This document shows positions 1 to 64,000 of a stretch of DNA of 64,000 nt, piece by piece. Origin of the DNA: Devosia nanyangense. Lineage in GTDB: Bacteria > Pseudomonadota > Alphaproteobacteria > Rhizobiales > Devosiaceae. Where the stretch lies: contig JACRAF010000019.1 in assembly GCA_016213505.1 (NCBI GenBank), positions 1-64,000 of the forward strand. The letters are read 5' to 3'. Below the pieces are notes generated by a model. That model had not been told where the DNA came from. It was given only the letters and a program-made list of their open reading frames with translations, and searched no databases. Numbering within the stretch: position 1 is the first letter of the stretch; every line of letters begins with the position of its first letter. The translations under genes and the position numbers were made by a program.

Positions 1-238
1 GGGTGTCGGAACCGTTCGGTCAAAGCGGCAAGAGCCGGTAAGCCGAAGAAACCCAAGCGATGCGACCACCGCCCCCGTCACGTCCACCGGCACTTCGTCG
101 GTACCCCGCGTTAGAGGGTGAACGCGAGGGGGAGAATAATACGGCTGGAAAGCGCGGGGATAAGTCAGCGTGTGGGCGATCTAGTCCATTGATCCACAAG
201 ACGTTTTCGAGTGGATCACGAGTCACTTCGATTGATGG
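1..238. other. Left edge, no gene recognised
   Basis: This stretch lies downstream of alanine racemase on the minus strand. Short open frames exist on both strands, but none resembles a known protein. A plus-strand frame from the window edge ends in a basic Lys/Pro-rich stretch and could be the tail of a gene lying further left, but it is too short to call. Confidence 0.4.
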
Positions 239-1381
239 CTAGCTCGTCGGCGTCTCGCTGCTGTCGATGTAGCCGCGGCTGTAGCGGCCCTTGAGCGAGG
301 TGAGGATCTCGTAGCCGATGGTGCCGGCGGGGTCGGCCTGGTCGTCGACCGAGATGTTCTTGCCCAGCACCTCGACCATTTCGCCGGGCAGCGGCAGGTC
401 GGCGCCCAGTTCGGTGAGATCGATCGCGCACATGTCCATCGAGACGCGCCCGATGATGGGCACGAGTTTGCCGCGGACGAAGGCGCGGCCGCCGCCATGC
501 TGGTTGCTCGAACTCAGCGAACGGAGGAACCCGTCGGCATAGCCGATGGCGATCACCCCGATGCGGCTGTCTCGGGAAAGCGTGTAGGTCGCGCCGTAGC
601 CGACGGATTCGCCGGTCTTGGCGTCGCGCACCTGCAGGATCGGCGCCTCGAGTGTCACGGCCGGCATCATCGGGTTGCGCCGGCCGTTGACGGCGCGGCC
701 GCCATAGAGCGCGATTCCGGGCCGGACCATCTGGAAGTGCATGTCGCGGCTGGTCATGGTGGCGGCCGAATTGGCGAGCGAGGCGGGGATGCCGGGGAAC
801 TGCGCCTTCACCGAAGCGAACAGCGCCAGCTGCGTACGGTTCTTTTCGTGCTGCGGCTGGTCGGCGCAGGCGAGGTGGCTCATGATCATCTGCGGCGCGT
901 AACCGATCTCGTCGCACATCCGCTTGACGATCGAGGTTTCGCTGAGGCGGAAGCCGAGGCGGTTCATGCCGGTGTCGAAGTGCAGCGCTGCCGGCAGCGC
1001 CTCGTTGCGGGCGAGGCAGGCGACCAGCCATTCTTCCAGCATGGGCAGCGAGCTGAGCACCGGCATCAGCCGCTCGCCGACATAGAGCGGCGCGGCGCCG
1101 GGAAACAGCCCGTCGAGAACAAAGATGAAGGCGTCGGGGAGGGCGGCGCGGACAGCCAGCGCCTCGTCGGGCGTGGCGACGAAGAAGAACCGCGCTCCAG
1201 CAAAGTAGAACGCCCGGCTAGAAGCATCGATGCCGGTGCCGTAGGCGTCGGCTTTGACGACCGCGCCGGTCAGGGCGCCGTCCGACACCTTGTCGAGCGC
1301 CTGCCAGTTGCGGATCATCGCACCGAGATCGACGGTGAGGCGGCAGCCATAGCCCGTCGCGACGGCCGGTACGGGCATCAC
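239..1381 (-). CDS. alr: Alanine racemase
   Basis: PLP-dependent racemase making D-alanine for peptidoglycan in the cytoplasm. The PLP-binding lysine is K43 in the VVKADAYGTG motif, and the opposing catalytic tyrosine is Y262 in VGYGATY. The MVRPGIALYG motif lies near residues 218-227. At 380 residues it has normal family length. The start is a tandem GTG-ATG whose bases overlap the TGA stop of dnaB, so the true start may be 1381 or 1378. The overlap implies translational coupling and cotranscription with dnaB, an arrangement common in Hyphomicrobiales. Either alr or dadX type is possible by sequence; the position beside dnaB favours the biosynthetic enzyme. Confidence 0.95.
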   Translation of the reverse strand: MMPVPAVATGYGCRLTVDLGAMIRNWQALDKVSDGALTGAVVKADAYGTGIDASSRAFYFAGARFFFVATPDEALAVRAALPDAFIFVLDGLFPGAAPLYVGERLMPVLSSLPMLEEWLVACLARNEALPAALHFDTGMNRLGFRLSETSIVKRMCDEIGYAPQMIMSHLACADQPQHEKNRTQLALFASVKAQFPGIPASLANSAATMTSRDMHFQMVRPGIALYGGRAVNGRRNPMMPAVTLEAPILQVRDAKTGESVGYGATYTLSRDSRIGVIAIGYADGFLRSLSSSNQHGGGRAFVRGKLVPIIGRVSMDMCAIDLTELGADLPLPGEMVEVLGKNISVDDQADPAGTIGYEILTSLKGRYSRGYIDSSETPTS

Positions 1382-2868
1382 TCCATCCGTTCCGGCAGGT
1401 AGGAGTCGCGGGCGAGATTGCCGAAGCGCGTGAATTGCGCCTCGAACGACAACTGCACGGTGCCGGTGGGGCCGTGGCGCTGCTTGCCGATGATCACTTC
1501 GGCACGGCCATGCACTTTTTCCATCTCGCCCTGCCAGGTCAGATGTTCGGGCGTCCCTTCCTTGGGCTCCTTGTTCTTGAGGTAGTACTCCTCGCGGTAG
1601 ATGAAGAGCACCACGTCGGCATCCTGCTCGATCGAGCCCGAGTCGCGAAGGTCGGCGAGCTGCGGGTGCTTGTCGTCGCGCTGCTCGACGGCGCGGCTGA
1701 GCTGGGCGAGGCCGATGATCGGCACTTCGAGCTCTTTGGCCAGTGCCTTCAGCGTCGTGGTGATCTCGGTCAGCTCCTGCACCCGGTTCTCGTTGGCCTT
1801 GCGCGACGAGCCCGAGAGCAGCTGGATATAGTCGATGACGATGAGGTCGAGGCCCTTCTGCCGCTTGAGGCGGCGGGCCCGCGCCGTGAGCTGGCTGATC
1901 GACAGGCCGCCCGTGTCATCGATGTAGAGCGGGATCGTCGACATCATGTTGGAGACATCGACCAGTCGCGAGAACTGGCTTTCGTGGATGTTGCCGCGGC
2001 GGATATCGGACGAGGAAATCTCCGATTGCTCCGAGAGGATACGGGTGGCGAGCTGCTCGGCGCTCATTTCGAGCGAGAAGAAGCCGACCTGCCCGCCGTC
2101 GACCGTCTTGCGGTGGCCGTCGGGGGTGGTCTCGCCCTTCCACGTCCGGGCGACGTGGAACGCGATGTTGGTGCCCAGCGACGTCTTGCCCGAGCCCGGA
2201 CGGCCGGCGAGGATGATGAGGTCGGACTTCTGCAAGCCGCCCATCATGCGGTCGAGATCGGCGAGGCCGGTCGAGGTGCCCGACAGCGTGCCGTCGCGCT
2301 GATAGGCTTCGCTGGCCATGGTGATGGCGTCGCGCAGCGCTTCGTTGAAGGGCTGGAAGCCGCCATTGTACTGGCCCTTCTCGGCGAGATCGAAGAGCTG
2401 TTTTTCGGCTTCCTCGATCTGCTTGGGCGCCGTCATTTCGACGTCGGCGTCGTAGGCCGTCGAGGTCATGCCTTCGCCGATCTGGATCAGCGTGCGGCGG
2501 ATGGCGAGATCGTAGATCGACTGGCCGTAATCGGGGGCGTTGATGACCGTCGTCGCCTCGGCGGCGAGGCGCGCCAGATATTGCTGCATGGTGATATCGG
2601 GCAGCAGCTGGTCGGGCAGGTAGGTCTTGACGGTGATCGGGTCGGCCTTCTTGCCGGCCCGGATAATCTTGCCGGCGACCTCGTAGATCTCGCGGTGCAC
2701 CGGCTCGTAGAAATGCTCGGGGAAGAGGAAATCCGAGACGCGATAGAACGCCTCGTTGTTGACGAGGATGGCGCCGAGCAGCGCCTGCTCGGCCTCGACG
2801 TTGTGCGGCGCGAGGCGGAAGCTCTTGTCGTCCGTCGGACGGATGCGTGCGACGTTGGTGTCGGCCAT
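1378..2868 (-). CDS. dnaB: Replicative DNA helicase DnaB
   Basis: Hexameric 5'-3' helicase that unwinds DNA at the replication fork and loads primase. The N-terminal DnaB domain covers about residues 20-125. The RecA-like domain has Walker A GRPGSGKTS at residues 222-230 and a Walker B DLIVIDYIQLL near residue 345. The 496-residue length is usual for Alphaproteobacteria. No intein is present. It is the first gene of a dnaB-alr pair, and the stop codon overlaps the alr start. Confidence 0.97.
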   Translation of the reverse strand: MADTNVARIRPTDDKSFRLAPHNVEAEQALLGAILVNNEAFYRVSDFLFPEHFYEPVHREIYEVAGKIIRAGKKADPITVKTYLPDQLLPDITMQQYLARLAAEATTVINAPDYGQSIYDLAIRRTLIQIGEGMTSTAYDADVEMTAPKQIEEAEKQLFDLAEKGQYNGGFQPFNEALRDAITMASEAYQRDGTLSGTSTGLADLDRMMGGLQKSDLIILAGRPGSGKTSLGTNIAFHVARTWKGETTPDGHRKTVDGGQVGFFSLEMSAEQLATRILSEQSEISSSDIRRGNIHESQFSRLVDVSNMMSTIPLYIDDTGGLSISQLTARARRLKRQKGLDLIVIDYIQLLSGSSRKANENRVQELTEITTTLKALAKELEVPIIGLAQLSRAVEQRDDKHPQLADLRDSGSIEQDADVVLFIYREEYYLKNKEPKEGTPEHLTWQGEMEKVHGRAEVIIGKQRHGPTGTVQLSFEAQFTRFGNLARDSYLPERME

Positions 2869-3046
2869 GTCGTAGATGCCCCCTTAGGGCTTTGTTAACC
2901 CACCCGGCGCGAGCCGCAAGACTCAGCGAGAGATCGAATCGCGGAGCCTGTGATCATCGAAGTTTAGCGTGGATAAAAGGTTGAACGTAGGCAAAGCAAC
3001 GCATCTACGAGCTTGCGCCGCGGAGGCGAGGGGCGGGCCGAGTCGC

Positions 3047-3484
3047 TCAGGTCCCGTCGGCGTCGAGCATGGCGATCACCCGACGCAGCATGTCGAGAAA
3101 GGCCTCGCGTTCCGCGGGCGTGAGAGGCGACAGCGCCATCGCATTGACCTCGATCGCCGCCGCCATCGCCTGCGCCGCACGCTGGCGGCCGAGCTTTGTG
3201 AGTGTGAAGAGCACGCTCCGCCCATCCTCCGGATCGGACCTACGGACGACCAGCTCATCGCGCTCCATCCGGTTGAGCGTGTTGGCCATGGTGGGCTGCT
3301 CGACCGCCGCCAGCCGCGCCAGCTCCTTCTGGGGGAGGGTGCCGCCATCGATCAAAGCGAAGAAGACCGGCATCGGACCAGCATTGCCTCCCGTCAGCCG
3401 TCGCTCGATGGCACTCGCGAACAGGCGTCCCGCCCAGTTCACCAGATAGCCGGCAGATTGCTCGCGCCGATAGATCATGTCCAT
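3047..3484 (-). CDS. MarR-family transcriptional regulator
   Basis: A 145-residue winged-helix regulator. The helix-turn-helix lies at about residues 50-80 (LPQKELARLAAVEQPTMA) and is followed by the wing RRSDPEDGRSVLF, which carries the family's DxR signature. It is divergent from a cytochrome b561 gene. Two imperfect dyads lie in the 67-base intergenic region, one overlapping its own start codon, so autorepression plus control of the cytochrome gene is likely. The ligand is unknown. Confidence 0.88.
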   Translation of the reverse strand: MDMIYRREQSAGYLVNWAGRLFASAIERRLTGGNAGPMPVFFALIDGGTLPQKELARLAAVEQPTMANTLNRMERDELVVRRSDPEDGRSVLFTLTKLGRQRAAQAMAAAIEVNAMALSPLTPAEREAFLDMLRRVIAMLDADGT

Positions 3485-3514
3485 AGCTTGCTATTTAAGT
3501 CCATAGTATGCTAT
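3483..3514. promoter_or_regulatory. Probable MarR operator, two dyads 20 bp apart
   Basis: The first dyad, ATAGCTTGCTAT (3483-3494), is a perfect 5-base inverted repeat around TT. The second, ATAGTATGCTAT (3503-3514), is near-perfect. They repeat with a 20-base period, two helical turns, which fits two MarR dimers on one DNA face. The first overlaps the marR start codon (3482-3484). That this MarR binds here is inferred from position. Confidence 0.65.
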
Positions 3515-3551
3515 GCATTCACGAGTCGGGTGACGAAGCAAGGAGTTTCGG

Positions 3552-4079
3552 ATGGACCTTAAGAGCACTGATACGCGCTATGGCAAAGTCGCGATTCTCA
3601 TACATTGGGCGAGTGCGGTAGCGGTCGTTCTGGCCTTCGCGGCTGGCGCGGTGACCGCGGGCACAGAGCCGGCGCCACTCGGACCGCTCGTGGCGCACAT
3701 CGCGCTGGGCGTTTCAGTGCTGGTCCTGACCCTGCTGCGGATCGTCTGGTGGCTGGTAGCCGACCGGCACCCGCCGCCTGCCGTCGATCAGTCGCGCTGG
3801 CAGCAGATTTCCGCCGGGGCCGTGCATTGGCTGCTCTATGCGGTCCTCATCCTGATGGGCACGAGCGGGATCATGACGCTGCTGCTGTCGGGTGCCATCC
3901 CGGCGTTGGTGGCGGGAGGACCCGTCCCGGATTTCTCGACAGTGCTGCCCCGCATTGCGCATGGCGCGATGAGCAAGCTTCTGCTGGCGCTGTTTGTCGG
4001 CCATGTGGGCGCCGCGCTCTATCACCAGTTCGTCCGGCGCGACCATCTGCTGGCGCGGATGGGGATTGGGCGGGCGTAG
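3552..4079 (+). CDS. Cytochrome b561-family membrane protein
   Basis: A di-haem b-type cytochrome of the inner membrane, 175 residues with four predicted transmembrane helices. Candidate haem-ligand histidines are H18, H49, H137 and H151, with further histidines at H92 and H158. Relatives of this group (CybB/YodB) pass electrons from ubiquinol to acceptors such as superoxide. It is divergent from marR and probably controlled by it. The physiological electron partner cannot be told from the sequence. Confidence 0.82.
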   Translation: MDLKSTDTRYGKVAILIHWASAVAVVLAFAAGAVTAGTEPAPLGPLVAHIALGVSVLVLTLLRIVWWLVADRHPPPAVDQSRWQQISAGAVHWLLYAVLILMGTSGIMTLLLSGAIPALVAGGPVPDFSTVLPRIAHGAMSKLLLALFVGHVGAALYHQFVRRDHLLARMGIGRA

Positions 4080-4093
4080 CGACGGCAGCAAAG

Positions 4094-4118
4094 AAAAAGG
4101 CCGGGATGAACCCCGGCC
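4094..4118 (-). terminator. Rho-independent terminator of rpsF-rpsR-rplI
   Basis: Read on the minus strand, a 7-bp stem GGCCGGG/CCCGGCC with a 6-base loop is followed directly by five T residues. It lies 27 bases past the rplI stop, and on the other side just past the cytochrome gene. Fifteen bases of it (4099-4113) recur in the rpsF leader at 5638-5652. Confidence 0.85.
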
Positions 4119-4144
4119 TCTTCCATCCCTGCGAGGGGAGATGC

Positions 4145-4720
4145 TTACTCGTCGCCGCCGGCGTCCGTGATGGCCGAGCCGGCTTCCGCCTGGCCTTCGG
4201 CAAAGGCTTCCTTGGCTTCGTCGTCGAAGGTCGGGACGGTGAGGTCCTCGCCCTTGGCCTGGCGGGTGGCCTCGTCTTCCGAGCGGGCGACGTTGACGTT
4301 GACCGAGACGGCGACTTCGGCGTGCAGGTGCAACGCCACCGAGTGCATGCCGACGGTCTTGATCGGGTTGGCGAGGTCGACCTGGCTGCGGGCGACCGAA
4401 AAGCCGTCAGCGGTGAGGGCGTCGGCCACGTCGCGCGAGCTGACCGAGCCGTAGAGCTGGCCGGTCTCGCCGGCCTGGCGGATGATCACCACGGTGCGGC
4501 CGTTGAGGCCGGCGGCGATCCCGGCGGCGGCATCGCGGCGCTCGGCATTGCGCTTTTCGATCGAGACGCGCTCGACCGCGAACTTCTTGCGGTTGGCTTC
4601 GGTGGCGCGCAGCGCCTTGTGCTGCGGCAAAAGGAAATTGCGGGCGTAGCCGTCCTTGACCACGACTTCGTCGCCGATGTGGCCGGACTTGCCGACGCGC
4701 TCGAGCAGAATGACTTTCAT
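4145..4720 (-). CDS. rplI: 50S ribosomal protein L9 (bL9)
   Basis: Ribosomal protein binding 23S rRNA near the L1 stalk. The N-terminal domain begins MKVILLERVGKSGHIGDEV and carries the conserved GYARNFLLPQ segment, followed by the long connecting helix and the C-terminal domain. At 191 residues it exceeds the roughly 150 of the E. coli protein because of an acidic C-terminal tail, as is usual in Hyphomicrobiales. It is the last gene of the S6-S18-L9 operon and is followed by a terminator. Confidence 0.97.
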   Translation of the reverse strand: MKVILLERVGKSGHIGDEVVVKDGYARNFLLPQHKALRATEANRKKFAVERVSIEKRNAERRDAAAGIAAGLNGRTVVIIRQAGETGQLYGSVSSRDVADALTADGFSVARSQVDLANPIKTVGMHSVALHLHAEVAVSVNVNVARSEDEATRQAKGEDLTVPTFDDEAKEAFAEGQAEAGSAITDAGGDE

Positions 4721-4847
4721 CTGGGGATACTTTCTGTGCTGTCCCGGCGGGAAGGCCGGTTAGAGGCGGCGGACCATTCCGTCACCCCAGCGATCGACGG
4801 CGAGTTGGCGCGCATCGTCGGCGCCAACTGCCATTGGGAGATCGGCC

Positions 4848-5102
4848 TTACGCGACCGTGTAGGGCATGATGCCGATGAAGCGGGCGCGCTTGATGGCGC
4901 GGGCCAGCTCGCGCTGCTTCAGCGCCGAGACGGCGGTGATGCGCGAGGGCACGATCTTGCCGCGTTCGGAGACGTAGCGCTGCAGGAGGCGCACGTCCTT
5001 GTAGTCGATCTTGGGCGCGTTCGGGCCCGAGAACGGGCAGGTCTTGCGGCGGCGCTGGAAAGGACGGCGGGCCTGCGAGGTGGTGAGGTCTTTGATTGCC
5101 AT
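4848..5102 (-). CDS. rpsR: 30S ribosomal protein S18 (bS18)
   Basis: An 84-residue ribosomal protein that binds 16S rRNA together with S6. The motifs [15 protein letters not shown] and [11 protein letters not shown] are characteristic. It lies 17 bases after rpsF and 127 bases before rplI in the same transcript. The 127-base gap contains no gene. Confidence 0.97.
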
Positions 5103-5119
5103 TTTCTGGGTGTCCTCTC

Positions 5120-5530
5120 TTAGAACCGGCGCGGACGGCGTTCGCCGCCGAAGCCGCCACGATCCGGACGGCCGCCACCGGGGCGGTCCCCGCGATCGTC
5201 GTCGCGATCGCGCTTCTGCAGCATCGCGGAGGGGCCTTCCTCGAGCTCGTCGACGCGCACGGTCAGGAAGCGGAGGATGTCTTCGTTGATGCGCATCTGG
5301 CGCTCCATCTCGGCCACGGCCGGAGCCGGCGCGTCGATGTTGAGCAGCGAGTAGTGCGCCTTGCGGTTCTTCTTGATGCGGTAGCTGAGGGACTTGAGGC
5401 CCCAGTACTCGTTCTTGGTGACCTTGCCGCCACCCTGGACCAGGACCTCGGTGAGGGCGTTGGTCAGTTCCTCGACCTGCTGGGGCGAAACGTCCTGGCG
5501 GGCGAGATAGATATGCTCGTAAAGGGCCAT
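5120..5530 (-). CDS. rpsF: 30S ribosomal protein S6 (bS6)
   Basis: A 136-residue S6 protein of the 30S platform, partner of S18. It begins [18 protein letters not shown]. The C-terminal tail beyond about residue 105 is rich in Arg, Asp and Gly ([15 protein letters not shown]), a low-complexity extension common in Alphaproteobacteria. It is the first gene of the operon and is preceded by a structured 5' region that may be an S6:S18 autoregulatory leader. Confidence 0.97.
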
Positions 5531-5637
5531 GCGGGCGCCTTCCTTTCGAGTGGTTTCACACTGCCTTCGCTTGGCGCGGAGCCCCTTTGAAGCCGGAAAG
5601 GCGACAAAGCAGTCTTCTAAAGAGCGGGAACACGGGA

Positions 5638-5690
5638 GGCCGGGATGAACCCTATCCGCAAATAGCGGACCCTCCGTTCAGCCCCCGGCC
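5638..5690 (-). promoter_or_regulatory. Candidate rpsF leader RNA structure
   Basis: On the minus strand an outer stem GGCCGGG (5690-5684) pairs with CCCGGCC (5644-5638) and encloses a hairpin TCCGC-TATTT-GCGGA (5669-5655). It sits 108-160 bases upstream of the rpsF start. S6:S18 complexes autoregulate through a leader RNA in many bacteria. I see a fold of suitable place and size but did not align it with the known motif. The rest of 5531-5749 holds no gene. Confidence 0.4.
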
Positions 5691-5749
5691 GAACGAATGC
5701 GAGGCGGGATGTAGGGGAAAAGGGGCGGGAAGGCAAGGGAGTTGGCGCG

Positions 5750-6118
5750 TCAGTCGCTAGTCGCGTCAATCCCCAGACGGTGCGCCACTGCGGCTAGGCG
5801 GCGATCCCTGGTCCAGAGCAGATCGTCGCCGACCAGAAGGGTCGAAGCGATCAGATGGGCGTCAATCAGGCCGATTCCCGATCCCGCAAGCTCTTGCTGG
5901 TGAATCAACTCGAGCACGTCTTCGTTGGCGACCATCCCAGCTGCAGGAATTGTGTCGAGTTCCGCCAAGACACGTTTTCGATCCTTGAGGTTTCCGAGAG
6001 CGATCTCACCAAGGACGAAGGGATGAAGGACCACCGTGTCCTCTCTGAGCAAGCGATCCATCACGGGGTCGCCCGTGTGTAGATGATCGATCCAAATCGA
6101 GGTATCGACGAGGATCAT
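5750..6118 (-). CDS. vapC: VapC-type PIN-domain toxin
   Basis: A 122-residue PIN-domain ribonuclease, the toxin of a type II toxin-antitoxin pair. The acidic active-site residues are D5 (MILVDTSIW), E38 (LGEIALG), D86 (GLIDAHLIA) and D105 (TRDRR). The start codon overlaps the antitoxin stop by 4 bases (ATGA), the usual VapBC arrangement. The likely target is tRNA or rRNA by family precedent; the specific target is not readable from sequence. Confidence 0.9.
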   Translation of the reverse strand: MILVDTSIWIDHLHTGDPVMDRLLREDTVVLHPFVLGEIALGNLKDRKRVLAELDTIPAAGMVANEDVLELIHQQELAGSGIGLIDAHLIASTLLVGDDLLWTRDRRLAAVAHRLGIDATSD

Positions 6119-6315
6119 TCAGCCGCTCCGGGCCGCCGACGCGGAATATACTCGAGGCCGGGCTGAGTCCCGCCCATCTTGGCGAGGCGACGGGCAGCTT
6201 GCCGCTGGACATAGGCCTCCAACCCCATTCGGACCAGGGTCGACGTCTCTTTGACGCCGGAATAGGTCCGCGCCTTTTCAAGCAATTCGTCGTCGATGGT
6301 AATGGTGGTGCGCAT
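6115..6315 (-). CDS. vapB: VapB-type antitoxin
   Basis: A 66-residue antitoxin beginning MRTTITIDDELLEKA, typical of the ribbon-helix-helix VapB group that neutralises PIN toxins and represses its own operon. The start at 6315 was chosen over an upstream ATG (6366) because the family begins at MRTT and a purine-rich site AAGAGAGA precedes it. A near-perfect palindrome lies upstream, consistent with autoregulation. Confidence 0.88.
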   Translation of the reverse strand: MRTTITIDDELLEKARTYSGVKETSTLVRMGLEAYVQRQAARRLAKMGGTQPGLEYIPRRRPGAAE

Positions 6316-6343
6316 GGCGTATCTCTCTTGCGCATCAAAAGTA

Positions 6344-6357
6344 GCATCAAATGATGC
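6344..6357. promoter_or_regulatory. Probable VapB operator
   Basis: A perfect dyad GCATCA-AA-TGATGC lies 29 bases upstream of vapB. A further half-site GCATCA is at 6332-6337. Ribbon-helix-helix antitoxins bind such repeats cooperatively, so this is the expected autoregulatory operator. Confidence 0.6.
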
Positions 6358-6381
6358 GAAATTCAATGCGCGCCGACGCGC

Positions 6382-6561
6382 CTACGCCGCAGGCCTCGGC
6401 ACCTTGTACCCGTTGGCCTTCAGCAGCTCGGCGATCGAGGGCGTCACCGCGCGGCAGCCGCAGTGGAGCGCGTGCTCGTAGTGCCACTCGGCGCGCTGTG
6501 CCTCGGTCGGGTTCTTCGCCATCACATGCGCCCGATGCCACTCGGCGTTGATCTTGCCCAT
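6382..6561 (-). CDS. Small conserved hypothetical protein
   Basis: A 59-residue soluble protein beginning MGKINAEWHRAH. The start at 6561 is supported by a strong Shine-Dalgarno AAAGGAGGT a few bases upstream; the longer frame has no such site. It contains a WHYEHALHCGCR segment with two cysteines and several histidines, possibly metal-binding. I recognise the general type as a small protein found in rhizobia-like genomes, but no function is known to me. Confidence 0.7.
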   Translation of the reverse strand: MGKINAEWHRAHVMAKNPTEAQRAEWHYEHALHCGCRAVTPSIAELLKANGYKVPRPAA

Positions 6562-6731
6562 GATCGGACCTCCTTTGTGCCGACCCTCTGGACCACGTCC
6601 GCGGCGATCCGGCTTTGATCCAGGGCAAGCAACCTTGACTCGCGGCGCCGGCTCCTGCAAACGCCGCCAACTTTACGGCGGCGGTGGGCGAGCCTAGGCT
6701 TCCCGGACAAGAAAAAGACCAAGAGGGACCC

Positions 6732-7682
6732 ATGGCCAAGCGCGCATTCACGTTTCCGGGGCAGGGCAGCCAGGCCGTCGGCATGGGGAAGGAGCTTGCC
6801 GACGTGTTCCCCGAGGCGCGTGCGGTACTGGCCGAGGTCGACGAGGCGCTGGGCCAGAAGCTTTCGGCGATCATGTTCGAGGGACCAGCCGAGACGCTGC
6901 AATTGACCGAGAACGCCCAGCCGGCCTTGATGGCCGTCAGCATGGCAGTCATCCGCGTGCTCGAGGCCAGGGGCGTGACCATCAAGACCCACGCAGCCTA
7001 TGTCGCCGGTCACTCGCTGGGCGAGTATTCCGCACTCTGTGCGGCCGGGGTGTTTTCCATTGCCGATACGGCGCGTCTGCTGAAAACACGCGGACAGGCG
7101 ATGCAGCAGGCCGTGCCGGTCGGGCAGGGCGCCATGGCGGCGATCCTCGGGCTCGATGTCGAAACGGTGCTGCGCGCCGTCGACGAGGCCGGGCAGGGCG
7201 AGGTCTGCGGCGTCGCCAACGACAACGCGCCGGGCCAGGTGGTGATCTCCGGCCACGTCGGAGCGGTCAATCGCGCCATCGAGCTGCTCAAGGCCGCCGG
7301 CGCCAAGCGGGCGCTGCCGCTGCCGGTGAGCGCGCCATTCCATTGTGCCCTGATGCGCCCGGCCGCCGATGCAATGGCGCACGCGCTGGCGGCGGTGACG
7401 ATGCATGCGCCGGCCGTTCCGGTCGTCGCCAACGTGCTGGCGCGGCCGATCAGCGATCCCGGCGAAATTCGCCAGCGTCTCGTCGAGCAGGTGACCGGCA
7501 TGGTGCGCTGGACCGAAAGCGTGCAGTGGCTGACCACCGAGGGCGGGGTCACGGACCTTTGCGAACTCGGCGCCGGCAAGGTGCTGACCGGCCTCGCCAA
7601 GCGCATCGCGCCCGCGGCGGTGGCCACGGCAGTCAATACGCCGGGCGATGTGGATGCGCTGGTCGCGGCGCTCAATGTATAG
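6732..7682 (+). CDS. fabD: Malonyl-CoA:ACP transacylase
   Basis: Moves the malonyl group from CoA to acyl carrier protein for type II fatty acid synthesis. The nucleophile S95 lies in GHSLGEYSA, the partner H204 in APFHCALM, and a GQGSQ motif lies near residue 10. The start at 6732 (MAKRAFTFPGQG) fits the family and has an AGAGGGA site just upstream. It is first of the fabD-fabG-acpP-fabF series, 316 residues long. Confidence 0.96.
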   Translation: MAKRAFTFPGQGSQAVGMGKELADVFPEARAVLAEVDEALGQKLSAIMFEGPAETLQLTENAQPALMAVSMAVIRVLEARGVTIKTHAAYVAGHSLGEYSALCAAGVFSIADTARLLKTRGQAMQQAVPVGQGAMAAILGLDVETVLRAVDEAGQGEVCGVANDNAPGQVVISGHVGAVNRAIELLKAAGAKRALPLPVSAPFHCALMRPAADAMAHALAAVTMHAPAVPVVANVLARPISDPGEIRQRLVEQVTGMVRWTESVQWLTTEGGVTDLCELGAGKVLTGLAKRIAPAAVATAVNTPGDVDALVAALNV

Positions 7683-7684
7683 CC

Positions 7685-7820
7685 GCCAAGGCCCCCTCAC
7701 CCGGTCCTTCGGACCGACCTCTCCCCCAACGGGAGAGGTGGACGATGCGGCTTCTGCCGTGAACACCACTCCCTTTGGGGGAGAGGTCGGCGCGCCAGCG
7801 CCGGGTGAGGGGGCCTTGGC
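7685..7820. repeat. Palindromic intergenic repeat (RIME-like)
   Basis: Perfect 20-base terminal inverted repeats, GCCAAGGCCCCCTCACCCGG (7685-7704) and its complement (7801-7820), flank internal hairpins: GGTCC-TTC-GGACC (7703-7715) and ACCTCTCCC/GGGAGAGGT (7717-7739). It sits between fabD and fabG. It resembles the intergenic mosaic elements scattered through rhizobial genomes. A relative lies at 23531-23746. Confidence 0.8.
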
Positions 7821-7864
7821 AGCGAACGGCGAACTTGAATCAATCACTCCGAAGGAGCCGCCAA

Positions 7865-8605
7865 ATGTTTGATCTATCTGGCAAACGCGCGCTGGTGACG
7901 GGCGCCTCGGGCGGCATCGGGCGCGAGATCGCCATGGCATTGTCGCAGGTTGGTGCCCGTGTGGCGCTGAGCGGCACGCGGGTCGGCGCGCTCGAGGACA
8001 CGGCCAAGGCAATGGCCGGCGCGGACCACCCGATCCTGCCCTGCAACCTCTCCAATCAGGACGATGTCGACAAGCTCGTGCCCGCGGCGGAGGCGGCGCT
8101 GGGCGGGCTCGACATCCTCGTCAACAACGCCGGCATGACCCGCGACAATCTGTTCATGCGCATGAAGAACGAGGAATGGGACGAAGTGCTGGCGGTTAAC
8201 CTGACGGCCGCCTTCCACCTGACCCGCGCCGTGCTGCGTGGGATGATGAAGCAGCGCTTTGGCCGCATCATCTCGATCACCTCGGTGGTGGGTGTCGCCG
8301 GCAATGCCGGCCAGGCCAACTACGCGGCGTCCAAGGCCGGGCTCATCGGCATGAGCAAGTCTCTTGCGCAGGAGGTTGCGTCGCGCAACATCACGGTCAA
8401 TACCGTGGCGCCGGGCTTTATTTCCTCGGCCATGACCGACGAACTCAACGACAAGCAGCGCGAGACGATTTTGGCCAAAGTGCCGGCCGGGCGGCTCGGC
8501 ACCGCGGCGGAAGTCGCCGCGTGCACGGTCTTTCTCGCCTCGGACGCGGCGGCCTACGTCACCGGGCACACGCTCAACGTGAATGGCGGAATGCTGATGA
8601 TCTGA
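7865..8605 (+). CDS. fabG: 3-oxoacyl-ACP reductase
   Basis: NADPH-dependent short-chain dehydrogenase that reduces 3-ketoacyl-ACP. The cofactor motif TGASGGIG spans residues 12-19, with NNAG at 87-90. The catalytic triad is S140, Y153 and K157. The start at 7865 is preceded by AAGGAG and gives 246 residues, the usual length. It lies between fabD and acpP, as expected. Confidence 0.96.
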   Translation: MFDLSGKRALVTGASGGIGREIAMALSQVGARVALSGTRVGALEDTAKAMAGADHPILPCNLSNQDDVDKLVPAAEAALGGLDILVNNAGMTRDNLFMRMKNEEWDEVLAVNLTAAFHLTRAVLRGMMKQRFGRIISITSVVGVAGNAGQANYAASKAGLIGMSKSLAQEVASRNITVNTVAPGFISSAMTDELNDKQRETILAKVPAGRLGTAAEVAACTVFLASDAAAYVTGHTLNVNGGMLMI

Positions 8606-8702
8606 CGGCCAAAGCCTGCTGTGGGCGTGCAATTCCGCAATATGGTCAAAGCCAATCTATTGTGTTAGTTGCCGCCGCTGACAGCGGGACCACGGCTCAC
8701 TT

Positions 8703-8722
8703 GCGGGCTTTGGCAAGCCCGC
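8703..8722. other. Hairpin upstream of acpP
   Basis: GCGGGCTT-TGGC-AAGCCCGC forms an 8-bp stem with a 4-base loop in the 202-base fabG-acpP gap. No T-run follows on either strand, so it is not a standard terminator. It could be a processing or stability element. Confidence 0.4.
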
Positions 8723-8807
8723 CTAAAGTCGCGCCGGGCGGGATAAGCAAGCGCTCGCAGGCGACAAGAAACGAACCGAACCAGCCTCTGAAAAGGGAAG
8801 TCAAACT

Positions 8808-9044
8808 ATGAGCGATATCGCTGACCGCGTCCGGAAGATCGTTGTGGAGCACCTCAACGTCGATGCGGAGAAGGTCGTCGACAAGGCCAGCTTCATCGAC
8901 GATCTGGGCGCCGATTCCCTGGATCAGGTCGAACTGGTCATGGCCTTCGAAGAAGAATTTTCCGTCGAGATCCCCGACGACGCGGCCGAGTCGATCCAGA
9001 CCTTCGGCGATGCCGTCAGCTACCTCACCAAGGCCGTTGGCTGA
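8808..9044 (+). CDS. acpP: Acyl carrier protein
   Basis: A 78-residue acidic carrier protein. The phosphopantetheine attachment serine is S37 in the [10 protein letters not shown] motif. It carries acyl intermediates for fatty acid and lipid A synthesis. Its 202-base upstream region probably holds its own promoter, since acpP is normally expressed far above its neighbours. A Shine-Dalgarno GGGAAG precedes the start. Confidence 0.97.
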
Positions 9045-9086
9045 CCGGGGCATTTTGGCCCCGAACCGACGGAACGGCACCACCTG

Positions 9087-10355
9087 ATGGAACTGCGCCG
9101 CGTTGTCGTAACGGGTATGGGGGCGGTCAGCCCCCTCGGATGCGGCGTTGAAACCACCTGGGCCAACATCCTCGCATCCAAGAGCGGCGCGAAGCGCATC
9201 GACGATTTTCAGGTCGATGACATCGCCTGCCAGATCGCCCACCGCATTCCGCTCGGTTCGCTCGCCGAGGGCAAGTTCAGCCCCGACGACTGGATGGACA
9301 TCAAAGAACAGCGCAAGGTCGATCCGTTCATCGTCTTCGCGATGGCGGCGGCCAGTATGGCCATCGCCGACGCCGGCGCCGAGCCCAAGACCCAGGACGA
9401 GCAGGAGCGCACCGGCGTCCTGATCGGCTCGGGCATCGGCGGCGTCGGCACCATCTACGACGCCTCGGTGACGCTGCACGAGAAGGGCCCGCGCCGCGTC
9501 AGCCCGTTCTTCGTTCCGGGCCGCATCATCAACATGGCGTCCGGCAACGTCTCGATCCGCTTCGGCCTAAAGGGACCCAACCACTCGGTGGTCACCGCCT
9601 GCTCGACCGGCGCACACGCCATCGGCGACAGCTGGCGGATCATCGCCATGGGCGATGCGGACGTGATGGTCGCCGGCGGCGCCGAATCCCCGGTCAACCG
9701 CCTGTCGATGGCGGGTTTCGCCGCCTGCCGGGCCCTGTCCACCGGCTTCAACGATCGCCCCACCGAGGCCTCGCGCCCCTATGACAAGGACCGCGACGGC
9801 TTCGTGATGGGCGAGGGCGCCGGCGTCGTCGTGCTCGAGGAGTACGAGCGGGCCAAGGCGCGCGGCGCCAAGATCTACGGCGAAGTCATCGGCTATGGCA
9901 TGTCGGGCGACGCCTACCACATCACCGCCCCGGCACCCGATGGCGACGGCGGTTTCCGCTGCATGCAGATGGCGGTCAAGCGCGCCGGCATCTCGCCGTC
10001 TGAGATCGACTACATCAACGCCCACGGTACCTCGACGCCGCTCGGCGACGAGATCGAACTCGGCTCGGTCACCCGGCTGCTCGGCGACGCCGCCGGCAAA
10101 GGGGTGATGTCCTCCACCAAATCCGCCGTGGGGCACCTGCTGGGTGCTGCCGGCTCGATCGAGGCGATCTTCTGCCTCCTTGCCATGCGCGACGGCATCG
10201 CGCCGCCGACCCTCAACCTCGACAATCCGTCGGTCCAAACGCCGATCAATCTGGTGCCCAAAGTGCCGCTGAAGAAGCGCATCGACGTGGCGCTCTCCAA
10301 TTCCTTCGGCTTCGGCGGCACCAATGCGTCGCTGATCTTCCGCAAGGTGGCGTAG
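9087..10355 (+). CDS. fabF: 3-oxoacyl-ACP synthase II
   Basis: Condensing enzyme that elongates acyl-ACP with malonyl-ACP. The catalytic Cys-His-His triad is C172 (VVTACSTGAH), H313 (NAHGTSTPLGD) and H350 (SAVGHLLGA). At 422 residues it has the standard FabF length. It lies 42 bases after acpP and is probably cotranscribed. Confidence 0.96.
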   Translation: MELRRVVVTGMGAVSPLGCGVETTWANILASKSGAKRIDDFQVDDIACQIAHRIPLGSLAEGKFSPDDWMDIKEQRKVDPFIVFAMAAASMAIADAGAEPKTQDEQERTGVLIGSGIGGVGTIYDASVTLHEKGPRRVSPFFVPGRIINMASGNVSIRFGLKGPNHSVVTACSTGAHAIGDSWRIIAMGDADVMVAGGAESPVNRLSMAGFAACRALSTGFNDRPTEASRPYDKDRDGFVMGEGAGVVVLEEYERAKARGAKIYGEVIGYGMSGDAYHITAPAPDGDGGFRCMQMAVKRAGISPSEIDYINAHGTSTPLGDEIELGSVTRLLGDAAGKGVMSSTKSAVGHLLGAAGSIEAIFCLLAMRDGIAPPTLNLDNPSVQTPINLVPKVPLKKRIDVALSNSFGFGGTNASLIFRKVA

Positions 10356-10358
10356 GCG

Positions 10359-10406
10359 ATCGGCAGTCGGCAGTCGGGTAACTGGTTTCTACTGCCGCCT
10401 GCCGAT
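10359..10406. repeat. Inverted repeat between fabF and mltG
   Basis: Fifteen-base arms (ATCGGCAGTCGGCAG at 10359-10373 and its 14/15-matching complement at 10392-10406) enclose an 18-base loop. The arms themselves hold a tandem CGGCAG. No T-tract follows, so it is more likely a dispersed intergenic palindrome or a processing hairpin than a terminator. Confidence 0.6.
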
Positions 10407-10487
10407 TGCCCAATCCCCGTCCTTGTTTTGCCCGCTTCATTCGGGCAAATGGCTCCGGCGAGGGGCAATACAAGCATTGAGGTAGAC

Positions 10488-11588
10488 ATGGCGGCCGACC
10501 GGAAACGCAGGCGCAAACGCAGCAGTGCGGTGATGCTCCTCAATGGCCTGTTGACCATTGTCGTAATCGGCATGGTCGTCGTCGCTGCCGCCACCTATTT
10601 TGCCGTCCGCACGTATTACGCCGAGGGTCCCCGGGCCGAGGAGACAGCGTTCCTCGTCGAAAAGGGCACCGGCATCGGCACCATCGCCAACCGGCTCGAG
10701 GAGCAGGGCCTGATCGAGAACGCGCTGCTGTTCCGCGGCGCGGCGCAGTTGACCAAAAACAACGCCAAGATCCTTCCCGGCCAGTACATGGTGCCGGCCC
10801 ACGCCTCGATGGCGGCGATCCTCGACATCATCACCGAAACCAAGCCGATGGAGTTCTTCGTCAACGTCATCCCCGGCGAGACCTCGTGGCAGGTGGCCGA
10901 GCACATCAACGACCCGGCGCAGAACCTGACCGGGGCGGCGGTTCCGGCGCCGATCGAAGGGACGTTGCTGGCGGTGAGGCACGATTTCTTCCCCGGCGAC
11001 AGCCGCAAATCGCTGATCGAGGCCATGGAGAAGGCGATGGCCGACCAGGTTGCGGCGATCTGGGCCGCCCGCGACCCGGCGATCGACGACGTGGTCAAGA
11101 GCCCCAAGGATCTGGTGACGCTCGCCTCGCTGGTCGAGAAGGAAACCGGGCTCGAGACCGAGCGGCCGCAGGTGGCCTCGGTGTTCGTCAACCGGCTCAG
11201 GAAGCACATGCGGCTGCAGACCGACCCCTCGGTGATCTACGGGCTGACGCTGGGCAAGGGCAAGCTCGAGCGGGCGCTGACCACCGCCGACCTCAAGGCC
11301 AAGACGCCGTACAACACCTATCAGATCGACGGCCTGCCGGCCGGCCCGATCGCCAATCCGGGCGTCGAGGCGCTGAAGGCCGTGGCGCATCCGGCCGGCG
11401 CCAGCTTCCTCTATTTTGTTGCCAGGAGCGCCGACCCGGCCGATGGGCATCTGTTCGCCGCGACCTATGCCGAGCACAAAAAGAACGTCGCTCTCTACCG
11501 CAAGGCCGCCGCGGCGGACGAGGCGGAGGCCGCCAAGGAGGCGCTCGAGGCGGAGCAGGCCTCGGAAGCCGGAGACACCACGCAATAA
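10488..11588 (+). CDS. mltG: Endolytic murein transglycosylase MltG
   Basis: Inner-membrane lytic transglycosylase that cuts nascent glycan strands and sets their length. A basic N-terminus is followed by one transmembrane helix (about residues 15-40), a LysM-like subdomain and the YceG domain. The latter contains the catalytic glutamate in LASLVEKET and the LQTDPSVIYG motif. The C-terminal tail is Ala/Glu-rich. The start at 10488 has a GAGGT site; an upstream in-frame ATG at 10428 lacks one. The fabF-mltG-yicC-gmk order is typical of the group. Confidence 0.93.
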   Translation: MAADRKRRRKRSSAVMLLNGLLTIVVIGMVVVAAATYFAVRTYYAEGPRAEETAFLVEKGTGIGTIANRLEEQGLIENALLFRGAAQLTKNNAKILPGQYMVPAHASMAAILDIITETKPMEFFVNVIPGETSWQVAEHINDPAQNLTGAAVPAPIEGTLLAVRHDFFPGDSRKSLIEAMEKAMADQVAAIWAARDPAIDDVVKSPKDLVTLASLVEKETGLETERPQVASVFVNRLRKHMRLQTDPSVIYGLTLGKGKLERALTTADLKAKTPYNTYQIDGLPAGPIANPGVEALKAVAHPAGASFLYFVARSADPADGHLFAATYAEHKKNVALYRKAAAADEAEAAKEALEAEQASEAGDTTQ

Positions 11589-11606
11589 AGGGTGTATCGC
11601 CCGCAG

Positions 11607-12500
11607 ATGGCAAATTCCCTTTCCAGCATGACCGGGTACGCCCGCGCCGCCGGCAGCGTGCCGGAGATCAGCTTTTCGGTCGAGATCAAATCGGTCAACG
11701 CTCGCGGCCTCGATATCCGCATGCGGATGACGCCGGGCTACGACGCGATCGAAGGCGAAATCCGCCGCCGCGTCTCCAAGGCGCTGGCGCGCGGCTCGGT
11801 GACGGTGAACCTCAATGTCGATCGCGAAGGCGAGGGCGGCCGGGTGGTGATCAACCAGCAGGCGCTCGATGCGGTGATGGCGGCGATCAAGGAAATCGGC
11901 ATCCTCACCAATTCGCCGCGCCCGACGCCCGACGGCATCCTGGGCCTCAAGGGCGTGCTCGAGCAGCATGAGGCGCCGCTCAGCACCGAAGCCGAGGAGG
12001 CGCTCCACGCAGCGATCCTTGCCGCCGTGGACATCGCGCTCACCGACCTCCAGACGGCGCGGCAGGCCGAGGGCCAGCACCTCTTGGCGATCCTCTCCCG
12101 GCAGATCGACGAAATCGCCGCCCTGCGCGAACAGGCCGCCGCGCATCCCGGCCGCAGCCGCGACGCGATCCTCGCCCGGCTGCGCGAGCAGATCGCCGAT
12201 CTGGTGGCCTCCGGCGCGGGCGTATCCGAAGAGCGGCTGGCGCAGGAAGCGCTGCTGCTCGCGACCAAGGCCGATATCCGCGAGGAGCTCGACCGGCTGG
12301 CCGCGCACATCGCTTCGGCCCGGCAGCTGATCGCCGAGGGCGGCCCGGCGGGACGGAAACTCGACTTCCTGTCACAGGAATTTAACCGCGAGGCGAATAC
12401 CCTCTGCTCGAAATCAAATGCCGTGGAGCTGACGGCGATCGGCCTCGATCTGAAGGCGGTGATCGATCAGTTCCGCGAGCAGGTCCAAAACCTGGAGTAG
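11607..12500 (+). CDS. yicC: YicC-family endoribonuclease
   Basis: A 297-residue protein of the YicC/YloC family, reported as an endoribonuclease in E. coli. It has the N-terminal signature SSMTGYARA and a C-terminal DUF1732 region ending KLDFLSQEFNREANTLCSKS. The start at 11607 gives MANSLSSMTGYA; a GTG at 11592 is an alternative. It stops 3 bases before the gmk start, so the two are coupled. Confidence 0.9.
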   Translation: MANSLSSMTGYARAAGSVPEISFSVEIKSVNARGLDIRMRMTPGYDAIEGEIRRRVSKALARGSVTVNLNVDREGEGGRVVINQQALDAVMAAIKEIGILTNSPRPTPDGILGLKGVLEQHEAPLSTEAEEALHAAILAAVDIALTDLQTARQAEGQHLLAILSRQIDEIAALREQAAAHPGRSRDAILARLREQIADLVASGAGVSEERLAQEALLLATKADIREELDRLAAHIASARQLIAEGGPAGRKLDFLSQEFNREANTLCSKSNAVELTAIGLDLKAVIDQFREQVQNLE

Positions 12501-12503
12501 GCC

Positions 12504-13142
12504 GTGGAGTTTGCGCGGCGCGGCGTGATGATGGTGCTGGCCTCGCCCTCGGGGGCGGGCAAATCGTCGATTTCGCGCGCCATCTTCGAGCAGGACCCCA
12601 ACATCTCGCTGTCGGTGTCGGTGACGACGCGGGCCCGGCGTCAGGACGAGATCGACGGCACCCACTACACCTTCATCGACATCCCCGCCTTCGAGCGCAT
12701 GCGCGAGGAAGGCGAATTGCTCGAAAGTGCTCAGGTGCACGGCAATTTCTACGGCACGCCGCGCGCCCATGTCGAAGAAAAGCTGGCCCGGGGCCGCGAC
12801 ATCCTGTTCGACATCGACTGGCAGGGCACCCAGCAGCTCTTGAAGCGCGCCCGCGCCGACATGGTCACGATCTTCATCCTGCCGCCCTCGATCCGCGAGC
12901 TGCGCAAGCGCCTCGAACGCCGCGCCCAGGACAGCAAGGAAACCATCGCGCAGCGGCTGCACAATGCCCGCGTCGAGATGGAGCACTGGAAAGAGTACGA
13001 CTACGTTCTAGTCAACGAGGACCTCGACCAGAGCTGCGCCCGCGTCCGCTCCATCCTCGCCGCCGCCCGCCAGCGGCGCGACCGGTTTACGCAGATGGAC
13101 AGCTTCGTCAAGGATCTGCAGAGCCAGATCGACTCGCTCTAG
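12504..13142 (+). CDS. gmk: Guanylate kinase
   Basis: Phosphorylates GMP to GDP. The P-loop SPSGAGKSS spans residues 14-22, followed by the GMP-binding segment with TTRARRQDEIDGTHY. It starts with GTG at 12504, four bases after the yicC stop, with GGAG upstream. At 212 residues it has normal length. Its stop overlaps that of the convergent minus-strand gene. Confidence 0.96.
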   Translation: MEFARRGVMMVLASPSGAGKSSISRAIFEQDPNISLSVSVTTRARRQDEIDGTHYTFIDIPAFERMREEGELLESAQVHGNFYGTPRAHVEEKLARGRDILFDIDWQGTQQLLKRARADMVTIFILPPSIRELRKRLERRAQDSKETIAQRLHNARVEMEHWKEYDYVLVNEDLDQSCARVRSILAAARQRRDRFTQMDSFVKDLQSQIDSL

Positions 13143-13486
13143 CGCAGGCGGCGCGTGAACGCGGTGTCCAGATTGTGCTTGAGCCCGGGCGTCACCTCGG
13201 TCCGCAGGCTCGACGACTTGCTGGTGCCGCAGGCCTGCAGCGCCATCGCGTAATTGTTGACCGCCTGGGAGAGGCATGGCCCGCGCCCTTCGGCAGGTAT
13301 CGCACCGCAGAGGGCCTGATCGAGCGTGAACTGCAGCTGGGCCTTATAGAAGCAATCCTCGATCGACCCGGCGCTGCCGTTCGGCGCAGCGACGGCGGCG
13401 GAAGCGAGCAGGGCGATCGAGAAGGGCAGCGCGCGCCGCGCGACTTTGGCGGCCAGGATGAGTAGTGTTTTGCCGAGAGCGGTCAT
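13139..13486 (-). CDS. Secreted hypothetical protein
   Basis: A 115-residue protein with a signal peptide (hydrophobic LPFSIALLASAAVAA, probable cleavage before PNG). The mature part has four cysteines, which could form two disulfides in the periplasm. The start was set at 13486 (MTALGK); an ATG at 13504 is possible. I recognise no family. It is convergent with gmk and overlaps it by 4 bases. Confidence 0.6.
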   Translation of the reverse strand: MTALGKTLLILAAKVARRALPFSIALLASAAVAAPNGSAGSIEDCFYKAQLQFTLDQALCGAIPAEGRGPCLSQAVNNYAMALQACGTSKSSSLRTEVTPGLKHNLDTAFTRRLR

Positions 13487-13674
13487 TCGCGATCTCCATT
13501 GCAAGCAAGTCTGAACACCAGCTCACATTGCGTGTCCGCAGATGAACCACCGCTGAAGCGGATCGACAGAAGCAGATGCCTGGCGTGGTGGAGGTGGCGG
13601 GACCGGACTCGGTGTCTCCGGCCGCCCCTCTGCCGCCGGCGGCACCTCCCCGCTTCGCAGGTGGAGGACGGGCG

Positions 13675-14508
13675 CTAGCCCCGCAGCACCTTTGCCATTG
13701 CCAGGAACGCCTCGACGGGGAGCTGCTCGGCGCGCTCGTCGCCGCGCAGGGAGGCGGCAGCGAGCAGGGTCTCGACTGGAACGCCGGTCGACTTGAGGCT
13801 TTGACGCACCATCTTGCGGCGCTGCCCGAAGGCGGCTTTGGTGATCGCCTCGAGATCGCGCACCCGCGCGTCGCCGGCGATGGCCTTCGGCACCAGGTGG
13901 ACGACCGAGGAGGTGACGCTGGGTGGCGGGATGAACGCCGTGCGGGCGACGTTGAAGGCGATCCGCGCCTCCGTCCGCCAGCCGCAAAGCACGCCGAGCC
14001 GGCCATAGGCGTCGTCGCCGGGTTTGGCCACGATACGTTCGGCCACCTCGCGCTGGAACATCAGCGTCAGGCTCTCGAAGAACGGCGGCCAGGGATCGAG
14101 CGTCAGCCAACCGATGAGCAGCGGCGTCGCGATGTTGTAGGGCAGGTTTGCGACAATCCGCGTCGGCCCGTCGGCAAGCGCGGCGTAGTCGGCTTCGAGC
14201 GCATCGCCGGAGATCACCTCGAGCCGGCCGGGATAGGCCGCGGCGATCTCGGCGAGGGCGGGGAGGGCGCGCTCATCGCGCTCGATGGCGACGACCTTCT
14301 TCGCGCCCGCGGCGAGCAAAGCGCGCGTCAACCCGCCCGGTCCGGGGCCGACCTCGATCACCGTGAATCCTTCGAGCGACCCCGCGGTGCGGGCGATGCG
14401 TGCGGTGAGGTTGAGGTCGAGCAGAAAATTCTGGCCGAGCTGTTTTTTGGCGCTGAGACCGTGGCGCGCGATGACCTCGCGCAGCGGGGGAAGATCGTCG
14501 ATCTGCAT
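13675..14508 (-). CDS. rsmA: 16S rRNA dimethyladenosine transferase (KsgA)
   Basis: Methylates the two adjacent adenines in the 3'-terminal helix of 16S rRNA. The SAM-binding motif [10 protein letters not shown] spans about residues 52-61 and the catalytic NLPY is at residues 121-124. The start at 14508 ([13 protein letters not shown]) was chosen because the upstream frame is unlike the family. It normally follows pdxA directly, but here a DUF305 gene on the opposite strand separates them, so it probably has its own promoter. Confidence 0.95.
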
Positions 14509-14605
14509 CCGATCCGCATAGCAGGCATTGATGTCGGCGGGAAACGGGCTTGACCTTGCCACGGTGGGAAGGTCTAGGCGGGGTGGACCGAAAGAGGAGT
14601 CCGTC

Positions 14606-15004
14606 ATGACCAGATCGCTGATCGTCTTTGCCGCTGCCCTGCTGCTCGCGGCGCCCGCCACCGCGGCCGAGCTTCCGCCCATCTGCCTCGTCAATGCCGG
14701 GATGGCCGATATGGCTGGTGGGGGCGGCATGGCGATGGGTTCGCCCGACCAAGCGCATCAGGACCTGATGGCGGGGATGGATGCGATGAACAAGGACATG
14801 AACGCCGGCGCCACCGCCACCGATCTCGACGTCGCCTTCATCTGCTCGATGATCCCGCACCACCAGGGCGCCATCGACATGGCCAAGGCGGAGCTGGCGC
14901 ATGGCGACGACCCGTGGGCCAAGGAGCTGGCTGAGAACATCATCGCGGCGCAGGAAAAAGAGATCGCCGAGATGCTCGACTGGCTCGGCAAGCAGCCGAA
15001 ATAG
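14606..15004 (+). CDS. Secreted DUF305 protein
   Basis: A 132-residue protein with a signal peptide (hydrophobic core [16 protein letters not shown]). The DUF305 domain has the [14 protein letters not shown] motif and helices rich in Met and His, including a Met-rich stretch [13 protein letters not shown]. Such proteins are thought to be periplasmic and some bind copper. The start has a good GAGGAG site. It lies between rsmA and pdxA on the opposite strand and ends exactly beside the pdxA stop. Confidence 0.85.
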
Positions 15005-16003
15005 TCAGACCGCCAGTTTGTCGGCCATACGGATCGCGGCCAGCATGCTGGCCGCCGATCCCTTGCCGGTTCCGGCCAGATCGAATGCCGTACCGTGGTC
15101 GGGCGACGTGCGCACGATCGGCAGGCCGAGCGTGACGTTGACGGTCTCGTCGAAGGCGACGGCCTTGATCGGGATCAGCGCCTGGTCGTGATACATCGCG
15201 ATTACCGCGTCGTATTTCCGCCAGTTGGGCATCAGGAAGATGGTGTCGGCCGAGATGGGGCCTTCGACGTGGGTGCCGTTGTGCTGGAGGTCCAGCACGG
15301 CCGGCAGGATGATGTCGCGATCCTCGAGCCCGATGCTGCCGGCCTCGCCGGCATGCGGGTTGAGGCCTGTGACGGCGAGATGCGGCGTCTCGATGCCGAA
15401 GCGCGTTCTGAGGTCATGCTCGACCACCAGCACGGTATCGCGGATCAGCTTGCCGGTGATCAGACCCGGCACGTCGCGCAGTGGCACGTGAATGGTGAGC
15501 GGCACGACCCGGAGCTGGTCATGCGCCAGCATCATCACGGCCAGCGGCGGCGACCCGCCCCTGTCGCAGAGGGCCGCCAGGTATTCCGTGTGGCCGGGAT
15601 ACTTGAACCCGGCCTTGTAGAGCGCCGCCTTGTGGATCGGCGCGGTGACGACGGCGCGACAGGCGCCTTCGAGCACGCAGTTGACTGCCTGGGTGATCGC
15701 CTCCACCACCACCTTGCCGGACAGCGGGCTGGTCTCGCCCGGCCGATCCGGCACCAGTCCCTCGATGTGAGAGACCGGCAACGCCACGGGAAACTGCGCC
15801 ACGGCCTCGGACGGTTTGGTGGCGGCGAAGGTGATGTTGAGTCCCAGCCGGCGGGCGCGGGCGGCAAGGAATCCCATATTGCCGTAGACGATGAAGGGCG
15901 GCACCTGGTGTTCCGCCCGCTCGGCATAGAGCCGCAGAATGAGGTCGGGCCCGATGCCGGCCGGCTCACCCATGCTGACCGCGATGGGACCGGTGCCTGC
16001 CAT
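15005..16003 (-). CDS. pdxA: 4-hydroxythreonine-4-phosphate dehydrogenase
   Basis: NAD-dependent oxidation of 4-phosphohydroxy-L-threonine in pyridoxal phosphate synthesis. It begins with the PdxA signature SMGEPAGIGPDL. The metal-binding histidines lie in AHDQ, NPHAGE and MYHDQALIP. At 332 residues it has usual length. Its start overlaps the stop of the SurA-like gene (ATGA), so the two are coupled. Confidence 0.96.
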   Translation of the reverse strand: MAGTGPIAVSMGEPAGIGPDLILRLYAERAEHQVPPFIVYGNMGFLAARARRLGLNITFAATKPSEAVAQFPVALPVSHIEGLVPDRPGETSPLSGKVVVEAITQAVNCVLEGACRAVVTAPIHKAALYKAGFKYPGHTEYLAALCDRGGSPPLAVMMLAHDQLRVVPLTIHVPLRDVPGLITGKLIRDTVLVVEHDLRTRFGIETPHLAVTGLNPHAGEAGSIGLEDRDIILPAVLDLQHNGTHVEGPISADTIFLMPNWRKYDAVIAMYHDQALIPIKAVAFDETVNVTLGLPIVRTSPDHGTAFDLAGTGKGSAASMLAAIRMADKLAV

Positions 16004-16902
16004 CAGCTGTAGATGATCTGTGCCTTGGCCTTGAGATCGGCCAGGTACTTGTCGGCCTCCGCCTTCAGCGCCCCGTTGCCGACGCTCTGGCGCAGGTCGC
16101 CTGCGATGAACGTGGTGTCCTCGGCGACCTCCTTGGAGCAGACCGCCAGCATCGAGACGCCGCCCTGGACGACGCGCGGCTTGGTGATGCCGCCGACATT
16201 GAGCTTGGACAGTTCGTCGGCAATGGCCTCGGGCATCTGCGTGGCGTGGCGCCGGCCGATGTCGCGCACCGCCGCGTCGGTGTAGGACAGCGACAGCTGC
16301 ACGGCGCTGTCGCAGCCCGAAAAGCTCTTCTTGTACCGGTTGGCCTCGGCCGTCCGCTTGCTCGCCGAGCCCTCGCCCCCCGGCATCAGGAACAGCACTT
16401 CCTTGAGGATGTAGTCGAAGCTGTTGGCGGCCGTCAGCTTGGCCTTGGCTTCCTTGTCGATATCGGCTTCCGACACCGTCACCTTGGCGCTGACCACGGT
16501 CGAGGTGACCTTGCCCCAGGCGACGGTGGCCTTCAGCCGGTCGCGCAGCGTCTGCACGGCGACGCCGTTGTCGGTCATGATCTTGTTGAGGTTGCTGGCG
16601 CTGATCTTGAGCTGGCGCGCCACGCCCAGATAGGCGTCGTCGATGTCGCCCTCGGACACCTCGAAGCCGAGACGCTTGGCCTCCTGGATTTCGAGCGCTT
16701 CGTTGACCAGTTCCTCGATCGCCAGCTTCTGGCCGGAGCGGCGCTCGAGCTTCATCAGTGCCAGGCGCTGCGAAATCTGGATGTCGGTGATCGGCTCGCC
16801 GTTCACCGTGATCTTGACGGTCGCGGCGTCGGCCGGCGCCACGGCCGCGACGAGCAGCGCCAGACCGAGAACGAATGCGCCCAGAACGCGAAGCATCTTC
16901 AT
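16003..16902 (-). CDS. SurA-like periplasmic chaperone/peptidylprolyl isomerase
   Basis: A 299-residue exported protein. The signal peptide covers about residues 1-26, followed by the SurA N-terminal chaperone region (VNGEPITDIQISQRLALMK...EELVNEALEIQEAKRLG). The C-terminal part is short and lacks an obvious complete parvulin domain, as in many alphaproteobacterial SurA-like proteins. Its position between lptD and pdxA matches the conserved cluster. The likely role is folding of outer-membrane proteins, including LptD. Confidence 0.85.
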   Translation of the reverse strand: MKMLRVLGAFVLGLALLVAAVAPADAATVKITVNGEPITDIQISQRLALMKLERRSGQKLAIEELVNEALEIQEAKRLGFEVSEGDIDDAYLGVARQLKISASNLNKIMTDNGVAVQTLRDRLKATVAWGKVTSTVVSAKVTVSEADIDKEAKAKLTAANSFDYILKEVLFLMPGGEGSASKRTAEANRYKKSFSGCDSAVQLSLSYTDAAVRDIGRRHATQMPEAIADELSKLNVGGITKPRVVQGGVSMLAVCSKEVAEDTTFIAGDLRQSVGNGALKAEADKYLADLKAKAQIIYS

Positions 16903-16965
16903 ATTCTGCCTATCTTGAGAAGCCCGAGCTTCCTGTGGTCGAAAATTACGGCTGAAATCGGTGCG

Positions 16966-19252
16966 TCAGAACGCGACTTCCCCGTCCGGACCCTTGAGTT
17001 TGAAGCTGATGCCGAAGCCCCAGCTGGTCGGCGTCAGGTTGGCGTTGCCGCCGAACAACAGGTAGCCGTCGTCATAGGTGACGCTGGTATTGGCTTTGAT
17101 CCAGTTGTTGGTCGCGATGTTGTAGGTGATGCCGCCCGCGACGGACCAGTAGTCGGTCACCGGTACCCCGACCCGCCCGGCGAGCTCGTGCTGATCGTCG
17201 ACGGTGCCGACCGCGGGATCGGCGGCGATGTAGATGTAGTCGGCGCCGGCCGAGAACCGGTCAGCATTGGCATAAGCGACGCCGACACCCGCGCGGGTGA
17301 CGCGCGGCGTGGCCGGGTCGACCTGGATTTTGCCCCCCCGCACTCAGGCCGTTGGCGAAACCGCCGCGCGCGCTGGCGACGATGTAGGACGCCGTGCCGC
17401 CAAGTCCGCTGTCGATCCCAGCCAGCACCTGGTCGCTGACCCCGAACGCGTTGGTGCCCAGCAGGTGGAACGATTCCCCGGCGACCAGGTCCAGCCAGCT
17501 GCCGTCGGCGAAGCTGCCCAGATAGTGACCGCCGATATTGGCCCGGAGGCCGGTTTCCTGCCGGTCGATGCCGGAGAAGTGGTTGTAGGAGAACAGGTTC
17601 GACGTATCGAAGACGAAACTCTGCGCGTCGTCGTTGGTGATGCCCACCTCGGTGGCCGACGAGCCGCGATAGACCAGCTGCGCGATGGGCTCGAGCAGAT
17701 GTGTGTCGCCGCCGTTCCTGGCGAACAGCGGCCAGCGCACATCAATTGCCGCGATCGGCGTGGCGCTGAGCAGCATCGACGCCGGCGGCGAGTCTACGTC
17801 CGAACTGGCGCCGTCGTACCAGGCGCCGTCGAGCCGGGCGCCGAGATAGGGCGTTGCGACGAGGCCGCCGGGGACGATCCACTGGTTCTCCCAGGCGCCC
17901 TCGAGCATCAGGTGGGCTTTGTTGCCTTCGTAGCCGAAATCGTACGGCACGCCGTTGTAGGTGATCGACTGATCCGCCTCCCGGTGGATGCCCAGGGCCT
18001 CACCGGACAGATGCAGACGGCCCCAGCCGGGCGCCAGATCCTGGACGTGGTCGAAGGTGACCTTCGGCGCGGCCATGGCCTGCTTCGCGTCGTCGGCCGC
18101 CGAGTAGTTGCCAAGGCGGTTGAAGCGCTGGACCCGCGCGTCGAGCCATGTCGGGCCGTTGAGGTAGGTGGCGTAGACCTGGTTGATCGAGCTGTCGCTG
18201 TCGGTCAGCTCGTAGTCCTTGAGGTAGGCATTGTCGGAAAAGACCGAGTACGACCAGCCTGCGGTCCAGTCCTCGATCGGCGTGAAGCGGCCCGCCGTCT
18301 GGATGGCGCCTCGCCAAGTCGCGGCTGGAACGTTCGCCGTTGCGAAGGCAGCCGGATCGAGCTGGTAGAGGCCGGAGGCCCTGATGTCGATCTCGCCCAG
18401 ACCGGGGAAGCGCCAGTTGAGGTCGCCGCGCATCAGGAAGCCTTGGCGGCTCATCAGCGTCGGGCTCAGGATGAGATCGACGTCCTCGCCGACCGGCACG
18501 AAATAGGGAACCGTGAGGATGCCGCCCCGCTTCTCGTCGTAGTCGACCGAGGGCATGCGCAGCCCGGAGGCGCGCGGTTGCGTCGGGTCGGGAATCCAGA
18601 ACCAGGGCAGCCACGCGACCGGAACCCCGAGCAGTTCGAGCGAAGGCTGCTCGAGCGTCACCGAGGCGCTTTCGCGATCATAGATGATCCGCGCCGCCTT
18701 GACCTTCCAGCCGATCTTCTGTCCTTTGCTGTCGATGCAAAGCCCGCACGGCGAGTAGGCCGCATCGGTCAGCATGGTCTGCAGCGCGTCGGTGAAATGA
18801 ACGTCGCGAGCGGTGATGACAGCGCCCTTGGCGGTGGTCAGCGTCAGCGAGTTGATGAAGGCTTCCTTCATCCCGCCGGTCACCTCGACGCTGTCCATCT
18901 GGAACACGTCGCCCTGCGGATCCTGGATCGAGACGTTGCCGGTAGCATGGAGCGCGCCGGTCTGCTGGTTGAAGTCCAGCCGGTCGGCGCGGATCACAAA
19001 GCCCTGATAGGAGAGGATCACCCCGCCTTCAGCCGAGATCACGTCGTGCTGACCGTCATAGCTCAGCCGGTCGGCTTCGACCGCCGCGGCGCCCTGGCCG
19101 GGCGTCACCACCATGTCGAAGAACCCGGCGGGGAGCAGCGCTGCTTCGGCGGGCAGCACAGCGGCCGAAAGCAGCAGGAATCCGGCGAGAACGCAGGCCA
19201 GCACAGCGCGCGGCGGGAACCGATTATTGTTGCCACGGCGCAAGACCATCAC
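16966..19252 (-). CDS. lptD: LPS-assembly protein LptD, frameshifted
   Basis: Outer-membrane beta-barrel that inserts lipopolysaccharide. A signal peptide is followed by the OstA/LptA-like N-terminal domain (VEADRLSYDGQHDVISAEGGV) and the barrel. The gene is split: one frame runs 19252-17261, and the C-terminal 120 or so residues (17343-16966), ending in the family-typical FKLKGPDGEVAF, are one frame away. The break coincides with a run of seven G on the coding strand (17339-17333); six would restore one frame of about 760 residues. The start is GTG-ATG overlapping the lptG stop. The C-terminal part has no start of its own that makes sense. Confidence 0.88.
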
Positions 19253-20304
19253 GCTCGCCCGTCTTCCTTGTAGAGCAGCACTGTCAGCCCAATGACAATT
19301 GCCACAAATGCCGGCCCAGCGGCGGCAAAGGTGGGATCGAGGACGCCGGCGAACCCGGAACGGTTCGCCAGTTCGGTCACCACATAAACCACAAATCCAA
19401 GAACGATGCCATAAAGGACCGCACCACCATACTTATTTGTCCTTCGATAACCTGAGGTAAACGCGAAACCGATGAGCACCGAGCCGACCAAAAGGGCCGG
19501 CGTGGCCGCCAAGTGCAGGAGGCTCGTGATGGCAGCCGCGCGCAGGGCGGGATCGGCGACCCGCTGGCCGACGGCGCTCAGCAATTCGCTGAAGGTCAGG
19601 TCGCGGGCCGAGGTCAGCCGAACCTGCATGTCGCCCGCCGTCGTGTTGGTCGAAACCCTCAATTCGGGCAGCGATTCGGGCGGCACGCCCGGCCGGTAGC
19701 GCACCGCCTCACTCAGCACCCACGCGCCGCCGGACAGCTTGGCCGACGCGGCGGTGACCCGGTCGCGCTGATCGGCCTCGGTGAAAAACAGCGACACGCC
19801 GTCGAGCACCCGTCCGCTCAGTCGCGCGTGCTCCGCCACGAGGATGTAGGGACCATCGGCGCCGCGCTGTTCGAGCCAGACCTCGCCGGAACTCGCGTTC
19901 GAGCCGGAGACCGGCAGCGACCGGTTGAGCTGGATCAGAAACGGGGCGGCGGCGAACGACGAGGCGAGACCGAGGACGAACGCCGCGATGAGGGGCGCCC
20001 GCATCACGCGCCAGATCGAGACGCCGGCGGAGCGGATGATGGTCAGTTCACTCCGCGATTGCAGGTCGAGCACCCCTATGATCGTGCCGATCAACAGCGT
20101 GATGGGGAGAATCCCGACCGATGTTTTCCCGGCGCCGGTGACGATGGCGAGCACCGCGAGCGGCAGCCCGCCGATCTTGGTCAGCGCCTGGAACCGCCAG
20201 ATATCGAGCGACTCGACCAGCGCCATCAACCCGAAAAACACCGTCAGGGTGAGCGCGACGCGGGCGCCGAGGCGTTTCATGACGATCCAGTCGATCCGCC
20301 TCAT
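19249..20304 (-). CDS. lptG: LPS export ABC transporter permease LptG
   Basis: Inner-membrane permease of the LptB2FG complex that extracts LPS and pushes it along the Lpt bridge. Six transmembrane helices in two groups of three flank a large periplasmic beta-jellyroll domain. The start at 20304 (MRRIDWIVMKRLG) overlaps the lptF stop by 4 bases and gives 351 residues. The upstream longer frame is a shadow of lptF. Confidence 0.93.
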   Translation of the reverse strand: MRRIDWIVMKRLGARVALTLTVFFGLMALVESLDIWRFQALTKIGGLPLAVLAIVTGAGKTSVGILPITLLIGTIIGVLDLQSRSELTIIRSAGVSIWRVMRAPLIAAFVLGLASSFAAAPFLIQLNRSLPVSGSNASSGEVWLEQRGADGPYILVAEHARLSGRVLDGVSLFFTEADQRDRVTAASAKLSGGAWVLSEAVRYRPGVPPESLPELRVSTNTTAGDMQVRLTSARDLTFSELLSAVGQRVADPALRAAAITSLLHLAATPALLVGSVLIGFAFTSGYRRTNKYGGAVLYGIVLGFVVYVVTELANRSGFAGVLDPTFAAAGPAFVAIVIGLTVLLYKEDGRA

Positions 20305-21389
20305 GCCACGGCTCTCCCGAACCGCACCGGCGGGAAGATTCTGAGCCGGGCCGCATTGATCGCGAGCGCGACGGCGAGAAGGAGCAGCGAGCCGATGCCG
20401 ATGCCGAGCAGGCCGGTCTTCGGCAGGAACGACGTGATTGCTCGCTCGAGGAAGGCGGCGCCCAGCACGACGAACTCGATCGGAATCTCGAACCGCCGGC
20501 GCTTGCCGGAAGGGAAGGCCGCGACCCCGACGACGAGCGCGCACATGGCGATGACCCTGAGGCCCTCGCCGGTGCGCTTCAGCAGCGTGCGCAGCATCGC
20601 CGTATCCCATTGTTGCGTGGCGAGCGCCTGGACCACCAGGTCGTTGCTCGGTGTCTGCGCCAGCGGATCGTCGTCCGTGGGGGCACCGGTCAATCGGTCG
20701 AGCGCCAGGTCGTAGCGGTCGAACGACACCTGCGAGAAGCGCTGGTCGGGACCGAAATACTGCAGTGCGCCCTTTTCCATCCGCAGCACATACCCTTGCT
20801 CGTCGCGGGTGATGATGGCGGATTTGGCGAAATAGGTCCGCCGCGAGTTCTCGTCGCGCCGGTCATCGGCGAAGAAGTCGGTGATGTTGCCGCCCGCATC
20901 GCGCGAGCCGATCACCATCGACACGTCGCCCACGACCTCGGTGAACCGGTGCGGGATCATGCTGCGCGACACGAGGTCCGCCGCAATGCTTGCCGACCAC
21001 TGGCTGGTGGCGCGCACGCTGAGCGGCTCGATGATGTGGGCGAGGATCAGCACCGCGATCGTCCCCAGGAGCGCGTAGAGCCCGACCGCCCGGTAGAGCG
21101 CCCCGAGCAACGCCCCGGCGTGGATGATCTGCAGCTCGCTGGTCGCCTGCAGGTTGCGCAGCGCCCGGCCGAGCCCAATGCCGAGGCAGACATAGAGGAA
21201 GACGATGCCGAGTGCCGGCATGCCGAGCATGGCCTGCCCGAGCAGGGTCAGCAGGTTCTGTCCCTTGTCGGAGACGACATCGAAGAGCCTGAGGCACTGG
21301 ATCAGGAACAGCAGGAAGCCGGCGACACCGAACAGGGCCATCGCCTCGACCGAAAAAAGCCTGAGCAGATATCCGCTTAGGCGAGCCAA
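20301..21389 (-). CDS. lptF: LPS export ABC transporter permease LptF
   Basis: Partner permease of LptG. It begins LARLSGYLLRLFSVEAMALFG with a TTG start at 21389, chosen because AGGGG lies at proper spacing upstream and the family has a short amphipathic segment before the first membrane helix. The first ATG (21341) would remove that segment. Six membrane helices surround a periplasmic domain. It is 362 residues long and the first gene of lptF-lptG-lptD-surA-pdxA. It is divergent from pepA. Confidence 0.9.
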   Translation of the reverse strand: MARLSGYLLRLFSVEAMALFGVAGFLLFLIQCLRLFDVVSDKGQNLLTLLGQAMLGMPALGIVFLYVCLGIGLGRALRNLQATSELQIIHAGALLGALYRAVGLYALLGTIAVLILAHIIEPLSVRATSQWSASIAADLVSRSMIPHRFTEVVGDVSMVIGSRDAGGNITDFFADDRRDENSRRTYFAKSAIITRDEQGYVLRMEKGALQYFGPDQRFSQVSFDRYDLALDRLTGAPTDDDPLAQTPSNDLVVQALATQQWDTAMLRTLLKRTGEGLRVIAMCALVVGVAAFPSGKRRRFEIPIEFVVLGAAFLERAITSFLPKTGLLGIGIGSLLLLAVALAINAARLRIFPPVRFGRAVA

Positions 21390-21575
21390 TTGCGGCCCCT
21401 GGTGAAGTTCTGAATCACGCCGTCCCGGTGCTCCCTGCGGCTGACTCTGGGGTGCTTCCGTGACGATGGCAAGGCGCGGGGCGGCGGGCCGGGACCGACC
21501 AGGCCGCCGTGTTGCGGGATTGACGCGGTGGCGGAACACCTGTTGCTTGGCGGCATCACTTCCTCCCGGATTCCC

Positions 21576-23078
21576 ATGCCGCAAACCCTCACCATCCGCA
21601 CTGCGCCGCTGCCCGTAACGCCGGCCGGCATCATCGTCATCTACGCCGGGGAGGGGATGCCGCCGCGCGGCGCCGCCGCCGATGTCTGGGCGACGACCGG
21701 GCTCGATTTCGCGCGGGTCGCGGCGGGGGCTGGGTTCAAGGGCAAACAGGGGCAAGTGCTCGATATCGCGGCGCCCAACGGGCTCGAGGCGCGCCGGTTG
21801 TTCGTCCTCGGCGCCGGCAAGATCGACCCTGACAAGCCCGCGACTGCTGCCGCCTGGACCGACCGCGGCGGCTCGCTCGCGGCAAAACTGCTGGCGGCCA
21901 ATGCCGAGACCGCAGCGGTCCTGCTCGACGGCCACGAGGCGATGCCGGCCGCGATCGCCGAACTGGCGGCGGGCCTGCGCCTGAGGCAGTACCGCTTCGA
22001 CAAATACAAGGCCCGCAAGAAGGACGACGAATCGGCGAACAGCCTGACGGTGACGCTGCATGTCCCCGATCCGGCGGCGGCCGATGCGGCCATCGCCTCG
22101 CGCATGTCGGTGGCCGAGGGCACCATCCTCGCCCGCGATCTCATCAACGAGCCGGCCAATGTGCTGGGCACCGTCGAGTTCGCCGAACGCGCCGCGGCGC
22201 TGGGCGCCCTCGGGGTCGGCATCGAGGTGCTCGGCGAGGCCGAACTGCGAGCGCTGGGGATGGAGGCGATGCTGGCCGTGGCGCAGGGATCGCCTCGGCC
22301 GCCGCGGCTGGTGGTGATGCGCTGGACCGGCGGAAAGCCGGACGTCGCCCCCATCGCCTTCGTCGGCAAGGGCGTGGTGTTCGACACCGGCGGCATCTCG
22401 ATCAAGCCGGCGCTCAACATGGAGGACATGAAGGGCGACATGGGCGGTGCCGCCGCCGTGACCGGGCTGATGCAGGCTCTGGCGACCCGCAAGGCCAAGG
22501 TCAACGCCGTCGGCGTCATCGGGCTGGTCGAAAACATGCCGAGCGGCACCGCCATCCGGCCCGGCGACATCGTTCGCGCCGCTTCTGGGGTCACGATCGA
22601 GATCGTCAACACCGACGCCGAGGGCCGGCTCGTGCTGGCCGATGCGCTCTGGTACACGCAGGAGAAGCTGAAACCGCTGGCTATGGTCAACCTCGCGACC
22701 CTGACCGGGGCGATCGGCGTGGCGCTCGGCTCGGAGCATGCGGGGCTGTTTTCCAACAATGACGAGTTCGCGGCAAAACTGCTCGCGGCGGGGCTCGCGA
22801 CCGGCGAGAAGCTTTGGCGCATGCCGATGGGGCCGGCCTACGACAAGCTGATCGAGAGCCGCTTCGCCGATATCAAGAATTCCGGCGGCCGGCCCGCCGG
22901 ATCGATCACCGCCGCGCAGTTCCTCGCCCGCTTCGTCGGCAACGTGCCGTGGGCCCATCTCGATATCGCCGGCGTCGCGCTCGGCAGCCCGTCGAGCGAA
23001 ACCAATGCCGGCTGGACGTCCGGGTTCGGGGTGACCCTGCTCGACCGGCTGGTGCGGGACAACTACGAGGACAAGTGA
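21576..23078 (+). CDS. pepA: Leucyl aminopeptidase (M17)
   Basis: Cytosolic di-metal aminopeptidase. The C-terminal catalytic domain has [15 protein letters not shown] and the metal-site signature [14 protein letters not shown], plus an N-terminal macro-like domain. The start at 21576 ([12 protein letters not shown]) gives 500 residues; a possible start at 21528 is less likely. The stop overlaps the holC start by 4 bases. The pepA-holC pair is widely conserved. Confidence 0.95.
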
Positions 23079-23521
23079 CCGAAATCCTGTTCTACCATCT
23101 CGAGGCGCAGCCGCTCGAACGGGTGCTGCCGGTACTGCTGGAGCGGAGCCTCGAGCGCGGCTGGCGGGCGGTGGTCGAAACCTCGAGCCTCGAGCGTGCC
23201 GAGGCGCTCGACACGCTGCTGTGGACCTTCCGCGACGACAGTTTTGTGCCGCACGGCATCGCCGGCGAGCCGGCCGATCCCGACCAGCCGGTGCTGATCG
23301 CCATGGACGAAGGCAACCCCAACGCCGCCAACGTCCGCTTCTATGTCGACCGCGCCGTGCCGCGGACGAGCGAGGGTTACGAGCGGATCGTCTACATGTT
23401 CTCGGGCCACGACCCCGACGCCGTCACCGAGGCGCGGGTGGCCTGGAAGGCGCTCGGGCCGGGCAACGAACTCACCTATTGGCAACAGGACGAAAACGGC
23501 CGCTGGGTGAAGAAGGGATGA
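23075..23521 (+). CDS. holC: DNA polymerase III chi subunit
   Basis: A 148-residue clamp-loader accessory subunit that contacts SSB. It begins with GTG ([19 protein letters not shown]) overlapping the pepA TGA stop. The conserved [12 protein letters not shown] and [10 protein letters not shown] segments support HolC. A psi subunit is not seen nearby, as usual for Alphaproteobacteria. Confidence 0.92.
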
Positions 23522-23530
23522 GCGAGGGGG

Positions 23531-23746
23531 AGGCTGGCGGCTTTGCGCGAGCGGCCTCCCCCTCATCCGGCTTCGCCACCTTCTCCCACCAGGGGAGAAG
23601 GCAATCGAGCCGGAGGTTCTCGTTGGTGCCTTCTCCCTTGATGGGAGAAGGTGCCCGCCTGAGCGGTTGGCCGAGCGAGCCCGCTTGGGATCGCTCGGCC
23701 AGAGCGCAGGAAAAGCGGGCGGATGAGGGTGAAGCCCCACCAGCCT
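23531..23746. repeat. Palindromic intergenic repeat (RIME-like)
   Basis: Nested inverted repeats: AGGCTGG/CCAGCCT at the ends, CCCTCATCCG (23560-23569) with CGGATGAGGG (23720-23729), and two internal hairpins CCTTCTCCC/GGGAGAAGG (23579-23601 and 23629-23651). It fills most of the 279-base gap after holC. It is the same class as 7685-7820, sharing the CCCTCA(T/C)CCG and TCTCCC cores. Confidence 0.8.
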
Positions 23747-23800
23747 GTTCTCCACTTGTCACACGTCCTCAGAAGCGTAGCTTCGGCCTCGGGGGTATAC

Positions 23801-24718
23801 ATGCCGCGCTGGCTCCGCATCACGCTGATCGTCGTCGCGCTCCTGCTGGTGGCAGGCGGCGGGGGCTACTACTGGTACATCGGCGACGGCAATCCGCCGG
23901 GGAATCTGCCGGCGTTCGCGCTCGACATGGCGGCGGTGCGGGCCAAGGCGGAGGAACTGCCCGGCGGCAAGGCCAGCGACGTGCGGGCCGAGACGGTGGC
24001 GCGCTTCGCCTTTCCGGCGGTGGCCTCGGTCGCGGGCGACGGCTGGGACAGCACGCCCATGGCGGCGTTCTCCTACCAGCTGATCCTGCCGACCGACACC
24101 ATCATCATCGACAGCGCGCTCACCGCGGCGCAGGGCGCTTCCCTCGGCGCCAAGATCGACGACGATGCCTATGCCCGGATGGATATGGCGCTGGCGGCGG
24201 CGACGCAGATCGTCGTCACCCACGAGCACTCCGACCATATCGGCGGCATCCTCGCATTTGGCGATCCGGCGGGCCTGGGCAAGGGGCTGCGGCTCAACAA
24301 GGAACAAGCGGAGAGCCTGCCAAGATATGGCCTGGCCTTGCCCGAGGCCCTGAAGGACTATTCGCCCATCGACTACGACGACATGCTCGCTATCGCGCCG
24401 GGCGTCGTGCTGATCCGCGCGCCGGGGCACACGCCGGGCAGCCAGATGGTCTTCGTCAAGCGCGAGGACGGGCGCGAGTTGCTGTTCATCGGCGACATCG
24501 GCTGGACGCTGCGCAATGTCGAGACCGGCAAGGGCCGGCCGCGGCTGCTCGCGCAGTTCATGCTCAACGAGGATCGCGATGCGGTGTTCGCCGAACTGGC
24601 GACGCTGAAGGCACTGCACGCGGCCGAGCCGGACCTGCTGATCGTGCCCGGCCACGATGTGGCGGCCATCGACGCGCTGGTCGCGTCGGGGGCGATGGCG
24701 GCCCAGTTCAGGCCTTAG
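23801..24718 (+). CDS. Membrane-anchored metallo-beta-lactamase-fold hydrolase
   Basis: A 305-residue protein with one N-terminal transmembrane helix (about residues 7-27) and a metallo-beta-lactamase fold. The metal motif HEHSDH is at residues 141-146; further ligands lie in APGHTPGS and VPGHD. The active domain is probably periplasmic. The substrate is unknown; the fold includes lactonases, thiolesterases and RNases, so no specific reaction is claimed. Its end overlaps the convergent acyltransferase gene. Confidence 0.8.
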   Translation: MPRWLRITLIVVALLLVAGGGGYYWYIGDGNPPGNLPAFALDMAAVRAKAEELPGGKASDVRAETVARFAFPAVASVAGDGWDSTPMAAFSYQLILPTDTIIIDSALTAAQGASLGAKIDDDAYARMDMALAAATQIVVTHEHSDHIGGILAFGDPAGLGKGLRLNKEQAESLPRYGLALPEALKDYSPIDYDDMLAIAPGVVLIRAPGHTPGSQMVFVKREDGRELLFIGDIGWTLRNVETGKGRPRLLAQFMLNEDRDAVFAELATLKALHAAEPDLLIVPGHDVAAIDALVASGAMAAQFRP

Positions 24719-25820
24719 CGACGGCCGATCTCGCCCGCGGCCAGCCGAGGCGCCTGACGAAGCCGAGGGTGAAAACCTCGACGGGAAGGAACGCCGTCGC
24801 CGCCAGCAGCGCCGCGGCCGTCGAGACGACGGCGACGCCCAGCGCCGTCCATGGAGTGAGCAGCCCTGCCGCGTCGAGCTGGATGATCGACCACGAGGTG
24901 ACGGTGATCAGCACCGCGTACTGGATGAGGTAGAGCGGGAACGAAATCCGCCCCAGCCAGCCCGACAGCGGCATCGACAGGACGGCGTGGGCCGGCTTAC
25001 TCCGGGCTGCCCCGATGAAGACGAGCGTGCCCGCGAACGCCGCCGGCATCAGCGACGGGAAGACGATCTGGAAGCTCGCCGCCGCGAGCAGGGCGGCGAC
25101 CAGGAGGGATGACGAGACGAAGCTCTCGAGCGGGCCCGGCTCGGTGCGCCAGATATGGCCGTCGCGCTGCAGCAGCGCGATGATCGCGCCGGCCGGAAAG
25201 CACGCGGCGAGCGGGAAGAACCGCAGCAGCAACACCAGGAAGAGCAGGAGCGGGGTGTACGCCTCGCGGAACAGCTTTGGGCTGTGCGACAGCGACAGCA
25301 CGAACACCGAACCCCAGAGCTCGATCGCCATGGTCCACAGGAACGGGCCGTAGACGTGGTCCTTGGCGATCCAGTAGACGCGAACCAGGCCGTACCAGAC
25401 GGCATCGAAAAGGTTCGGCGGGAAATTGGCGAAGGTGCCGAGCCAGTCGCCGCGCAGCACCACCTTCGCGGCCTCCCGGTTCGGCGCCAGCCCCAGGCTC
25501 ATGATCGCCCAGGCGACCAGCACCGCGGCCATGATCGGGATGCCCAGCCGGAAGTAGCGGCGGACGAGGACGAGCAGCAGGTTCGGGTTGTCCGTGCGAT
25601 GCCAGCGCCGCAGCGTCAGCACGTAGCCCGAGAGGGTGAAAAAGATCGCGACGGCGAGACTGCCGTTGCCGAGCAGCGAGGCCGCGGGCGAGCGGAACGC
25701 CGGGAACACGATGCCGAACGTCTCCCAGGTGGCGTGGTAGACGACGACCGAGAGCGCCGCCCAGCCCCTGAGGCCGTCCAGCGTTGCCAGTCTCGATGCA
25801 CTGGATGTCCCCGGTTCCAC
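24708..25820 (-). CDS. Acyltransferase-3 family membrane protein (copy 1)
   Basis: A 370-residue integral membrane protein of the OafA/acyltransferase-3 family, which moves acetyl or other acyl groups onto sugars of surface polysaccharides. The N-terminal signature LDGLRGWAALSVVVYH contains the putative catalytic H29, and about ten membrane helices follow. It is closely similar to the next gene upstream (25899-27041), with the same GRISFPLYLIQYAV pattern, so the pair looks like a tandem duplication. Confidence 0.85.
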   Translation of the reverse strand: MEPGTSSASRLATLDGLRGWAALSVVVYHATWETFGIVFPAFRSPAASLLGNGSLAVAIFFTLSGYVLTLRRWHRTDNPNLLLVLVRRYFRLGIPIMAAVLVAWAIMSLGLAPNREAAKVVLRGDWLGTFANFPPNLFDAVWYGLVRVYWIAKDHVYGPFLWTMAIELWGSVFVLSLSHSPKLFREAYTPLLLFLVLLLRFFPLAACFPAGAIIALLQRDGHIWRTEPGPLESFVSSSLLVAALLAAASFQIVFPSLMPAAFAGTLVFIGAARSKPAHAVLSMPLSGWLGRISFPLYLIQYAVLITVTSWSIIQLDAAGLLTPWTALGVAVVSTAAALLAATAFLPVEVFTLGFVRRLGWPRARSAVAKA

Positions 25821-25898
25821 CGCGGCTCGTCTCCGCCCTCAGATTGACGGCTGCTTTGAGCCGAGCCCGCGAGCCACGTCAACTCGCGGCCGTCGGCC

Positions 25899-27041
25899 TC
25901 AGGTCGACGGCACCGCCGCGCCCCGCGCCTTCGGTTCGCGCCAGCGCTGCCAGGCGGAGTCGATGCGGCGCAGCAGGCCCAGCGTCAGCAACTCGACCGG
26001 CAGGAACAGGACGGCGAGGCCGACGCTGGCCGCAATCGACGCCAGCGCGGTCAGCAAGGCCGTCGTCAGGTTCAGCATGCCGTTGGCCTCGAGCCAGACG
26101 ATCAGCAGCGCGCTCAGCGAGATGATCACCGCATACTGCACCAGGTAGAGTGGGAAGGAGAGGCGGCCGAGCAGGGTCGAGACGGGAAGCTCGAGGAACC
26201 ATTGCGCCGGCAGGCTGCGCTTGACCGCAAGGAAGACACCCACACCCAGCAGGGCCGGCAGGAGGAGGCCGGGCAGGTACATCTGCACCAGAGCGCCCGC
26301 GACGAGGATCGCCAGCAATGCGGCGGTCGCAATCCGGCTCTCGCGTTGGCTCGGCTCGCCGCGGAACAGCACGCCGTCGTGCTCCAGCAGGGCGATCAGG
26401 GCGCCGATGGGAAAGCATGCGGCGAGCGGGAACATGGCGAGGCACAGCACGGCGACCAGCAGCAGCGGCGTATAGGGCTCCCGCAGAGCCCGGCCGCTTT
26501 GCGAAATGGCAAAGACGAGGAGCGAACCCCACAACTCCACCACCATCGTCCACAGGAACGGGCCATAATTCTGGGTGAGGGCGGCGCCGTAGACGCGCAA
26601 CGTCGCGAACGAGAGCGCGGCCATGAGGTCGGGCTTGAAGCGGGCGAAGGTGTCGTACCAGCTGTGGACCCCGGTGATCTCGAAGGCGCGTTTGGTCGGC
26701 GTCAGCTGGAGACTCATCAGGACCCAGACCAGCAGCACCGCGGCGATGATGGGGAGGGTCAGGCGGATGTAGCGGCGCACGGCGCTGAGCAGCAGCGGCG
26801 GGTTGTCGTTCCGCCGCCAGCGGCGGGTCGTCAGCACGTAGCCCGACAGGGTCAGGAACACCGCTACCGCCATTAACCCGTTGCCAAGCAGGGCCGGGAT
26901 CAACGTGTGGGTTTCGGGGAAGAGGACCCCGAAAGTCTGCCAGAAGCAGTGATAGACCACGACCGAAAGCGCCGCCCAGCCCCTGAGGCCATCAAGCGCG
27001 CCGACTCGCGTCGCGCGCAGCAGCGGCCCTGTATTCGGCAT
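25899..27041 (-). CDS. Acyltransferase-3 family membrane protein (copy 2)
   Basis: A 380-residue paralogue of the neighbouring gene. It shows ALDGLRGWAALSVVVYHCFWQTFGVLFP with putative catalytic H31, multiple membrane helices and a GRLSFPLYLVQYAV segment. The start at 27041 (MPNTGPLLRATRVG) was chosen; an ATG at 27074 is possible. It is likely cotranscribed with copy 1, 78 bases downstream. The donor and acceptor are unknown. Confidence 0.85.
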   Translation of the reverse strand: MPNTGPLLRATRVGALDGLRGWAALSVVVYHCFWQTFGVLFPETHTLIPALLGNGLMAVAVFLTLSGYVLTTRRWRRNDNPPLLLSAVRRYIRLTLPIIAAVLLVWVLMSLQLTPTKRAFEITGVHSWYDTFARFKPDLMAALSFATLRVYGAALTQNYGPFLWTMVVELWGSLLVFAISQSGRALREPYTPLLLVAVLCLAMFPLAACFPIGALIALLEHDGVLFRGEPSQRESRIATAALLAILVAGALVQMYLPGLLLPALLGVGVFLAVKRSLPAQWFLELPVSTLLGRLSFPLYLVQYAVIISLSALLIVWLEANGMLNLTTALLTALASIAASVGLAVLFLPVELLTLGLLRRIDSAWQRWREPKARGAAVPST

Positions 27042-27112
27042 GCCCGTTTTGCCCCTCACCCCTCGAGCGAGCATGGCTCTCCGCCGGGCCGCGCGTCAAT
27101 GGCCGCCGGGGA

Positions 27113-27517
27113 TCAGGCCGCAGGGTCAAACCCCGGCGGAGCGAGCTCGAAATGCGCGAATTCGAAGCCGGGGGCAACGGAGCAGCCGACCAGCGTCCAC
27201 TCGCCGAGGCTGCGGGCCGACTGCCAGGCATGTGGCGGCACCACGGCTTGTGGCCGCTCGCCGGCGACAAGGTCGTTGCCGAGCGTGAGCGTCTGTTTGT
27301 CGATGCGCAGCTGAAGCGGCGCGCCGGCGTACCAGTGCCACACCTCGGCGCTGTCGACGCGATGCCACGCGGATTGGTCGCCGCGCTCCAGGAGGTAGTA
27401 GATCAGCGTCGAATGGGCGCGACCGCCGGGCACGTCGTCTCGGAAGGTCTGCCGGTACCAGCCGCCCTCCGGATGCCGCTCGAGTTGCAGCAGGGCGATG
27501 ACTTCGGCGGCCGTCAT
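27113..27517 (-). CDS. Cupin DUF985 family protein
   Basis: A 134-residue single-domain cupin of the DUF985 (COG3542) type. Typical motifs are LERHPEGGWYRQTFRDD, STLIYYLLERGDQSAWHR and VLVP-type PPHAWQSA. Its function is not established. The start overlaps the stop of the ABC-F gene by 4 bases, so it is translated from the same message. Confidence 0.85.
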   Translation of the reverse strand: MTAAEVIALLQLERHPEGGWYRQTFRDDVPGGRAHSTLIYYLLERGDQSAWHRVDSAEVWHWYAGAPLQLRIDKQTLTLGNDLVAGERPQAVVPPHAWQSARSLGEWTLVGCSVAPGFEFAHFELAPPGFDPAA

Positions 27518-29388
27518 GCCTGCTCGGATTCTTCCAGTTGGGCGCTGAGCGCCAGCCAGCGCTCCTCGGTGGTCGCGATGTCGGCGGAAAAGCGCGCCTT
27601 GTCCTTGCCGAGCAGGATGATGCGTTCGGGGGCGCCGTCGTAGATCTTGGGATCGGCGAGCAGGGCCTCGACCTTGCCCAGTTCGGCCTTGAGCCGGAAC
27701 AGCTTCTGCTCGGCGTCCTTGATCGACTTGCGGATCGGGGCGACTTCGGCGCGCCGGTTGGCGCCATCCTGCCGGGCGGCCTTCTTGTCGGTGTTGGCGG
27801 GGCTGGACTTGCCGTTGCCCTTTTCCTTCCCCGAGGTCAGCATGCGCTGGTAGGTGTCGAGGTCCTCGTCGAACTCCTCGATCGTGCCGTTCTGGGCGAT
27901 CCAGAGCTTGTCGACGGTGGCGTCGATCAGATGCCGGTCGTGGCTGATGATCAGCACCGCGCCGGTGTAGTCGTTGAGCGCCTGCACCAGCGCGTCGCGG
28001 CTGTCGATGTCGAGATGGTTGGTCGGCTCGTCGAGGATCAGCATCCCGGGGCCGCCGAAGGTGATGAGCCCGAGCAGCAGGCGGGCGCGCTCCCCGCCAC
28101 TGAGCTTGTTGACCTTGGTGTCCATGCGCGAAGTGGTCATGCCCATCTGCGCCAGCCGGCTGCGCCGCTTGGCCTCGCTGTCGTTGGGCATCAGTTCGAT
28201 GACGTGCTCGAGCGGCGTGTGCTCCGGCTTGAGGCTGTCCATCTGGTGCTGCGCGAAATAGGCGATGTCGAGCCCGCGGCTGCGCCGCATTTCGCCGCCC
28301 ATCGGCTTCAACTCGCCCGCGAGGAGTTTCGCGAAGGTCGACTTGCCGTTGCCGTTGACGCCGACGAGCGCAATGCGGTCGTCCGGATCGATGCGGTTCG
28401 AGATGTGGCGGAGGATCACCTTGTCGCCGTAGCCCACCGACACATTGTCGAAGGTCAGCATCGGCGAGGCCGGCTCCTTCTTGGGGTTGGGGAAGGTGAA
28501 GGGCGCCGCGTACTCGTCGAACATCGCCGCCGGCGGCTTCAGCTTGGCGATCATCTTGACGCGGGCCTGGGCCTGCTTGGCCTTGGCGGCAGATGCGCTG
28601 AACCGGTCGACGAATTTCTGCAGATGCGCGACCTGGTCCAGCGCCTTCTCGCGGCTCTTGTTGTTGAGCTCCATCTGCATGCGGCGGGTGTTTTCGAACG
28701 TGTCGTAATTGCCCTTGTAGAAGGTCGCCTTGCCGCGCTCGAGATGCACGATCGCATTGACCGCCTTGTTCAGGAGGTCGCGGTCATGGCTGATCATGAA
28801 CACGGTGTAGGGATAGGTCGCGAGGTACTTCTCGAGCCACAGCGTACCTTCGAGATCGAGATAGTTGGTCGGCTCGTCGAGCAGCAGCAAATCGGGCTGG
28901 CTGAACAGCACACCCGCCAGCGCCACGCGCATGCGCCAGCCGCCCGAGAGCTCGGAGGTCGGGCCGAGCTGGCGGTCCTGCTCGAAGCCCAGGCCCTTGA
29001 GGATGGTCGCGGCGCGGGCTTCGGCGGTGTGCGCGTCGATGTCGGCGAGGCGCATGTGGATGTCGGCGATGCGGTGCGCATCGGTCGCGTGTTCGGCCTC
29101 CGCCATCAACTCGGCGCGCTCGGTGTCGGCCGCCATCACGGTTTCGAGCACCGAAAGGCTGGTGGCCGGCGCTTCCTGCGCCACACCGCCGATCTTCGCC
29201 CGCTTGTTGATCTCGATGGTGCCGCCGTCGAGGACGAGCTGGTTCTGGATCAGCTTGAACAGCGTGGTCTTGCCGGACCCGTTCTTGCCCACGAATCCGG
29301 CCTTCACTCCGTCTGGCAGCACGAAGCTGGCGCCCTCGAACAGCGGACGGCCTTGGATACGATAGGTGATGTTCGTTACGGCGAGCAT
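27514..29388 (-). CDS. ABC-F family ATPase
   Basis: A 624-residue soluble protein with two ABC domains and no membrane part. The first Walker A GKNGSGKT is at about residues 34-41, the second is GVNGNGKST, and each domain has an LSGG signature. A charged C-terminal coiled-coil tail begins near residue 540, which resembles the Uup/YheS group. ABC-F proteins act on the ribosome E site. The start at 29388 ([10 protein letters not shown]) fits the family. It is followed by the cupin gene. Confidence 0.9.
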
Positions 29389-29537
29389 GGCAATTCCGGG
29401 GTGACGGCGCCACATATAGGCAGACGGCTAGGATGTCCAACGCCTCCACGTCACTGGAGCCATGCAGGCCGTCTTGCCTCATTCACGCCTCTTGGCTACA
29501 AGGCCCCACCTTTTCCGCCACTTTCAGGACATTTCTC

Positions 29538-29960
29538 ATGGCTCTCGAGCGCACCTTCTCGATCATCAAGCCCGACGCGACCCGCCGCAACATCACCGGC
29601 AAGATCATCGCCAAGATCGAAGAGGCCGGGCTGCGTGTGGTGGCCTCCAAGCGCATCCACATGACCCGCGCCCAGGCCGAGGGCTTCTACGCCGTCCACA
29701 AGGACCGGCCGTTCTACGGCGAACTGGTCGAGCAGATGATCGCGGCGCCGGTTGTGGTGCAGGTGCTCGAGGGCGAAAACGCCATCATCAAGTACCGCGA
29801 AGTGATGGGCGCGACGAACCCCGAAAAGGCCGCGCCCGGCACCATCCGCAAGGACTACGCGCTCAACATGGGCGAGAATTCGGTGCATGGCTCCGACGCC
29901 CCGGAAACGGCGGCGCAGGAGATCAAGTTCTTCTTCGGCGACGACGAGATCGTCGGCTGA
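29538..29960 (+). CDS. ndk: Nucleoside diphosphate kinase
   Basis: Balances NTP pools by phosphate transfer through a phosphohistidine. The catalytic H117 lies in [10 protein letters not shown]. It is 140 residues, the standard length, starting at 29538 ([14 protein letters not shown]). It is divergent from the ABC-F gene and followed by a terminator-like hairpin. Confidence 0.97.
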
Positions 29961-29969
29961 ACGACCAGG

Positions 29970-29998
29970 GGCCGGCAGCGATGCCGGCCTTTCCATTT
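29970..29998 (+). terminator. Rho-independent terminator after ndk
   Basis: The stem GGCCGGC (29970-29976) and GCCGGCC (29983-29989) with a 6-base loop is followed by TTTCCATTTT. It lies 10 bases after the ndk stop and just before the tautomerase ribosome-binding site, so it probably separates the two units. Confidence 0.75.
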
Positions 29999-30012
29999 TG
30001 GGGGAGGGGAAT

Positions 30013-30297
30013 ATGCCTTACGTCCGCGTCGAGATCACCGGCGGCGCCACCACGGCGCAAAAACTCGCCATCCACAAGGGCATGACCGACGTGCTGGTCA
30101 ATGTGCTGGGCAAGAACCCGGAGTACACCTTCATCGTCATCGAGGAAGTGTCGAGCGACAACTGGGGCCACAAGGGAACCTCGGTGGCCGAGCTGCAGAA
30201 GCTTGCCGCCCCGAAGCCGCGCCCGCCCCGCGTCACGGTGGGCCCCAAGAAGGCTGCCGCCAGGAAGCCCGCCGCCAAGAAAGCCGCGCGCCGGTAA
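30013..30297 (+). CDS. Tautomerase-family protein with basic C-terminal tail
   Basis: A 94-residue protein. Residues 1-60 match the 4-oxalocrotonate tautomerase fold, with the catalytic proline expected at the N-terminus after Met removal (MPYVRVEITGG). The last 30 or so residues are an extra tail rich in Lys, Ala, Pro and Arg (PKKAAARKPAAKKAARR), like a histone-H1-type nucleic-acid-binding tail. The start has a GGGGAGGGGA site. Its TAA stop overlaps the start of a second tautomerase gene. Confidence 0.82.
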   Translation: MPYVRVEITGGATTAQKLAIHKGMTDVLVNVLGKNPEYTFIVIEEVSSDNWGHKGTSVAELQKLAAPKPRPPRVTVGPKKAAARKPAAKKAARR

Positions 30298-30482
30298 TGC
30301 CCGAAATCCTCGTCCACATCGTCGAGGGGCGGACGGCCGCGGCGAAGAAGGCGCTGATGAAGGACATCACCGACGCCGTGGTGAAGCACTTCGGCGTGCC
30401 GCCCGAGCGCGTCGTCGTGCAGATCGTCGAATCCCCGCGCGACAGTAAGTCGCGCGGCGGCGTGCCGTTCAGCGAGCTGTAG
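30297..30482 (+). CDS. 4-oxalocrotonate tautomerase-like protein
   Basis: A 61-residue tautomerase with N-terminal MPEILVHIVEGRTAAAKKALMKDI and family-typical length. The start overlaps the preceding stop (TAATG), so the two are translationally coupled and may form a heterohexamer. The substrate is unknown. Confidence 0.85.
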   Translation: MPEILVHIVEGRTAAAKKALMKDITDAVVKHFGVPPERVVVQIVESPRDSKSRGGVPFSEL

Positions 30483-30489
30483 CGCCGCA

Positions 30490-30613
30490 CCTCAGGTCCG
30501 CGGCGCAACCATCGCCCTGCTTGTGCGTTTGCTGACCAAGCGGCGCTTGATCGGGGATCGGGCGGGGTGGCCGCATCGCCTCCCTCCACGCCGTGGCAAT
30601 CCGCGGCCTGAGG
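30490..30613 (+). promoter_or_regulatory. Candidate RNA thermometer in hsp20 5' region
   Basis: CCTCAGG-T-CCGCGG (30490-30503) can pair with CCGCGGCCTGAGG (30601-30613) over 13 base pairs with one bulged T. The 3' arm overlaps the Shine-Dalgarno TGAGGAG (30609-30615) of hsp20, so the pairing would hide part of it. Small heat-shock genes of rhizobia often use such 5' structures. The transcription start is unknown, so this remains a proposal. Confidence 0.4.
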
Positions 30614-30622
30614 AGTACCCAA

Positions 30623-31132
30623 ATGCGAACGCAGGAGAATATGCCCGTTGCGCGCGGCAGCAATGGCGGCCATGCCTCACCCATTGGTATGCTGCAAACG
30701 CGCATCGACCGGATGTTCGACGACTTCACGCGCGGCTTCGGCATGATGGACGCCGCGTGGGACAATGCCGGCTCGCTCGGACTTTGGAGCGACAGTGGCG
30801 TCCTGATGCCCTCGCTCGACATGCACGAGACCGATAAGGAGATGGTCCTCACTATCGAGCTGCCGGGCGTCGACGAGAAGGACATCGAGGTCGCCGCCAA
30901 GGACCAGACGATCATCGTTTCGGGTGAGAAGAGATCGGAGTTCGAGTCCAGACAGGGCGACGGCTACCGCTCCGAACGCGCCTATGGACACTTCGCCCGA
31001 TCGGTCAATCTGCCGTTCGCCGTCGACGCCTCCAAGGTCAAAGCGCGCTGCGACCGGGGCGTGCTCACGCTGACCATCCCCAAGCCCGCCGAGGCGATGC
31101 AGCAGGTCAGGAAGATCCCGATCACGCACTGA
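30623..31132 (+). CDS. Small heat shock protein Hsp20
   Basis: ATP-independent holdase of 169 residues. The alpha-crystallin domain covers about residues 60-160 (MHETDKEMVLTIELPGVDEKDIEV...GVLTLTIPKP) and is followed by a short tail containing the I-x-I anchor (IPITH region). The start at 30623 is preceded by TGAGGAG. It may be controlled by the 5' structure described separately. Confidence 0.92.
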   Translation: MRTQENMPVARGSNGGHASPIGMLQTRIDRMFDDFTRGFGMMDAAWDNAGSLGLWSDSGVLMPSLDMHETDKEMVLTIELPGVDEKDIEVAAKDQTIIVSGEKRSEFESRQGDGYRSERAYGHFARSVNLPFAVDASKVKARCDRGVLTLTIPKPAEAMQQVRKIPITH

Positions 31133-31149
31133 CCGGGCGCCGACCTTTG

Positions 31150-31175
31150 CCGGGGCCGACATGGGCCGGCCCCGG
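31150..31175. terminator. Hairpin between convergent hsp20 and MFS genes
   Basis: A 9-bp GC-only stem CCGGGGCCG/CGGCCCCGG with an 8-base loop lies between two convergent stops. No T-tract follows on either strand, so a bidirectional terminator is inferred from position only. Confidence 0.45.
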
Positions 31176-31206
31176 GCATCGCCGAGCGGCCGGGCGCCGA
31201 GTTCCG

Positions 31207-32430
31207 CTAAGCGGCCTCGGGAGCCGGGGGTGCCTTGAACACCCGGTGCGCGGCAAACAGGATCGCTGCGCCGGCGACCGCAAGGCTCGCGGCAACGACG
31301 AACATCAAGGGATAGTTCGGGCCGGATGCGGTCAGCGCGCCGAACAGCGCCGCCGAGGCCAGCGCCGAGGTGACGCCGGCGACGTCGAGCAGCGAAGTCG
31401 ACAGGCCCACGCGGCCTCGGATCGCGTCCTGCAGGTAGCTGATGGGGATGCTCATAAGCGCAGCCGTGGCCGGGCCGTTGAGGAGCTGCAGCCACAGGAT
31501 TTCGGTGATCGATCCGGCGCGACTCAGCAGCACCAGATAGAGCGCATAGAGCAGGGCGGCCCCGATGATGATGGTGTACTTGCCGACCCAGCGCAGCGCA
31601 TAGCCCCACAGAATCATGAACGGCAGTTCGAGCGCGGCGGCGAGGCCGGCAAAGATGCCCAGTTCGCCGAAGCTGCCCTTGAGAGTAACCGTGACCAGCA
31701 GCGGCACCGTGACGGTGTTGATGTAGGTCGCCATGAAGATCAGCGTGACCCCGGCGATGCCCACCAGGATGACCGGCTCGATCCGGGCTCTCGCCTGAAC
31801 CGGGCCAGCCTCGCCCTTCTGCCGCTTCGGGATGCCGACCTTGGCGTCCGGGTTGCGCAGCAGCACGGCGTAGATCGCGGCGCAGACCAGGTAAGCGGCG
31901 GCGGCGATGCCGTAGACGTTGAACACGCTCGTCGCCGCGGCGATCCAGCCGACGAAGGGCGGCACGATCGCCCAGGCGACGGCGAAGATCGTCCTCAGCA
32001 CCGAGGTCAGGAACTCGGCGCGGGCCGGATTGCGCAAATTGTTGTAGGCGCGCGCGAACGAGAACGACTGGGAGAACAGCGCGCCACCGAAGGGCATGAT
32101 CACGCAGATGGCCAAGACGAAGACGAGCTGGTTGCGGAACAGGAAGATGAGCCCGAACCCCAGCGCGCCCATCAGCGCGCAGCCGACCACCAGGATGCGG
32201 CGGTCGGGCACTCTGTCCGAGATGTAGCCGAGCACCACCGAGGCCGCGGCGCCGACCAGCGACGCCGCCATCAGCAGCACCGCGTAGGTGGTGTTCGGGA
32301 TGCCGAGCGTGTCGATGCCCACGATCGCGCCGTAGTTGAGCGTCGAGGCGTAGGTGATGCCGGTGAAGAACAGCCCAGCCGCGATCATCGAGATGGCCGG
32401 CAGGCGCGGCACGGCGACGGCTTCGGTCAT
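31207..32430 (-). CDS. MFS transporter, sugar-efflux (SET)-like
   Basis: A 407-residue major facilitator with 12 predicted helices. The loop motif GYISDRVPDRRILV between helices 2 and 3, and the overall pattern (SFSFARAYNNLRNPARAEFLTS, ISYLQDAIRGRVGLSTSLLD), resemble the SetA/SotA sugar efflux group. The direction of transport and the substrate are not certain. It stands alone on the minus strand. Confidence 0.78.
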   Translation of the reverse strand: MTEAVAVPRLPAISMIAAGLFFTGITYASTLNYGAIVGIDTLGIPNTTYAVLLMAASLVGAAASVVLGYISDRVPDRRILVVGCALMGALGFGLIFLFRNQLVFVLAICVIMPFGGALFSQSFSFARAYNNLRNPARAEFLTSVLRTIFAVAWAIVPPFVGWIAAATSVFNVYGIAAAAYLVCAAIYAVLLRNPDAKVGIPKRQKGEAGPVQARARIEPVILVGIAGVTLIFMATYINTVTVPLLVTVTLKGSFGELGIFAGLAAALELPFMILWGYALRWVGKYTIIIGAALLYALYLVLLSRAGSITEILWLQLLNGPATAALMSIPISYLQDAIRGRVGLSTSLLDVAGVTSALASAALFGALTASGPNYPLMFVVAASLAVAGAAILFAAHRVFKAPPAPEAA

Positions 32431-32608
32431 TTTCGATCCCCCACTTAGCCGCCTAGCCGAGCCGCCTGCGGTTTACCAATGAAACCTGCGAGGCCGATCG
32501 ATCACCGTTTGTGATCGGCCGGCCGCTCCGGGGATGGCTGGCATGCGCGCCAGCGGATTGCGCAGGCGAGCGGCGGTACCGATGTTGGGGCGTGAAAGGA
32601 GAACCGTC

Positions 32609-32767
32609 ATGGGACTCATCGATACGCTGAGATCGGCGCTGCGCACGCCTTCGCGCCGTGAGGCGGAACTGGGCTATCTCAACGAGGCGACGTCGCTGAT
32701 CGACCTCGAGATGCGGGAGCGCGAGATCGATCGCGGACGTTTCCGGCACCTGCCGCGCCGCCGCTGA
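32609..32767 (+). CDS. DUF3563-type small protein
   Basis: A 52-residue protein with the characteristic YLNEATSLIDLEMREREIDRG segment of DUF3563. The start at 32609 follows an AAAGGAGAA site. The family is found in Alpha- and Betaproteobacteria and has no known function. Confidence 0.8.
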   Translation: MGLIDTLRSALRTPSRREAELGYLNEATSLIDLEMREREIDRGRFRHLPRRR

Positions 32768-32953
32768 TCTCTAGCGCGGGACGGCCGGATGTTGCGGCGC
32801 AGCAACGCCGTGCGACATTTTTGCATGCCCCGCAAATCTTAATGGAACCTTCTGGGCTTTCGCGTAAGCGTGAGGTTTGCGGGCGTTTCGGCCCGCGAGC
32901 AACCCCTCGCAACGGCGAAGCGTCGGCCAATGCGGTTTGTTGAAAGGCAAACC

Positions 32954-33145
32954 ATGCCCATTCGCGTGCCCGAAGTCGCCTCCGTCCTGGCGCTGGTCCT
33001 GTTGCTCCTGATCGGCAAGCATGTCCCGATCATGGACGCTGTACCGCTGACCAATATCACGGGCATCGTCTGTTTCGCGTTCGCGATCTTCCTCGCCCTC
33101 CGGCTGTTCCAGTTCGAACTCAGGCGCATCCGCGCCGAGGAGTGA
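32954..33145 (+). CDS. Small membrane protein
   Basis: A 63-residue protein with two hydrophobic stretches, roughly residues 7-20 (VASVLALVLLLLIG) and 32-50 (ITGIVCFAFAIFLALRLF), ending in a charged tail. The start at 32954 has a GAAAGG site; an ATG at 32930 is an alternative. I recognise no family. Confidence 0.55.
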   Translation: MPIRVPEVASVLALVLLLLIGKHVPIMDAVPLTNITGIVCFAFAIFLALRLFQFELRRIRAEE

Positions 33146-33214
33146 TCGGTCCGATCACAGCAATGAATGGCCGGGCCTGCTGACAGGCTGCCGCCCCCCG
33201 CCTAAACTGCGGGG

Positions 33215-35305
33215 ATGAACAAACCTCTCGTCCATCATGTCGCCCGTTCGGTCTGTCCGCACGACTGCCCCTCGACCTGCGCGCTCGATGTCGAGATCAT
33301 CGATGCGCACACCATCGGCCGTGTGCACGGCGCCAAGGACGACCCCTACACCGCTGGCGTGATCTGCGAGAAGGTCGCGCGCTATGCCGAGCGCATCCAT
33401 CACCCGGAGCGCCTGACCTACCCGATGCGGCGTGCCGGCCGGAAGGGCGAGGAGCGCTGGGAGCGCATCGGCTGGGACCAGGCGTTCGACGAGATCATCG
33501 CACGCTGGGCGGCGATCGAGACCGAGCACGGGCCCGAGGCGATCTGGCCGTATTTCTATGCCGGCACGATGGGCCACGTGCATCGCGACGGCATCGACCG
33601 GCTGCGCCACGCCAAGGGCTATTCGGACCAGTATGACACGATCTGCACCGGGGCGGCCTGGCCCGGCTTCATCGCCGGGGCCGGCAAACTGGCGGGGCCC
33701 AATCCCGAGCTGATGGCCGAGAGCGATTGCGTCGTGATCTGGGGCACCAACGCGGTCAGCACCCAGGTCAATGTGATGACCCACGCGACCCGTGCCCGCA
33801 AGGAGCGCGGCGCCAAACTCGTGGTCGTCGACATCTACCACAACGACACCATGAAGCAGGCCGATATGCCGATCCTGCTGCGGCCGGGATCGGATGGCGC
33901 GTTCGCCTGCGCGGTAATGCATGTGCTGCTCCGCGACGGGCTGGCGGACCGGAAATACCTCGCGGCGTTCACCGACTTCGATGCAGAAGTCGAAGCGCAT
34001 CTCATGGCCAGGACGCCGGAATGGGCGGCCGCGATCACCGGGCTGACGGTGGCGGAGATCGAAGCGTTCGCGCGTCTTGTGGGCACCACGCCCAAGACCT
34101 ATTTCCGCCTCGGCTACGGTTTCACGCGGCAGCGCAACGGCGCGGCCAACATGCACGCGGTGCTCTGCATTCCGGCGGTGACCGGCGCCTGGCGGCATCG
34201 CGCCGGCGGGGCATTTCATACCAATTCCGACATCTGGCATCTCGACAAATCGCTGATCCGCGGGACCGCCATGGGCAAGGCCGGCCGCGAGCTGGACATG
34301 TCCGAGATCGGCAAGGTGCTGACCGGCGATGCCAAGGCGCTGAAGGGCGGCGGACCGGTCAAGGCGCTGTTCATCCAGAACACCAACCCGATGAACGTCG
34401 CGCCCGACCAAGGCCTGACGCGGCAGGGTCTTGGGCGCGACGACCTGTTCACGGTCGTGCACGAGCAGTTCATGACCGACACCGCCAAGATGGCCGATAT
34501 CGTGTTGCCCGCGACCATGTTCCTCGAGCACAACGACTACTATCGCCGCGGCGGGCACACGCGCCTGCTGGTCGGCCCCAAGCTGGTCGAGGCGCCGGGC
34601 GAATGCCGTTCCAATTTCGAGGTGGTCAGCGAGCTGCTGCGCCGCCTCGGCGTCGAGGACGCGTCGCTCGGGATGACCGACCGGCAGATGGTGGCCGAAA
34701 CCCTCCGCCGCTCCAACTATGGCGAACTCGACGAGATCGAGAAAGTCGGGTTCATCGACGAGGCGCCGACGGACGCAGAGGCGCGCTTCGAGGACGGCTT
34801 TGGCTGGCCGGACAGGCGGTTCCGGTTCCGGCCGAACTGGCAAGGCGCGGCCGACAAGAAGGGTTATCTCTGGACGGTGGCGCCCGAAACGCTGCCAAAG
34901 CTGGTCGAGTGGTGGGACATCAACGAGCGGACCAGTCCCGAGGTGCCGTTCCGGCTGGCGACCAGCCCGTCGCGGGGGTTCCTCAACTCGTCGTTCTCGG
35001 AAACCGCCGGCAGCCGGAAGCGCCAGCCGGCGCCGACGGTGCTGATCCGCGCGGATGATGCTGCTGCGAACGGCATCGCCGATGGCGACCGGGTGCGGCT
35101 CGGCAATCATCGCGGGACCGTGGAGCTGACGGCGAAAATCTTCGACGGCATGCAGCAGGGCGTGCTGATCGCCGAAGGCATCCATCCCAACAAGGCGCAT
35201 GACGGCGGGCAGGGGATCAACACCCTGATCGGCTCCGACCAGGTTCCACCCTTCGGTGGAGCGGCGTTCCACGACGCGGCTGTGTGGATCGCGAAGGTCG
35301 ACTAG
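33215..35305 (+). CDS. Molybdopterin oxidoreductase (DMSO reductase family)
   Basis: A 696-residue molybdopterin-guanine-dinucleotide enzyme. An N-terminal [4Fe-4S] site is formed by C14, C18, C22 and C51, and is followed by the molybdopterin domains (VVIWGTNAVSTQVN) and the C-terminal dinucleotide-binding domain (NGIADGDRVRLGNHRGTVELTA). No twin-arginine signal is present, so it should be cytoplasmic. No electron-transfer subunit or cofactor chaperone lies beside it. The substrate is unknown; it is not clearly formate dehydrogenase or nitrate reductase. Confidence 0.85.
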   Translation: MNKPLVHHVARSVCPHDCPSTCALDVEIIDAHTIGRVHGAKDDPYTAGVICEKVARYAERIHHPERLTYPMRRAGRKGEERWERIGWDQAFDEIIARWAAIETEHGPEAIWPYFYAGTMGHVHRDGIDRLRHAKGYSDQYDTICTGAAWPGFIAGAGKLAGPNPELMAESDCVVIWGTNAVSTQVNVMTHATRARKERGAKLVVVDIYHNDTMKQADMPILLRPGSDGAFACAVMHVLLRDGLADRKYLAAFTDFDAEVEAHLMARTPEWAAAITGLTVAEIEAFARLVGTTPKTYFRLGYGFTRQRNGAANMHAVLCIPAVTGAWRHRAGGAFHTNSDIWHLDKSLIRGTAMGKAGRELDMSEIGKVLTGDAKALKGGGPVKALFIQNTNPMNVAPDQGLTRQGLGRDDLFTVVHEQFMTDTAKMADIVLPATMFLEHNDYYRRGGHTRLLVGPKLVEAPGECRSNFEVVSELLRRLGVEDASLGMTDRQMVAETLRRSNYGELDEIEKVGFIDEAPTDAEARFEDGFGWPDRRFRFRPNWQGAADKKGYLWTVAPETLPKLVEWWDINERTSPEVPFRLATSPSRGFLNSSFSETAGSRKRQPAPTVLIRADDAAANGIADGDRVRLGNHRGTVELTAKIFDGMQQGVLIAEGIHPNKAHDGGQGINTLIGSDQVPPFGGAAFHDAAVWIAKVD

Positions 35306-36066
35306 GCGTAGGTCTTCCAGAAGAAATACGCCGTAAGCCCGGCGCCGTAGACGATCACAAGCCAGCGGATCACCCGCGTCGGGATGTGGTGGGCCAACCG
35401 CGCCGCGACATAGCCGCCGGTGGTGACCCCCAGCAGCGCGATGGTGCCGTGGTACCAGTCGATCGAGCCCGAGATCGCAAAACGGATCACCGCGACGATC
35501 GCGATCACCGCGGATATCCAGAGCTTCAGCCCGTTGGCGGCGTGGAGGTCATCGATCCCGGCCAGCACCAGGAACGCCAGCAGCAGGATGCCGAGACCGG
35601 CGTTGAAGAACCCGCCATAGATCGAGATGCCGCCGAGCAGCGCCACCAGCACCATCGCGCCCGCCACTTTGGCGCGGCGGCCCGTCCCGGCGCGCGCCGA
35701 AACGAACGCCGTGATCCGTGTGCCGAAGACGAAAAGCACCACCGCGAACAGCATCAACCAGGGGACGGCGAAGGAGAACTGCGCGTTGGAGACGCGCAGC
35801 AGCAGCTCCGCGCCGGCGTAGCCGAAGATCGCGCCGACGATCGAATAGCCCGCCAGCCGGTCCCGATATTTCACGATGTGCGACCACAGCCCGAAGGCGC
35901 CCGACGCATATCCCGGAAGCGCCGCGTAGGTGTTGGACGCGTTCGCCAGCACCGGCGGAACCCCGACCGCCAGGAGCGCCGGAAAGACGATGAACGAGCC
36001 GCCGCCCGCCAGCGTGTTGACCGCGCCGCCCAGAAGGCCCGCGACGAGGAGGATGAATTCGTTCAC
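35302..36066 (-). CDS. TauE/SafE-family permease
   Basis: A 254-residue protein with about eight helices of the sulfite exporter TauE/SafE (TSUP) family. Repeats include GLLGGAVNTLAGGGSFIVFPALLAVG and GISIYGGFFNAGLGILLLAFL. A GTG start at 36066 gives normal family length; the longer frame adds a non-homologous N-terminus. The stop overlaps the convergent molybdoenzyme stop. Such permeases move sulfite, sulfonates or related anions; which one is unknown. Confidence 0.85.
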   Translation of the reverse strand: MNEFILLVAGLLGGAVNTLAGGGSFIVFPALLAVGVPPVLANASNTYAALPGYASGAFGLWSHIVKYRDRLAGYSIVGAIFGYAGAELLLRVSNAQFSFAVPWLMLFAVVLFVFGTRITAFVSARAGTGRRAKVAGAMVLVALLGGISIYGGFFNAGLGILLLAFLVLAGIDDLHAANGLKLWISAVIAIVAVIRFAISGSIDWYHGTIALLGVTTGGYVAARLAHHIPTRVIRWLVIVYGAGLTAYFFWKTYA

Positions 36067-36323
36067 GACAAGCGGGCTAGCGCGCTGCGCTCTTGGAGGC
36101 AAACGCAATTGCGTGATTGCTTCAATCAGGAGCGATGATTGACAAGTGGGGTCGTAGCCTCCACATACCGCCCCGGTTGCTGGCGCCAGCCGCTCGCCGG
36201 GATGTCCCGATGGTGAAGCCAGCCCCGCCGATGGCGGGTTCGTTCGCAGTGGTCGCTCTCCTTCGAGGCGCTCATGGCAAGGCGAGCGCCCATGAACCGA
36301 AGCCTCGTGCAAGGACGTGCGCC

Positions 36324-36782
36324 GTGCCGACTCCGATGATCTCGAGCTTCTCGCTCGATACCCCCTCCATCCAGACCCTCAAGGCCGAAGCCAAGGCTCT
36401 GCGCCAGGAACGCGCCGTCGCCGGAACGCCCCTCGGGCAGGGCGAGGCGCTGGAGGAGATCGCCCGCGGTCACGGCTACCGCGACTGGAACACAGCGAGT
36501 GCCGCCCTGCCCGAGCGGGTTGCTGTGCCGGTGCAGGTCGGCCAGCGCGTCAACGGCAAATATCTCAGCCGGTCGTTCGCGGGCATGGTGGTTGGCGTAA
36601 AACTTCTCGCCGATATGCAGCACTACGAAGTGACGGTGAAGTTCGACCGGCCGGTCAATGTCAGCAAGTTCGCCTCGATGGTGATCGAGCGGCAGCGCGT
36701 CACGGCGACCGTCGGCCTCGATGGCATCTCGATGTCGCACACCTCGGACGGCGAGCCGCATATGCGGATTTCGCGGGCGTAG
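36324..36782 (+). CDS. Glyoxalase-related protein
   Basis: A 152-residue protein whose first half (IQTLKAEAKALRQERAVAG...GEALEEIARGHGYRDWNTASA) matches a domain annotated as glyoxalase-related in rhizobia. The second half is beta-rich. The start is uncertain: GTG at 36324 has AAGGA at ideal spacing, ATG at 36336 has none. The function is not established. Confidence 0.65.
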   Translation: MPTPMISSFSLDTPSIQTLKAEAKALRQERAVAGTPLGQGEALEEIARGHGYRDWNTASAALPERVAVPVQVGQRVNGKYLSRSFAGMVVGVKLLADMQHYEVTVKFDRPVNVSKFASMVIERQRVTATVGLDGISMSHTSDGEPHMRISRA

Positions 36783-36965
36783 CCGTGCGTTGCCACGTCG
36801 GAGGCGGAAGCCGGCATTGCCTTCCACCGGCCCGGCTCCTATCGAAAAGTTGATCCGCCCCAGCGGGTTGCAATCCATCGGCCATCGCCGATATAAGGAT
36901 GGTAGACCTCCTCCCTGGCGGCGCGTCACGAGTTCGTGGCGCGCCGTTTCCTTGTCGGCGAGCCC

Positions 36966-37676
36966 ATGATCAGCCAGCCCATCGCTCTCTACTATTTCGG
37001 CTCTCCCAACAGCCGGAAGGTCACCATCATGCTGGAGGAGCTGGGGGTTCCCTACAGCATCGTCCCGATCAGCATGTCGCGGAAGGACCAGTACCGGCTG
37101 GACTATTCGGCGCTCTCGCCCAACAACAAGATGCCGGTGATCGTCGACCCGGAGGGGCCGGACGGCCGGCCGATCTCGGTGTTCGAATCCGGTGCGATCC
37201 TCAAATACCTTGCCGAAAAGCACGGCCGCTTCTACGGCGCGAGTTGGGCCGAGCGGGTCAAGATCGACGAATGGCTGTTCTGGCAGGTCGGCGGCTTCGG
37301 TCCGCTGCTCGGGCAGAACGAGCACTTCACCGGCGGCGCGCCCGAACCGATCCCGTACGCCATCAAGCGCTTCGTCGACGAGACGCGCCGGCTTTACGGC
37401 GTGCTCGAGGGCCAACTGACCCGCCAGCGGCAGGACGGCGTCGACTTCGTCGCCGGATCGGGCCTGTCGATTGCCGACTTCGCGATCTTCGGCTGGGCGC
37501 GAAAGTGGAAGGAACTCGGCATGGGCGAGGACGAGTTCCCAGAAGTCTATCGCTGGCGCGATGCCATCAATACGCGTCCCGCGGTGCAGCGGGCCCTGGC
37601 CATCGCCGTGCCCAAGCCGGTGCCCGACCCCGGCGAGACGCTGGCCACGCACCTCAAGCTGTTGGGCCTGCGCTGA
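36966..37676 (+). CDS. Glutathione S-transferase
   Basis: A 236-residue GST with a thioredoxin-fold N-terminal half (ALYYFGSPNSRKVTIMLEELGVPY, with the VFESGAILKYLAEK glutathione-binding segment) and a helical C-terminal half. The LSIADFAIFGW motif is typical. It resembles the Nu-class YfcG/YghU type. The start is at 36966 (MISQPIALYYF). The physiological substrate is unknown. Confidence 0.88.
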   Translation: MISQPIALYYFGSPNSRKVTIMLEELGVPYSIVPISMSRKDQYRLDYSALSPNNKMPVIVDPEGPDGRPISVFESGAILKYLAEKHGRFYGASWAERVKIDEWLFWQVGGFGPLLGQNEHFTGGAPEPIPYAIKRFVDETRRLYGVLEGQLTRQRQDGVDFVAGSGLSIADFAIFGWARKWKELGMGEDEFPEVYRWRDAINTRPAVQRALAIAVPKPVPDPGETLATHLKLLGLR

Positions 37677-37682
37677 GCGTGG

Positions 37683-38234
37683 CTACGGCCGGCAGGTGAA
37701 ATCCGGCGCGTCCGGCCGGGGCGGCACGCGCGGCCAATCCTGGCTCACGACGCAGACGTTCATGACGCAGCCATTGCCCAGCCGCAGCGTGTTCTGGGCA
37801 AGGACGGTCGCGGTGCCTTCATAGTTCTTGCCGTCCTCGGCGTTGTAGATCGTCGCATTGAACGTGGTGGGATCGGCGGTCGGCGCCAGCGTCATCATCC
37901 GCAGGCCGACGATCTGGCGCAGCTTCAGCGCCATGTCGGGATTTTGGTAGTCCAGCATCAGGGCGCCGAACCCCGGCTTGTCCTTCTCGCATTCAGCTGA
38001 GTGTTCCTTCGGGATCACCACCCAGCTCAGCGTGCCGCAGAATCCGGCGTCGCACGGCGAAATTGTGATCTCAGTGCCGTTCTGCGTCTTCCACGAGCCT
38101 TCGATCGGTGAGGTAAGAACCGACGACAACGCAACCGGTGCGGCGCCGGCCGACCCCGCGATCCCGCCGGTCAATCCCAGTAGAGTTAGCCGCGCAAAGC
38201 TGCGGCAATGGTCAAAAAATGCCTCGAGCAACAC
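37683..38234 (-). CDS. DUF2147 secreted protein
   Basis: A 183-residue protein with a signal-like N-terminus (LTLLGLTGGIAGSAGAAP) and a DUF2147-type lipocalin-like domain (PIEGSWKTQNGTEITISPCDAGFCGTLSWV, AEDGKNYEGTATVLAQNTLRL). The GTG start at 38234 follows a GAGGTGA site; an ATG at 38279 is possible. The function is unknown. Confidence 0.72.
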   Translation of the reverse strand: MLLEAFFDHCRSFARLTLLGLTGGIAGSAGAAPVALSSVLTSPIEGSWKTQNGTEITISPCDAGFCGTLSWVVIPKEHSAECEKDKPGFGALMLDYQNPDMALKLRQIVGLRMMTLAPTADPTTFNATIYNAEDGKNYEGTATVLAQNTLRLGNGCVMNVCVVSQDWPRVPPRPDAPDFTCRP

Positions 38235-38392
38235 GACGTCACCTCGCGCTGAACGCCACGGCAAAAATGTACAAAGCAATCGTCACCGGTGACTGCGCCT
38301 GATTCGCGCCGATATTGCGGCATTCTGGCCCGGTCGGTCAGCACAAGGAAGCGGCGGACGGTTTTACTCGGTGACGCGGGGCGATCCTTGCG

Positions 38393-40447
38393 TCACAGCG
38401 GCTCCAATATCGCGACACAGGATGAGGCGGTGACGGGCGCCACGCCCTCGGCCATCCACTGGGCGCCAAACCGCACCTCGGTTGGGCCGACGCCATCGGG
38501 CGACAGCGGCCGGAGCCGGTAGCTGCGATCCGGCGCAAGCGCGCGTGGCCTGAGCGCGAAGCCGCCCGGCGTCGGCCCGATGCCGAGGCCCTCGCCGATT
38601 GGCCCCAACGAGAAGCCAAAGAGAATATGGCGGTCGCCGAGAGACAGTTGGAAGGCCGGCGTCGTCGCACCGCCGCCGCGACGCAGCGGCGTGTCGGTCA
38701 GGCGCCTGAGATCGCCATTGCGGACGAAGGGCACGATGGTCTCGGCGTAGATCGCCAGGTGCGCCTTGAGCCGCCGGCGCAGGTGCCGGGGCAGATCGGG
38801 CAGACGCCATGAGAGTCCGAAGCGGTGCATGAAGGCGGAGCGCACGATGGTGTCGAACATGTCCTCGGTGAGGGCAGGATCGCGCAGGCTCAGCGTCTGC
38901 TGCGGGTGCTTGCCGCGCCATTCCGACATCGGCCAATGCAGCATCGCGGCGGGCGGCAACAGACGCGAGGTGCCGTGGACGACTTGCAGATGGTGCGGCG
39001 TCCAATCCGGATCGGAGAGGAAGGCGCAGTGGACGTGCCTCAGCAGCCCGGCGTCGATCCTGAGGCCGCCCGACGCACAGGCCTCGACGATGATTTCCGG
39101 GTGGGCGGCGCGGAAGCCGTCGAGCAGATCGTAGAGGCCGCGGTAGTGGGCGTAGAGGCCGTCGCCGGGGCCGTGCCCGTGATCGCGGCACGAGCAACCG
39201 GCCTTGGGGTCGAGGTTGAAGTCGACCTTGATCCACTCGCACGCGGTCTTGTCGACCAGCGTCTCGAGCAGCCCCCTGACGTGGGCCCGGCCGGCCGCCG
39301 AGCCAAGACAGACATAGCCAAGAAACCCCGGATCCTCCGGATCGAGCGGGGTCTCCGGCGGATCGTCGTCGCAGCGGGCCATGATGTCGGCGCGCTCCTT
39401 GCGCACCGCGGCTTTGAGGCCGACCGCCTCGATCTCCATCCAGATGCCGAATTTCTGACCGCGCCGGCGGGTTTCGTCGGCGAGATGGCCGATGCCGCCG
39501 GGAAAGCGCGCGCGGTTCTCCTCGCCGAAATCGCCGCGGATGTCCCACCAGAACGTGTCGCTATCGGCGGCACCGAACCACCCGGCGTCCAGCGTCGATA
39601 CGGCGAGGCCGAGCTCGGTGGCGATCCCGGCATTGGCGAGGAAGATGTCCTCGGTGATGTCCTTGTCCTCGTAAGGCCACCAGTGGTTCCACTCGAGCGG
39701 GATCGCCTCGCTCGCCGGCGAACGGGGCAGGGTGGCGCCGACGGCGCGGGTCAGCGCCAGGCTCGCCTCCTCGAGGTCCGGCCCGACGGCGAGAAGCACC
39801 GCGGGCGCTTCGAAGCGCGTGCCGGGGGCGAGTTCATGGGCGAACTTCCACGGCGATAGACCGGCCGCGAGGTCGATCCCGCTACCGTGCGGCGCGAGCA
39901 AAATGTGCCAGTTGCCGCTCCAGACCGGCGCGACAACCAGGGCCCCTCGATCGACGGCGCTGAGCCCCAGCCAGGGGCTGTGTCCCAGCGAGGAGCGGCC
40001 GGTGCGCACTTCGAGCGTGCGGGGCGCGTCGAGCAAAAAGGGCTCGGGCTCATACTCGTCGCCCCATTTCGAGCTGAAGCCGAGGCCCTGCCAATCGCCG
40101 GGGACAAGCCGGGCGGCGAGGCTGTCGGCGGTGGTGATGGTCACCGCGGAGACGCCCTGATTGCGGATGCTCAGCGTGAACTCGAACGCTGCGTCGCCGG
40201 TCGGGGTCACAATCTGCAGCTCGGCCGTCAGGCCGTCCGCCACCACTCCCCGGATGATCGCCTTTCCGGCGGTGCCGACGAGGTCGACGTCGCGCCAGGC
40301 GGTGTGGGTGACGCCGTCGACGACGAGGTGCAGCGGCGGCGCGGGCAGCAGCAGGGCGTTGCCGTCGAGGTCGAGGCTGATTTGTCCGCCGGCCTCGGAC
40401 GAGACGGTCAGAGTGGCGGAGCCGGCATGCAGCAGGATGGTGGTCAT
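38393..40447 (-). CDS. Alpha-galactosidase, GH36
   Basis: A 684-residue glycoside hydrolase releasing terminal alpha-galactose. A beta-sandwich N-domain is followed by the catalytic barrel with nucleophile D409 (EWIKVDFN) and acid/base D479 (CAFLSDPDW), then EACASGGLRID near residue 455 and a C-terminal beta domain. No signal peptide is present, so it acts on sugars imported by the adjacent transporter. It lies 10 bases after the permease gene, in the same operon. Melibiose or raffinose-type oligosaccharides are plausible substrates. Confidence 0.9.
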   Translation of the reverse strand: MTTILLHAGSATLTVSSEAGGQISLDLDGNALLLPAPPLHLVVDGVTHTAWRDVDLVGTAGKAIIRGVVADGLTAELQIVTPTGDAAFEFTLSIRNQGVSAVTITTADSLAARLVPGDWQGLGFSSKWGDEYEPEPFLLDAPRTLEVRTGRSSLGHSPWLGLSAVDRGALVVAPVWSGNWHILLAPHGSGIDLAAGLSPWKFAHELAPGTRFEAPAVLLAVGPDLEEASLALTRAVGATLPRSPASEAIPLEWNHWWPYEDKDITEDIFLANAGIATELGLAVSTLDAGWFGAADSDTFWWDIRGDFGEENRARFPGGIGHLADETRRRGQKFGIWMEIEAVGLKAAVRKERADIMARCDDDPPETPLDPEDPGFLGYVCLGSAAGRAHVRGLLETLVDKTACEWIKVDFNLDPKAGCSCRDHGHGPGDGLYAHYRGLYDLLDGFRAAHPEIIVEACASGGLRIDAGLLRHVHCAFLSDPDWTPHHLQVVHGTSRLLPPAAMLHWPMSEWRGKHPQQTLSLRDPALTEDMFDTIVRSAFMHRFGLSWRLPDLPRHLRRRLKAHLAIYAETIVPFVRNGDLRRLTDTPLRRGGGATTPAFQLSLGDRHILFGFSLGPIGEGLGIGPTPGGFALRPRALAPDRSYRLRPLSPDGVGPTEVRFGAQWMAEGVAPVTASSCVAILEPL

Positions 40448-40457
40448 AGGTGGCCGT

Positions 40458-41288
40458 TCATTTGCCCAGGCCGGCGGCGATGCCGCTGACCAGGTACTTT
40501 GACAGGAAGGTGAGGACGATGATGGGCGGCAGCGAGGTGAGCATGAGGCCCGACATCAGGATGGGTTGGTTGGAGACGAACCGCCCACCGATGGATGCCA
40601 TCTTCGGGGTCAGCAGATTGTTGGCCTCGCTCGGCAGCAGGATGAGGCCGAAGATCAGTTCGTTCCACATGGCGAGGAAGACGAGGATGGCGAGCGTCAG
40701 GATCGAGGTGCGCAGGATCGGCACCACGATGTCGATCAGCGTGCGGAGCGGCCCGGCCCCGTCCATCTTGGCGGCTTCGATCAGCACATCGGGCACCGAG
40801 CGCATCACCGTCATCATGAAGAACACGGCGAACGGCAAGTTGGTGGCGATGTAGACCAGGGTCACGCCGGGGAGCGTGTCGACCAGGCGGAAATAGGACA
40901 GCAGTAGATAGACGGGGATGATGAGCACCTGGCTCGGCACCAGCATCACCGACAGGAAGCTGCCGGCAAAGACCCGGCGGAACGGCAGGTCGAGCTTGAC
41001 GATGGCGTAGCTGGCGAGCGTCGCCAGCACGAGGGTCACCGCGAGCGCCACCCCGATGACCAGAGCGCTGTTGATGAAGGCGCGCCCCACATCGTAGTTC
41101 TCGATCAGCCGGACATAGTTGTCGAGCGACCAGCTTTCGGGCCAGCGATAGGGCGCCCGCAGATAGTCCGCCTTGTGACGGAACGAGGTGCTGGCGACGA
41201 AGCCGAGCGGGTAGAGCGTCGTTATAGCGAGGAGCAGCAAGGTGACGAACGGGGGGATGCGTCCCGATTTGCTGGTGACCGCAGCCAT
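40458..41288 (-). CDS. Sugar ABC transporter permease (MalG-like)
   Basis: A 276-residue inner-membrane permease with six helices and the cytoplasmic EAA loop (EAAKMDGAGPLRTLIDIVVPI) that docks the ATPase. It belongs to the CUT1 carbohydrate family. It starts 1 base after the upstream permease stop. No ATPase gene lies in the operon. Confidence 0.93.
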   Translation of the reverse strand: MAAVTSKSGRIPPFVTLLLLAITTLYPLGFVASTSFRHKADYLRAPYRWPESWSLDNYVRLIENYDVGRAFINSALVIGVALAVTLVLATLASYAIVKLDLPFRRVFAGSFLSVMLVPSQVLIIPVYLLLSYFRLVDTLPGVTLVYIATNLPFAVFFMMTVMRSVPDVLIEAAKMDGAGPLRTLIDIVVPILRTSILTLAILVFLAMWNELIFGLILLPSEANNLLTPKMASIGGRFVSNQPILMSGLMLTSLPPIIVLTFLSKYLVSGIAAGLGK

Positions 41289-41289
41289 C

Positions 41290-42210
41290 TCAATCGGCCT
41301 TGCTGCGCGCGACCCGCGCCTGCAGCAGCGTCAACAGGCCGATGAGGCCGAAGACGAGGATGGCGAGAGCCGAACCCGAGCCCATGTCGGCGCTGGAGAA
41401 TGCCTTGGTGTAAATCAGGTAGTCGAGGGTCGTGGTCGAGTATCCCGGACCGCCCGCGGTCATCACGAAGACGAAACCGAACAGCGAGGTGAAGGTGTAG
41501 ATGACGTTGATCACCGACACGAACATCAGCACCCGTCGGATCTGCGGCAGGGTGATGGTCCATAGCCGCTGCCACCAGCTGGCGCCGTCGAGCTCGGCCG
41601 CTTCGAACACTTCGCGGTCGATCGAGGACAGGCCGGCGAGGATGATCAGCGTCGCATAGCCGAAGCCCGACCACACCAGCGCCAGGATGATGACCGCGAC
41701 GCCCAGCGTCGCAGTCGAAAAAAAGCTGACCGGGGCGCCGCCGGCGGCGACGATCAGGGAATTGACCGGGCCGTCATAGGCGAAAGTCGATTTGAACATC
41801 AGCCCGATTACCGCCGTCGACAGCACGGAGGGGATGAAGAACACGATGCGGAAGAAGCGCCAGCCCAGCACCTTCTCGTAGAGCAGCACCCCACACAGCG
41901 TCGCCACCGCAAGCACGAGCGGCACGGCGATGAGGAACTGCAGGTTGACCAGGAAGACCGCGTGGACCAGCCGATCGGTGAGGATCGAAGCGTAGTTGTC
42001 GAGGCCGACGAAACGCGCCGTCACCCCGTCGGTCTTGAAAAACGAAATGACCAACGCGCCCAGGATCGGTACCAGCAACAGCAGAAACACGATCAGTGCA
42101 GCGGGCGCCACGGCGAGCAGGGCAAACCCCCGCTCACCGCTTTGCCCCGTGGCCGGGTGGGAGGACCCCGCCGCGGCAGCCGCTTCCGACCCTGTCGCCG
42201 TGGCGGCCAT
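41290..42210 (-). CDS. Sugar ABC transporter permease (MalF-like)
   Basis: A 306-residue permease with six helices and an EAA loop (EAAELDGASWWQRLWTITLPQI). The start at 42210 (MAATATGSE) was chosen over an ATG at 42261 that would overlap the binding-protein gene. It pairs with the MalG-like protein. Confidence 0.92.
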   Translation of the reverse strand: MAATATGSEAAAAAGSSHPATGQSGERGFALLAVAPAALIVFLLLLVPILGALVISFFKTDGVTARFVGLDNYASILTDRLVHAVFLVNLQFLIAVPLVLAVATLCGVLLYEKVLGWRFFRIVFFIPSVLSTAVIGLMFKSTFAYDGPVNSLIVAAGGAPVSFFSTATLGVAVIILALVWSGFGYATLIILAGLSSIDREVFEAAELDGASWWQRLWTITLPQIRRVLMFVSVINVIYTFTSLFGFVFVMTAGGPGYSTTTLDYLIYTKAFSSADMGSGSALAILVFGLIGLLTLLQARVARSKAD

Positions 42211-42217
42211 TGGTTGC

Positions 42218-43552
42218 TCAGCCCTGCTTGTCGAACTCCGCCTGCAGCTGCGCCACCGCATCTTCAGCCGTCTGGGCGCCGGTGAACACCGTCGCGTTGA
42301 CGCGGTAGAACAGGTCGATCACCGGCTGCGGCATGATGTTGTCGAACGGATAGACGGTCTTGACCGATTTGATGCGTTCGCCCTGCTCGCGCAGCAGACG
42401 GTTGGTGATGAGCGAGGGATCGGCGTCCTTGTGGTTGGACGGCTCGACCTGCGTCAGCTGCACATAGAGATCGATGGTCTTGGCCTCGGCGAGATATTTC
42501 AGGAACTTGAACGCGCCGTCCTTGTTGGCGGCGTAGTTGGTGACGAACACCGCAATGTTCGGCCCGCCGGCGAGCACGCCCGGTTCCTTGGCGGAGGCGA
42601 GCGTCGGGATCGGGAACATGTCGACGTCGTCGCCGAGGGTGTCGAGCAGTTCGCTGTTCGACCACGAGCCGCCGATGGTCATAGCGCCCTTGCCCTGGGC
42701 GAAGCCGGAGACGGCCTCGCCATTGCCCACCTGGCCGGCATCGGGGTTGGTCAGGCCGCGCGCGAAGAGTTGGGCGAAGCCCTTGTATGCCTCGATCATC
42801 CCCGGGCTGTTGATGGGCTGGTTGCGCAGCACCATTTCGGTGAAGGCATTGGCGCCCAGCTGACCACCGCCGAGCGCGGCGAGAACCCAGGCGCCGACAT
42901 AGCCTTCCTGGTTGCAGACCCAGAACGGGTTGACCCCGCCAGCCTTCAGCTTGTCGCCCAGATCGAGCATCTCTTCCCAGGTCTTGGGCTCGACGAACTC
43001 GACCCCGGCCTGCTTGAACAGCGAGGGGCGGTAGAAGACGTAGAAATAGGACCCGGCGCCATAGGGCAGGGCGAGGATGTTCCCATCCGTCTTGTAGCCG
43101 TCGCGCACTGTGTCCCAGCCGCTGATCTTGGCCTGCTCCTCGGGCGAAAACACCGCGTCGAGCGGCTCGAGGAATTGCGAGAAGGAGAGCACGTTGCCGC
43201 CGGCATAGGCGCTCTTCATGTCCGGGCCGTTGCGGGCGATGGACGCGGCGCGGAACTGATTTGAGGTGGCGGTCAGATCGCCCGAGGTCTCGGTGATCTC
43301 GATGGTCTCGCCCGGGTTGGCAGCCTGGTAGGCCTCGACCGCCTTGTAGATGAACGACTTGCTCTTATCGAGAATGCCGTCGGCGGAGACCGCGAACAGG
43401 CCGGGGTCCCAGAACTTGACGGTGGTGCTCTGCGCACCGGCGCGGCCACCGAGAAGCAGCGTTGCCGTGAAGCCGACGCCTAGACCCAGTGCCCGCCGGC
43501 GATCGAGTACGGCAAGTCCGGTTGCGCCACCAAAAATCCTGTTCTCGCTCAT
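42218..43552 (-). CDS. Sugar ABC transporter substrate-binding protein
   Basis: A 444-residue family-1 extracellular binding protein. The N-terminus carries a signal with twin arginines (DRRRALGLGVGF) and a hydrophobic stretch ending GGRAGAQ, possibly Tat-exported. The mature part has the typical lobes (ILALPYGAGSYFYVFYRPSLFKQAG, GKGAMTIGGSWSNSELL). It is the first gene of the transporter/alpha-galactosidase operon, with operator-like repeats just upstream. Confidence 0.93.
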   Translation of the reverse strand: MSENRIFGGATGLAVLDRRRALGLGVGFTATLLLGGRAGAQSTTVKFWDPGLFAVSADGILDKSKSFIYKAVEAYQAANPGETIEITETSGDLTATSNQFRAASIARNGPDMKSAYAGGNVLSFSQFLEPLDAVFSPEEQAKISGWDTVRDGYKTDGNILALPYGAGSYFYVFYRPSLFKQAGVEFVEPKTWEEMLDLGDKLKAGGVNPFWVCNQEGYVGAWVLAALGGGQLGANAFTEMVLRNQPINSPGMIEAYKGFAQLFARGLTNPDAGQVGNGEAVSGFAQGKGAMTIGGSWSNSELLDTLGDDVDMFPIPTLASAKEPGVLAGGPNIAVFVTNYAANKDGAFKFLKYLAEAKTIDLYVQLTQVEPSNHKDADPSLITNRLLREQGERIKSVKTVYPFDNIMPQPVIDLFYRVNATVFTGAQTAEDAVAQLQAEFDKQG

Positions 43553-43653
43553 TGTCTACCTCCCTGGATGGTTCTAATGACCTGTTCCCTGCATAAAATC
43601 ATATGTATCGAAGAAACGTCAACATCCGACTCGCCTGAATGCGCTGCAAGTCA

Positions 43654-43675
43654 CATACAAAAGTATGATCTTATG
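43654..43675. promoter_or_regulatory. Candidate GntR operator, site A
   Basis: A dyad CATAC-AAAA-GTATG (43654-43667) lies between the regulator and the binding-protein gene. The 16 bases AAAGTATGATCTTATG (43660-43675) recur with one mismatch at 45806-45821 upstream of the regulator's own operon. Control by the adjacent FadR-type protein is inferred. Confidence 0.55.
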
Positions 43676-44498
43676 GCGATTGCGCTTTCCTGTCGTCCAG
43701 CGCCACGAGGGCATTTGTCAGGGCGCTCTTGCCTTGGAGGATCACCTCGAGCATGGCCGTGGCGGCGGCCTCGGGTTCGCCCTTGTTGATGGCGTCGAAG
43801 ACCCGCCGATGCTCGGCGGCGTCCTTGGCGAAATCGGTTCCGGCCTCGCTGAGCGAGCGCTGCTGGATCGAAAAGCTCATATGCAGGAAATCGGCGACCA
43901 GGTGCCCAAAGCGCTGCAACAGCACATTGTGGGAGGCTGCGAACACGGCCATGTGGAACTCGACGTCGCTCTCGGCGTAGCCGATCGGATCGGTGGCATG
44001 GGCCGCCATCCGCGTATGCGCCTGCTCGATATTGCGCAGATCCGCCATGGTGGCGCGGCCGGCCGCGAGGCGGGCGGTCGCCGGCTCAATGATCTGCCTG
44101 AGCTCGATGAGGTCGTGCATGACGGCTTGGCTGAGGCCCTGCTGGTGGTGCCAGGCCAGCACGTCGCTGTCGAACACGTTCCACAAATCGCGGGCCCGGA
44201 CGCGAGTGCCGACCTTCTGCCGGATCTCGATCAGGCCCTTGGCGGCGAGCACCTTCATGGCCTCGCGGATGGAGGTCCGACTGACGCCGTATTCGGTGGT
44301 GAGCTCGGCCTCCCTGGGCAGCAGCACCCCCGGCGCGTAGCGCCCGCCCACGATGTCGCGGCCGAGCGCCCCGATCACCTGACCCTGGAGGCCGCGCAGC
44401 GAGTAGCCCGAAGCGCCGTCCCGCTGGCGCGTCGCGGCCGCCCCGCGCGGCCTGGCCGGGTTCCGGCGTCTGGTCTCGACCTTGGCGGCATCGGGCAT
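43671..44498 (-). CDS. GntR/FadR-family transcriptional regulator
   Basis: A 275-residue regulator. A basic N-terminal extension of about 35 residues precedes the winged helix (GGRYAPGVLLPREAELTTEYGVSRTSIREAMKVLAAKGLIEI, about residues 50-95). The FCD ligand domain has metal-type residues (AESDVEFHMAVFAASHN, AEHRRVFDAI). FadR-type members usually sense sugar acids or other carboxylates. It lies 9 bases after the dehydratase gene and upstream of the alpha-galactoside operon, so it probably controls both. Confidence 0.92.
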   Translation of the reverse strand: MPDAAKVETRRRNPARPRGAAATRQRDGASGYSLRGLQGQVIGALGRDIVGGRYAPGVLLPREAELTTEYGVSRTSIREAMKVLAAKGLIEIRQKVGTRVRARDLWNVFDSDVLAWHHQQGLSQAVMHDLIELRQIIEPATARLAAGRATMADLRNIEQAHTRMAAHATDPIGYAESDVEFHMAVFAASHNVLLQRFGHLVADFLHMSFSIQQRSLSEAGTDFAKDAAEHRRVFDAINKGEPEAAATAMLEVILQGKSALTNALVALDDRKAQSP

Positions 44499-44507
44499 GG
44501 CTCGTCC

Positions 44508-45686
44508 TCAGGAAATGACCGGGCTCGAATAGAGCAGCTGGTCCGCGACACGGATTTCGACCGATCGCTGATAGGGCTTCAGCCTATCCAGATCGACTGT
44601 CATGCCAAGGCCGGGCGCATCCGGAACATGGACCTCGCCATTGCCGTCGGGCAGCAGGTGTTCGCGTGTGATGTCGACCGCCAACGCCTTGGGGGCGGCG
44701 GGATATTCGCAGATTCGGCTGTCGCGGAGCCCGGCGAAGGGCTGCAGCGAGGCGGAGAGTGCCAGGTGCGAGGTGAAGGTGTGGTTCACGTAGGCGACGC
44801 CCTGGCCGACGGCGTAGTCGGCGACCGCCTTGGCGGCCGCGATGCCGCCGATGCGGCCGCAGTCGATCTGGATGAAACCGACCCCGCCGAAATCGATGAG
44901 ATGCTTCGCCATGTGCACGTTGTGAGCGCCTTCGCCGCCGGCGAGTTTCACCGTCCCCGATCGTTTCGCCAGCTGGCCATAAGCCCCGTAGGCGCTTGCC
45001 TGGAACGGCTCCTCGAGCCAGGTGGCGCGAACCGCCTCGAGCGCCGGGATGCGGGCCGCCGCGGCCTCGACGTCCTCCACCCAGATCTGGCCGGCATCGA
45101 CCAGCAAATGTCCATCGGGGCCGAGCCCTTCCCGCGCCGCATGCAGGTGCTCGGCATCGCGATCGACCGAGCCCTCGCCGAACCCGGCCCAGCCGAACTT
45201 GATGGCACGAAAGCCGCGCGCGACTGCGGCCTTGCCGGCCTCCAGGGTCTCCTGAGCCGTGTCGCCGAACAGCAACGAGGCGTAAGGCGACTTGCCGTAA
45301 GCCCGGTCGTAGCCGAGCAGCTTCCACACCGGCTCGCCGCGCGCCTTGCCCAGGAGGTCCCACAGCGCCATCTCGACGCCGGAGAACGTGTGCGCCGCCT
45401 GCAGCAGGTCCATGGAGTTCCGCTCGACCAGCGCGGCGATGCGGCGGATATCGGCGGGCTCGTCGAGGGTCTGTCCCAGCACCGAGGCAGCGACGGGCTG
45501 GCAGACGCCGTGCGAGCGCGGTGTCACGAACGCCGCGATCGAGACCAGCGGCGATGCCTCGCATTCGCCCCACCCCTCGAAACCGCCGCCCGTGGCGCGG
45601 ACCAGCAGAGCGTCCTGGCTGCCGTCGGCCTCGAGGGTGATCTCGGGCATGGACAGGTAGAAGAAATCCACGGATTCAATCCGCAT
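44508..45686 (-). CDS. Enolase-superfamily sugar-acid dehydratase (mandelate racemase/muconate lactonizing)
   Basis: A 392-residue TIM-barrel enzyme that abstracts an alpha-proton from a carboxylate. Catalytic and metal residues visible are K163 (AIKFGW), D197 (LLVDAG), E225 (LEEP), E252 (GGEG) and H302 (NHTF). This pattern fits acid-sugar dehydratases, but the specific sugar cannot be assigned. The start at 45686 (MRIESVDFFYL) matches the family. It is probably cotranscribed with the GntR gene. Confidence 0.85.
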   Translation of the reverse strand: MRIESVDFFYLSMPEITLEADGSQDALLVRATGGGFEGWGECEASPLVSIAAFVTPRSHGVCQPVAASVLGQTLDEPADIRRIAALVERNSMDLLQAAHTFSGVEMALWDLLGKARGEPVWKLLGYDRAYGKSPYASLLFGDTAQETLEAGKAAVARGFRAIKFGWAGFGEGSVDRDAEHLHAAREGLGPDGHLLVDAGQIWVEDVEAAAARIPALEAVRATWLEEPFQASAYGAYGQLAKRSGTVKLAGGEGAHNVHMAKHLIDFGGVGFIQIDCGRIGGIAAAKAVADYAVGQGVAYVNHTFTSHLALSASLQPFAGLRDSRICEYPAAPKALAVDITREHLLPDGNGEVHVPDAPGLGMTVDLDRLKPYQRSVEIRVADQLLYSSPVIS

Positions 45687-45805
45687 CGTCGACACGACTC
45701 CGGTCGGCACACGCACGCGCCAGCACGGTCCTGGCGTCGCAATAAATACGATGTTTCGCAGAGTCCGAACGGAAATGGAAGACCAGACTGCCAGAACCTG
45801 CGTGT

Positions 45806-45821
45806 AAAGTATGATCTAATG
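45806..45821. promoter_or_regulatory. Candidate GntR operator, site B
   Basis: AAAGTATGATCTAATG matches site A in 15 of 16 positions. It lies about 120 bases upstream of the dehydratase start, inside the 188-base gap before the aminotransferase gene. That gap holds no other gene. Confidence 0.5.
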
Positions 45822-45904
45822 CCAAGACAACGAAAATGCGAGGCGAGCCTCGAACACAGCCATGGGCTGCGTGCCTGGCGACGGCCCGGCCGCTGCGGCC
45901 TCGT

Positions 45905-46822
45905 TCAGTTGACCTGCGCCTGCGCCTGGGCGACGATGTCCATGCCGACCAGTTCGCTCCAGGCTGCGAGCAGGCGCCTGGTGATCGGCCCGACCTTGCC
46001 GTCGCCGACGGGCAGGGTGTTGAACTTCGTCGACGGCATGATGCAGTAGGGCGTCGAGGTGAAGAATACCTCGTCGGCCGTGGCGAGGTCGTAGGGCAGG
46101 AGCACCGTTTCCTCGGTCGGGATTCCGAGCTTCTTCGCCAACTCCAGAGCGGTTGCGCGGCTGATGCCGGCGAGGCAGTTGACGGTGGTCGGCGTCTTCA
46201 GCACGCCCTTGCTGACGCAGAAGATGTTACCGCCCTTGTTCTCGGCGACGTGCCCGTCGAGATCGAGAATAATGCTCTGCGCCGCCGGGTCGACGAGCTT
46301 GGCCTCCATCTCGGCCAGCGTGTAGGGCAGGCGGCTGCGGTTCTTGATGCGCGGGTCGAGCGACTGCGAGGGGACCATGCGGCTCATGGGCGTCACGCCG
46401 TGGCAACCGTCGGTGTAGAAGCGGGCCCAGGGTTTGAGGTCCATGAGCTGGGTGAAGATCATGACCGTTGGGGCGCCGACCTGCACGGTCGGGTCGGCTC
46501 CCGCGATGGCAATGCCCCGCGAGATATTGTGGACGATCCAACAGTCCGCGTGCTCGCGGTAGTTGTCGAGGTTGGCCTCGAAAACGTCGAGCGTGGTGCG
46601 CAGCATCTGCGCAGCGCTCATCTGCGGATCGATCCGCGTCAGCTTCAGCGACTGGTAGAGCCGCTCGATGTGCTGCTCGAGCTTGAACGGCTTGTGGCGA
46701 AAGGTGCGCGTCGACTCGGTCATCGTGTCGGCCAGCATGATGGCGCTGTCGAAGATCGAGATCTTCGCCTCCGCCTCGGGCACGAGCTTTCCGGAGATAT
46801 AGACTTGTCTCGTCATGACCAT
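45905..46822 (-). CDS. Class IV PLP aminotransferase
   Basis: A 305-residue fold-type IV enzyme related to branched-chain and D-amino-acid aminotransferases. The PLP lysine is K160 (DPRIKNRSRL) and the conserved glutamate is E194 (HVAENKGGNIF). It is the third gene of an operon with a class III aminotransferase and a ureidoglycolate-lyase-like protein. Whether it makes branched-chain amino acids or acts in the local catabolic pathway is unclear; context favours the latter. Confidence 0.85.
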   Translation of the reverse strand: MVMTRQVYISGKLVPEAEAKISIFDSAIMLADTMTESTRTFRHKPFKLEQHIERLYQSLKLTRIDPQMSAAQMLRTTLDVFEANLDNYREHADCWIVHNISRGIAIAGADPTVQVGAPTVMIFTQLMDLKPWARFYTDGCHGVTPMSRMVPSQSLDPRIKNRSRLPYTLAEMEAKLVDPAAQSIILDLDGHVAENKGGNIFCVSKGVLKTPTTVNCLAGISRATALELAKKLGIPTEETVLLPYDLATADEVFFTSTPYCIMPSTKFNTLPVGDGKVGPITRRLLAAWSELVGMDIVAQAQAQVN

Positions 46823-46859
46823 CCTCGTGAAGGGGTGTGCCGCCGACCGGACTCTCGAT

Positions 46860-47327
46860 CTAGCCGGCGGACAGTACGATAGGTTGGGGGAGATCGAACA
46901 CGATGCCGTCGTCGCCCGCGTCGGCGCGCCACATCATCATGCCGAATTCGGCCGGGCGGTCGAGCACGGTCAGGCCCGCGTGCCAGACGTTCCGGCCGAT
47001 GCAGATGGCATCTTCGGGGCCGGCGACGACGGCCCGCATGTTGGGAACGTCCGGTGAGCCGTCGTCCGAGGTCGGCGCCACGACGACGATCCAGCGGCCG
47101 GCCGAGATCGGCACGAAGCTCTGGGTCGAATGCGGATGGCGCTCGAGGCTGGCGATGGAAACGGTCGTGCCCATCGCCGGTTGCGGGCAGAGGATGGCGA
47201 AGGCGTGGTGCCCGGGCGTGTCGCCCCGCTCCAGCACCTGGGGGAAATCGGTGAACTTGCCGTCCTTGGCGCGCAGCACCGTGGCGAAAGGGGCAAGGGC
47301 TTCGGCCGTGAGGGCGGGGAGGGGCAT
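46860..47327 (-). CDS. Ureidoglycolate-lyase-family protein
   Basis: A 155-residue cupin-like protein of the AllA family (ERHPHSTQSFVPISAGRWIVVVAP, GRNVWHAGLTVLDRPAEFGMMMW). AllA releases urea from ureidoglycolate to give glyoxylate, but homologues occur in sugar-acid operons with other roles. No allantoin genes are nearby, so allantoin use is not supported. The start at 47327 (MPLPALTAEAL) fits the family. It sits 11 bases after the class III aminotransferase. Confidence 0.8.
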   Translation of the reverse strand: MPLPALTAEALAPFATVLRAKDGKFTDFPQVLERGDTPGHHAFAILCPQPAMGTTVSIASLERHPHSTQSFVPISAGRWIVVVAPTSDDGSPDVPNMRAVVAGPEDAICIGRNVWHAGLTVLDRPAEFGMMMWRADAGDDGIVFDLPQPIVLSAG

Positions 47328-47338
47328 CTGCGCAGGCC

Positions 47339-48643
47339 TCAGTTGAGCCGGGTGAAGCCGCTGTGGGCCACCGGGCCCTTGAGCAGCGCCATGACGTCGC
47401 GACCGTCCTCGCATTCGCGGATCAGGGCGAAGATCGGCTCGAGCGCCTCGAAATAGTCATCGACGATCTTGGGCGTGTGCTCGGTGCAGACGTAGACCAT
47501 GTTGGCGGCGAGATAGCCCCTGGCCAGCATCTCCTGGGTGATCAGCGTACGGTAGGCCTGGGCCTTCGGGCTCTTGAAACCGAAGCCGGTGAGGGCAGGG
47601 AGGCCCGCGGTGGTCAGCGGCAGGCCGTACTTGGCCCCGAGCTTCTGCCAGCGGGCGGTGATGTCGCGGCCGGTCGCGGTGATCTTCTCCCACGACCGTT
47701 CCTTTTCCATCACCTTGAGGGTCTCGATGCCGGCGACCGAGCCGATCCGCTCGGTCCAGAAGGTCGAGGAGATGAAGGTGTTCTGCGCCGCCTCCATGAT
47801 CTCGCGCTTGCCGAGCACGCCGGTCACCGCATAGCCGTTGCCCAGCGCCTTGCCGAACACCGCCATGTCGGGATCGACGCCATAGACCTTGTGCAGGCCG
47901 CCCAGCGCCTGGCGGAAACCGGAGGTGCACTCGTCGAAGATCAGGACGATGTTGCGCTCGTCGGCGAGCTTGCGGACGTTCAGCAGAAATTCCGGTGCAG
48001 GATCGAAGTTGCGCGACACCTCCATCTTGATCACGCCAATGTTCTGGGTGCGGACCAGTTCTTCGAGCATGTCGAATTTGTTGTAGGTGAACGGAAATAC
48101 CGAGCCGCGCAACGATTGTGGAACGCCGTTCGGGCTAAGGCCCGGCAGAAGGTGGCCGGCGAGCTGCTCCTCGTTGCCCAAATTGGCCGCGAGATACCAG
48201 TCGTGCCAGCCGTGATAGCCGCACAGCGCCACGCCGTCGCGGCCGCTGGCGGCCCGGGCGATGCGGATGGAGATGGCATTGGCCTCGCCGCCGGAGCGGG
48301 CGAAGCGGGCCATGTCGGCCCAGGGATGGAGCGCGATCAGGCGCTGCGCGAGCTCGACCTCCTCAGGCGCATTGAGCGTCGACATGTTGCCGAGATCGAC
48401 CGTGCGCTTGACCGCTTCGTCGACTTCCGGGCGGCCATAGCCCAGGGTGTTGCAGCCGATGCCCATGATCGACATGTCGACGTATTGGCGGTCGTCGAGA
48501 TCCCAGACGCGGCAGCCGGAAGCCTTTGAGAAATAGGCCGGCCATTGCTCGGGGAGGAACATCTCGGGGCGCTTGGAGAGCAGCATGTTGCCGCCGGGTA
48601 TGACGGTCTTCGCCGTCTTCCAGAGGTCCTGCCCCTTGCCCAT
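47339..48643 (-). CDS. Class III PLP aminotransferase (GSA-aminomutase-like)
   Basis: A 434-residue fold-type I enzyme. The PLP lysine is K265 (VFGKALGNGY), the aspartate is D237 (FDECTSGFR) and GYHGWHDWY is at about residues 142-150. It resembles glutamate-1-semialdehyde aminomutase-like aminotransferases, but its setting is catabolic. The start at 48643 has a GGGGGAG site. It is the first gene of a three-gene operon whose promoter overlaps the 48687-48716 dyad. Confidence 0.87.
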   Translation of the reverse strand: MGKGQDLWKTAKTVIPGGNMLLSKRPEMFLPEQWPAYFSKASGCRVWDLDDRQYVDMSIMGIGCNTLGYGRPEVDEAVKRTVDLGNMSTLNAPEEVELAQRLIALHPWADMARFARSGGEANAISIRIARAASGRDGVALCGYHGWHDWYLAANLGNEEQLAGHLLPGLSPNGVPQSLRGSVFPFTYNKFDMLEELVRTQNIGVIKMEVSRNFDPAPEFLLNVRKLADERNIVLIFDECTSGFRQALGGLHKVYGVDPDMAVFGKALGNGYAVTGVLGKREIMEAAQNTFISSTFWTERIGSVAGIETLKVMEKERSWEKITATGRDITARWQKLGAKYGLPLTTAGLPALTGFGFKSPKAQAYRTLITQEMLARGYLAANMVYVCTEHTPKIVDDYFEALEPIFALIRECEDGRDVMALLKGPVAHSGFTRLN

Positions 48644-48686
48644 TCCCGTCTCCCCCATCGCCCGTCATGCGGGGCGTTGACCCAAT

Positions 48687-48716
48687 GCTATCTTGTTATA
48701 AGAATAACACGATAGC
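48687..48716. promoter_or_regulatory. 30-bp operator dyad with overlapping promoter
   Basis: GCTATCTTGTTAT (48687-48699) and ATAACACGATAGC (48704-48716) are inverted arms matching at 12 of 13 positions around AAGA. For the minus-strand operon, a -35 TTGACT (48722-48717) and -10 TATAAC (48700-48695) with a 16-base spacer bracket the dyad, so a bound regulator would block the polymerase. The beta-propeller gene diverges from the same site. Confidence 0.7.
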
Positions 48717-48734
48717 AGTCAAGCACGAGGCAGC

Positions 48735-49775
48735 ATGGCCAAGCTCGAGAACTGGCGCAAGGAGCCCGGCGCGCGTGTCGAGGGGAGCCGCGATCTCGAC
48801 CGCTCGAAGGTGCAGGCACCGTGCATCGTGCGCGCGCCGGAGGGCGGCTATCGATTGTTCTACACCGGGGTCGGACCGGGCAAGCCCTTCGCCGATTGCC
48901 AGGGCTACATTCTCAGCGCCGTGTCGAGCGACGGGCTGGATTTCGAAGTCGAGCCCGGCATCCGGGTCGCGCCGCGCCGAGACCTGCCGCAGATGTCGTT
49001 GCGCGTGCTCGCGCCGAGCATCGTGGCCCTGCCGGACGGGCGCTGGCGGATGTACTTCGAGGCGCGTGGAAGCGCTGATCGGCCAACCGCGATCTGCAGC
49101 GCCGTGTCGCGCGACCAACTCGCCTGGGACACCGAGGACGGCGTCCGGCTGACGGCGCCCGGCGGGGTCGGCGCGCCGCGTTTTTTGCAGCTGGGGGAGG
49201 GCGCCGGCCGGCTCTACTGCTTTGCGTCCGAGTACGGCAAAGGCGGGTTGGCGGGCGGCCAGAGGCTCGGCAACCCTGTCGTCAGCGCGGCCACCACGGA
49301 CGGGGTGAACTTCGTGCTCGAACCAGGCTATCGCCTGCGCGACCGGCAGGACGCGCTGGACGGCGCCGGTATCACCGCTGCCGAGGTCATGCCGCCCGAC
49401 GCGCCCGGCGGGCCCTGGACGATGCTCTATTCCGCCTGGCAGGACCTGCCGTCCGGTACCGTCGCGCCGCTGCATCCAAGCCTCGACGCGGCGGCAGTGG
49501 CGAGCGGACGCAGCGCCGATTTCGCGGCGGCCTCGATCGCGGCCGATATGTCGGGCTATCGCTCGCGCATCCTCGTGGCTCACTCTGACAACGGCCTCGA
49601 CTGGGTCCGCGACGGCGTCGTCATCGAAGGCGACGGCTACGGCGGCGACGACATCGATGCGGTCCATGCCGAGGACATGTCGCTGATCGACCTCGGCGAC
49701 GGCCGCTATCGGATGTACTACGCCGCCTGCGACGCGTACGGGGTGTGGCGCATCGCCAGCGCAATCAGCGCCTAG
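48735..49775 (+). CDS. Five-bladed beta-propeller, glycosidase-like
   Basis: A 346-residue protein with repeated blade patterns (GGYRLFYTGVG, GRWRMYFEARG, GRLYCFASEYG, GPWTMLYSAWQ, GRYRMYYAACD), each near a DG or S/D-containing strand. This is the fold of GH32/43/62/130-type enzymes. No signal peptide is visible, so it is probably cytoplasmic. I cannot assign catalytic residues, and it may be a phosphorylase, hydrolase or non-catalytic protein. It is divergent from the aminotransferase operon at a shared operator. Confidence 0.7.
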   Translation: MAKLENWRKEPGARVEGSRDLDRSKVQAPCIVRAPEGGYRLFYTGVGPGKPFADCQGYILSAVSSDGLDFEVEPGIRVAPRRDLPQMSLRVLAPSIVALPDGRWRMYFEARGSADRPTAICSAVSRDQLAWDTEDGVRLTAPGGVGAPRFLQLGEGAGRLYCFASEYGKGGLAGGQRLGNPVVSAATTDGVNFVLEPGYRLRDRQDALDGAGITAAEVMPPDAPGGPWTMLYSAWQDLPSGTVAPLHPSLDAAAVASGRSADFAAASIAADMSGYRSRILVAHSDNGLDWVRDGVVIEGDGYGGDDIDAVHAEDMSLIDLGDGRYRMYYAACDAYGVWRIASAISA

Positions 49776-50692
49776 CGCGACGGCAGCCAGGCCGGGAAGT
49801 CTGCCGCAAGTTTCGCCCGATACTGCTCGTAGATCGCCTCGGTCGTCGTTTCGTAGGGCGGCAGCAGCGCCAGCGGGAAGTCCGGTTCCGCCAGCTTGTG
49901 GATCACCTTGTCATAGGCGCCATCGATGAAGCCGGTCCCGGCGGCGTCGAGCAGCGCAAGCAGCACGCCGCAGAGCTCGCGGTAGAGCTCGGCGAAGCGC
50001 ACCGCGTCGCCGTTGGCGCCGGCCTCTAGGTACTCCCGCGCCCGCTGCGGATTGCTCGACGAGATCGAGGCGAGCAGCGCGCATTCGCCGAGCGGTGCGC
50101 CGATGTAGAAACCCTGCTCGGTGAGGAAATGCCGGAGCTGCGGCGCATGGGTCATCAGCCCGGAGATCATGAACGGATCGCCGCCGCCATACTTGGTCGC
50201 CACCAGGTTCGGATGGGCTTCGGCCAGCTCGGCATAGTCGCGCGGCCGCACCAGGCGGCCGGAGCGCATGAGGTTGTAGTGGAGGAATTTGCAGTCGGGG
50301 AACCGGCCGCAGATCTCGGCGAAGACGCGGCGCATCTCGGTGTCGGAAGTCGCCGCCCAGTTGGGCAAAGAGAACTGGAAGGTGTCGATGCCGAGCGTCC
50401 GGCAGAACGCGATGCGTTCGATCATGGTGGCAAGCGAGAGGCTGACCACGCCGACCATCGGCGATGCCCCGCCCGCCTCGCGCATGGTCTCGGCAAAGAC
50501 CGTCGCGACGCGACGGAACACGGTGTCGGTGACGGCATAGCCCTCGCCCGCGGTGCCGAAGATGTAGAGGTCGGGCAGGCCGGCGGCGACGAGGTTGACG
50601 ATGGTGCGCCGGAACAGCGGCTCGTCCAGCGTGTGGTCGTCGCGCCAGGGGAGGCAGACGGTGCCAAGGACCGTGCGATTGTATCGCGTCAT
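49772..50692 (-). CDS. DapA-family aldolase/lyase (copy 1)
   Basis: A 306-residue TIM-barrel of the dihydrodipicolinate synthase/N-acetylneuraminate lyase family. The Schiff-base lysine is K167 (LVATKYGG) and the tyrosine is Y139 (FLHYNL). The start region of the barrel reads DLYIFGTAGEGYA in place of the usual GTTGE, so it is not the lysine enzyme. It lies 8 bases after the jelly-roll gene on the same transcript. The likely reaction is pyruvate-forming or pyruvate-using aldol chemistry on a sugar acid. Confidence 0.8.
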   Translation of the reverse strand: MTRYNRTVLGTVCLPWRDDHTLDEPLFRRTIVNLVAAGLPDLYIFGTAGEGYAVTDTVFRRVATVFAETMREAGGASPMVGVVSLSLATMIERIAFCRTLGIDTFQFSLPNWAATSDTEMRRVFAEICGRFPDCKFLHYNLMRSGRLVRPRDYAELAEAHPNLVATKYGGGDPFMISGLMTHAPQLRHFLTEQGFYIGAPLGECALLASISSSNPQRAREYLEAGANGDAVRFAELYRELCGVLLALLDAAGTGFIDGAYDKVIHKLAEPDFPLALLPPYETTTEAIYEQYRAKLAADFPAWLPSR

Positions 50693-50700
50693 CGCCGGTC

Positions 50701-51396
50701 TCACTCCGCGAAGTCGATCTGGATGCGGTCGATCTCGACAAAACCCTGCGCGATGCTCGACGGCCAGATCGGGTAGTCGCGTCCGGCGCGGAGGATGTGC
50801 GGGTCGCCGTCGATCCGACCCATCGGCCGCGGCTTCACCGGGAACATGATGATGTGGATGTTGACGTCGACGTTGCTCAGCACGGTGCACAGCGGCTTCT
50901 CGCCATAGGTGTCGGTGCGGTCGTGCCGCGAGCCGAGGCTGGTCCATTGGCCCGGGTCGGGCACGCAGGCGACAGTGGTCTCGGTGTAGTCGGGAGTGAC
51001 GGCGACGGTCTGGCCGGTCAGCACCCAGCCCGAGCAGATGCCGTCGACTGAGCCTTGGGCGAGCAGCGACAGTTTCGTGCCGGCCGCTTCGAGTTCGCCG
51101 CGCACACGCAGGGTGACTTTCGCGTTGGTGAAATCGGTGGGGAAGTTGCCGGCGGTGAAGCGGTTCGGACCCGCCGCCTCGCGGGTCGACTCGCCGGCGG
51201 CGCCGCGCGTGACGAGGCACATCAGCAGTTGCAGGTAGCCGCCGCCGGGTGGCGCGTGGTTGTAATCGACCCACCAGGGTCCCTGGCAGCGCACCGCGCC
51301 GTCCTCAATCGGCAGCGCGGCAGGGCCGTGGAAATTATCGACGACCCGCATCCAGCCGCCGGGGCCGTCGTCGAAGTCCTCGACATAAGTTGCCAT
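50701..51396 (-). CDS. Hypothetical protein, probable carbohydrate-binding jelly-roll
   Basis: A 231-residue protein starting MATYVEDFDDGPGGW, with AGAGGCAGCG upstream. It is beta-rich with an aromatic cluster (GPWWVDYNHAPPGGGYLQLL) and a late FVEIDRIQIDF strand, reminiscent of concanavalin-like lectin/glucanase folds found in polysaccharide-binding modules. No signal peptide is seen. I do not recognise a named family. It is the first gene of an operon with the DapA-like lyase and is divergent from an amidohydrolase. Confidence 0.6.
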   Translation of the reverse strand: MATYVEDFDDGPGGWMRVVDNFHGPAALPIEDGAVRCQGPWWVDYNHAPPGGGYLQLLMCLVTRGAAGESTREAAGPNRFTAGNFPTDFTNAKVTLRVRGELEAAGTKLSLLAQGSVDGICSGWVLTGQTVAVTPDYTETTVACVPDPGQWTSLGSRHDRTDTYGEKPLCTVLSNVDVNIHIIMFPVKPRPMGRIDGDPHILRAGRDYPIWPSSIAQGFVEIDRIQIDFAE

Positions 51397-51422
51397 CGCT
51401 GCCTCTTGATCGAGATATTCGC

Positions 51423-51436
51423 TTATCATTATAACA
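51423..51436. promoter_or_regulatory. Element related to the 48687-48716 operator
   Basis: TTATCATTATAACA matches TTATTCTTATAACA, the minus-strand core of the 48687-48716 dyad, at 12 of 14 positions. It lies in the divergent 133-base gap between the jelly-roll and amidohydrolase genes. A TTGACA box on the minus strand is at 51460-51455. A common regulator for both divergent pairs is inferred. Confidence 0.5.
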
Positions 51437-51529
51437 GTGACAGCACGATGATGTTGTCAAGAGGGCGAGAGCATTCCTAGGGCATCGTTTCGGACGCCTG
51501 GCCTGCCGCCGTTACTGAAGGGACCACCA

Positions 51530-52570
51530 ATGGCCGCCATCGATCTCGCCGACATCGCGCCGACCGATCTCGATACCCGCGTCTGGCAGGAGGAACTCGC
51601 CGACTTCGTGCCGGACAAAGTGTTCGACGTGCACACACACATCTATCGCTGGGCCTTCGACCTCGACCCCAACCGGGCGACCGGGCCGTTCGCCGGCAAC
51701 ATCGGACGCTACTTCCCCGAGGTGACGTGGGAGCTCGCCGACGAGGTGGATGCGGTGCTGATGCCGGGCCGCAGGATGGAGCGGCTGGCGTTCCCGTTTC
51801 CGTTCCCAAAACCCTGCGATTTCGAGGCGTCGAACACCTACGCCGCCGCCGAGGTGCGCAAGGGCGGGACGTCGCGCGGGCTGATGCTGACCCATCCGGG
51901 GATGAGCGCGGACGACATCGAGGCGACGGTGCGCCGCACCGGGCTCATCGGGCTGAAACCCTATCGGTTCTATGCCTCGACCGGCGATGCGGTGCAGTGC
52001 CGGATCACCGATTTCCTGCCGGAGCATCAGATCGCCGTCGCCGACCGGCTCGGGCTCATCATCATGATGCACGTGTCCAAGCGCGATGCCATCGCCGACC
52101 CCGACAACATCGAGGACATGCTGCGGCTCAGCGACAAATACCCGGGCGCCAAGTGGATACTCGCCCACTGCGCGCGCAGCTACTCGGCCTGGGCGATCGA
52201 GAAGGCGGCCGCAAAGCTCCGCGGCCTGCCCAACGTCTGGTACGACACCTCGACGGTGTGCGAGTCCGATGCGCTCGATGCCCTCTACACCGGCGTCGGT
52301 GTCGATCGCGTCATGTACGGCTCGGACGACATGATCGGGCCGATGCGCGGCAAGTATGTCGCCTTCGGCAAGGCCTGGGCGTACCTGTCGCCGGACAATC
52401 ACTCGCTCGGGCTCAGCCACTGCGACTCCCGCATGACCTATGTCCGCTACGAGCAGCTGCGCGCCATGAAGCGCGGTGCGCGCCAGCTCGGGCTCACCAC
52501 GGCGCAGCGTGAAGCGCTGTTCTACGGAACAGCGCGGGCACTGGTGGACTCCGTCGAGGTGCCTCAGTAG
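51530..52570 (+). CDS. Amidohydrolase-2 family protein
   Basis: A 346-residue metal-dependent TIM-barrel hydrolase. Metal ligands include H35 and H37 (FDVHTHIY), with further positions in MMHVSK, LAHCARS and YGSDD. This family includes lactonases such as fuconolactonase and decarboxylases. Given its sugar-acid neighbours, lactone opening is plausible but unproven. It is divergent from the jelly-roll/DapA operon and convergent with the hydroxyacid oxidase. Confidence 0.82.
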   Translation: MAAIDLADIAPTDLDTRVWQEELADFVPDKVFDVHTHIYRWAFDLDPNRATGPFAGNIGRYFPEVTWELADEVDAVLMPGRRMERLAFPFPFPKPCDFEASNTYAAAEVRKGGTSRGLMLTHPGMSADDIEATVRRTGLIGLKPYRFYASTGDAVQCRITDFLPEHQIAVADRLGLIIMMHVSKRDAIADPDNIEDMLRLSDKYPGAKWILAHCARSYSAWAIEKAAAKLRGLPNVWYDTSTVCESDALDALYTGVGVDRVMYGSDDMIGPMRGKYVAFGKAWAYLSPDNHSLGLSHCDSRMTYVRYEQLRAMKRGARQLGLTTAQREALFYGTARALVDSVEVPQ

Positions 52571-52573
52571 GGC

Positions 52574-53746
52574 TCAGTGCCCGTGTGGCGCGATGAGGTC
52601 GTTGGACTCGATGTTGTGGGCGCCGAGCGTGGTGACATCGGTTTCGCCCATCAGCCCGAGGGTGGTGTCGGCCTCGGCCCGGATGATGTCGATCACGCGG
52701 TCGACTCCGGCTTCGCCGGCGACGCCGAGGCCATAGAGGAACGGCCTGCCGATGAACACGGCGCGGGCCCCGAGCGCCACCGCCTTCAGCATGTCGTGGC
52801 CTGAGCGCACGCCGCTGTCGAGATAAATCTCGCATTTGCCGCCAACGGCGTCGACGATGCGCGGCAGCACGCGAATGGTGGAGGGCGCGCCGTCGAGCTG
52901 GCGGCCGCCATGGTTGGACACGATGATCGCATCGGCGCCGTGAGCGACGGCCTCACGCGCGTCGTCGGGGTGGAGAATGCCCTTGACCACCAGCGGTCCG
53001 CCAAAGCGCTTCTTGATCCACAGCAGGTCGGTCCAGGTTAGGGTGAGGTCGTCCTGCTGCGACATCCATTCGGCGAGAGCAGCAACGGTCGTCGCGCCGG
53101 GGACGTGGCCGGCGAAATTGCCGAAGGTGCGATGCCGAGTGCGCAGCATCGCGAGGGACCAGCGCGGTTTCATCGCCATCTCGGCCACGAATTTCGGGGT
53201 CATCTTCAGCGGCACAGTGAGGCCGTTGCGGACGTCTTTGTGACGCTGGCCGCCGAGCTGGCAATCGAGCGTGACGACGATGGCGCCACATTTGGCGGCG
53301 CGGGCGCGATCGATCAGCCGCTCGTTGAAGTCGCGGTCCTTGCGAACATAGAACTGGAACCAGAACGGCACGCTGGTGGCTGCGGCGACATCCTCGATCG
53401 AGCAGATGCTGACGGTCGAGAGCGTGAAGATGATGCCGGCCTTTTCCGCAGCCCGCGCCGCCTTGATCTCGCCGTCGGCGGCCTGCATGCCGGCGGCGCC
53501 GGTCGGCGCCAGCGCCAGCGGCATCGACACCGTCCGCCCGAGCATGGTGGTGGTGAGGCTGCGGCCCGCAATGTCCCGGCCGACCCGCTGTTCGAGCCGA
53601 ATCTTGCCGAAGTCCGCGCTGTTGTCGCGGTAGGTGCCCTCGGTGTAGGCGCCCGAATCCGCGTATTGGAAGAACATGCGCGGCACGCGCCGCTCGGCTA
53701 CCTTCATGAAATCGTCGACGGTCAGAAATCGGTCGAGCCGCGTCAT
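52574..53746 (-). CDS. FMN-dependent alpha-hydroxyacid oxidase/dehydrogenase
   Basis: A 390-residue TIM-barrel of the LldD/glycolate oxidase family that oxidises 2-hydroxy acids to 2-keto acids. The catalytic histidine H279 lies in SNHGGRQLDG, and the active-site arginine follows in the same motif. FMN-contacting segments are LALAPTGAAGM and LDSGVRSGHDMLKAVALGA. It is the last gene of the long minus-strand operon starting near 62062. The substrate could be lactate, glycerate, glycolate or a pathway intermediate. Confidence 0.88.
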   Translation of the reverse strand: MTRLDRFLTVDDFMKVAERRVPRMFFQYADSGAYTEGTYRDNSADFGKIRLEQRVGRDIAGRSLTTTMLGRTVSMPLALAPTGAAGMQAADGEIKAARAAEKAGIIFTLSTVSICSIEDVAAATSVPFWFQFYVRKDRDFNERLIDRARAAKCGAIVVTLDCQLGGQRHKDVRNGLTVPLKMTPKFVAEMAMKPRWSLAMLRTRHRTFGNFAGHVPGATTVAALAEWMSQQDDLTLTWTDLLWIKKRFGGPLVVKGILHPDDAREAVAHGADAIIVSNHGGRQLDGAPSTIRVLPRIVDAVGGKCEIYLDSGVRSGHDMLKAVALGARAVFIGRPFLYGLGVAGEAGVDRVIDIIRAEADTTLGLMGETDVTTLGAHNIESNDLIAPHGH

Positions 53747-53747
53747 C

Positions 53748-54656
53748 TCAGTCTCCGGAAACGAACCAGCGCATGTCGTAGCGGTGCGTGCTGCGGTCGA
53801 AAGCGAGGGTGTAGGGATTGCACAACCAGCGCTCCACCTGACCGTCGGTGCGCGCCACCAGCCAACAGAAATCCCATCCTCGACTGCCGTAACGAAGCGG
53901 GATTGCGGGCTTCACCCGCACGGCCGGATGCGTGCCGGTGATAAGGAGCTTGCGGTCAGTGTAGTAGTAGCACGAGCCGGCGTGGATGAAGGCCTCATGG
54001 TCCGGCGCGGTCTGTCCGGGAGGCACCAGGCCGACGCAGAAGCTGCGGATCGCGACCTTGACCGGCGACCCGCGCATGAAGGCGTCAACGAGGGCGTCGA
54101 CCGAACCCGAGATCGGCCGGCCCGTGTGGTCGTGCGACAGCACCTCGCGCCAGCGGTCGTTGACCATGAAGCGGTAGCTGTCGAAATCGTAGATGAAGTT
54201 GCTGGACGGCGCGTTGGTGCCGGCATCGAAACTGGCAAACTGATGGTAGCGCGGCATATCGCTGGTGTCGTCGAGCGCCGCGTTGCCGGGCTCGGCCGTG
54301 GCCGGATGGCCGTCGAGATAGGGACGGGCGATCGCCTGCGTGCAGTCCTGGTTGTAGAGGAAGAAAGACATCGACGGCCGCGGCCCAAAGCCCTCCGGCA
54401 GCTCGACCGGCATGCGCAGCGTCATGATGCCGGCCGCCCAGCGATCGTCGAGCAGCAGGGTCTGACGAAACTCCGCGACCTCCTCGATCAGCTCAGTGCT
54501 GGCCGAAGAGGTGTCGATATGCTCGTTGTGCCGGAACGCCGTGCCGATGCGGAGATCCGCGCCGCGGCGGATCGCGTCGACGAGATCGGCAGTGCTGCCG
54601 CTGCGGACCGAGCGGTCCTCGTTCAGCGTCAAGACGGTGCGGACGGTGCCCCCCAT
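53748..54656 (-). CDS. Uncharacterised 302-residue protein in aldolase/oxidase operon
   Basis: A soluble protein without signal peptide or membrane helix, which I do not recognise. Noticeable segments are HNEHIDTSS, MSFFLYNQDCTQAIARPYLDG, YHQFASFDAG, FVSGD at the very end, and an HxxFIHAGSCYYY stretch. Many His, Asp and Tyr residues suggest an enzyme. It lies 1 base upstream of the hydroxyacid oxidase and 11 bases after the NanA-like aldolase, so it is clearly part of the operon. Confidence 0.75.
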   Translation of the reverse strand: MGGTVRTVLTLNEDRSVRSGSTADLVDAIRRGADLRIGTAFRHNEHIDTSSASTELIEEVAEFRQTLLLDDRWAAGIMTLRMPVELPEGFGPRPSMSFFLYNQDCTQAIARPYLDGHPATAEPGNAALDDTSDMPRYHQFASFDAGTNAPSSNFIYDFDSYRFMVNDRWREVLSHDHTGRPISGSVDALVDAFMRGSPVKVAIRSFCVGLVPPGQTAPDHEAFIHAGSCYYYTDRKLLITGTHPAVRVKPAIPLRYGSRGWDFCWLVARTDGQVERWLCNPYTLAFDRSTHRYDMRWFVSGD

Positions 54657-54667
54657 CGCCGGCCCCG

Positions 54668-55594
54668 TCAGAGCGCGTCGAGGAAGGCGACGCCGCTGAG
54701 CTGGCGGTCGTCGCGCAACTGGCGGAACTCGTCCTTGAGCTTGTCCTCGGCGGCTTTGTCGATGAAACCGCCGAGTGGACGGCGGACATAGCCGGCGTCG
54801 CAGCCGAGCCAGGCCATGCCGCGCTTGATGCAGGTCATCGCGCTACGGCCGAGCGCGAAGAAGATCACCGCGTTGCCGATTTCCTGCAGCCGCTTGGCTT
54901 CGGCAAGATTGCCGGCCGCCACCGCGTCACGCAGGGACAGCCAGATCTCCGGCATCAGGTTGTAGAACGAACCGATGATGCCGTCGGCGCCGAAGGCGAG
55001 GCCCGACATCGCCATCTCGTCGGCGCCTGAATAGACGATGAAGTGCTTGCCGATCTCCTCCTTGATGCGGATGATCTCGGCGTGGGTCGCGGCGGTGTAC
55101 TTGACGCCGACCACGCCTTCGATGCTCGAGATGCGTTTGATGACGTCGAAGCCGAGCGCGGCCATGGGCACGTTGTAGGCGATCATCGGCAGCTTGGTGG
55201 AGCTGGTTACGTCGGCGTAGTAGCCGTGGATCTGGTCGGCCGAGAACCCCCAGTAGAACGGGGGCACGGACGAGATCGCATCGACTCCGGTTCGCTCGGC
55301 GTGCTGCGCCATCTCGATCGAGTGGTAGGTGCTGATAGCGCCGATGTGCGCGATGATCGGGATGCGTCCCTTGACCTCATCGACGGCGATCTCGACGACG
55401 CGCTTGCGCTCCTCGGGCGACATCAGGAAGGATTCGCCAGTCGAGCCGGTGATGTACAGGCCCTCGAGCTTGCGCTCGATGAGGAACCGGATGACGGCGC
55501 GCAGCCGCTTCTCGTCGAGCCTCTCGCTCTCGTCGAACGGCGTCACCATCGCGGGAATGACGCCCGTGATGGACTTAATGTCGAAGGCAGGCAT
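54668..55594 (-). CDS. DapA/NanA-family aldolase (copy 2)
   Basis: A 308-residue Schiff-base TIM-barrel. The lysine is K165 (GVVGVKYTA), the tyrosine is Y140 (IAYNVP) and the carboxylate-binding motif is YITGSTGES at residues 48-55. STGE in place of TTGE, together with KYTA, resembles the N-acetylneuraminate lyase branch more than dihydrodipicolinate synthase. It lies 28 bases after the transporter ATPase gene. The likely role is pyruvate release from an imported nonulosonic or deoxy-keto sugar acid. Confidence 0.82.
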   Translation of the reverse strand: MPAFDIKSITGVIPAMVTPFDESERLDEKRLRAVIRFLIERKLEGLYITGSTGESFLMSPEERKRVVEIAVDEVKGRIPIIAHIGAISTYHSIEMAQHAERTGVDAISSVPPFYWGFSADQIHGYYADVTSSTKLPMIAYNVPMAALGFDVIKRISSIEGVVGVKYTAATHAEIIRIKEEIGKHFIVYSGADEMAMSGLAFGADGIIGSFYNLMPEIWLSLRDAVAAGNLAEAKRLQEIGNAVIFFALGRSAMTCIKRGMAWLGCDAGYVRRPLGGFIDKAAEDKLKDEFRQLRDDRQLSGVAFLDAL

Positions 55595-55622
55595 GGAAGG
55601 CTCCGTGGAAAGGGCGTCGCCG

Positions 55623-56642
55623 CTAGGCAGCGGCTTCGGGTGCGTCGATCAGATGGCAGGCCGCATAGTGGTCGTCGCGGCCATCGATAGAATAGCGTTT
55701 CAGTGTCGGTACCACCGTCTTACACACATCCTGGCGGAACCGGCAGCGCGGGTGGAACGGGCAGCCGGATGGCGGGTTGACCGGGCTGGGCACGTCGCCT
55801 TCGAGCACCACGCGTTTGCTGCGCTTGTCGAGGTCGGCCACCGGAATGGCCGAGAGCAGGGCCTGCGTGTAGGGGTGGAGCCGGCGCGCATAGAGGTCTT
55901 CGGAGCGGCACAGTTCGACGATGCGGCCAAGATACATCACCGCGATGCGGTCGCAGATGTACTCGGTGACGCTGAGGTTGTGGGTGATGAAGACGTAGGT
56001 GAGGTTCTTCTCGCGCTTGAGCTTCATCAGCAGCTGCAGCACCTGCGCCTGGATCGAGACGTCGAGGGCGCTGACCGCCTCGTCGCAGACGATGAGTTCC
56101 GGATCGACACAGAGGGCGCGGGCGATGCCGATGCGCTGACGCTGGCCGCCGGAGAATTCGTGCGGGTAGCGATCCATATATTCGGGCCGCATGTTCACCG
56201 CCTCGAGCAGGTCACCGATGATCTTGCGGCGGGCGGCCCGCGTCTTGACGCCGAACTTCTTCAGCGGGTCTTCGAGCGAGCCGTAGATGGTGAAGGCCGG
56301 GTTGAGCGAGGAATGCGGATCTTGAAAGACGATCTGCAGGCGCTTGCGATAGGGATCGAGCTCGCGGGCATTGAGCCCGGTCAGTTCCACCTCCTCGGTC
56401 GCGGAGGAGTAGGTGATTTCGCCGGCCGTGGCCTTGACCAGCTGCAGGATGGTCTTGCCCAGCGTGGTCTTGCCGCAGCCGCTCTCGCCGACGAGGCCCA
56501 GCACTTCGCCGCGGTAGATGTCGATATCGACGCCGTCTACCGCCTTGACGTGTCCGACGGTGCGGTGGAACACCCCCGCCTTGACGGGAAAGTGAGCCTT
56601 GACGCCCCTCAGCTTGAGGATGATTTCGGCGTCATGCGCCAT
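55623..56642 (-). CDS. Dipeptide/oligopeptide-type ABC transporter ATPase (DppF-like)
   Basis: A 339-residue ATPase. Walker A is GESGCGKTT, the signature is FSGGQRQRIGIARAL and Walker B is ELIVCDEAVSALD. The C-terminal oligopeptide-transporter extension has paired cysteines (CPFHPRCRFRQDVC). The start at 56642 overlaps the DppD-like stop by 11 bases. It powers the transporter of this operon together with the next gene. Confidence 0.94.
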   Translation of the reverse strand: MAHDAEIILKLRGVKAHFPVKAGVFHRTVGHVKAVDGVDIDIYRGEVLGLVGESGCGKTTLGKTILQLVKATAGEITYSSATEEVELTGLNARELDPYRKRLQIVFQDPHSSLNPAFTIYGSLEDPLKKFGVKTRAARRKIIGDLLEAVNMRPEYMDRYPHEFSGGQRQRIGIARALCVDPELIVCDEAVSALDVSIQAQVLQLLMKLKREKNLTYVFITHNLSVTEYICDRIAVMYLGRIVELCRSEDLYARRLHPYTQALLSAIPVADLDKRSKRVVLEGDVPSPVNPPSGCPFHPRCRFRQDVCKTVVPTLKRYSIDGRDDHYAACHLIDAPEAAA

Positions 56643-57636
56643 CGGCCGCAAGCTCCTCGTAGCGCCAGCACATCGTCCGGTGCGTGGGGGTGGTGTGGGT
56701 TTCGGCCGGCATCGTCGCGCAGGCGTCGACGCGGTAGGGGCAGCGGGGCGCGAACTGGCATCCGGGCGGCCGGTCGAAGGGGTCGGGGGTCGAGCCGGGA
56801 ATGGCCTCGATCGACTGGTTCTTGCCCTTGCCCAGCACCGGCATCGAGGTGAGCAGGGCGCGCGTATAGGGGTGCACCGGGTGCCGCAGCACCTCCTCGA
56901 CCGTTCCGGCCTCGACGATGTTGCCCATGTACATGACCGCCACGTCGTCGGCGAGCTCGGCCACCACGCCCATATCGTGGGTGATCAGCATGATGGCGGT
57001 GCCGTGCTCGCGCTTGAGCCGATCCATCAGCTCGAAGATCTGGGCCTGGATGGTCACGTCGAGCGCCGTTGTGGGTTCGTCGGCGATGAGGATCTTGGGG
57101 TTGCACGCCATCGCCATGGCGATCATCGCCCGTTGCCGCATGCCGCCCGAGAACTGGTGCGGGAATTCGCCGGCGCGGCGCTCGGGCAGGGGGATGCCCA
57201 TGGTCCTGAGCAGATCGACGACCTTGTCGCGGAGTTGCCGGCCGCGCATTGCCGTATGGTAGCGCAGGTTTTCCGCGATCTGAAAGCCGATCGTGAACAC
57301 CGGATTGAGCGCCGTCATCGGGTCCTGGAAGATCATGCTGATCTCGGCCCCGCGGATGGCGCGCATCTGGCTGCCGTTGCGCGCCAGCCGTTCGATGTGA
57401 ATGTCGCCATGGTCGCTGTGATAGACGATCGAGCCGTCCTCGATGCGCGACAGGGTCGGCAGCAGCTGCATGATCGCCGCCGCGGTGACGCTCTTGCCGC
57501 AGCCGCTCTCGCCGACCACGCACAGCGTCTTGCCCTTCCTGATCTCGAACGAAACGCCGTTGACGGCCTTGTTGCAGCGCCGGTTGGTGTAAAAGAAGGT
57601 CTTCAAATCCCGGACGCTGAGCGCGACGTCTGACAT
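56632..57636 (-). CDS. Dipeptide/oligopeptide-type ABC transporter ATPase (DppD-like)
   Basis: A 334-residue ATPase. Walker A is GESGCGKSV, the signature is FSGGMRQRAMIAMAM and Walker B is KILIADEPTTALD. The C-terminal cysteine-bearing extension reads PPGCQFAPRCPYRVDAC. It partners the DppF-like subunit and lies 4 bases after the permease gene. Confidence 0.94.
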   Translation of the reverse strand: MSDVALSVRDLKTFFYTNRRCNKAVNGVSFEIRKGKTLCVVGESGCGKSVTAAAIMQLLPTLSRIEDGSIVYHSDHGDIHIERLARNGSQMRAIRGAEISMIFQDPMTALNPVFTIGFQIAENLRYHTAMRGRQLRDKVVDLLRTMGIPLPERRAGEFPHQFSGGMRQRAMIAMAMACNPKILIADEPTTALDVTIQAQIFELMDRLKREHGTAIMLITHDMGVVAELADDVAVMYMGNIVEAGTVEEVLRHPVHPYTRALLTSMPVLGKGKNQSIEAIPGSTPDPFDRPPGCQFAPRCPYRVDACATMPAETHTTPTHRTMCWRYEELAADGA

Positions 57637-57640
57637 CGGC

Positions 57641-58576
57641 CTATCCCTGCTGCGTGGGGTCGGAGGCGTCGCGCAAGCCGTCGCCGATGAAGTTCACGCT
57701 GAGCACGAACAGCGAAATGAAGATCCCGACCGGCAGCCACAGCCACCAGTTGTTCTGCAGCACGGCAAGGTCCTGCGCCACGTTGAGGATGTTCCCCCAG
57801 GTCGGCATGCTGAGCGGCACGCCCAGCCCGAGGAAGCTCAGCCCCGCCTCGGCGAGGATGAAGGCCGCCGTCGACAGCGTGATGTTGACCATCACCGGTC
57901 CCAGCGCGTTGGGCAGCATGTGCTTGAAGCTGATGAGCCCCCGGTTGAGCCCGAAGCTGCGCAAGGCGAGGACGTACTCTTCCTCGCGCAGGGACAGCAT
58001 CTGGGCGCGGACCAGCCGATAGATGCCGCACCAGCCGCCGAGGATGAAGATCGCCATGATGTTGAACAGCGACTGGCCGACGATCGACACCAGCATCAGC
58101 ACCAGGATGATCTCGGGAAACGCCATGATCGCTTCCGAGACGCGCATCGCGATGGTGTCGAGCCGGCCCCCGACGTAGCCGCAATAGCAGCCGATGATGA
58201 CCCCGATCGCAGCCGAAACCAGGGCGCTGCCGAGGCCGACCAGGATCGAGATGCGACCGCCATAGAGGACCCGCGCGAACACATCGCGTCCGGTCTTGTC
58301 GGTGCCGAACCAGTGCTCCGGCGATGGCGGCTGCGCGATCGCGCGCAGATTGATCTTGGTCGGATCCCACGGCGTGAGGAGCGGCGCGAAGATCGACATC
58401 AAAAGGATGACGGTGAAGACCGTGAGGCCGATCACGGCCAGCCGGTTGTTGAGGAACTTGCGCACGAAGCGGCTGCCGCCGGCGGCACGCAGCGCACCGG
58501 CTTCTTCGAGCCGACGCAGCTGGTCGAACTGACGGTCGAGCCTGCTGCGCCGGCTGACGATATCGATGAGCGCCAT
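57641..58576 (-). CDS. Dipeptide-type ABC transporter permease (DppC-like)
   Basis: A 311-residue permease with a long N-terminal cytoplasmic segment and six helices, including HWFGTDKTGRDVFARVLYGGRISILVGL, the DppC/OppC signature. It starts 2 bases after the DppB-like stop. Confidence 0.93.
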   Translation of the reverse strand: MALIDIVSRRSRLDRQFDQLRRLEEAGALRAAGGSRFVRKFLNNRLAVIGLTVFTVILLMSIFAPLLTPWDPTKINLRAIAQPPSPEHWFGTDKTGRDVFARVLYGGRISILVGLGSALVSAAIGVIIGCYCGYVGGRLDTIAMRVSEAIMAFPEIILVLMLVSIVGQSLFNIMAIFILGGWCGIYRLVRAQMLSLREEEYVLALRSFGLNRGLISFKHMLPNALGPVMVNITLSTAAFILAEAGLSFLGLGVPLSMPTWGNILNVAQDLAVLQNNWWLWLPVGIFISLFVLSVNFIGDGLRDASDPTQQG

Positions 58577-58578
58577 GA

Positions 58579-59535
58579 TCAGGCCCCTAGCCTTACGCGC
58601 GGATCGATGACCGCGGTGAGCACGTCGATGATCAGACTTACCGTGAGCACCAGCACCACCGAAAGCAGCGCGATCGTCATCACCACGGGAAGGTCCTTGT
58701 TGCGCACGGCACTGACGAACAGGTTACCCAGCCCCGGCCATTGGAACACCTGCTCGACGATCACCGAGCCGCCGATCAGGATGGGCAGCCGGAACCCGAC
58801 CAGCACGATCACCGGGGTGAGGGCGACGCGAAAGCCGTGCAGCAGGTTGACGCGCCACTCGGGCAGCCCCTTGGAGCGGGCGGTCTTTATGAACTCGCGG
58901 CTCAGCGCATCGAGCATCGAGGAGCGAGCATAGCGCATGACGCCAGCCGTCATCATGATCGAGAGCACCAGTGCCGGCATGATCAGGTTGGGGATGTGGT
59001 CCCAGTAGCTGTCGTAGCTCGGCAGCAGGCGGCCGCCCACCGGCAGCCAGTTCAGGTTGAGCGCGAACACGACGATGGCGACGAGGCCGAAGAAGAACTC
59101 GGGGATCGACACCCCGATCATGCCGACCACGGTTAGCACGTTGTCGGTCGCCGAACCGCGGCGCAAGGCGCTGATCGTGCCCAGGATCGATCCCAGGATG
59201 GTGGAAAGGATGAGCGCCGTACCCGACAGCTCGAGCGTCGCGGGCAGGCGGTCGACGAGCAGGCTCGAGATCGGCACGCCGCCGGTGAGGGTATAGCCGA
59301 AATGACCCTGTAGAACGCCGGTCAGCCAGATCCAGTAGCGTACGATGAGCGGGCTATCGAGACCCAGGGCGTGGCGCAGCTCCGCCAGCTTCTCCGGGTC
59401 GACCGTGCGGGTAGGATCCAGCATGTGCGAGACGGCATCGCCCGGCGTGAGGTCGAGTCCGAGATAGATGAGGAAGCTGACGGCGACGGCCATCGGGACA
59501 ATGATCAAAATCCGCCGGATGATGTAAGTCAGCAT
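58579..59535 (-). CDS. Dipeptide-type ABC transporter permease (DppB-like)
   Basis: A 318-residue permease beginning MLTYIIRRILIIVPMAVAVSFLIYLGLDLTPGD, the standard DppB N-terminus, with six helices and an EAA-like loop (FIKTARSKGLPEWRV). It lies 76 bases after the binding-protein gene. Confidence 0.93.
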   Translation of the reverse strand: MLTYIIRRILIIVPMAVAVSFLIYLGLDLTPGDAVSHMLDPTRTVDPEKLAELRHALGLDSPLIVRYWIWLTGVLQGHFGYTLTGGVPISSLLVDRLPATLELSGTALILSTILGSILGTISALRRGSATDNVLTVVGMIGVSIPEFFFGLVAIVVFALNLNWLPVGGRLLPSYDSYWDHIPNLIMPALVLSIMMTAGVMRYARSSMLDALSREFIKTARSKGLPEWRVNLLHGFRVALTPVIVLVGFRLPILIGGSVIVEQVFQWPGLGNLFVSAVRNKDLPVVMTIALLSVVLVLTVSLIIDVLTAVIDPRVRLGA

Positions 59536-59611
59536 TCAGGTTTCCCGACAGATCAGTCCGAGGAGCAGGTGTCGCAGCCGCCGGCCGCGACACCCGAAGT
59601 CAGAGGCCTCC

Positions 59612-61234
59612 CTACTTGTCGTACTGGTTGATCCAGATCATGCGGGTGTAGGGGATATCCAGCGGCGTCAGCTTCATGAAGTCCAGCGTCTTGAGGGTCT
59701 CGAGATCGTTCACCGCCTTGGTGATGGCGAAGTCGATGCGGTGCGCGGCGGCATTCTTGACCATATTGGCGTCGCCGTCACCACTCGCCCAGGCGATGAT
59801 CTGGTCGATCTTGGCCTTGCCCTTCCAGTAGCCGTCGAACGGCACGAACGAGGTGAAGTCGCCGAACTTGGCTTCCTCGACCATAAACGGGCCCGAACCG
59901 ACCGGCTTCTGCCAGAACGGGGCCTGCTGCAGCAGGGTGGGATCGACGCCCTCGAAGTACTTCTTGGGCAGCGGCCCCCACTGCGTGAACGACAGCAGCA
60001 CGTTGGGATCGACCTTGGCGAACTTGATCGTGATGGTCTTGCCGTCCACCGAGATGCCCGAGATGTGCGGGGCGGTGCCGGCGACAAAGTCGGCCGCGCC
60101 CTCGATCGAGTTGAAGGTGTTGGCCAGCACGCCGTGCAGCGTCGGCACTTTGAGTGCCGTCTCGAGGCTCCACACCACGTCGTCGGTGGTGATCGGCTCG
60201 CCGTCTTGCCACGTGGTGCCGTCGCGCATCGTGAACGTCACGGTCTTGCCGTCATCGCTCACTTTGTACGTATCGGCGAGGTCGCCTTCCGCCACGCCGT
60301 CCATGAACGGCTTGGCCGAAAGCATGTGTGCCCAGATCATCTTGTTGCCGGCCCACAGGCCGAGGTTGACCCAAGGCTCCTCGAAATAGTCCACCGGCGC
60401 CGCGTTGGTGTACATGACTTTCTTGCCGTCGGCGTCCGGCTCGACCGTCCAGTTCTGGATGTTCCAGTCATAGTTGAACTGGTCGTTGCCGTGTGGCTCG
60501 CCATTGCGGTTCAGACGGTTGCTCTCCACCGCATAGAGCTGCTGGTAGTAGAGCGGAATGGTGAGGGCGTTTTTGTTGATGTACTCATCGATCGACATCA
60601 GCGCCTTCTTGGTCACCTCCGGATCGGTCGACGAGTTGGAGTCGGCGATCAGGCCGTCGAGCTCCGGCGATCCGGGGAAGCCGTCGGCGCTGGCTTTGCC
60701 GGTGGCATAGTCGTTGAAGTATTCCTGCATCGCGATGGCGGCGCGGGCGCCGTAGCCCAGGTCCCAGGTCACCACCGATTTGCCCTTCGGATCGTCCGGG
60801 ATCGAGTTCAGCGTCTTGGCCACGTCGCCCACCAGCAGGTGGTAGTTCATGGTGATGCCGACGTCGGCCAACTCGGCCTGGAGCACGGTCATCAGGTTCG
60901 CGGTGACCTGGTCGTCATAGTAGAACACCATCTCTAGCGTTCGGCTCGAATCCCAGCCGGCTTGCTTGAGAAGTTCGCGCGCCTTGTCCGGATTGAACGG
61001 ATAGGGATCGAGGTTGGGGCTCTTGAACGGCCCGTTGGGCAGAAGCCCGTCGGCCCGCACAGCGTAACCTCCGAGCACCGTGGCGATGATGGTGTCCTTG
61101 TCGATCGCATAAGCGATCGCCTGGCGCACCCGCACATCGGACATCGGGTTGCCATTGAGCGCTTGGGCGTAAACCGTGCCCATCAAGGCGGTCTGCAGAA
61201 GTAGGGCCACTGCAGTGGCTTTCAGCATCCTCAT
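59612..61234 (-). CDS. Circularly permuted family-5 substrate-binding protein
   Basis: A 540-residue exported binding protein of the DppA/OppA type, but with halves swapped. After a signal peptide (1-24) comes what is normally the C-terminal half: SDVRVRQAIAYAIDKDTII (32-50) through NYDWNIQNWTVE (254-265). A short PDADG linker follows, then what is normally the N-terminal half: KKVMYTNAAP (271-280), VSDDGKTVTFTMRDG (325-339), TTDDVVWSL (349-357) and FDGYWKGKAKID (466-477), ending RMIWINQYDK. In E. coli DppA the last segment directly precedes the VRQA segment. It is the only binding protein of this operon. Confidence 0.85.
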   Translation of the reverse strand: MRMLKATAVALLLQTALMGTVYAQALNGNPMSDVRVRQAIAYAIDKDTIIATVLGGYAVRADGLLPNGPFKSPNLDPYPFNPDKARELLKQAGWDSSRTLEMVFYYDDQVTANLMTVLQAELADVGITMNYHLLVGDVAKTLNSIPDDPKGKSVVTWDLGYGARAAIAMQEYFNDYATGKASADGFPGSPELDGLIADSNSSTDPEVTKKALMSIDEYINKNALTIPLYYQQLYAVESNRLNRNGEPHGNDQFNYDWNIQNWTVEPDADGKKVMYTNAAPVDYFEEPWVNLGLWAGNKMIWAHMLSAKPFMDGVAEGDLADTYKVSDDGKTVTFTMRDGTTWQDGEPITTDDVVWSLETALKVPTLHGVLANTFNSIEGAADFVAGTAPHISGISVDGKTITIKFAKVDPNVLLSFTQWGPLPKKYFEGVDPTLLQQAPFWQKPVGSGPFMVEEAKFGDFTSFVPFDGYWKGKAKIDQIIAWASGDGDANMVKNAAAHRIDFAITKAVNDLETLKTLDFMKLTPLDIPYTRMIWINQYDK

Positions 61235-61384
61235 TCACGTCTCCATCCTGGTTGCTACCTGCGCCTATTGACTCAGAGCCCTCGCGTTGGTGGTTCCCCC
61301 TGTCTCGCTCTCAGCCTTCCGTCTTCGCTGCGATGGCTGCGCACCGGAAGGCTCGTGGAGCTGGGTCCGGTCGGCGGGGCCATT

Positions 61385-62062
61385 TCAGAGAATTCCGTGT
61401 TTCGCAAAAATGTCGGTGAGCGCGCCCCCGGCGCGAATCTCGTCGCGGACGACATTCTCGGCGGCGACCTTCTCCATCGCCTTGTCCACCACCTCGTGGA
61501 GCACTCCCCTGGGCACGATGACGATGCCGTCGAAATCGCCGAAGACCAGATCGCCGCTGTCGACGCGCACGCCGCAGATTTCGCCCGGCACGTCGTAAAG
61601 GAACATCTTGCCGCGAAATTTCGTGTCGACCGGGTTGGTGCCGCTCGAATAGACGGGAAAATTGAGGGCGCGGATGCGGCTGGTGTCGCGAACGCAGCCA
61701 TCGGTCAGGCAACCGGCCGCACCCAGATACGAGGAGCGCTCGGACAGCAATTCGCCCCACGGGGAAATGCGCTGGATGCCGTGGCAGACGAGAACCGGAA
61801 CCTCCTCGGGACGAAGGCTGTCAACGAGGGCGATCTCGTTCTCGTAGACCCGCATGCTCTCGTCGTCATGATAGACCGGCATGTAGAGGCCGACCCGTGC
61901 CAGACCGCACAGCACCAGGCTGGCGTCGAGCGCCTTGATGCCCGGGGTCAGGACCTGGTTGTGGTAGCCGAGGGTATCGAGGGAATCTGAAATGGCAGCC
62001 GAGTTGAGCCGCGTGCGGCACTGCCGTACGAGTTCGGCGATGTCACTTTGCCCCGTCACCAT
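61385..62062 (-). CDS. RraA-like family protein (aldolase/decarboxylase type)
   Basis: A 225-residue member of the RraA/HMG-aldolase family. Conserved blocks are SDSLDTLGYHNQV, WGELLSERSSYLGAAGCLTDGCVRD and GDLVFGDFDGIVIVPRGV. Family enzymes use a divalent metal to cleave or decarboxylate pyruvoyl or oxaloacetate-type acids. It is probably the first gene of the long operon (RraA, binding protein, DppBCDF, aldolase, hypothetical, oxidase), though a 150-base gap follows. A shared promoter element lies 112 bases upstream. Confidence 0.85.
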   Translation of the reverse strand: MVTGQSDIAELVRQCRTRLNSAAISDSLDTLGYHNQVLTPGIKALDASLVLCGLARVGLYMPVYHDDESMRVYENEIALVDSLRPEEVPVLVCHGIQRISPWGELLSERSSYLGAAGCLTDGCVRDTSRIRALNFPVYSSGTNPVDTKFRGKMFLYDVPGEICGVRVDSGDLVFGDFDGIVIVPRGVLHEVVDKAMEKVAAENVVRDEIRAGGALTDIFAKHGIL

Positions 62063-62397
62063 CGTCCCCCTGGTGCTGCCTCGAACGGCGTTTCAGTCAA
62101 AGTCGCGGCTGCGTCAAAACCCCAGCGTCCGGCCTCGCGGCCGGTCGTTCGGCGACCCTGCGCCAAACACAGCATATACCATTAACATAACAACATATCA
62201 GTTTGAGGAGTCAAGAGCGCATTGAGCGGGGTGGCGCGCGGCTTCGGGCGGGTGCGCGAAAGCCTTGCCGGACACGGGTTTGCGGTGAGTGAGCGTGGCT
62301 CGAGTTGAGGGATCGGCGCATGCCGCGCCGACGGGAGTACGGAGCAGCACGCGCCGATGTGAGCGGTCCAGCGGCCCGGGAGGACGCTACCGGATGC
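62063..62397. other. Intergenic region with promoter/operator
   Basis: No gene is seen in these 335 bases. They contain the shared element at 62174-62197 and a TTGACT box (62214-62209, minus strand) upstream of the RraA-like gene. The part from 62215 to 62397, downstream of the reductase gene, shows no recognisable structure. Confidence 0.6.
62174..62197. promoter_or_regulatory. Shared regulatory element, copy 1
   Basis: A 24-base sequence beginning ATATACCATTAACATAACAA is identical to 63222-63245. With the next 18 bases, 36 of 42 positions agree, ending in AGTCAAG, which is a TTGACT -35 box on the minus strand. It lies upstream of the RraA-like gene and is the likely promoter/operator of the long operon. 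Confidence 0.7.
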
Positions 62398-63192
62398 TCA
62401 ACTCGTCATCGCCTCGATATCGAAGCGGTCCGACGATCCGGTCGGCCGCCAGCCGAGCACTTCTTTGGCGTGCGAGGTATCCCGCCAGCGACGCGAATTG
62501 TCCGAGATGGCATCGAAGATGTCGAAGCGAATGCTGTCGGGGGCACCGAGGCACTTGTCGACCATCTGCACCGCATCGGCTTGCGCGAGGTAGCCGGGGA
62601 AGTGCCGCACGATTTCCGGTCGGTCGCTTTGCAGCACCGCGCCAAGGCGGATGCAGATCACCGACATGCCGTAGCGATCCGAAAACAGCCGGCCGGTGTT
62701 TTCGCCGAACAGCTTGCCGACGCCATAGAAGCTGTCGGGTCGCGGCGGGTCGAGATAGGTGATCATCTTCTCGCCGGGTGGCAGCGCCTGCAGCTCGTTG
62801 GCCGCGAGCTTGCCGTAGGGCGAGCCCTCGTACCACTCGTAGCCACACATGGTGCTGCCGGTGCTCATGAACACCACGCGTTTGACGCCCGCCTCCTGCG
62901 CAGCGCGGTACATGTTGAGCGTGCCGCCGATGGTGTTGCTCATCACCTTGTCCCAGTCGTCATAATCCTGCGTCTCGGCAGCGAGGTGCAGCACCATGTC
63001 CATGCCTTCGCACGCCTTGCGGATGGCGACCGGGTCGCCGATCTCGGCCTGCGTGTGCTTGATGTCGGGCACGACGCGGCGGCTCAGGCCGCTGAATTCG
63101 TATTTGTTCGAGAGGTCGCGAATGACCAGGCTGCCGATGAGGCCGCTGGCGCCGGTGATCAGCACCTTGGGTTTGTTCGCAGTCGGCGCCAT
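62398..63192 (-). CDS. NAD-dependent reductase, uronate-dehydrogenase-like
   Basis: A 264-residue short-chain (extended) dehydrogenase. The Rossmann motif TGASGLIG is at residues 13-20 and the catalytic Y156-x3-K160 lies in DSFYGVGKLFGEN. The size, YGVGKLFGEN and the WRDTSHAKEVLGWRP end segment resemble uronate dehydrogenases, which oxidise galacturonate or glucuronate to aldaric-acid lactones. The start is at 63192 (MAPTANKPKVLIT). The promoter element at 63222-63245 lies 30 bases upstream. Confidence 0.8.
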   Translation of the reverse strand: MAPTANKPKVLITGASGLIGSLVIRDLSNKYEFSGLSRRVVPDIKHTQAEIGDPVAIRKACEGMDMVLHLAAETQDYDDWDKVMSNTIGGTLNMYRAAQEAGVKRVVFMSTGSTMCGYEWYEGSPYGKLAANELQALPPGEKMITYLDPPRPDSFYGVGKLFGENTGRLFSDRYGMSVICIRLGAVLQSDRPEIVRHFPGYLAQADAVQMVDKCLGAPDSIRFDIFDAISDNSRRWRDTSHAKEVLGWRPTGSSDRFDIEAMTS

Positions 63193-63221
63193 TCGTGATC
63201 CCCCGAGATTGACAGCCAAGA

Positions 63222-63245
63222 ATATACCATTAACATAACAACATA
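63222..63245. promoter_or_regulatory. Shared regulatory element, copy 2
   Basis: The same 24 bases as at 62174-62197, lying between the divergent reductase and Gfo/Idh/MocA genes. A TTGACT box follows on the minus strand (63262-63257). Both divergent genes may be controlled from here. Confidence 0.7.
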
Positions 63246-63316
63246 CTAGTCTTGGAAGTCAAGCCGGATCGCGGTCAGACTGTGCCGGGCTGAGCGGGAT
63301 AGCGAGGGCAGTCGGG

Positions 63317-64000
63317 GTGCACAGGGTCCTAATCGTCGGCAGCGGCGGCATCGGCCGCCGCCATCTCAAGGGCTATGGGCTGACCGGCCGGGCGGAACTC
63401 TCGATCGTCGAGCCGGATGCCGGCCGGCGCGCCGAGGCGATATCGATGTTCGACGTCGAGCACGCCTTCACCGACATCGCCGAGGCCGACCTCGAGAGCT
63501 TCAACCTCGCTGTGATCTGTGCACCCGCCAACTTTCACGTGCCGCTGATGCTGCGCTGCGCCGAGGCGGGGCTCCCCTTCATGGTCGAAAAGCCTCTGGC
63601 GGTGACGATGGACGGCGTCGATGCGGCACTTGCCCTGGTTGCCGAAAAAGAGATCGAGGCGCGGGTCGGCTATGTCCGCCGCGTCGCCGAGGAGGTGATC
63701 GCACTCAGGCAGCAGATCCTTGCCGGCAAGATCGGGTCCGTGCGGCTCGCCTATCTCAATTCCTCGCAGGAATTCCCGAAATACCGGCCGGATTTCCAGC
63801 GCACCTATTATGCTCGTCCGGAGATGGGCGGCGGCGCCATTCTCGATGCCGCCAGTCATCTCTTCGACATGCTGATCTGGCTGATGGGCAAGCCCTCCGA
63901 CGTCGGCTGCATGTTCGACCGGCTGGTGCTGGAGGGAACGGAGACCGAGGACACCTGCCTCGTCACCATCCGCTTCCAGAGCGGCGCGATGGCCAACGTC
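63317..64000 (+). CDS. Gfo/Idh/MocA-family oxidoreductase, partial
   Basis: An open frame from GTG at 63317 runs without a stop to the window edge (228 codons seen). The N-terminal NAD(P)-binding motif is VLIVGSGGIGRRH, the sugar-dehydrogenase motif EKPLAV follows near residue 92, and GGGAILDAASHLFDM matches the second domain. Such enzymes oxidise or reduce sugars, inositols or their derivatives. A GAGGG site precedes the start. It diverges from the uronate-dehydrogenase-like gene at a shared regulatory element. Confidence 0.85.
   Translation, partial: MHRVLIVGSGGIGRRHLKGYGLTGRAELSIVEPDAGRRAEAISMFDVEHAFTDIAEADLESFNLAVICAPANFHVPLMLRCAEAGLPFMVEKPLAVTMDGVDAALALVAEKEIEARVGYVRRVAEEVIALRQQILAGKIGSVRLAYLNSSQEFPKYRPDFQRTYYARPEMGGGAILDAASHLFDMLIWLMGKPSDVGCMFDRLVLEGTETEDTCLVTIRFQSGAMANV

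Follow-up and report, generated by a model that had tools for sequence, protein, structure and literature searches.

The window analysed here, by which we mean the whole 64,000-nucleotide stretch of a Devosia nanyangense contig, has a G+C content of 66%, as the first-pass annotation had stated, and ends within a catabolic gene cluster. A minus-strand operon begins with an RraA-like aldolase-family gene (61385-62062) and continues with genes for a family 5 ABC transporter solute-binding protein (59612-61234), the rest of the ABC transporter (55623-59535), a DHDPS-superfamily aldolase (54668-55594), for which N-acetylneuraminate lyase models are closest, below their cut-offs, and an FMN-dependent alpha-hydroxy-acid dehydrogenase family protein (52574-53746). 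Within the transporter, the ATPase at 55623-56651 carries ABC_tran and oligo_HPY domains, and the ATPase/permease genes at 56632-59535 were named from their sequence rather than from a library scan. Upstream of this operon lies a minus-strand NAD-dependent epimerase/dehydratase-family gene (62398-63192, likely ATG at 63190-63192, open reading frame opening at 63219), previously called uronate-dehydrogenase-like, and divergent from it is a plus-strand Gfo/Idh/MocA-type oxidoreductase gene (63317-64000) that runs on to position 64318 of the contig. Further left are a plus-strand amidohydrolase gene (51530-52570), the minus-strand class III aminotransferase gene that heads another operon (47339-48658) and a minus-strand GntR/FCD-type regulator gene (43671-44498).

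The cluster also holds an HpcH/HpaI aldolase, a BNR-repeat protein and several sugar-type dehydrogenases, as well as amidohydrolases, aminotransferases and DHDPS-type aldolases. Given this gene content, we read it as a system that probably imports and degrades a sugar acid or related compound. The window's contig (C68, end 67990) ends with residues 1-96 of a gene whose residues 96-426 start a second contig (C22), judged by a 426-residue relative; the two contigs therefore abut, which places the regulator discussed below about 5.4 kb to the right of the window. The cluster is syntenic in six relatives with long contigs (G015, G011, G012, G006, G004 and G002). Also on C22 is a gene (L056:7514-9796) for a 760-residue protein in which an MFS transporter domain is joined to HEAT repeats, with counterparts of 69-71% identity in the six relatives.

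Six related sites in one catabolic cluster

The starting point was an exact repeat described in the first-pass annotation, and its details hold. The element ATATACCATTAACATAACAACATA occurs at 62174-62197 (copy A, minus strand) and 63222-63245 (copy B), identical at 24 of 24 bases with differing flanking bases, and the copies are 1,048 bases apart. Copy A lies 112 bases from the RraA-like ATG ending at 62062 and copy B 30 bases from the dehydrogenase-gene ATG ending at 63192, and each is followed by AGTCAAG (62209-62215 and 63257-63263, respectively). A 20-base probe with up to three mismatches matches the window twice, with no match in 100 shuffles. The same probe, run across the whole assembly as the annotation had proposed (4,191,025 bases or 4.19 Mb, 69 contigs, 91.75% complete), again finds the two copies and nothing else, and the reversed-pattern control gives zero. 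The many unrelated genome-wide copies that would have spoken against a specific operator are thus absent from this assembly. Plasmid records searched with positions 62100-63320 gave no match.

That annotation took the two copies to define a local regulon. The putative regulon is indeed local, but it comprises six related sites in one catabolic cluster rather than two: 48694, 51421, 62174 and 63222 in the window, and 3190 and 14215 on C22. The third site, TGTTATAAGAATAACA (48694-48709), has TTGAC on both sides (11 and 7 nt away) and lies between the minus-strand aminotransferase operon and a plus-strand gene of uncertain family. The fourth, which reads TGTTATAATGATAAGC on the minus strand (51421-51436), lies between a minus-strand gene of no assigned family and the plus-strand amidohydrolase gene. 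Both were found by reading intergenic tracts, as AT-rich blocks beside TTGAC. The fifth (C22:3190) stands before the transcription unit of the regulator itself and the sixth (C22:14215) precedes an M81/MlrC-type gene, before whose apparent counterpart in G024 there is a site as well. Near the end of the cluster of G015, around position 34009 of the joined stretch, there is a site with no obvious gene following it, perhaps the remnant of an M81/MlrC-type gene that has been lost; a site is found there in G011 and G012 too.

What the sites share is a degenerate 16-bp dyad, approximately TGTTATCATGATAACA, usually adjoining TTGAC. Among 20 candidate centres, the one used here is the most symmetric (z 3.2), and copies A and B (dyad frames 62180-62195 and 63228-63243) are weak dyads with three of eight pairs complementary. 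An earlier frame, TGTTATN4ATAACA, was dropped: it occurs at 10 places in this genome with up to two mismatches, against 11 for the reversed control, and a frame three bases away exceeds it in symmetry (again among 20 centres). A dyad matrix was seeded with eight sites, including the A/B core and some regulator-unit sites, and because these seeded the matrix their own scores are not independent. On this contig the four sites score 18.1 to 20.0 and nothing else exceeds 9.0 in 31,990 bases, from position 36001 to the end of the contig; in the further stretches covered, sites score at least 16.9 and the highest non-site 13.1. A 24-base matrix from a second profile, R1, built without this genome (see below), gives four window matches above 8 bits, which are the four sites, and none in the reversed window.

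Comparison with relatives separates the conserved part of the element from the rest. Nine of 18 other same-genus genomes have an orthologue that is 83-87% identical to the dehydrogenase gene; all nine have a related element upstream of it, and eight have one at the place of copy A, beyond the gene's other end (the ninth locus stops at a contig end). Copy A has a counterpart in each of the six relatives compared. When the two promoters are compared with their orthologues in six same-genus relatives, the 16-bp cores show 75-100% identity to this genome, as against 23-38% for the 40-bp flanks. Within each of the six relatives the A and B sites show 3 to 9 differences over 24 positions (one of the two B-type sites of G015, G011 and G012 being used), compared with only two in the same frame here. 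Hence the perfect identity of the copies is particular to this genome among those compared, and the degenerate dyad is the conserved part.

The surroundings of the dyad contain -35-like hexamers. A minus-strand TTGACT stands 13 nt from dyad A (62209-62214) and another 13 nt from dyad B (63257-63262), the latter reading towards the dehydrogenase gene. On the other side of dyad B, also at 13 nt, a plus-strand TTGACA (63209-63214) reads towards the gene at 63317 and, together with TAACAT (63231-63236), scores 10 of 12, so the site at 63222 can also serve this plus-strand gene. Of 29 sites taken from five genomes, 24 are flanked by a TTGAC no more than 30 nt away, seven of them on both sides; the corresponding 74 of 431 AT-rich positions are a weak control, as these include positions overlapping sites. 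The site before the regulator's unit has no TTGAC within 30 nt, and the same is true of its counterparts in G015, G006 and G002. At copy B and its counterparts in G006, G004, G002 and G024, two TTGAC are equidistant from the dyad, at 12 or 13 nt, and hexamers resembling a -10 element (4 to 6 matches, best of five spacings) lie inside the dyad on both strands. Those of copy B itself match at only four of six positions, also as the best of five spacings, and a promoter scan at copy B reported the plus-strand promoter only. G015, G011 and G012 instead have two B-type sites, separated by 169 bp, and TTGAC flanks each of them on a single side. This suggests that dyad and TTGAC form a promoter-operator unit and that copy B is one operator for two divergent promoters, those of the minus-strand dehydrogenase gene and the plus-strand Gfo/Idh-type gene, with copy A as the putative operator/promoter of the operon for RraA-like protein, ABC transporter, aldolase and oxidase. 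The assignments of -10 elements are putative.

A candidate regulator and the distribution of the sites

The first-pass annotation held that the regulator is not in the window and suggested looking just to the right for a GntR gene, among others, carrying the same site. Such a GntR-like gene lies at C22:1410-2420 (homology match 1413-2420), with a related site before its unit, and it is the regulator we favour. The annotation did overlook the GntR-family gene that the window contains at 43671-44498, but the product of this gene is probably not what binds the sites. Neither the 40-kb cluster stretches of the six relatives nor the 16 kb past their left ends (4 kb for G002) contain a counterpart, and the gene has another short repeat beside it. 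This repeat, AAGTATGATCTNATGSC, occurs at 43661-43677 and 45807-45823, before two minus-strand genes in the surroundings of the GntR/FCD gene, and may be the operator of that regulator itself; with three mismatches allowed, two matches also arose in 4 of 100 shuffled sequences.

All six long-contig relatives encode the favoured regulator, of about 331 residues, towards the right of their cluster. Across 19 same-genus genomes it is present in ten, the same ten that have the dehydrogenase orthologue. The Pfam GntR model matches residues 29-75 (E 8.9e-5, 22.5 bits, under the curated cut-off of 27) and all 21 homologues at E≤0.1 (best 5.1e-6), and the NCBIfam HutC model matches residues 16-85 (E 1.3e-7, far under its whole-protein cut-off). 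Residues 12-76, the predicted DNA-binding part, are nearly invariant in the 21 homologues, which overall are 54-88% identical to the first. For the C-terminal part, the top Foldseek match is a LacI-family regulator (E 3.7e-7) and the top VIA match is LacI-family 3bil (Z 14.6, 214 residues, rmsd 3.3), as expected of a GalR/LacI-type sensor domain. The structure model has a mean pLDDT of 57.5, with block means of 60-96 for residues 181-331, lower values before 181 and values below 50 for residues 1-104, and its N-terminal domain is too uncertain for use. We describe the protein as combining a GntR-like DNA-binding domain, predicted from sequence, with a LacI-type sensor fold, predicted from the model.

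Of 22 loci from Devosia, Kaistia and further genus bins, seven of them within the genus set, 21 have a similar site ahead of the regulator's unit; at the remaining locus the contig does not extend far enough to show it. Usually the site is followed by a short-chain dehydrogenase gene and then by the regulator, whereas in G015, G011, G012 and their like it lies about 110 bp from the regulator itself. Such a site before the own unit, expected for a dedicated regulon, is a sign of probable autoregulation.

To follow the sites across genomes we used profile R1, which holds 27 of 34 distinct sites, all from other genomes and none from this one, with three counterparts of site 48694 left out. At E≤10, R1 matches all ten same-genus genomes that have the regulator and none of the nine that lack it, although regulator, sites and cluster are inherited together and these counts are therefore not independent. 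In this genome it returns, at the same threshold, six rows for five distinct sites, all within the cluster, and misses site 48694. All R1 matches of the six long-contig relatives fall within one block of about 23-35 kb; in G003, G013 and G014 they are spread across several contigs, so the single-block result covers only the other six. At the scale of the order, nine of 397 genomes have the regulator (E≤1e-30), this one included, and R1 at E≤0.05 matches nine of these nine and two of the other 388; at E≤0.5, 29 of the 388 match as well. This comparison is partly circular and its counts are not independent, because six of the nine belong to one genus (g91), with one match each about 0.8 kb upstream of the regulator, and because G341, G368 (both g91) and G110 are the genomes of loci L064, L069 and L070, whose sites fed R1. 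Held out of the profile among the nine were this genome, G024 and four g91 genomes.

G024 is the clean held-out case. It has sites before three units of its cluster and a fourth 1.2 Mb away, which ends about 80 bp before a stretch matching the cluster's MFS-type gene (from query residue 16 on), the sole homologue of that gene in G024. Its one site outside the cluster thus appears to precede a relocated cluster gene. With this one exception the sites located are confined to the cluster and, within the genus, to regulator-bearing genomes, as expected of a dedicated metabolite-responsive regulon. The comparative data, namely core conservation and restriction to genomes with the regulator, support the specific operator of a local regulon that the first-pass annotation had proposed. 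We consider it highly probable that the element is the operator/core-promoter unit of a dedicated regulon under the C22:1410-2420 regulator, repressed until a ligand binds.

Alternative readings

The alternative that survives best, though we regard it as unlikely, is a regulator that uses these sites mainly to activate, or both to activate and to repress. The sequence is compatible with it, and the four-of-six hexamers at copy B are of the kind found in promoters that need help. However, at copy B the dyad overlaps the predicted -10 element in both directions, a place at which a bound protein would presumably stand in the way of polymerase.

Less probable still is binding of the dyad by another regulator that travels with the cluster, either the AraC-type protein (C22:10913-11707) or the FCD-type GntR protein of some relatives' ABC operon. 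The AraC-type gene is conserved beside the cluster here and in many relatives, and the FCD-type gene sits in the ABC operon under or near the counterpart of site A in G015, G011, G012, G024 and G110. Yet an AraC-type homologue is found in six of the 13 genomes compared and in neither G024 nor the six g91 genomes, all of them motif-bearing (short query at E≤1e-6, own protein at E≤1e-20), and an FCD-type homologue (at least 55% identity) is absent from this genome, G002, G004, G006 and the six g91 genomes. The GntR/LacI-type regulator is present in 13 of 13, and by distribution only this points to it as the probable binder. Two observations on gene content belong here. The FCD-type gene lies inside the ABC operon in the five genomes named (for example L079:4993-5742), and G110 has the RraA-like gene plus the FCD-type GntR gene, as against this genome, G002, G004 and G006, which have the RraA-like gene without it.

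It is very improbable that the two copies merely reflect a promoter fragment recently duplicated in place, with no dedicated regulator behind it. Such a duplication would fit the short distance between the copies and their 24-base identity, and as the A and B sites differ in the relatives, gene conversion in this genome may explain that identity. Both sites, however, have counterparts at the same places in relatives, with cores conserved and flanks not, and there are further sites in the cluster and before the regulator's unit. An alternative sigma factor promoter type or a dispersed repeat family, suggested by the TTGAC hexamer beside each of the two copies, is hardly credible, as this genome has no other copies at up to three mismatches and R1 matches none of the nine same-genus genomes without the regulator.

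Proposed mechanism and comparison with known systems

In the dedicated regulon that we favour, a dimer of the GntR/LacI-type regulator would bind the 16-bp dyad. The dyad would cover the -10 region, with TTGAC as the -35 element, where present, 7-18 nt outside it in this genome. At site 63222, with the dyad midway between two TTGAC at 13 nt each, one dimer could close both divergent promoters. The bound regulator would keep the ABC transporter, the aldolases, the dehydrogenases and its own unit off until a ligand, probably a sugar acid or related compound imported by the transporter, fills the sensor domain and causes release. The computed features are the sites and their positions, their conservation, their restriction within the genus to regulator genomes, the own-unit site and the fold of the sensor domain; direct binding, repression rather than activation, the ligand and the -10 assignments are our inference.

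The closest known parallel, taken from excerpts of the cited papers as are the other systems below, is AraR of Bacillus subtilis, which joins a GntR-type winged helix to a GalR/LacI-type C-terminal domain, forms the AraR subfamily of GntR and binds 16-bp palindromic operators, several of which lie before uptake and breakdown genes (PMC4494728, PMC4218819). The protein studied here has, as far as tested, the same predicted two-part build, with a putative GntR-type half, and has 16-bp palindromic sites, several before uptake and breakdown genes. However, the AraR operator consensus is At(T/A)tGTaCGTAcaa(A/T)T (PMC4218819) and the operator here, approximately TGTTATCATGATAACA, is not of this type; we therefore do not class the regulator as AraR proper, only as built like AraR. 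AraR is moreover placed in Firmicutes in the excerpt of PMC4494728, whereas the proteins here come from Hyphomicrobiales-type records, and the gene set differs. AraR chains are absent from the PDB sequence matches at E≤1 and from the matches listed in either fold search (best 50 each), which is not evidence of a different fold.

Two other GntR systems resemble this one less. GntR-family sites follow the motif NyGTNxACNy, with GT and AC 4 nt apart in most HutC-subfamily sites (PMC4494728, excerpt). The consensus dyad here can be written as GT-N10-AC, a gap of 10 nt compared with those 4 nt. NanR of E. coli is a GntR-type repressor of sialic acid metabolism that binds a (GGTATA)3-repeat operator, according to the excerpt of PMC8012715. 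The regulator here would likewise be a GntR-type, putative repressor for acidic-sugar breakdown, but its dyad is not of the (GGTATA)3-repeat form given there.

As to promoter geometry, Warman and colleagues describe, in the excerpted part of their paper, bidirectional promoters whose divergent starts lie next to or inside a -10 element common to both directions (PMC12825309). Copy B and its counterparts in G006, G004, G002 and G024 are similar in that TTGAC faces one dyad from both sides at equal distance. They differ in that the hexamers in the dyad are imperfect, and the likeness is one of sequence geometry. It is conceivable, though we rather doubt it, that the regulators form a separate, undescribed branch of Hyphomicrobiales GntR/LacI chimeras with an operator class of its own, in which the palindrome is the shared -10 element of a symmetric bidirectional promoter. 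If so, one dimer would lock both directions at once, and the unit would have been split into two one-directional units 169 bp apart in G015, G011 and G012.

A literature search, with most full texts outside its scope, found no account of this regulon, and we regard it as a new regulon of a familiar type. It links an uncharacterised sugar-acid-type cluster, common to part of Devosia and certain further genera, with a single regulator and an explicit operator. Regulon membership can be read from sequence, given that in G024 the profile found a cluster gene 1.2 Mb from the cluster. The locus is also a concrete case of a regulator whose putative site coincides with a predicted symmetric divergent promoter.
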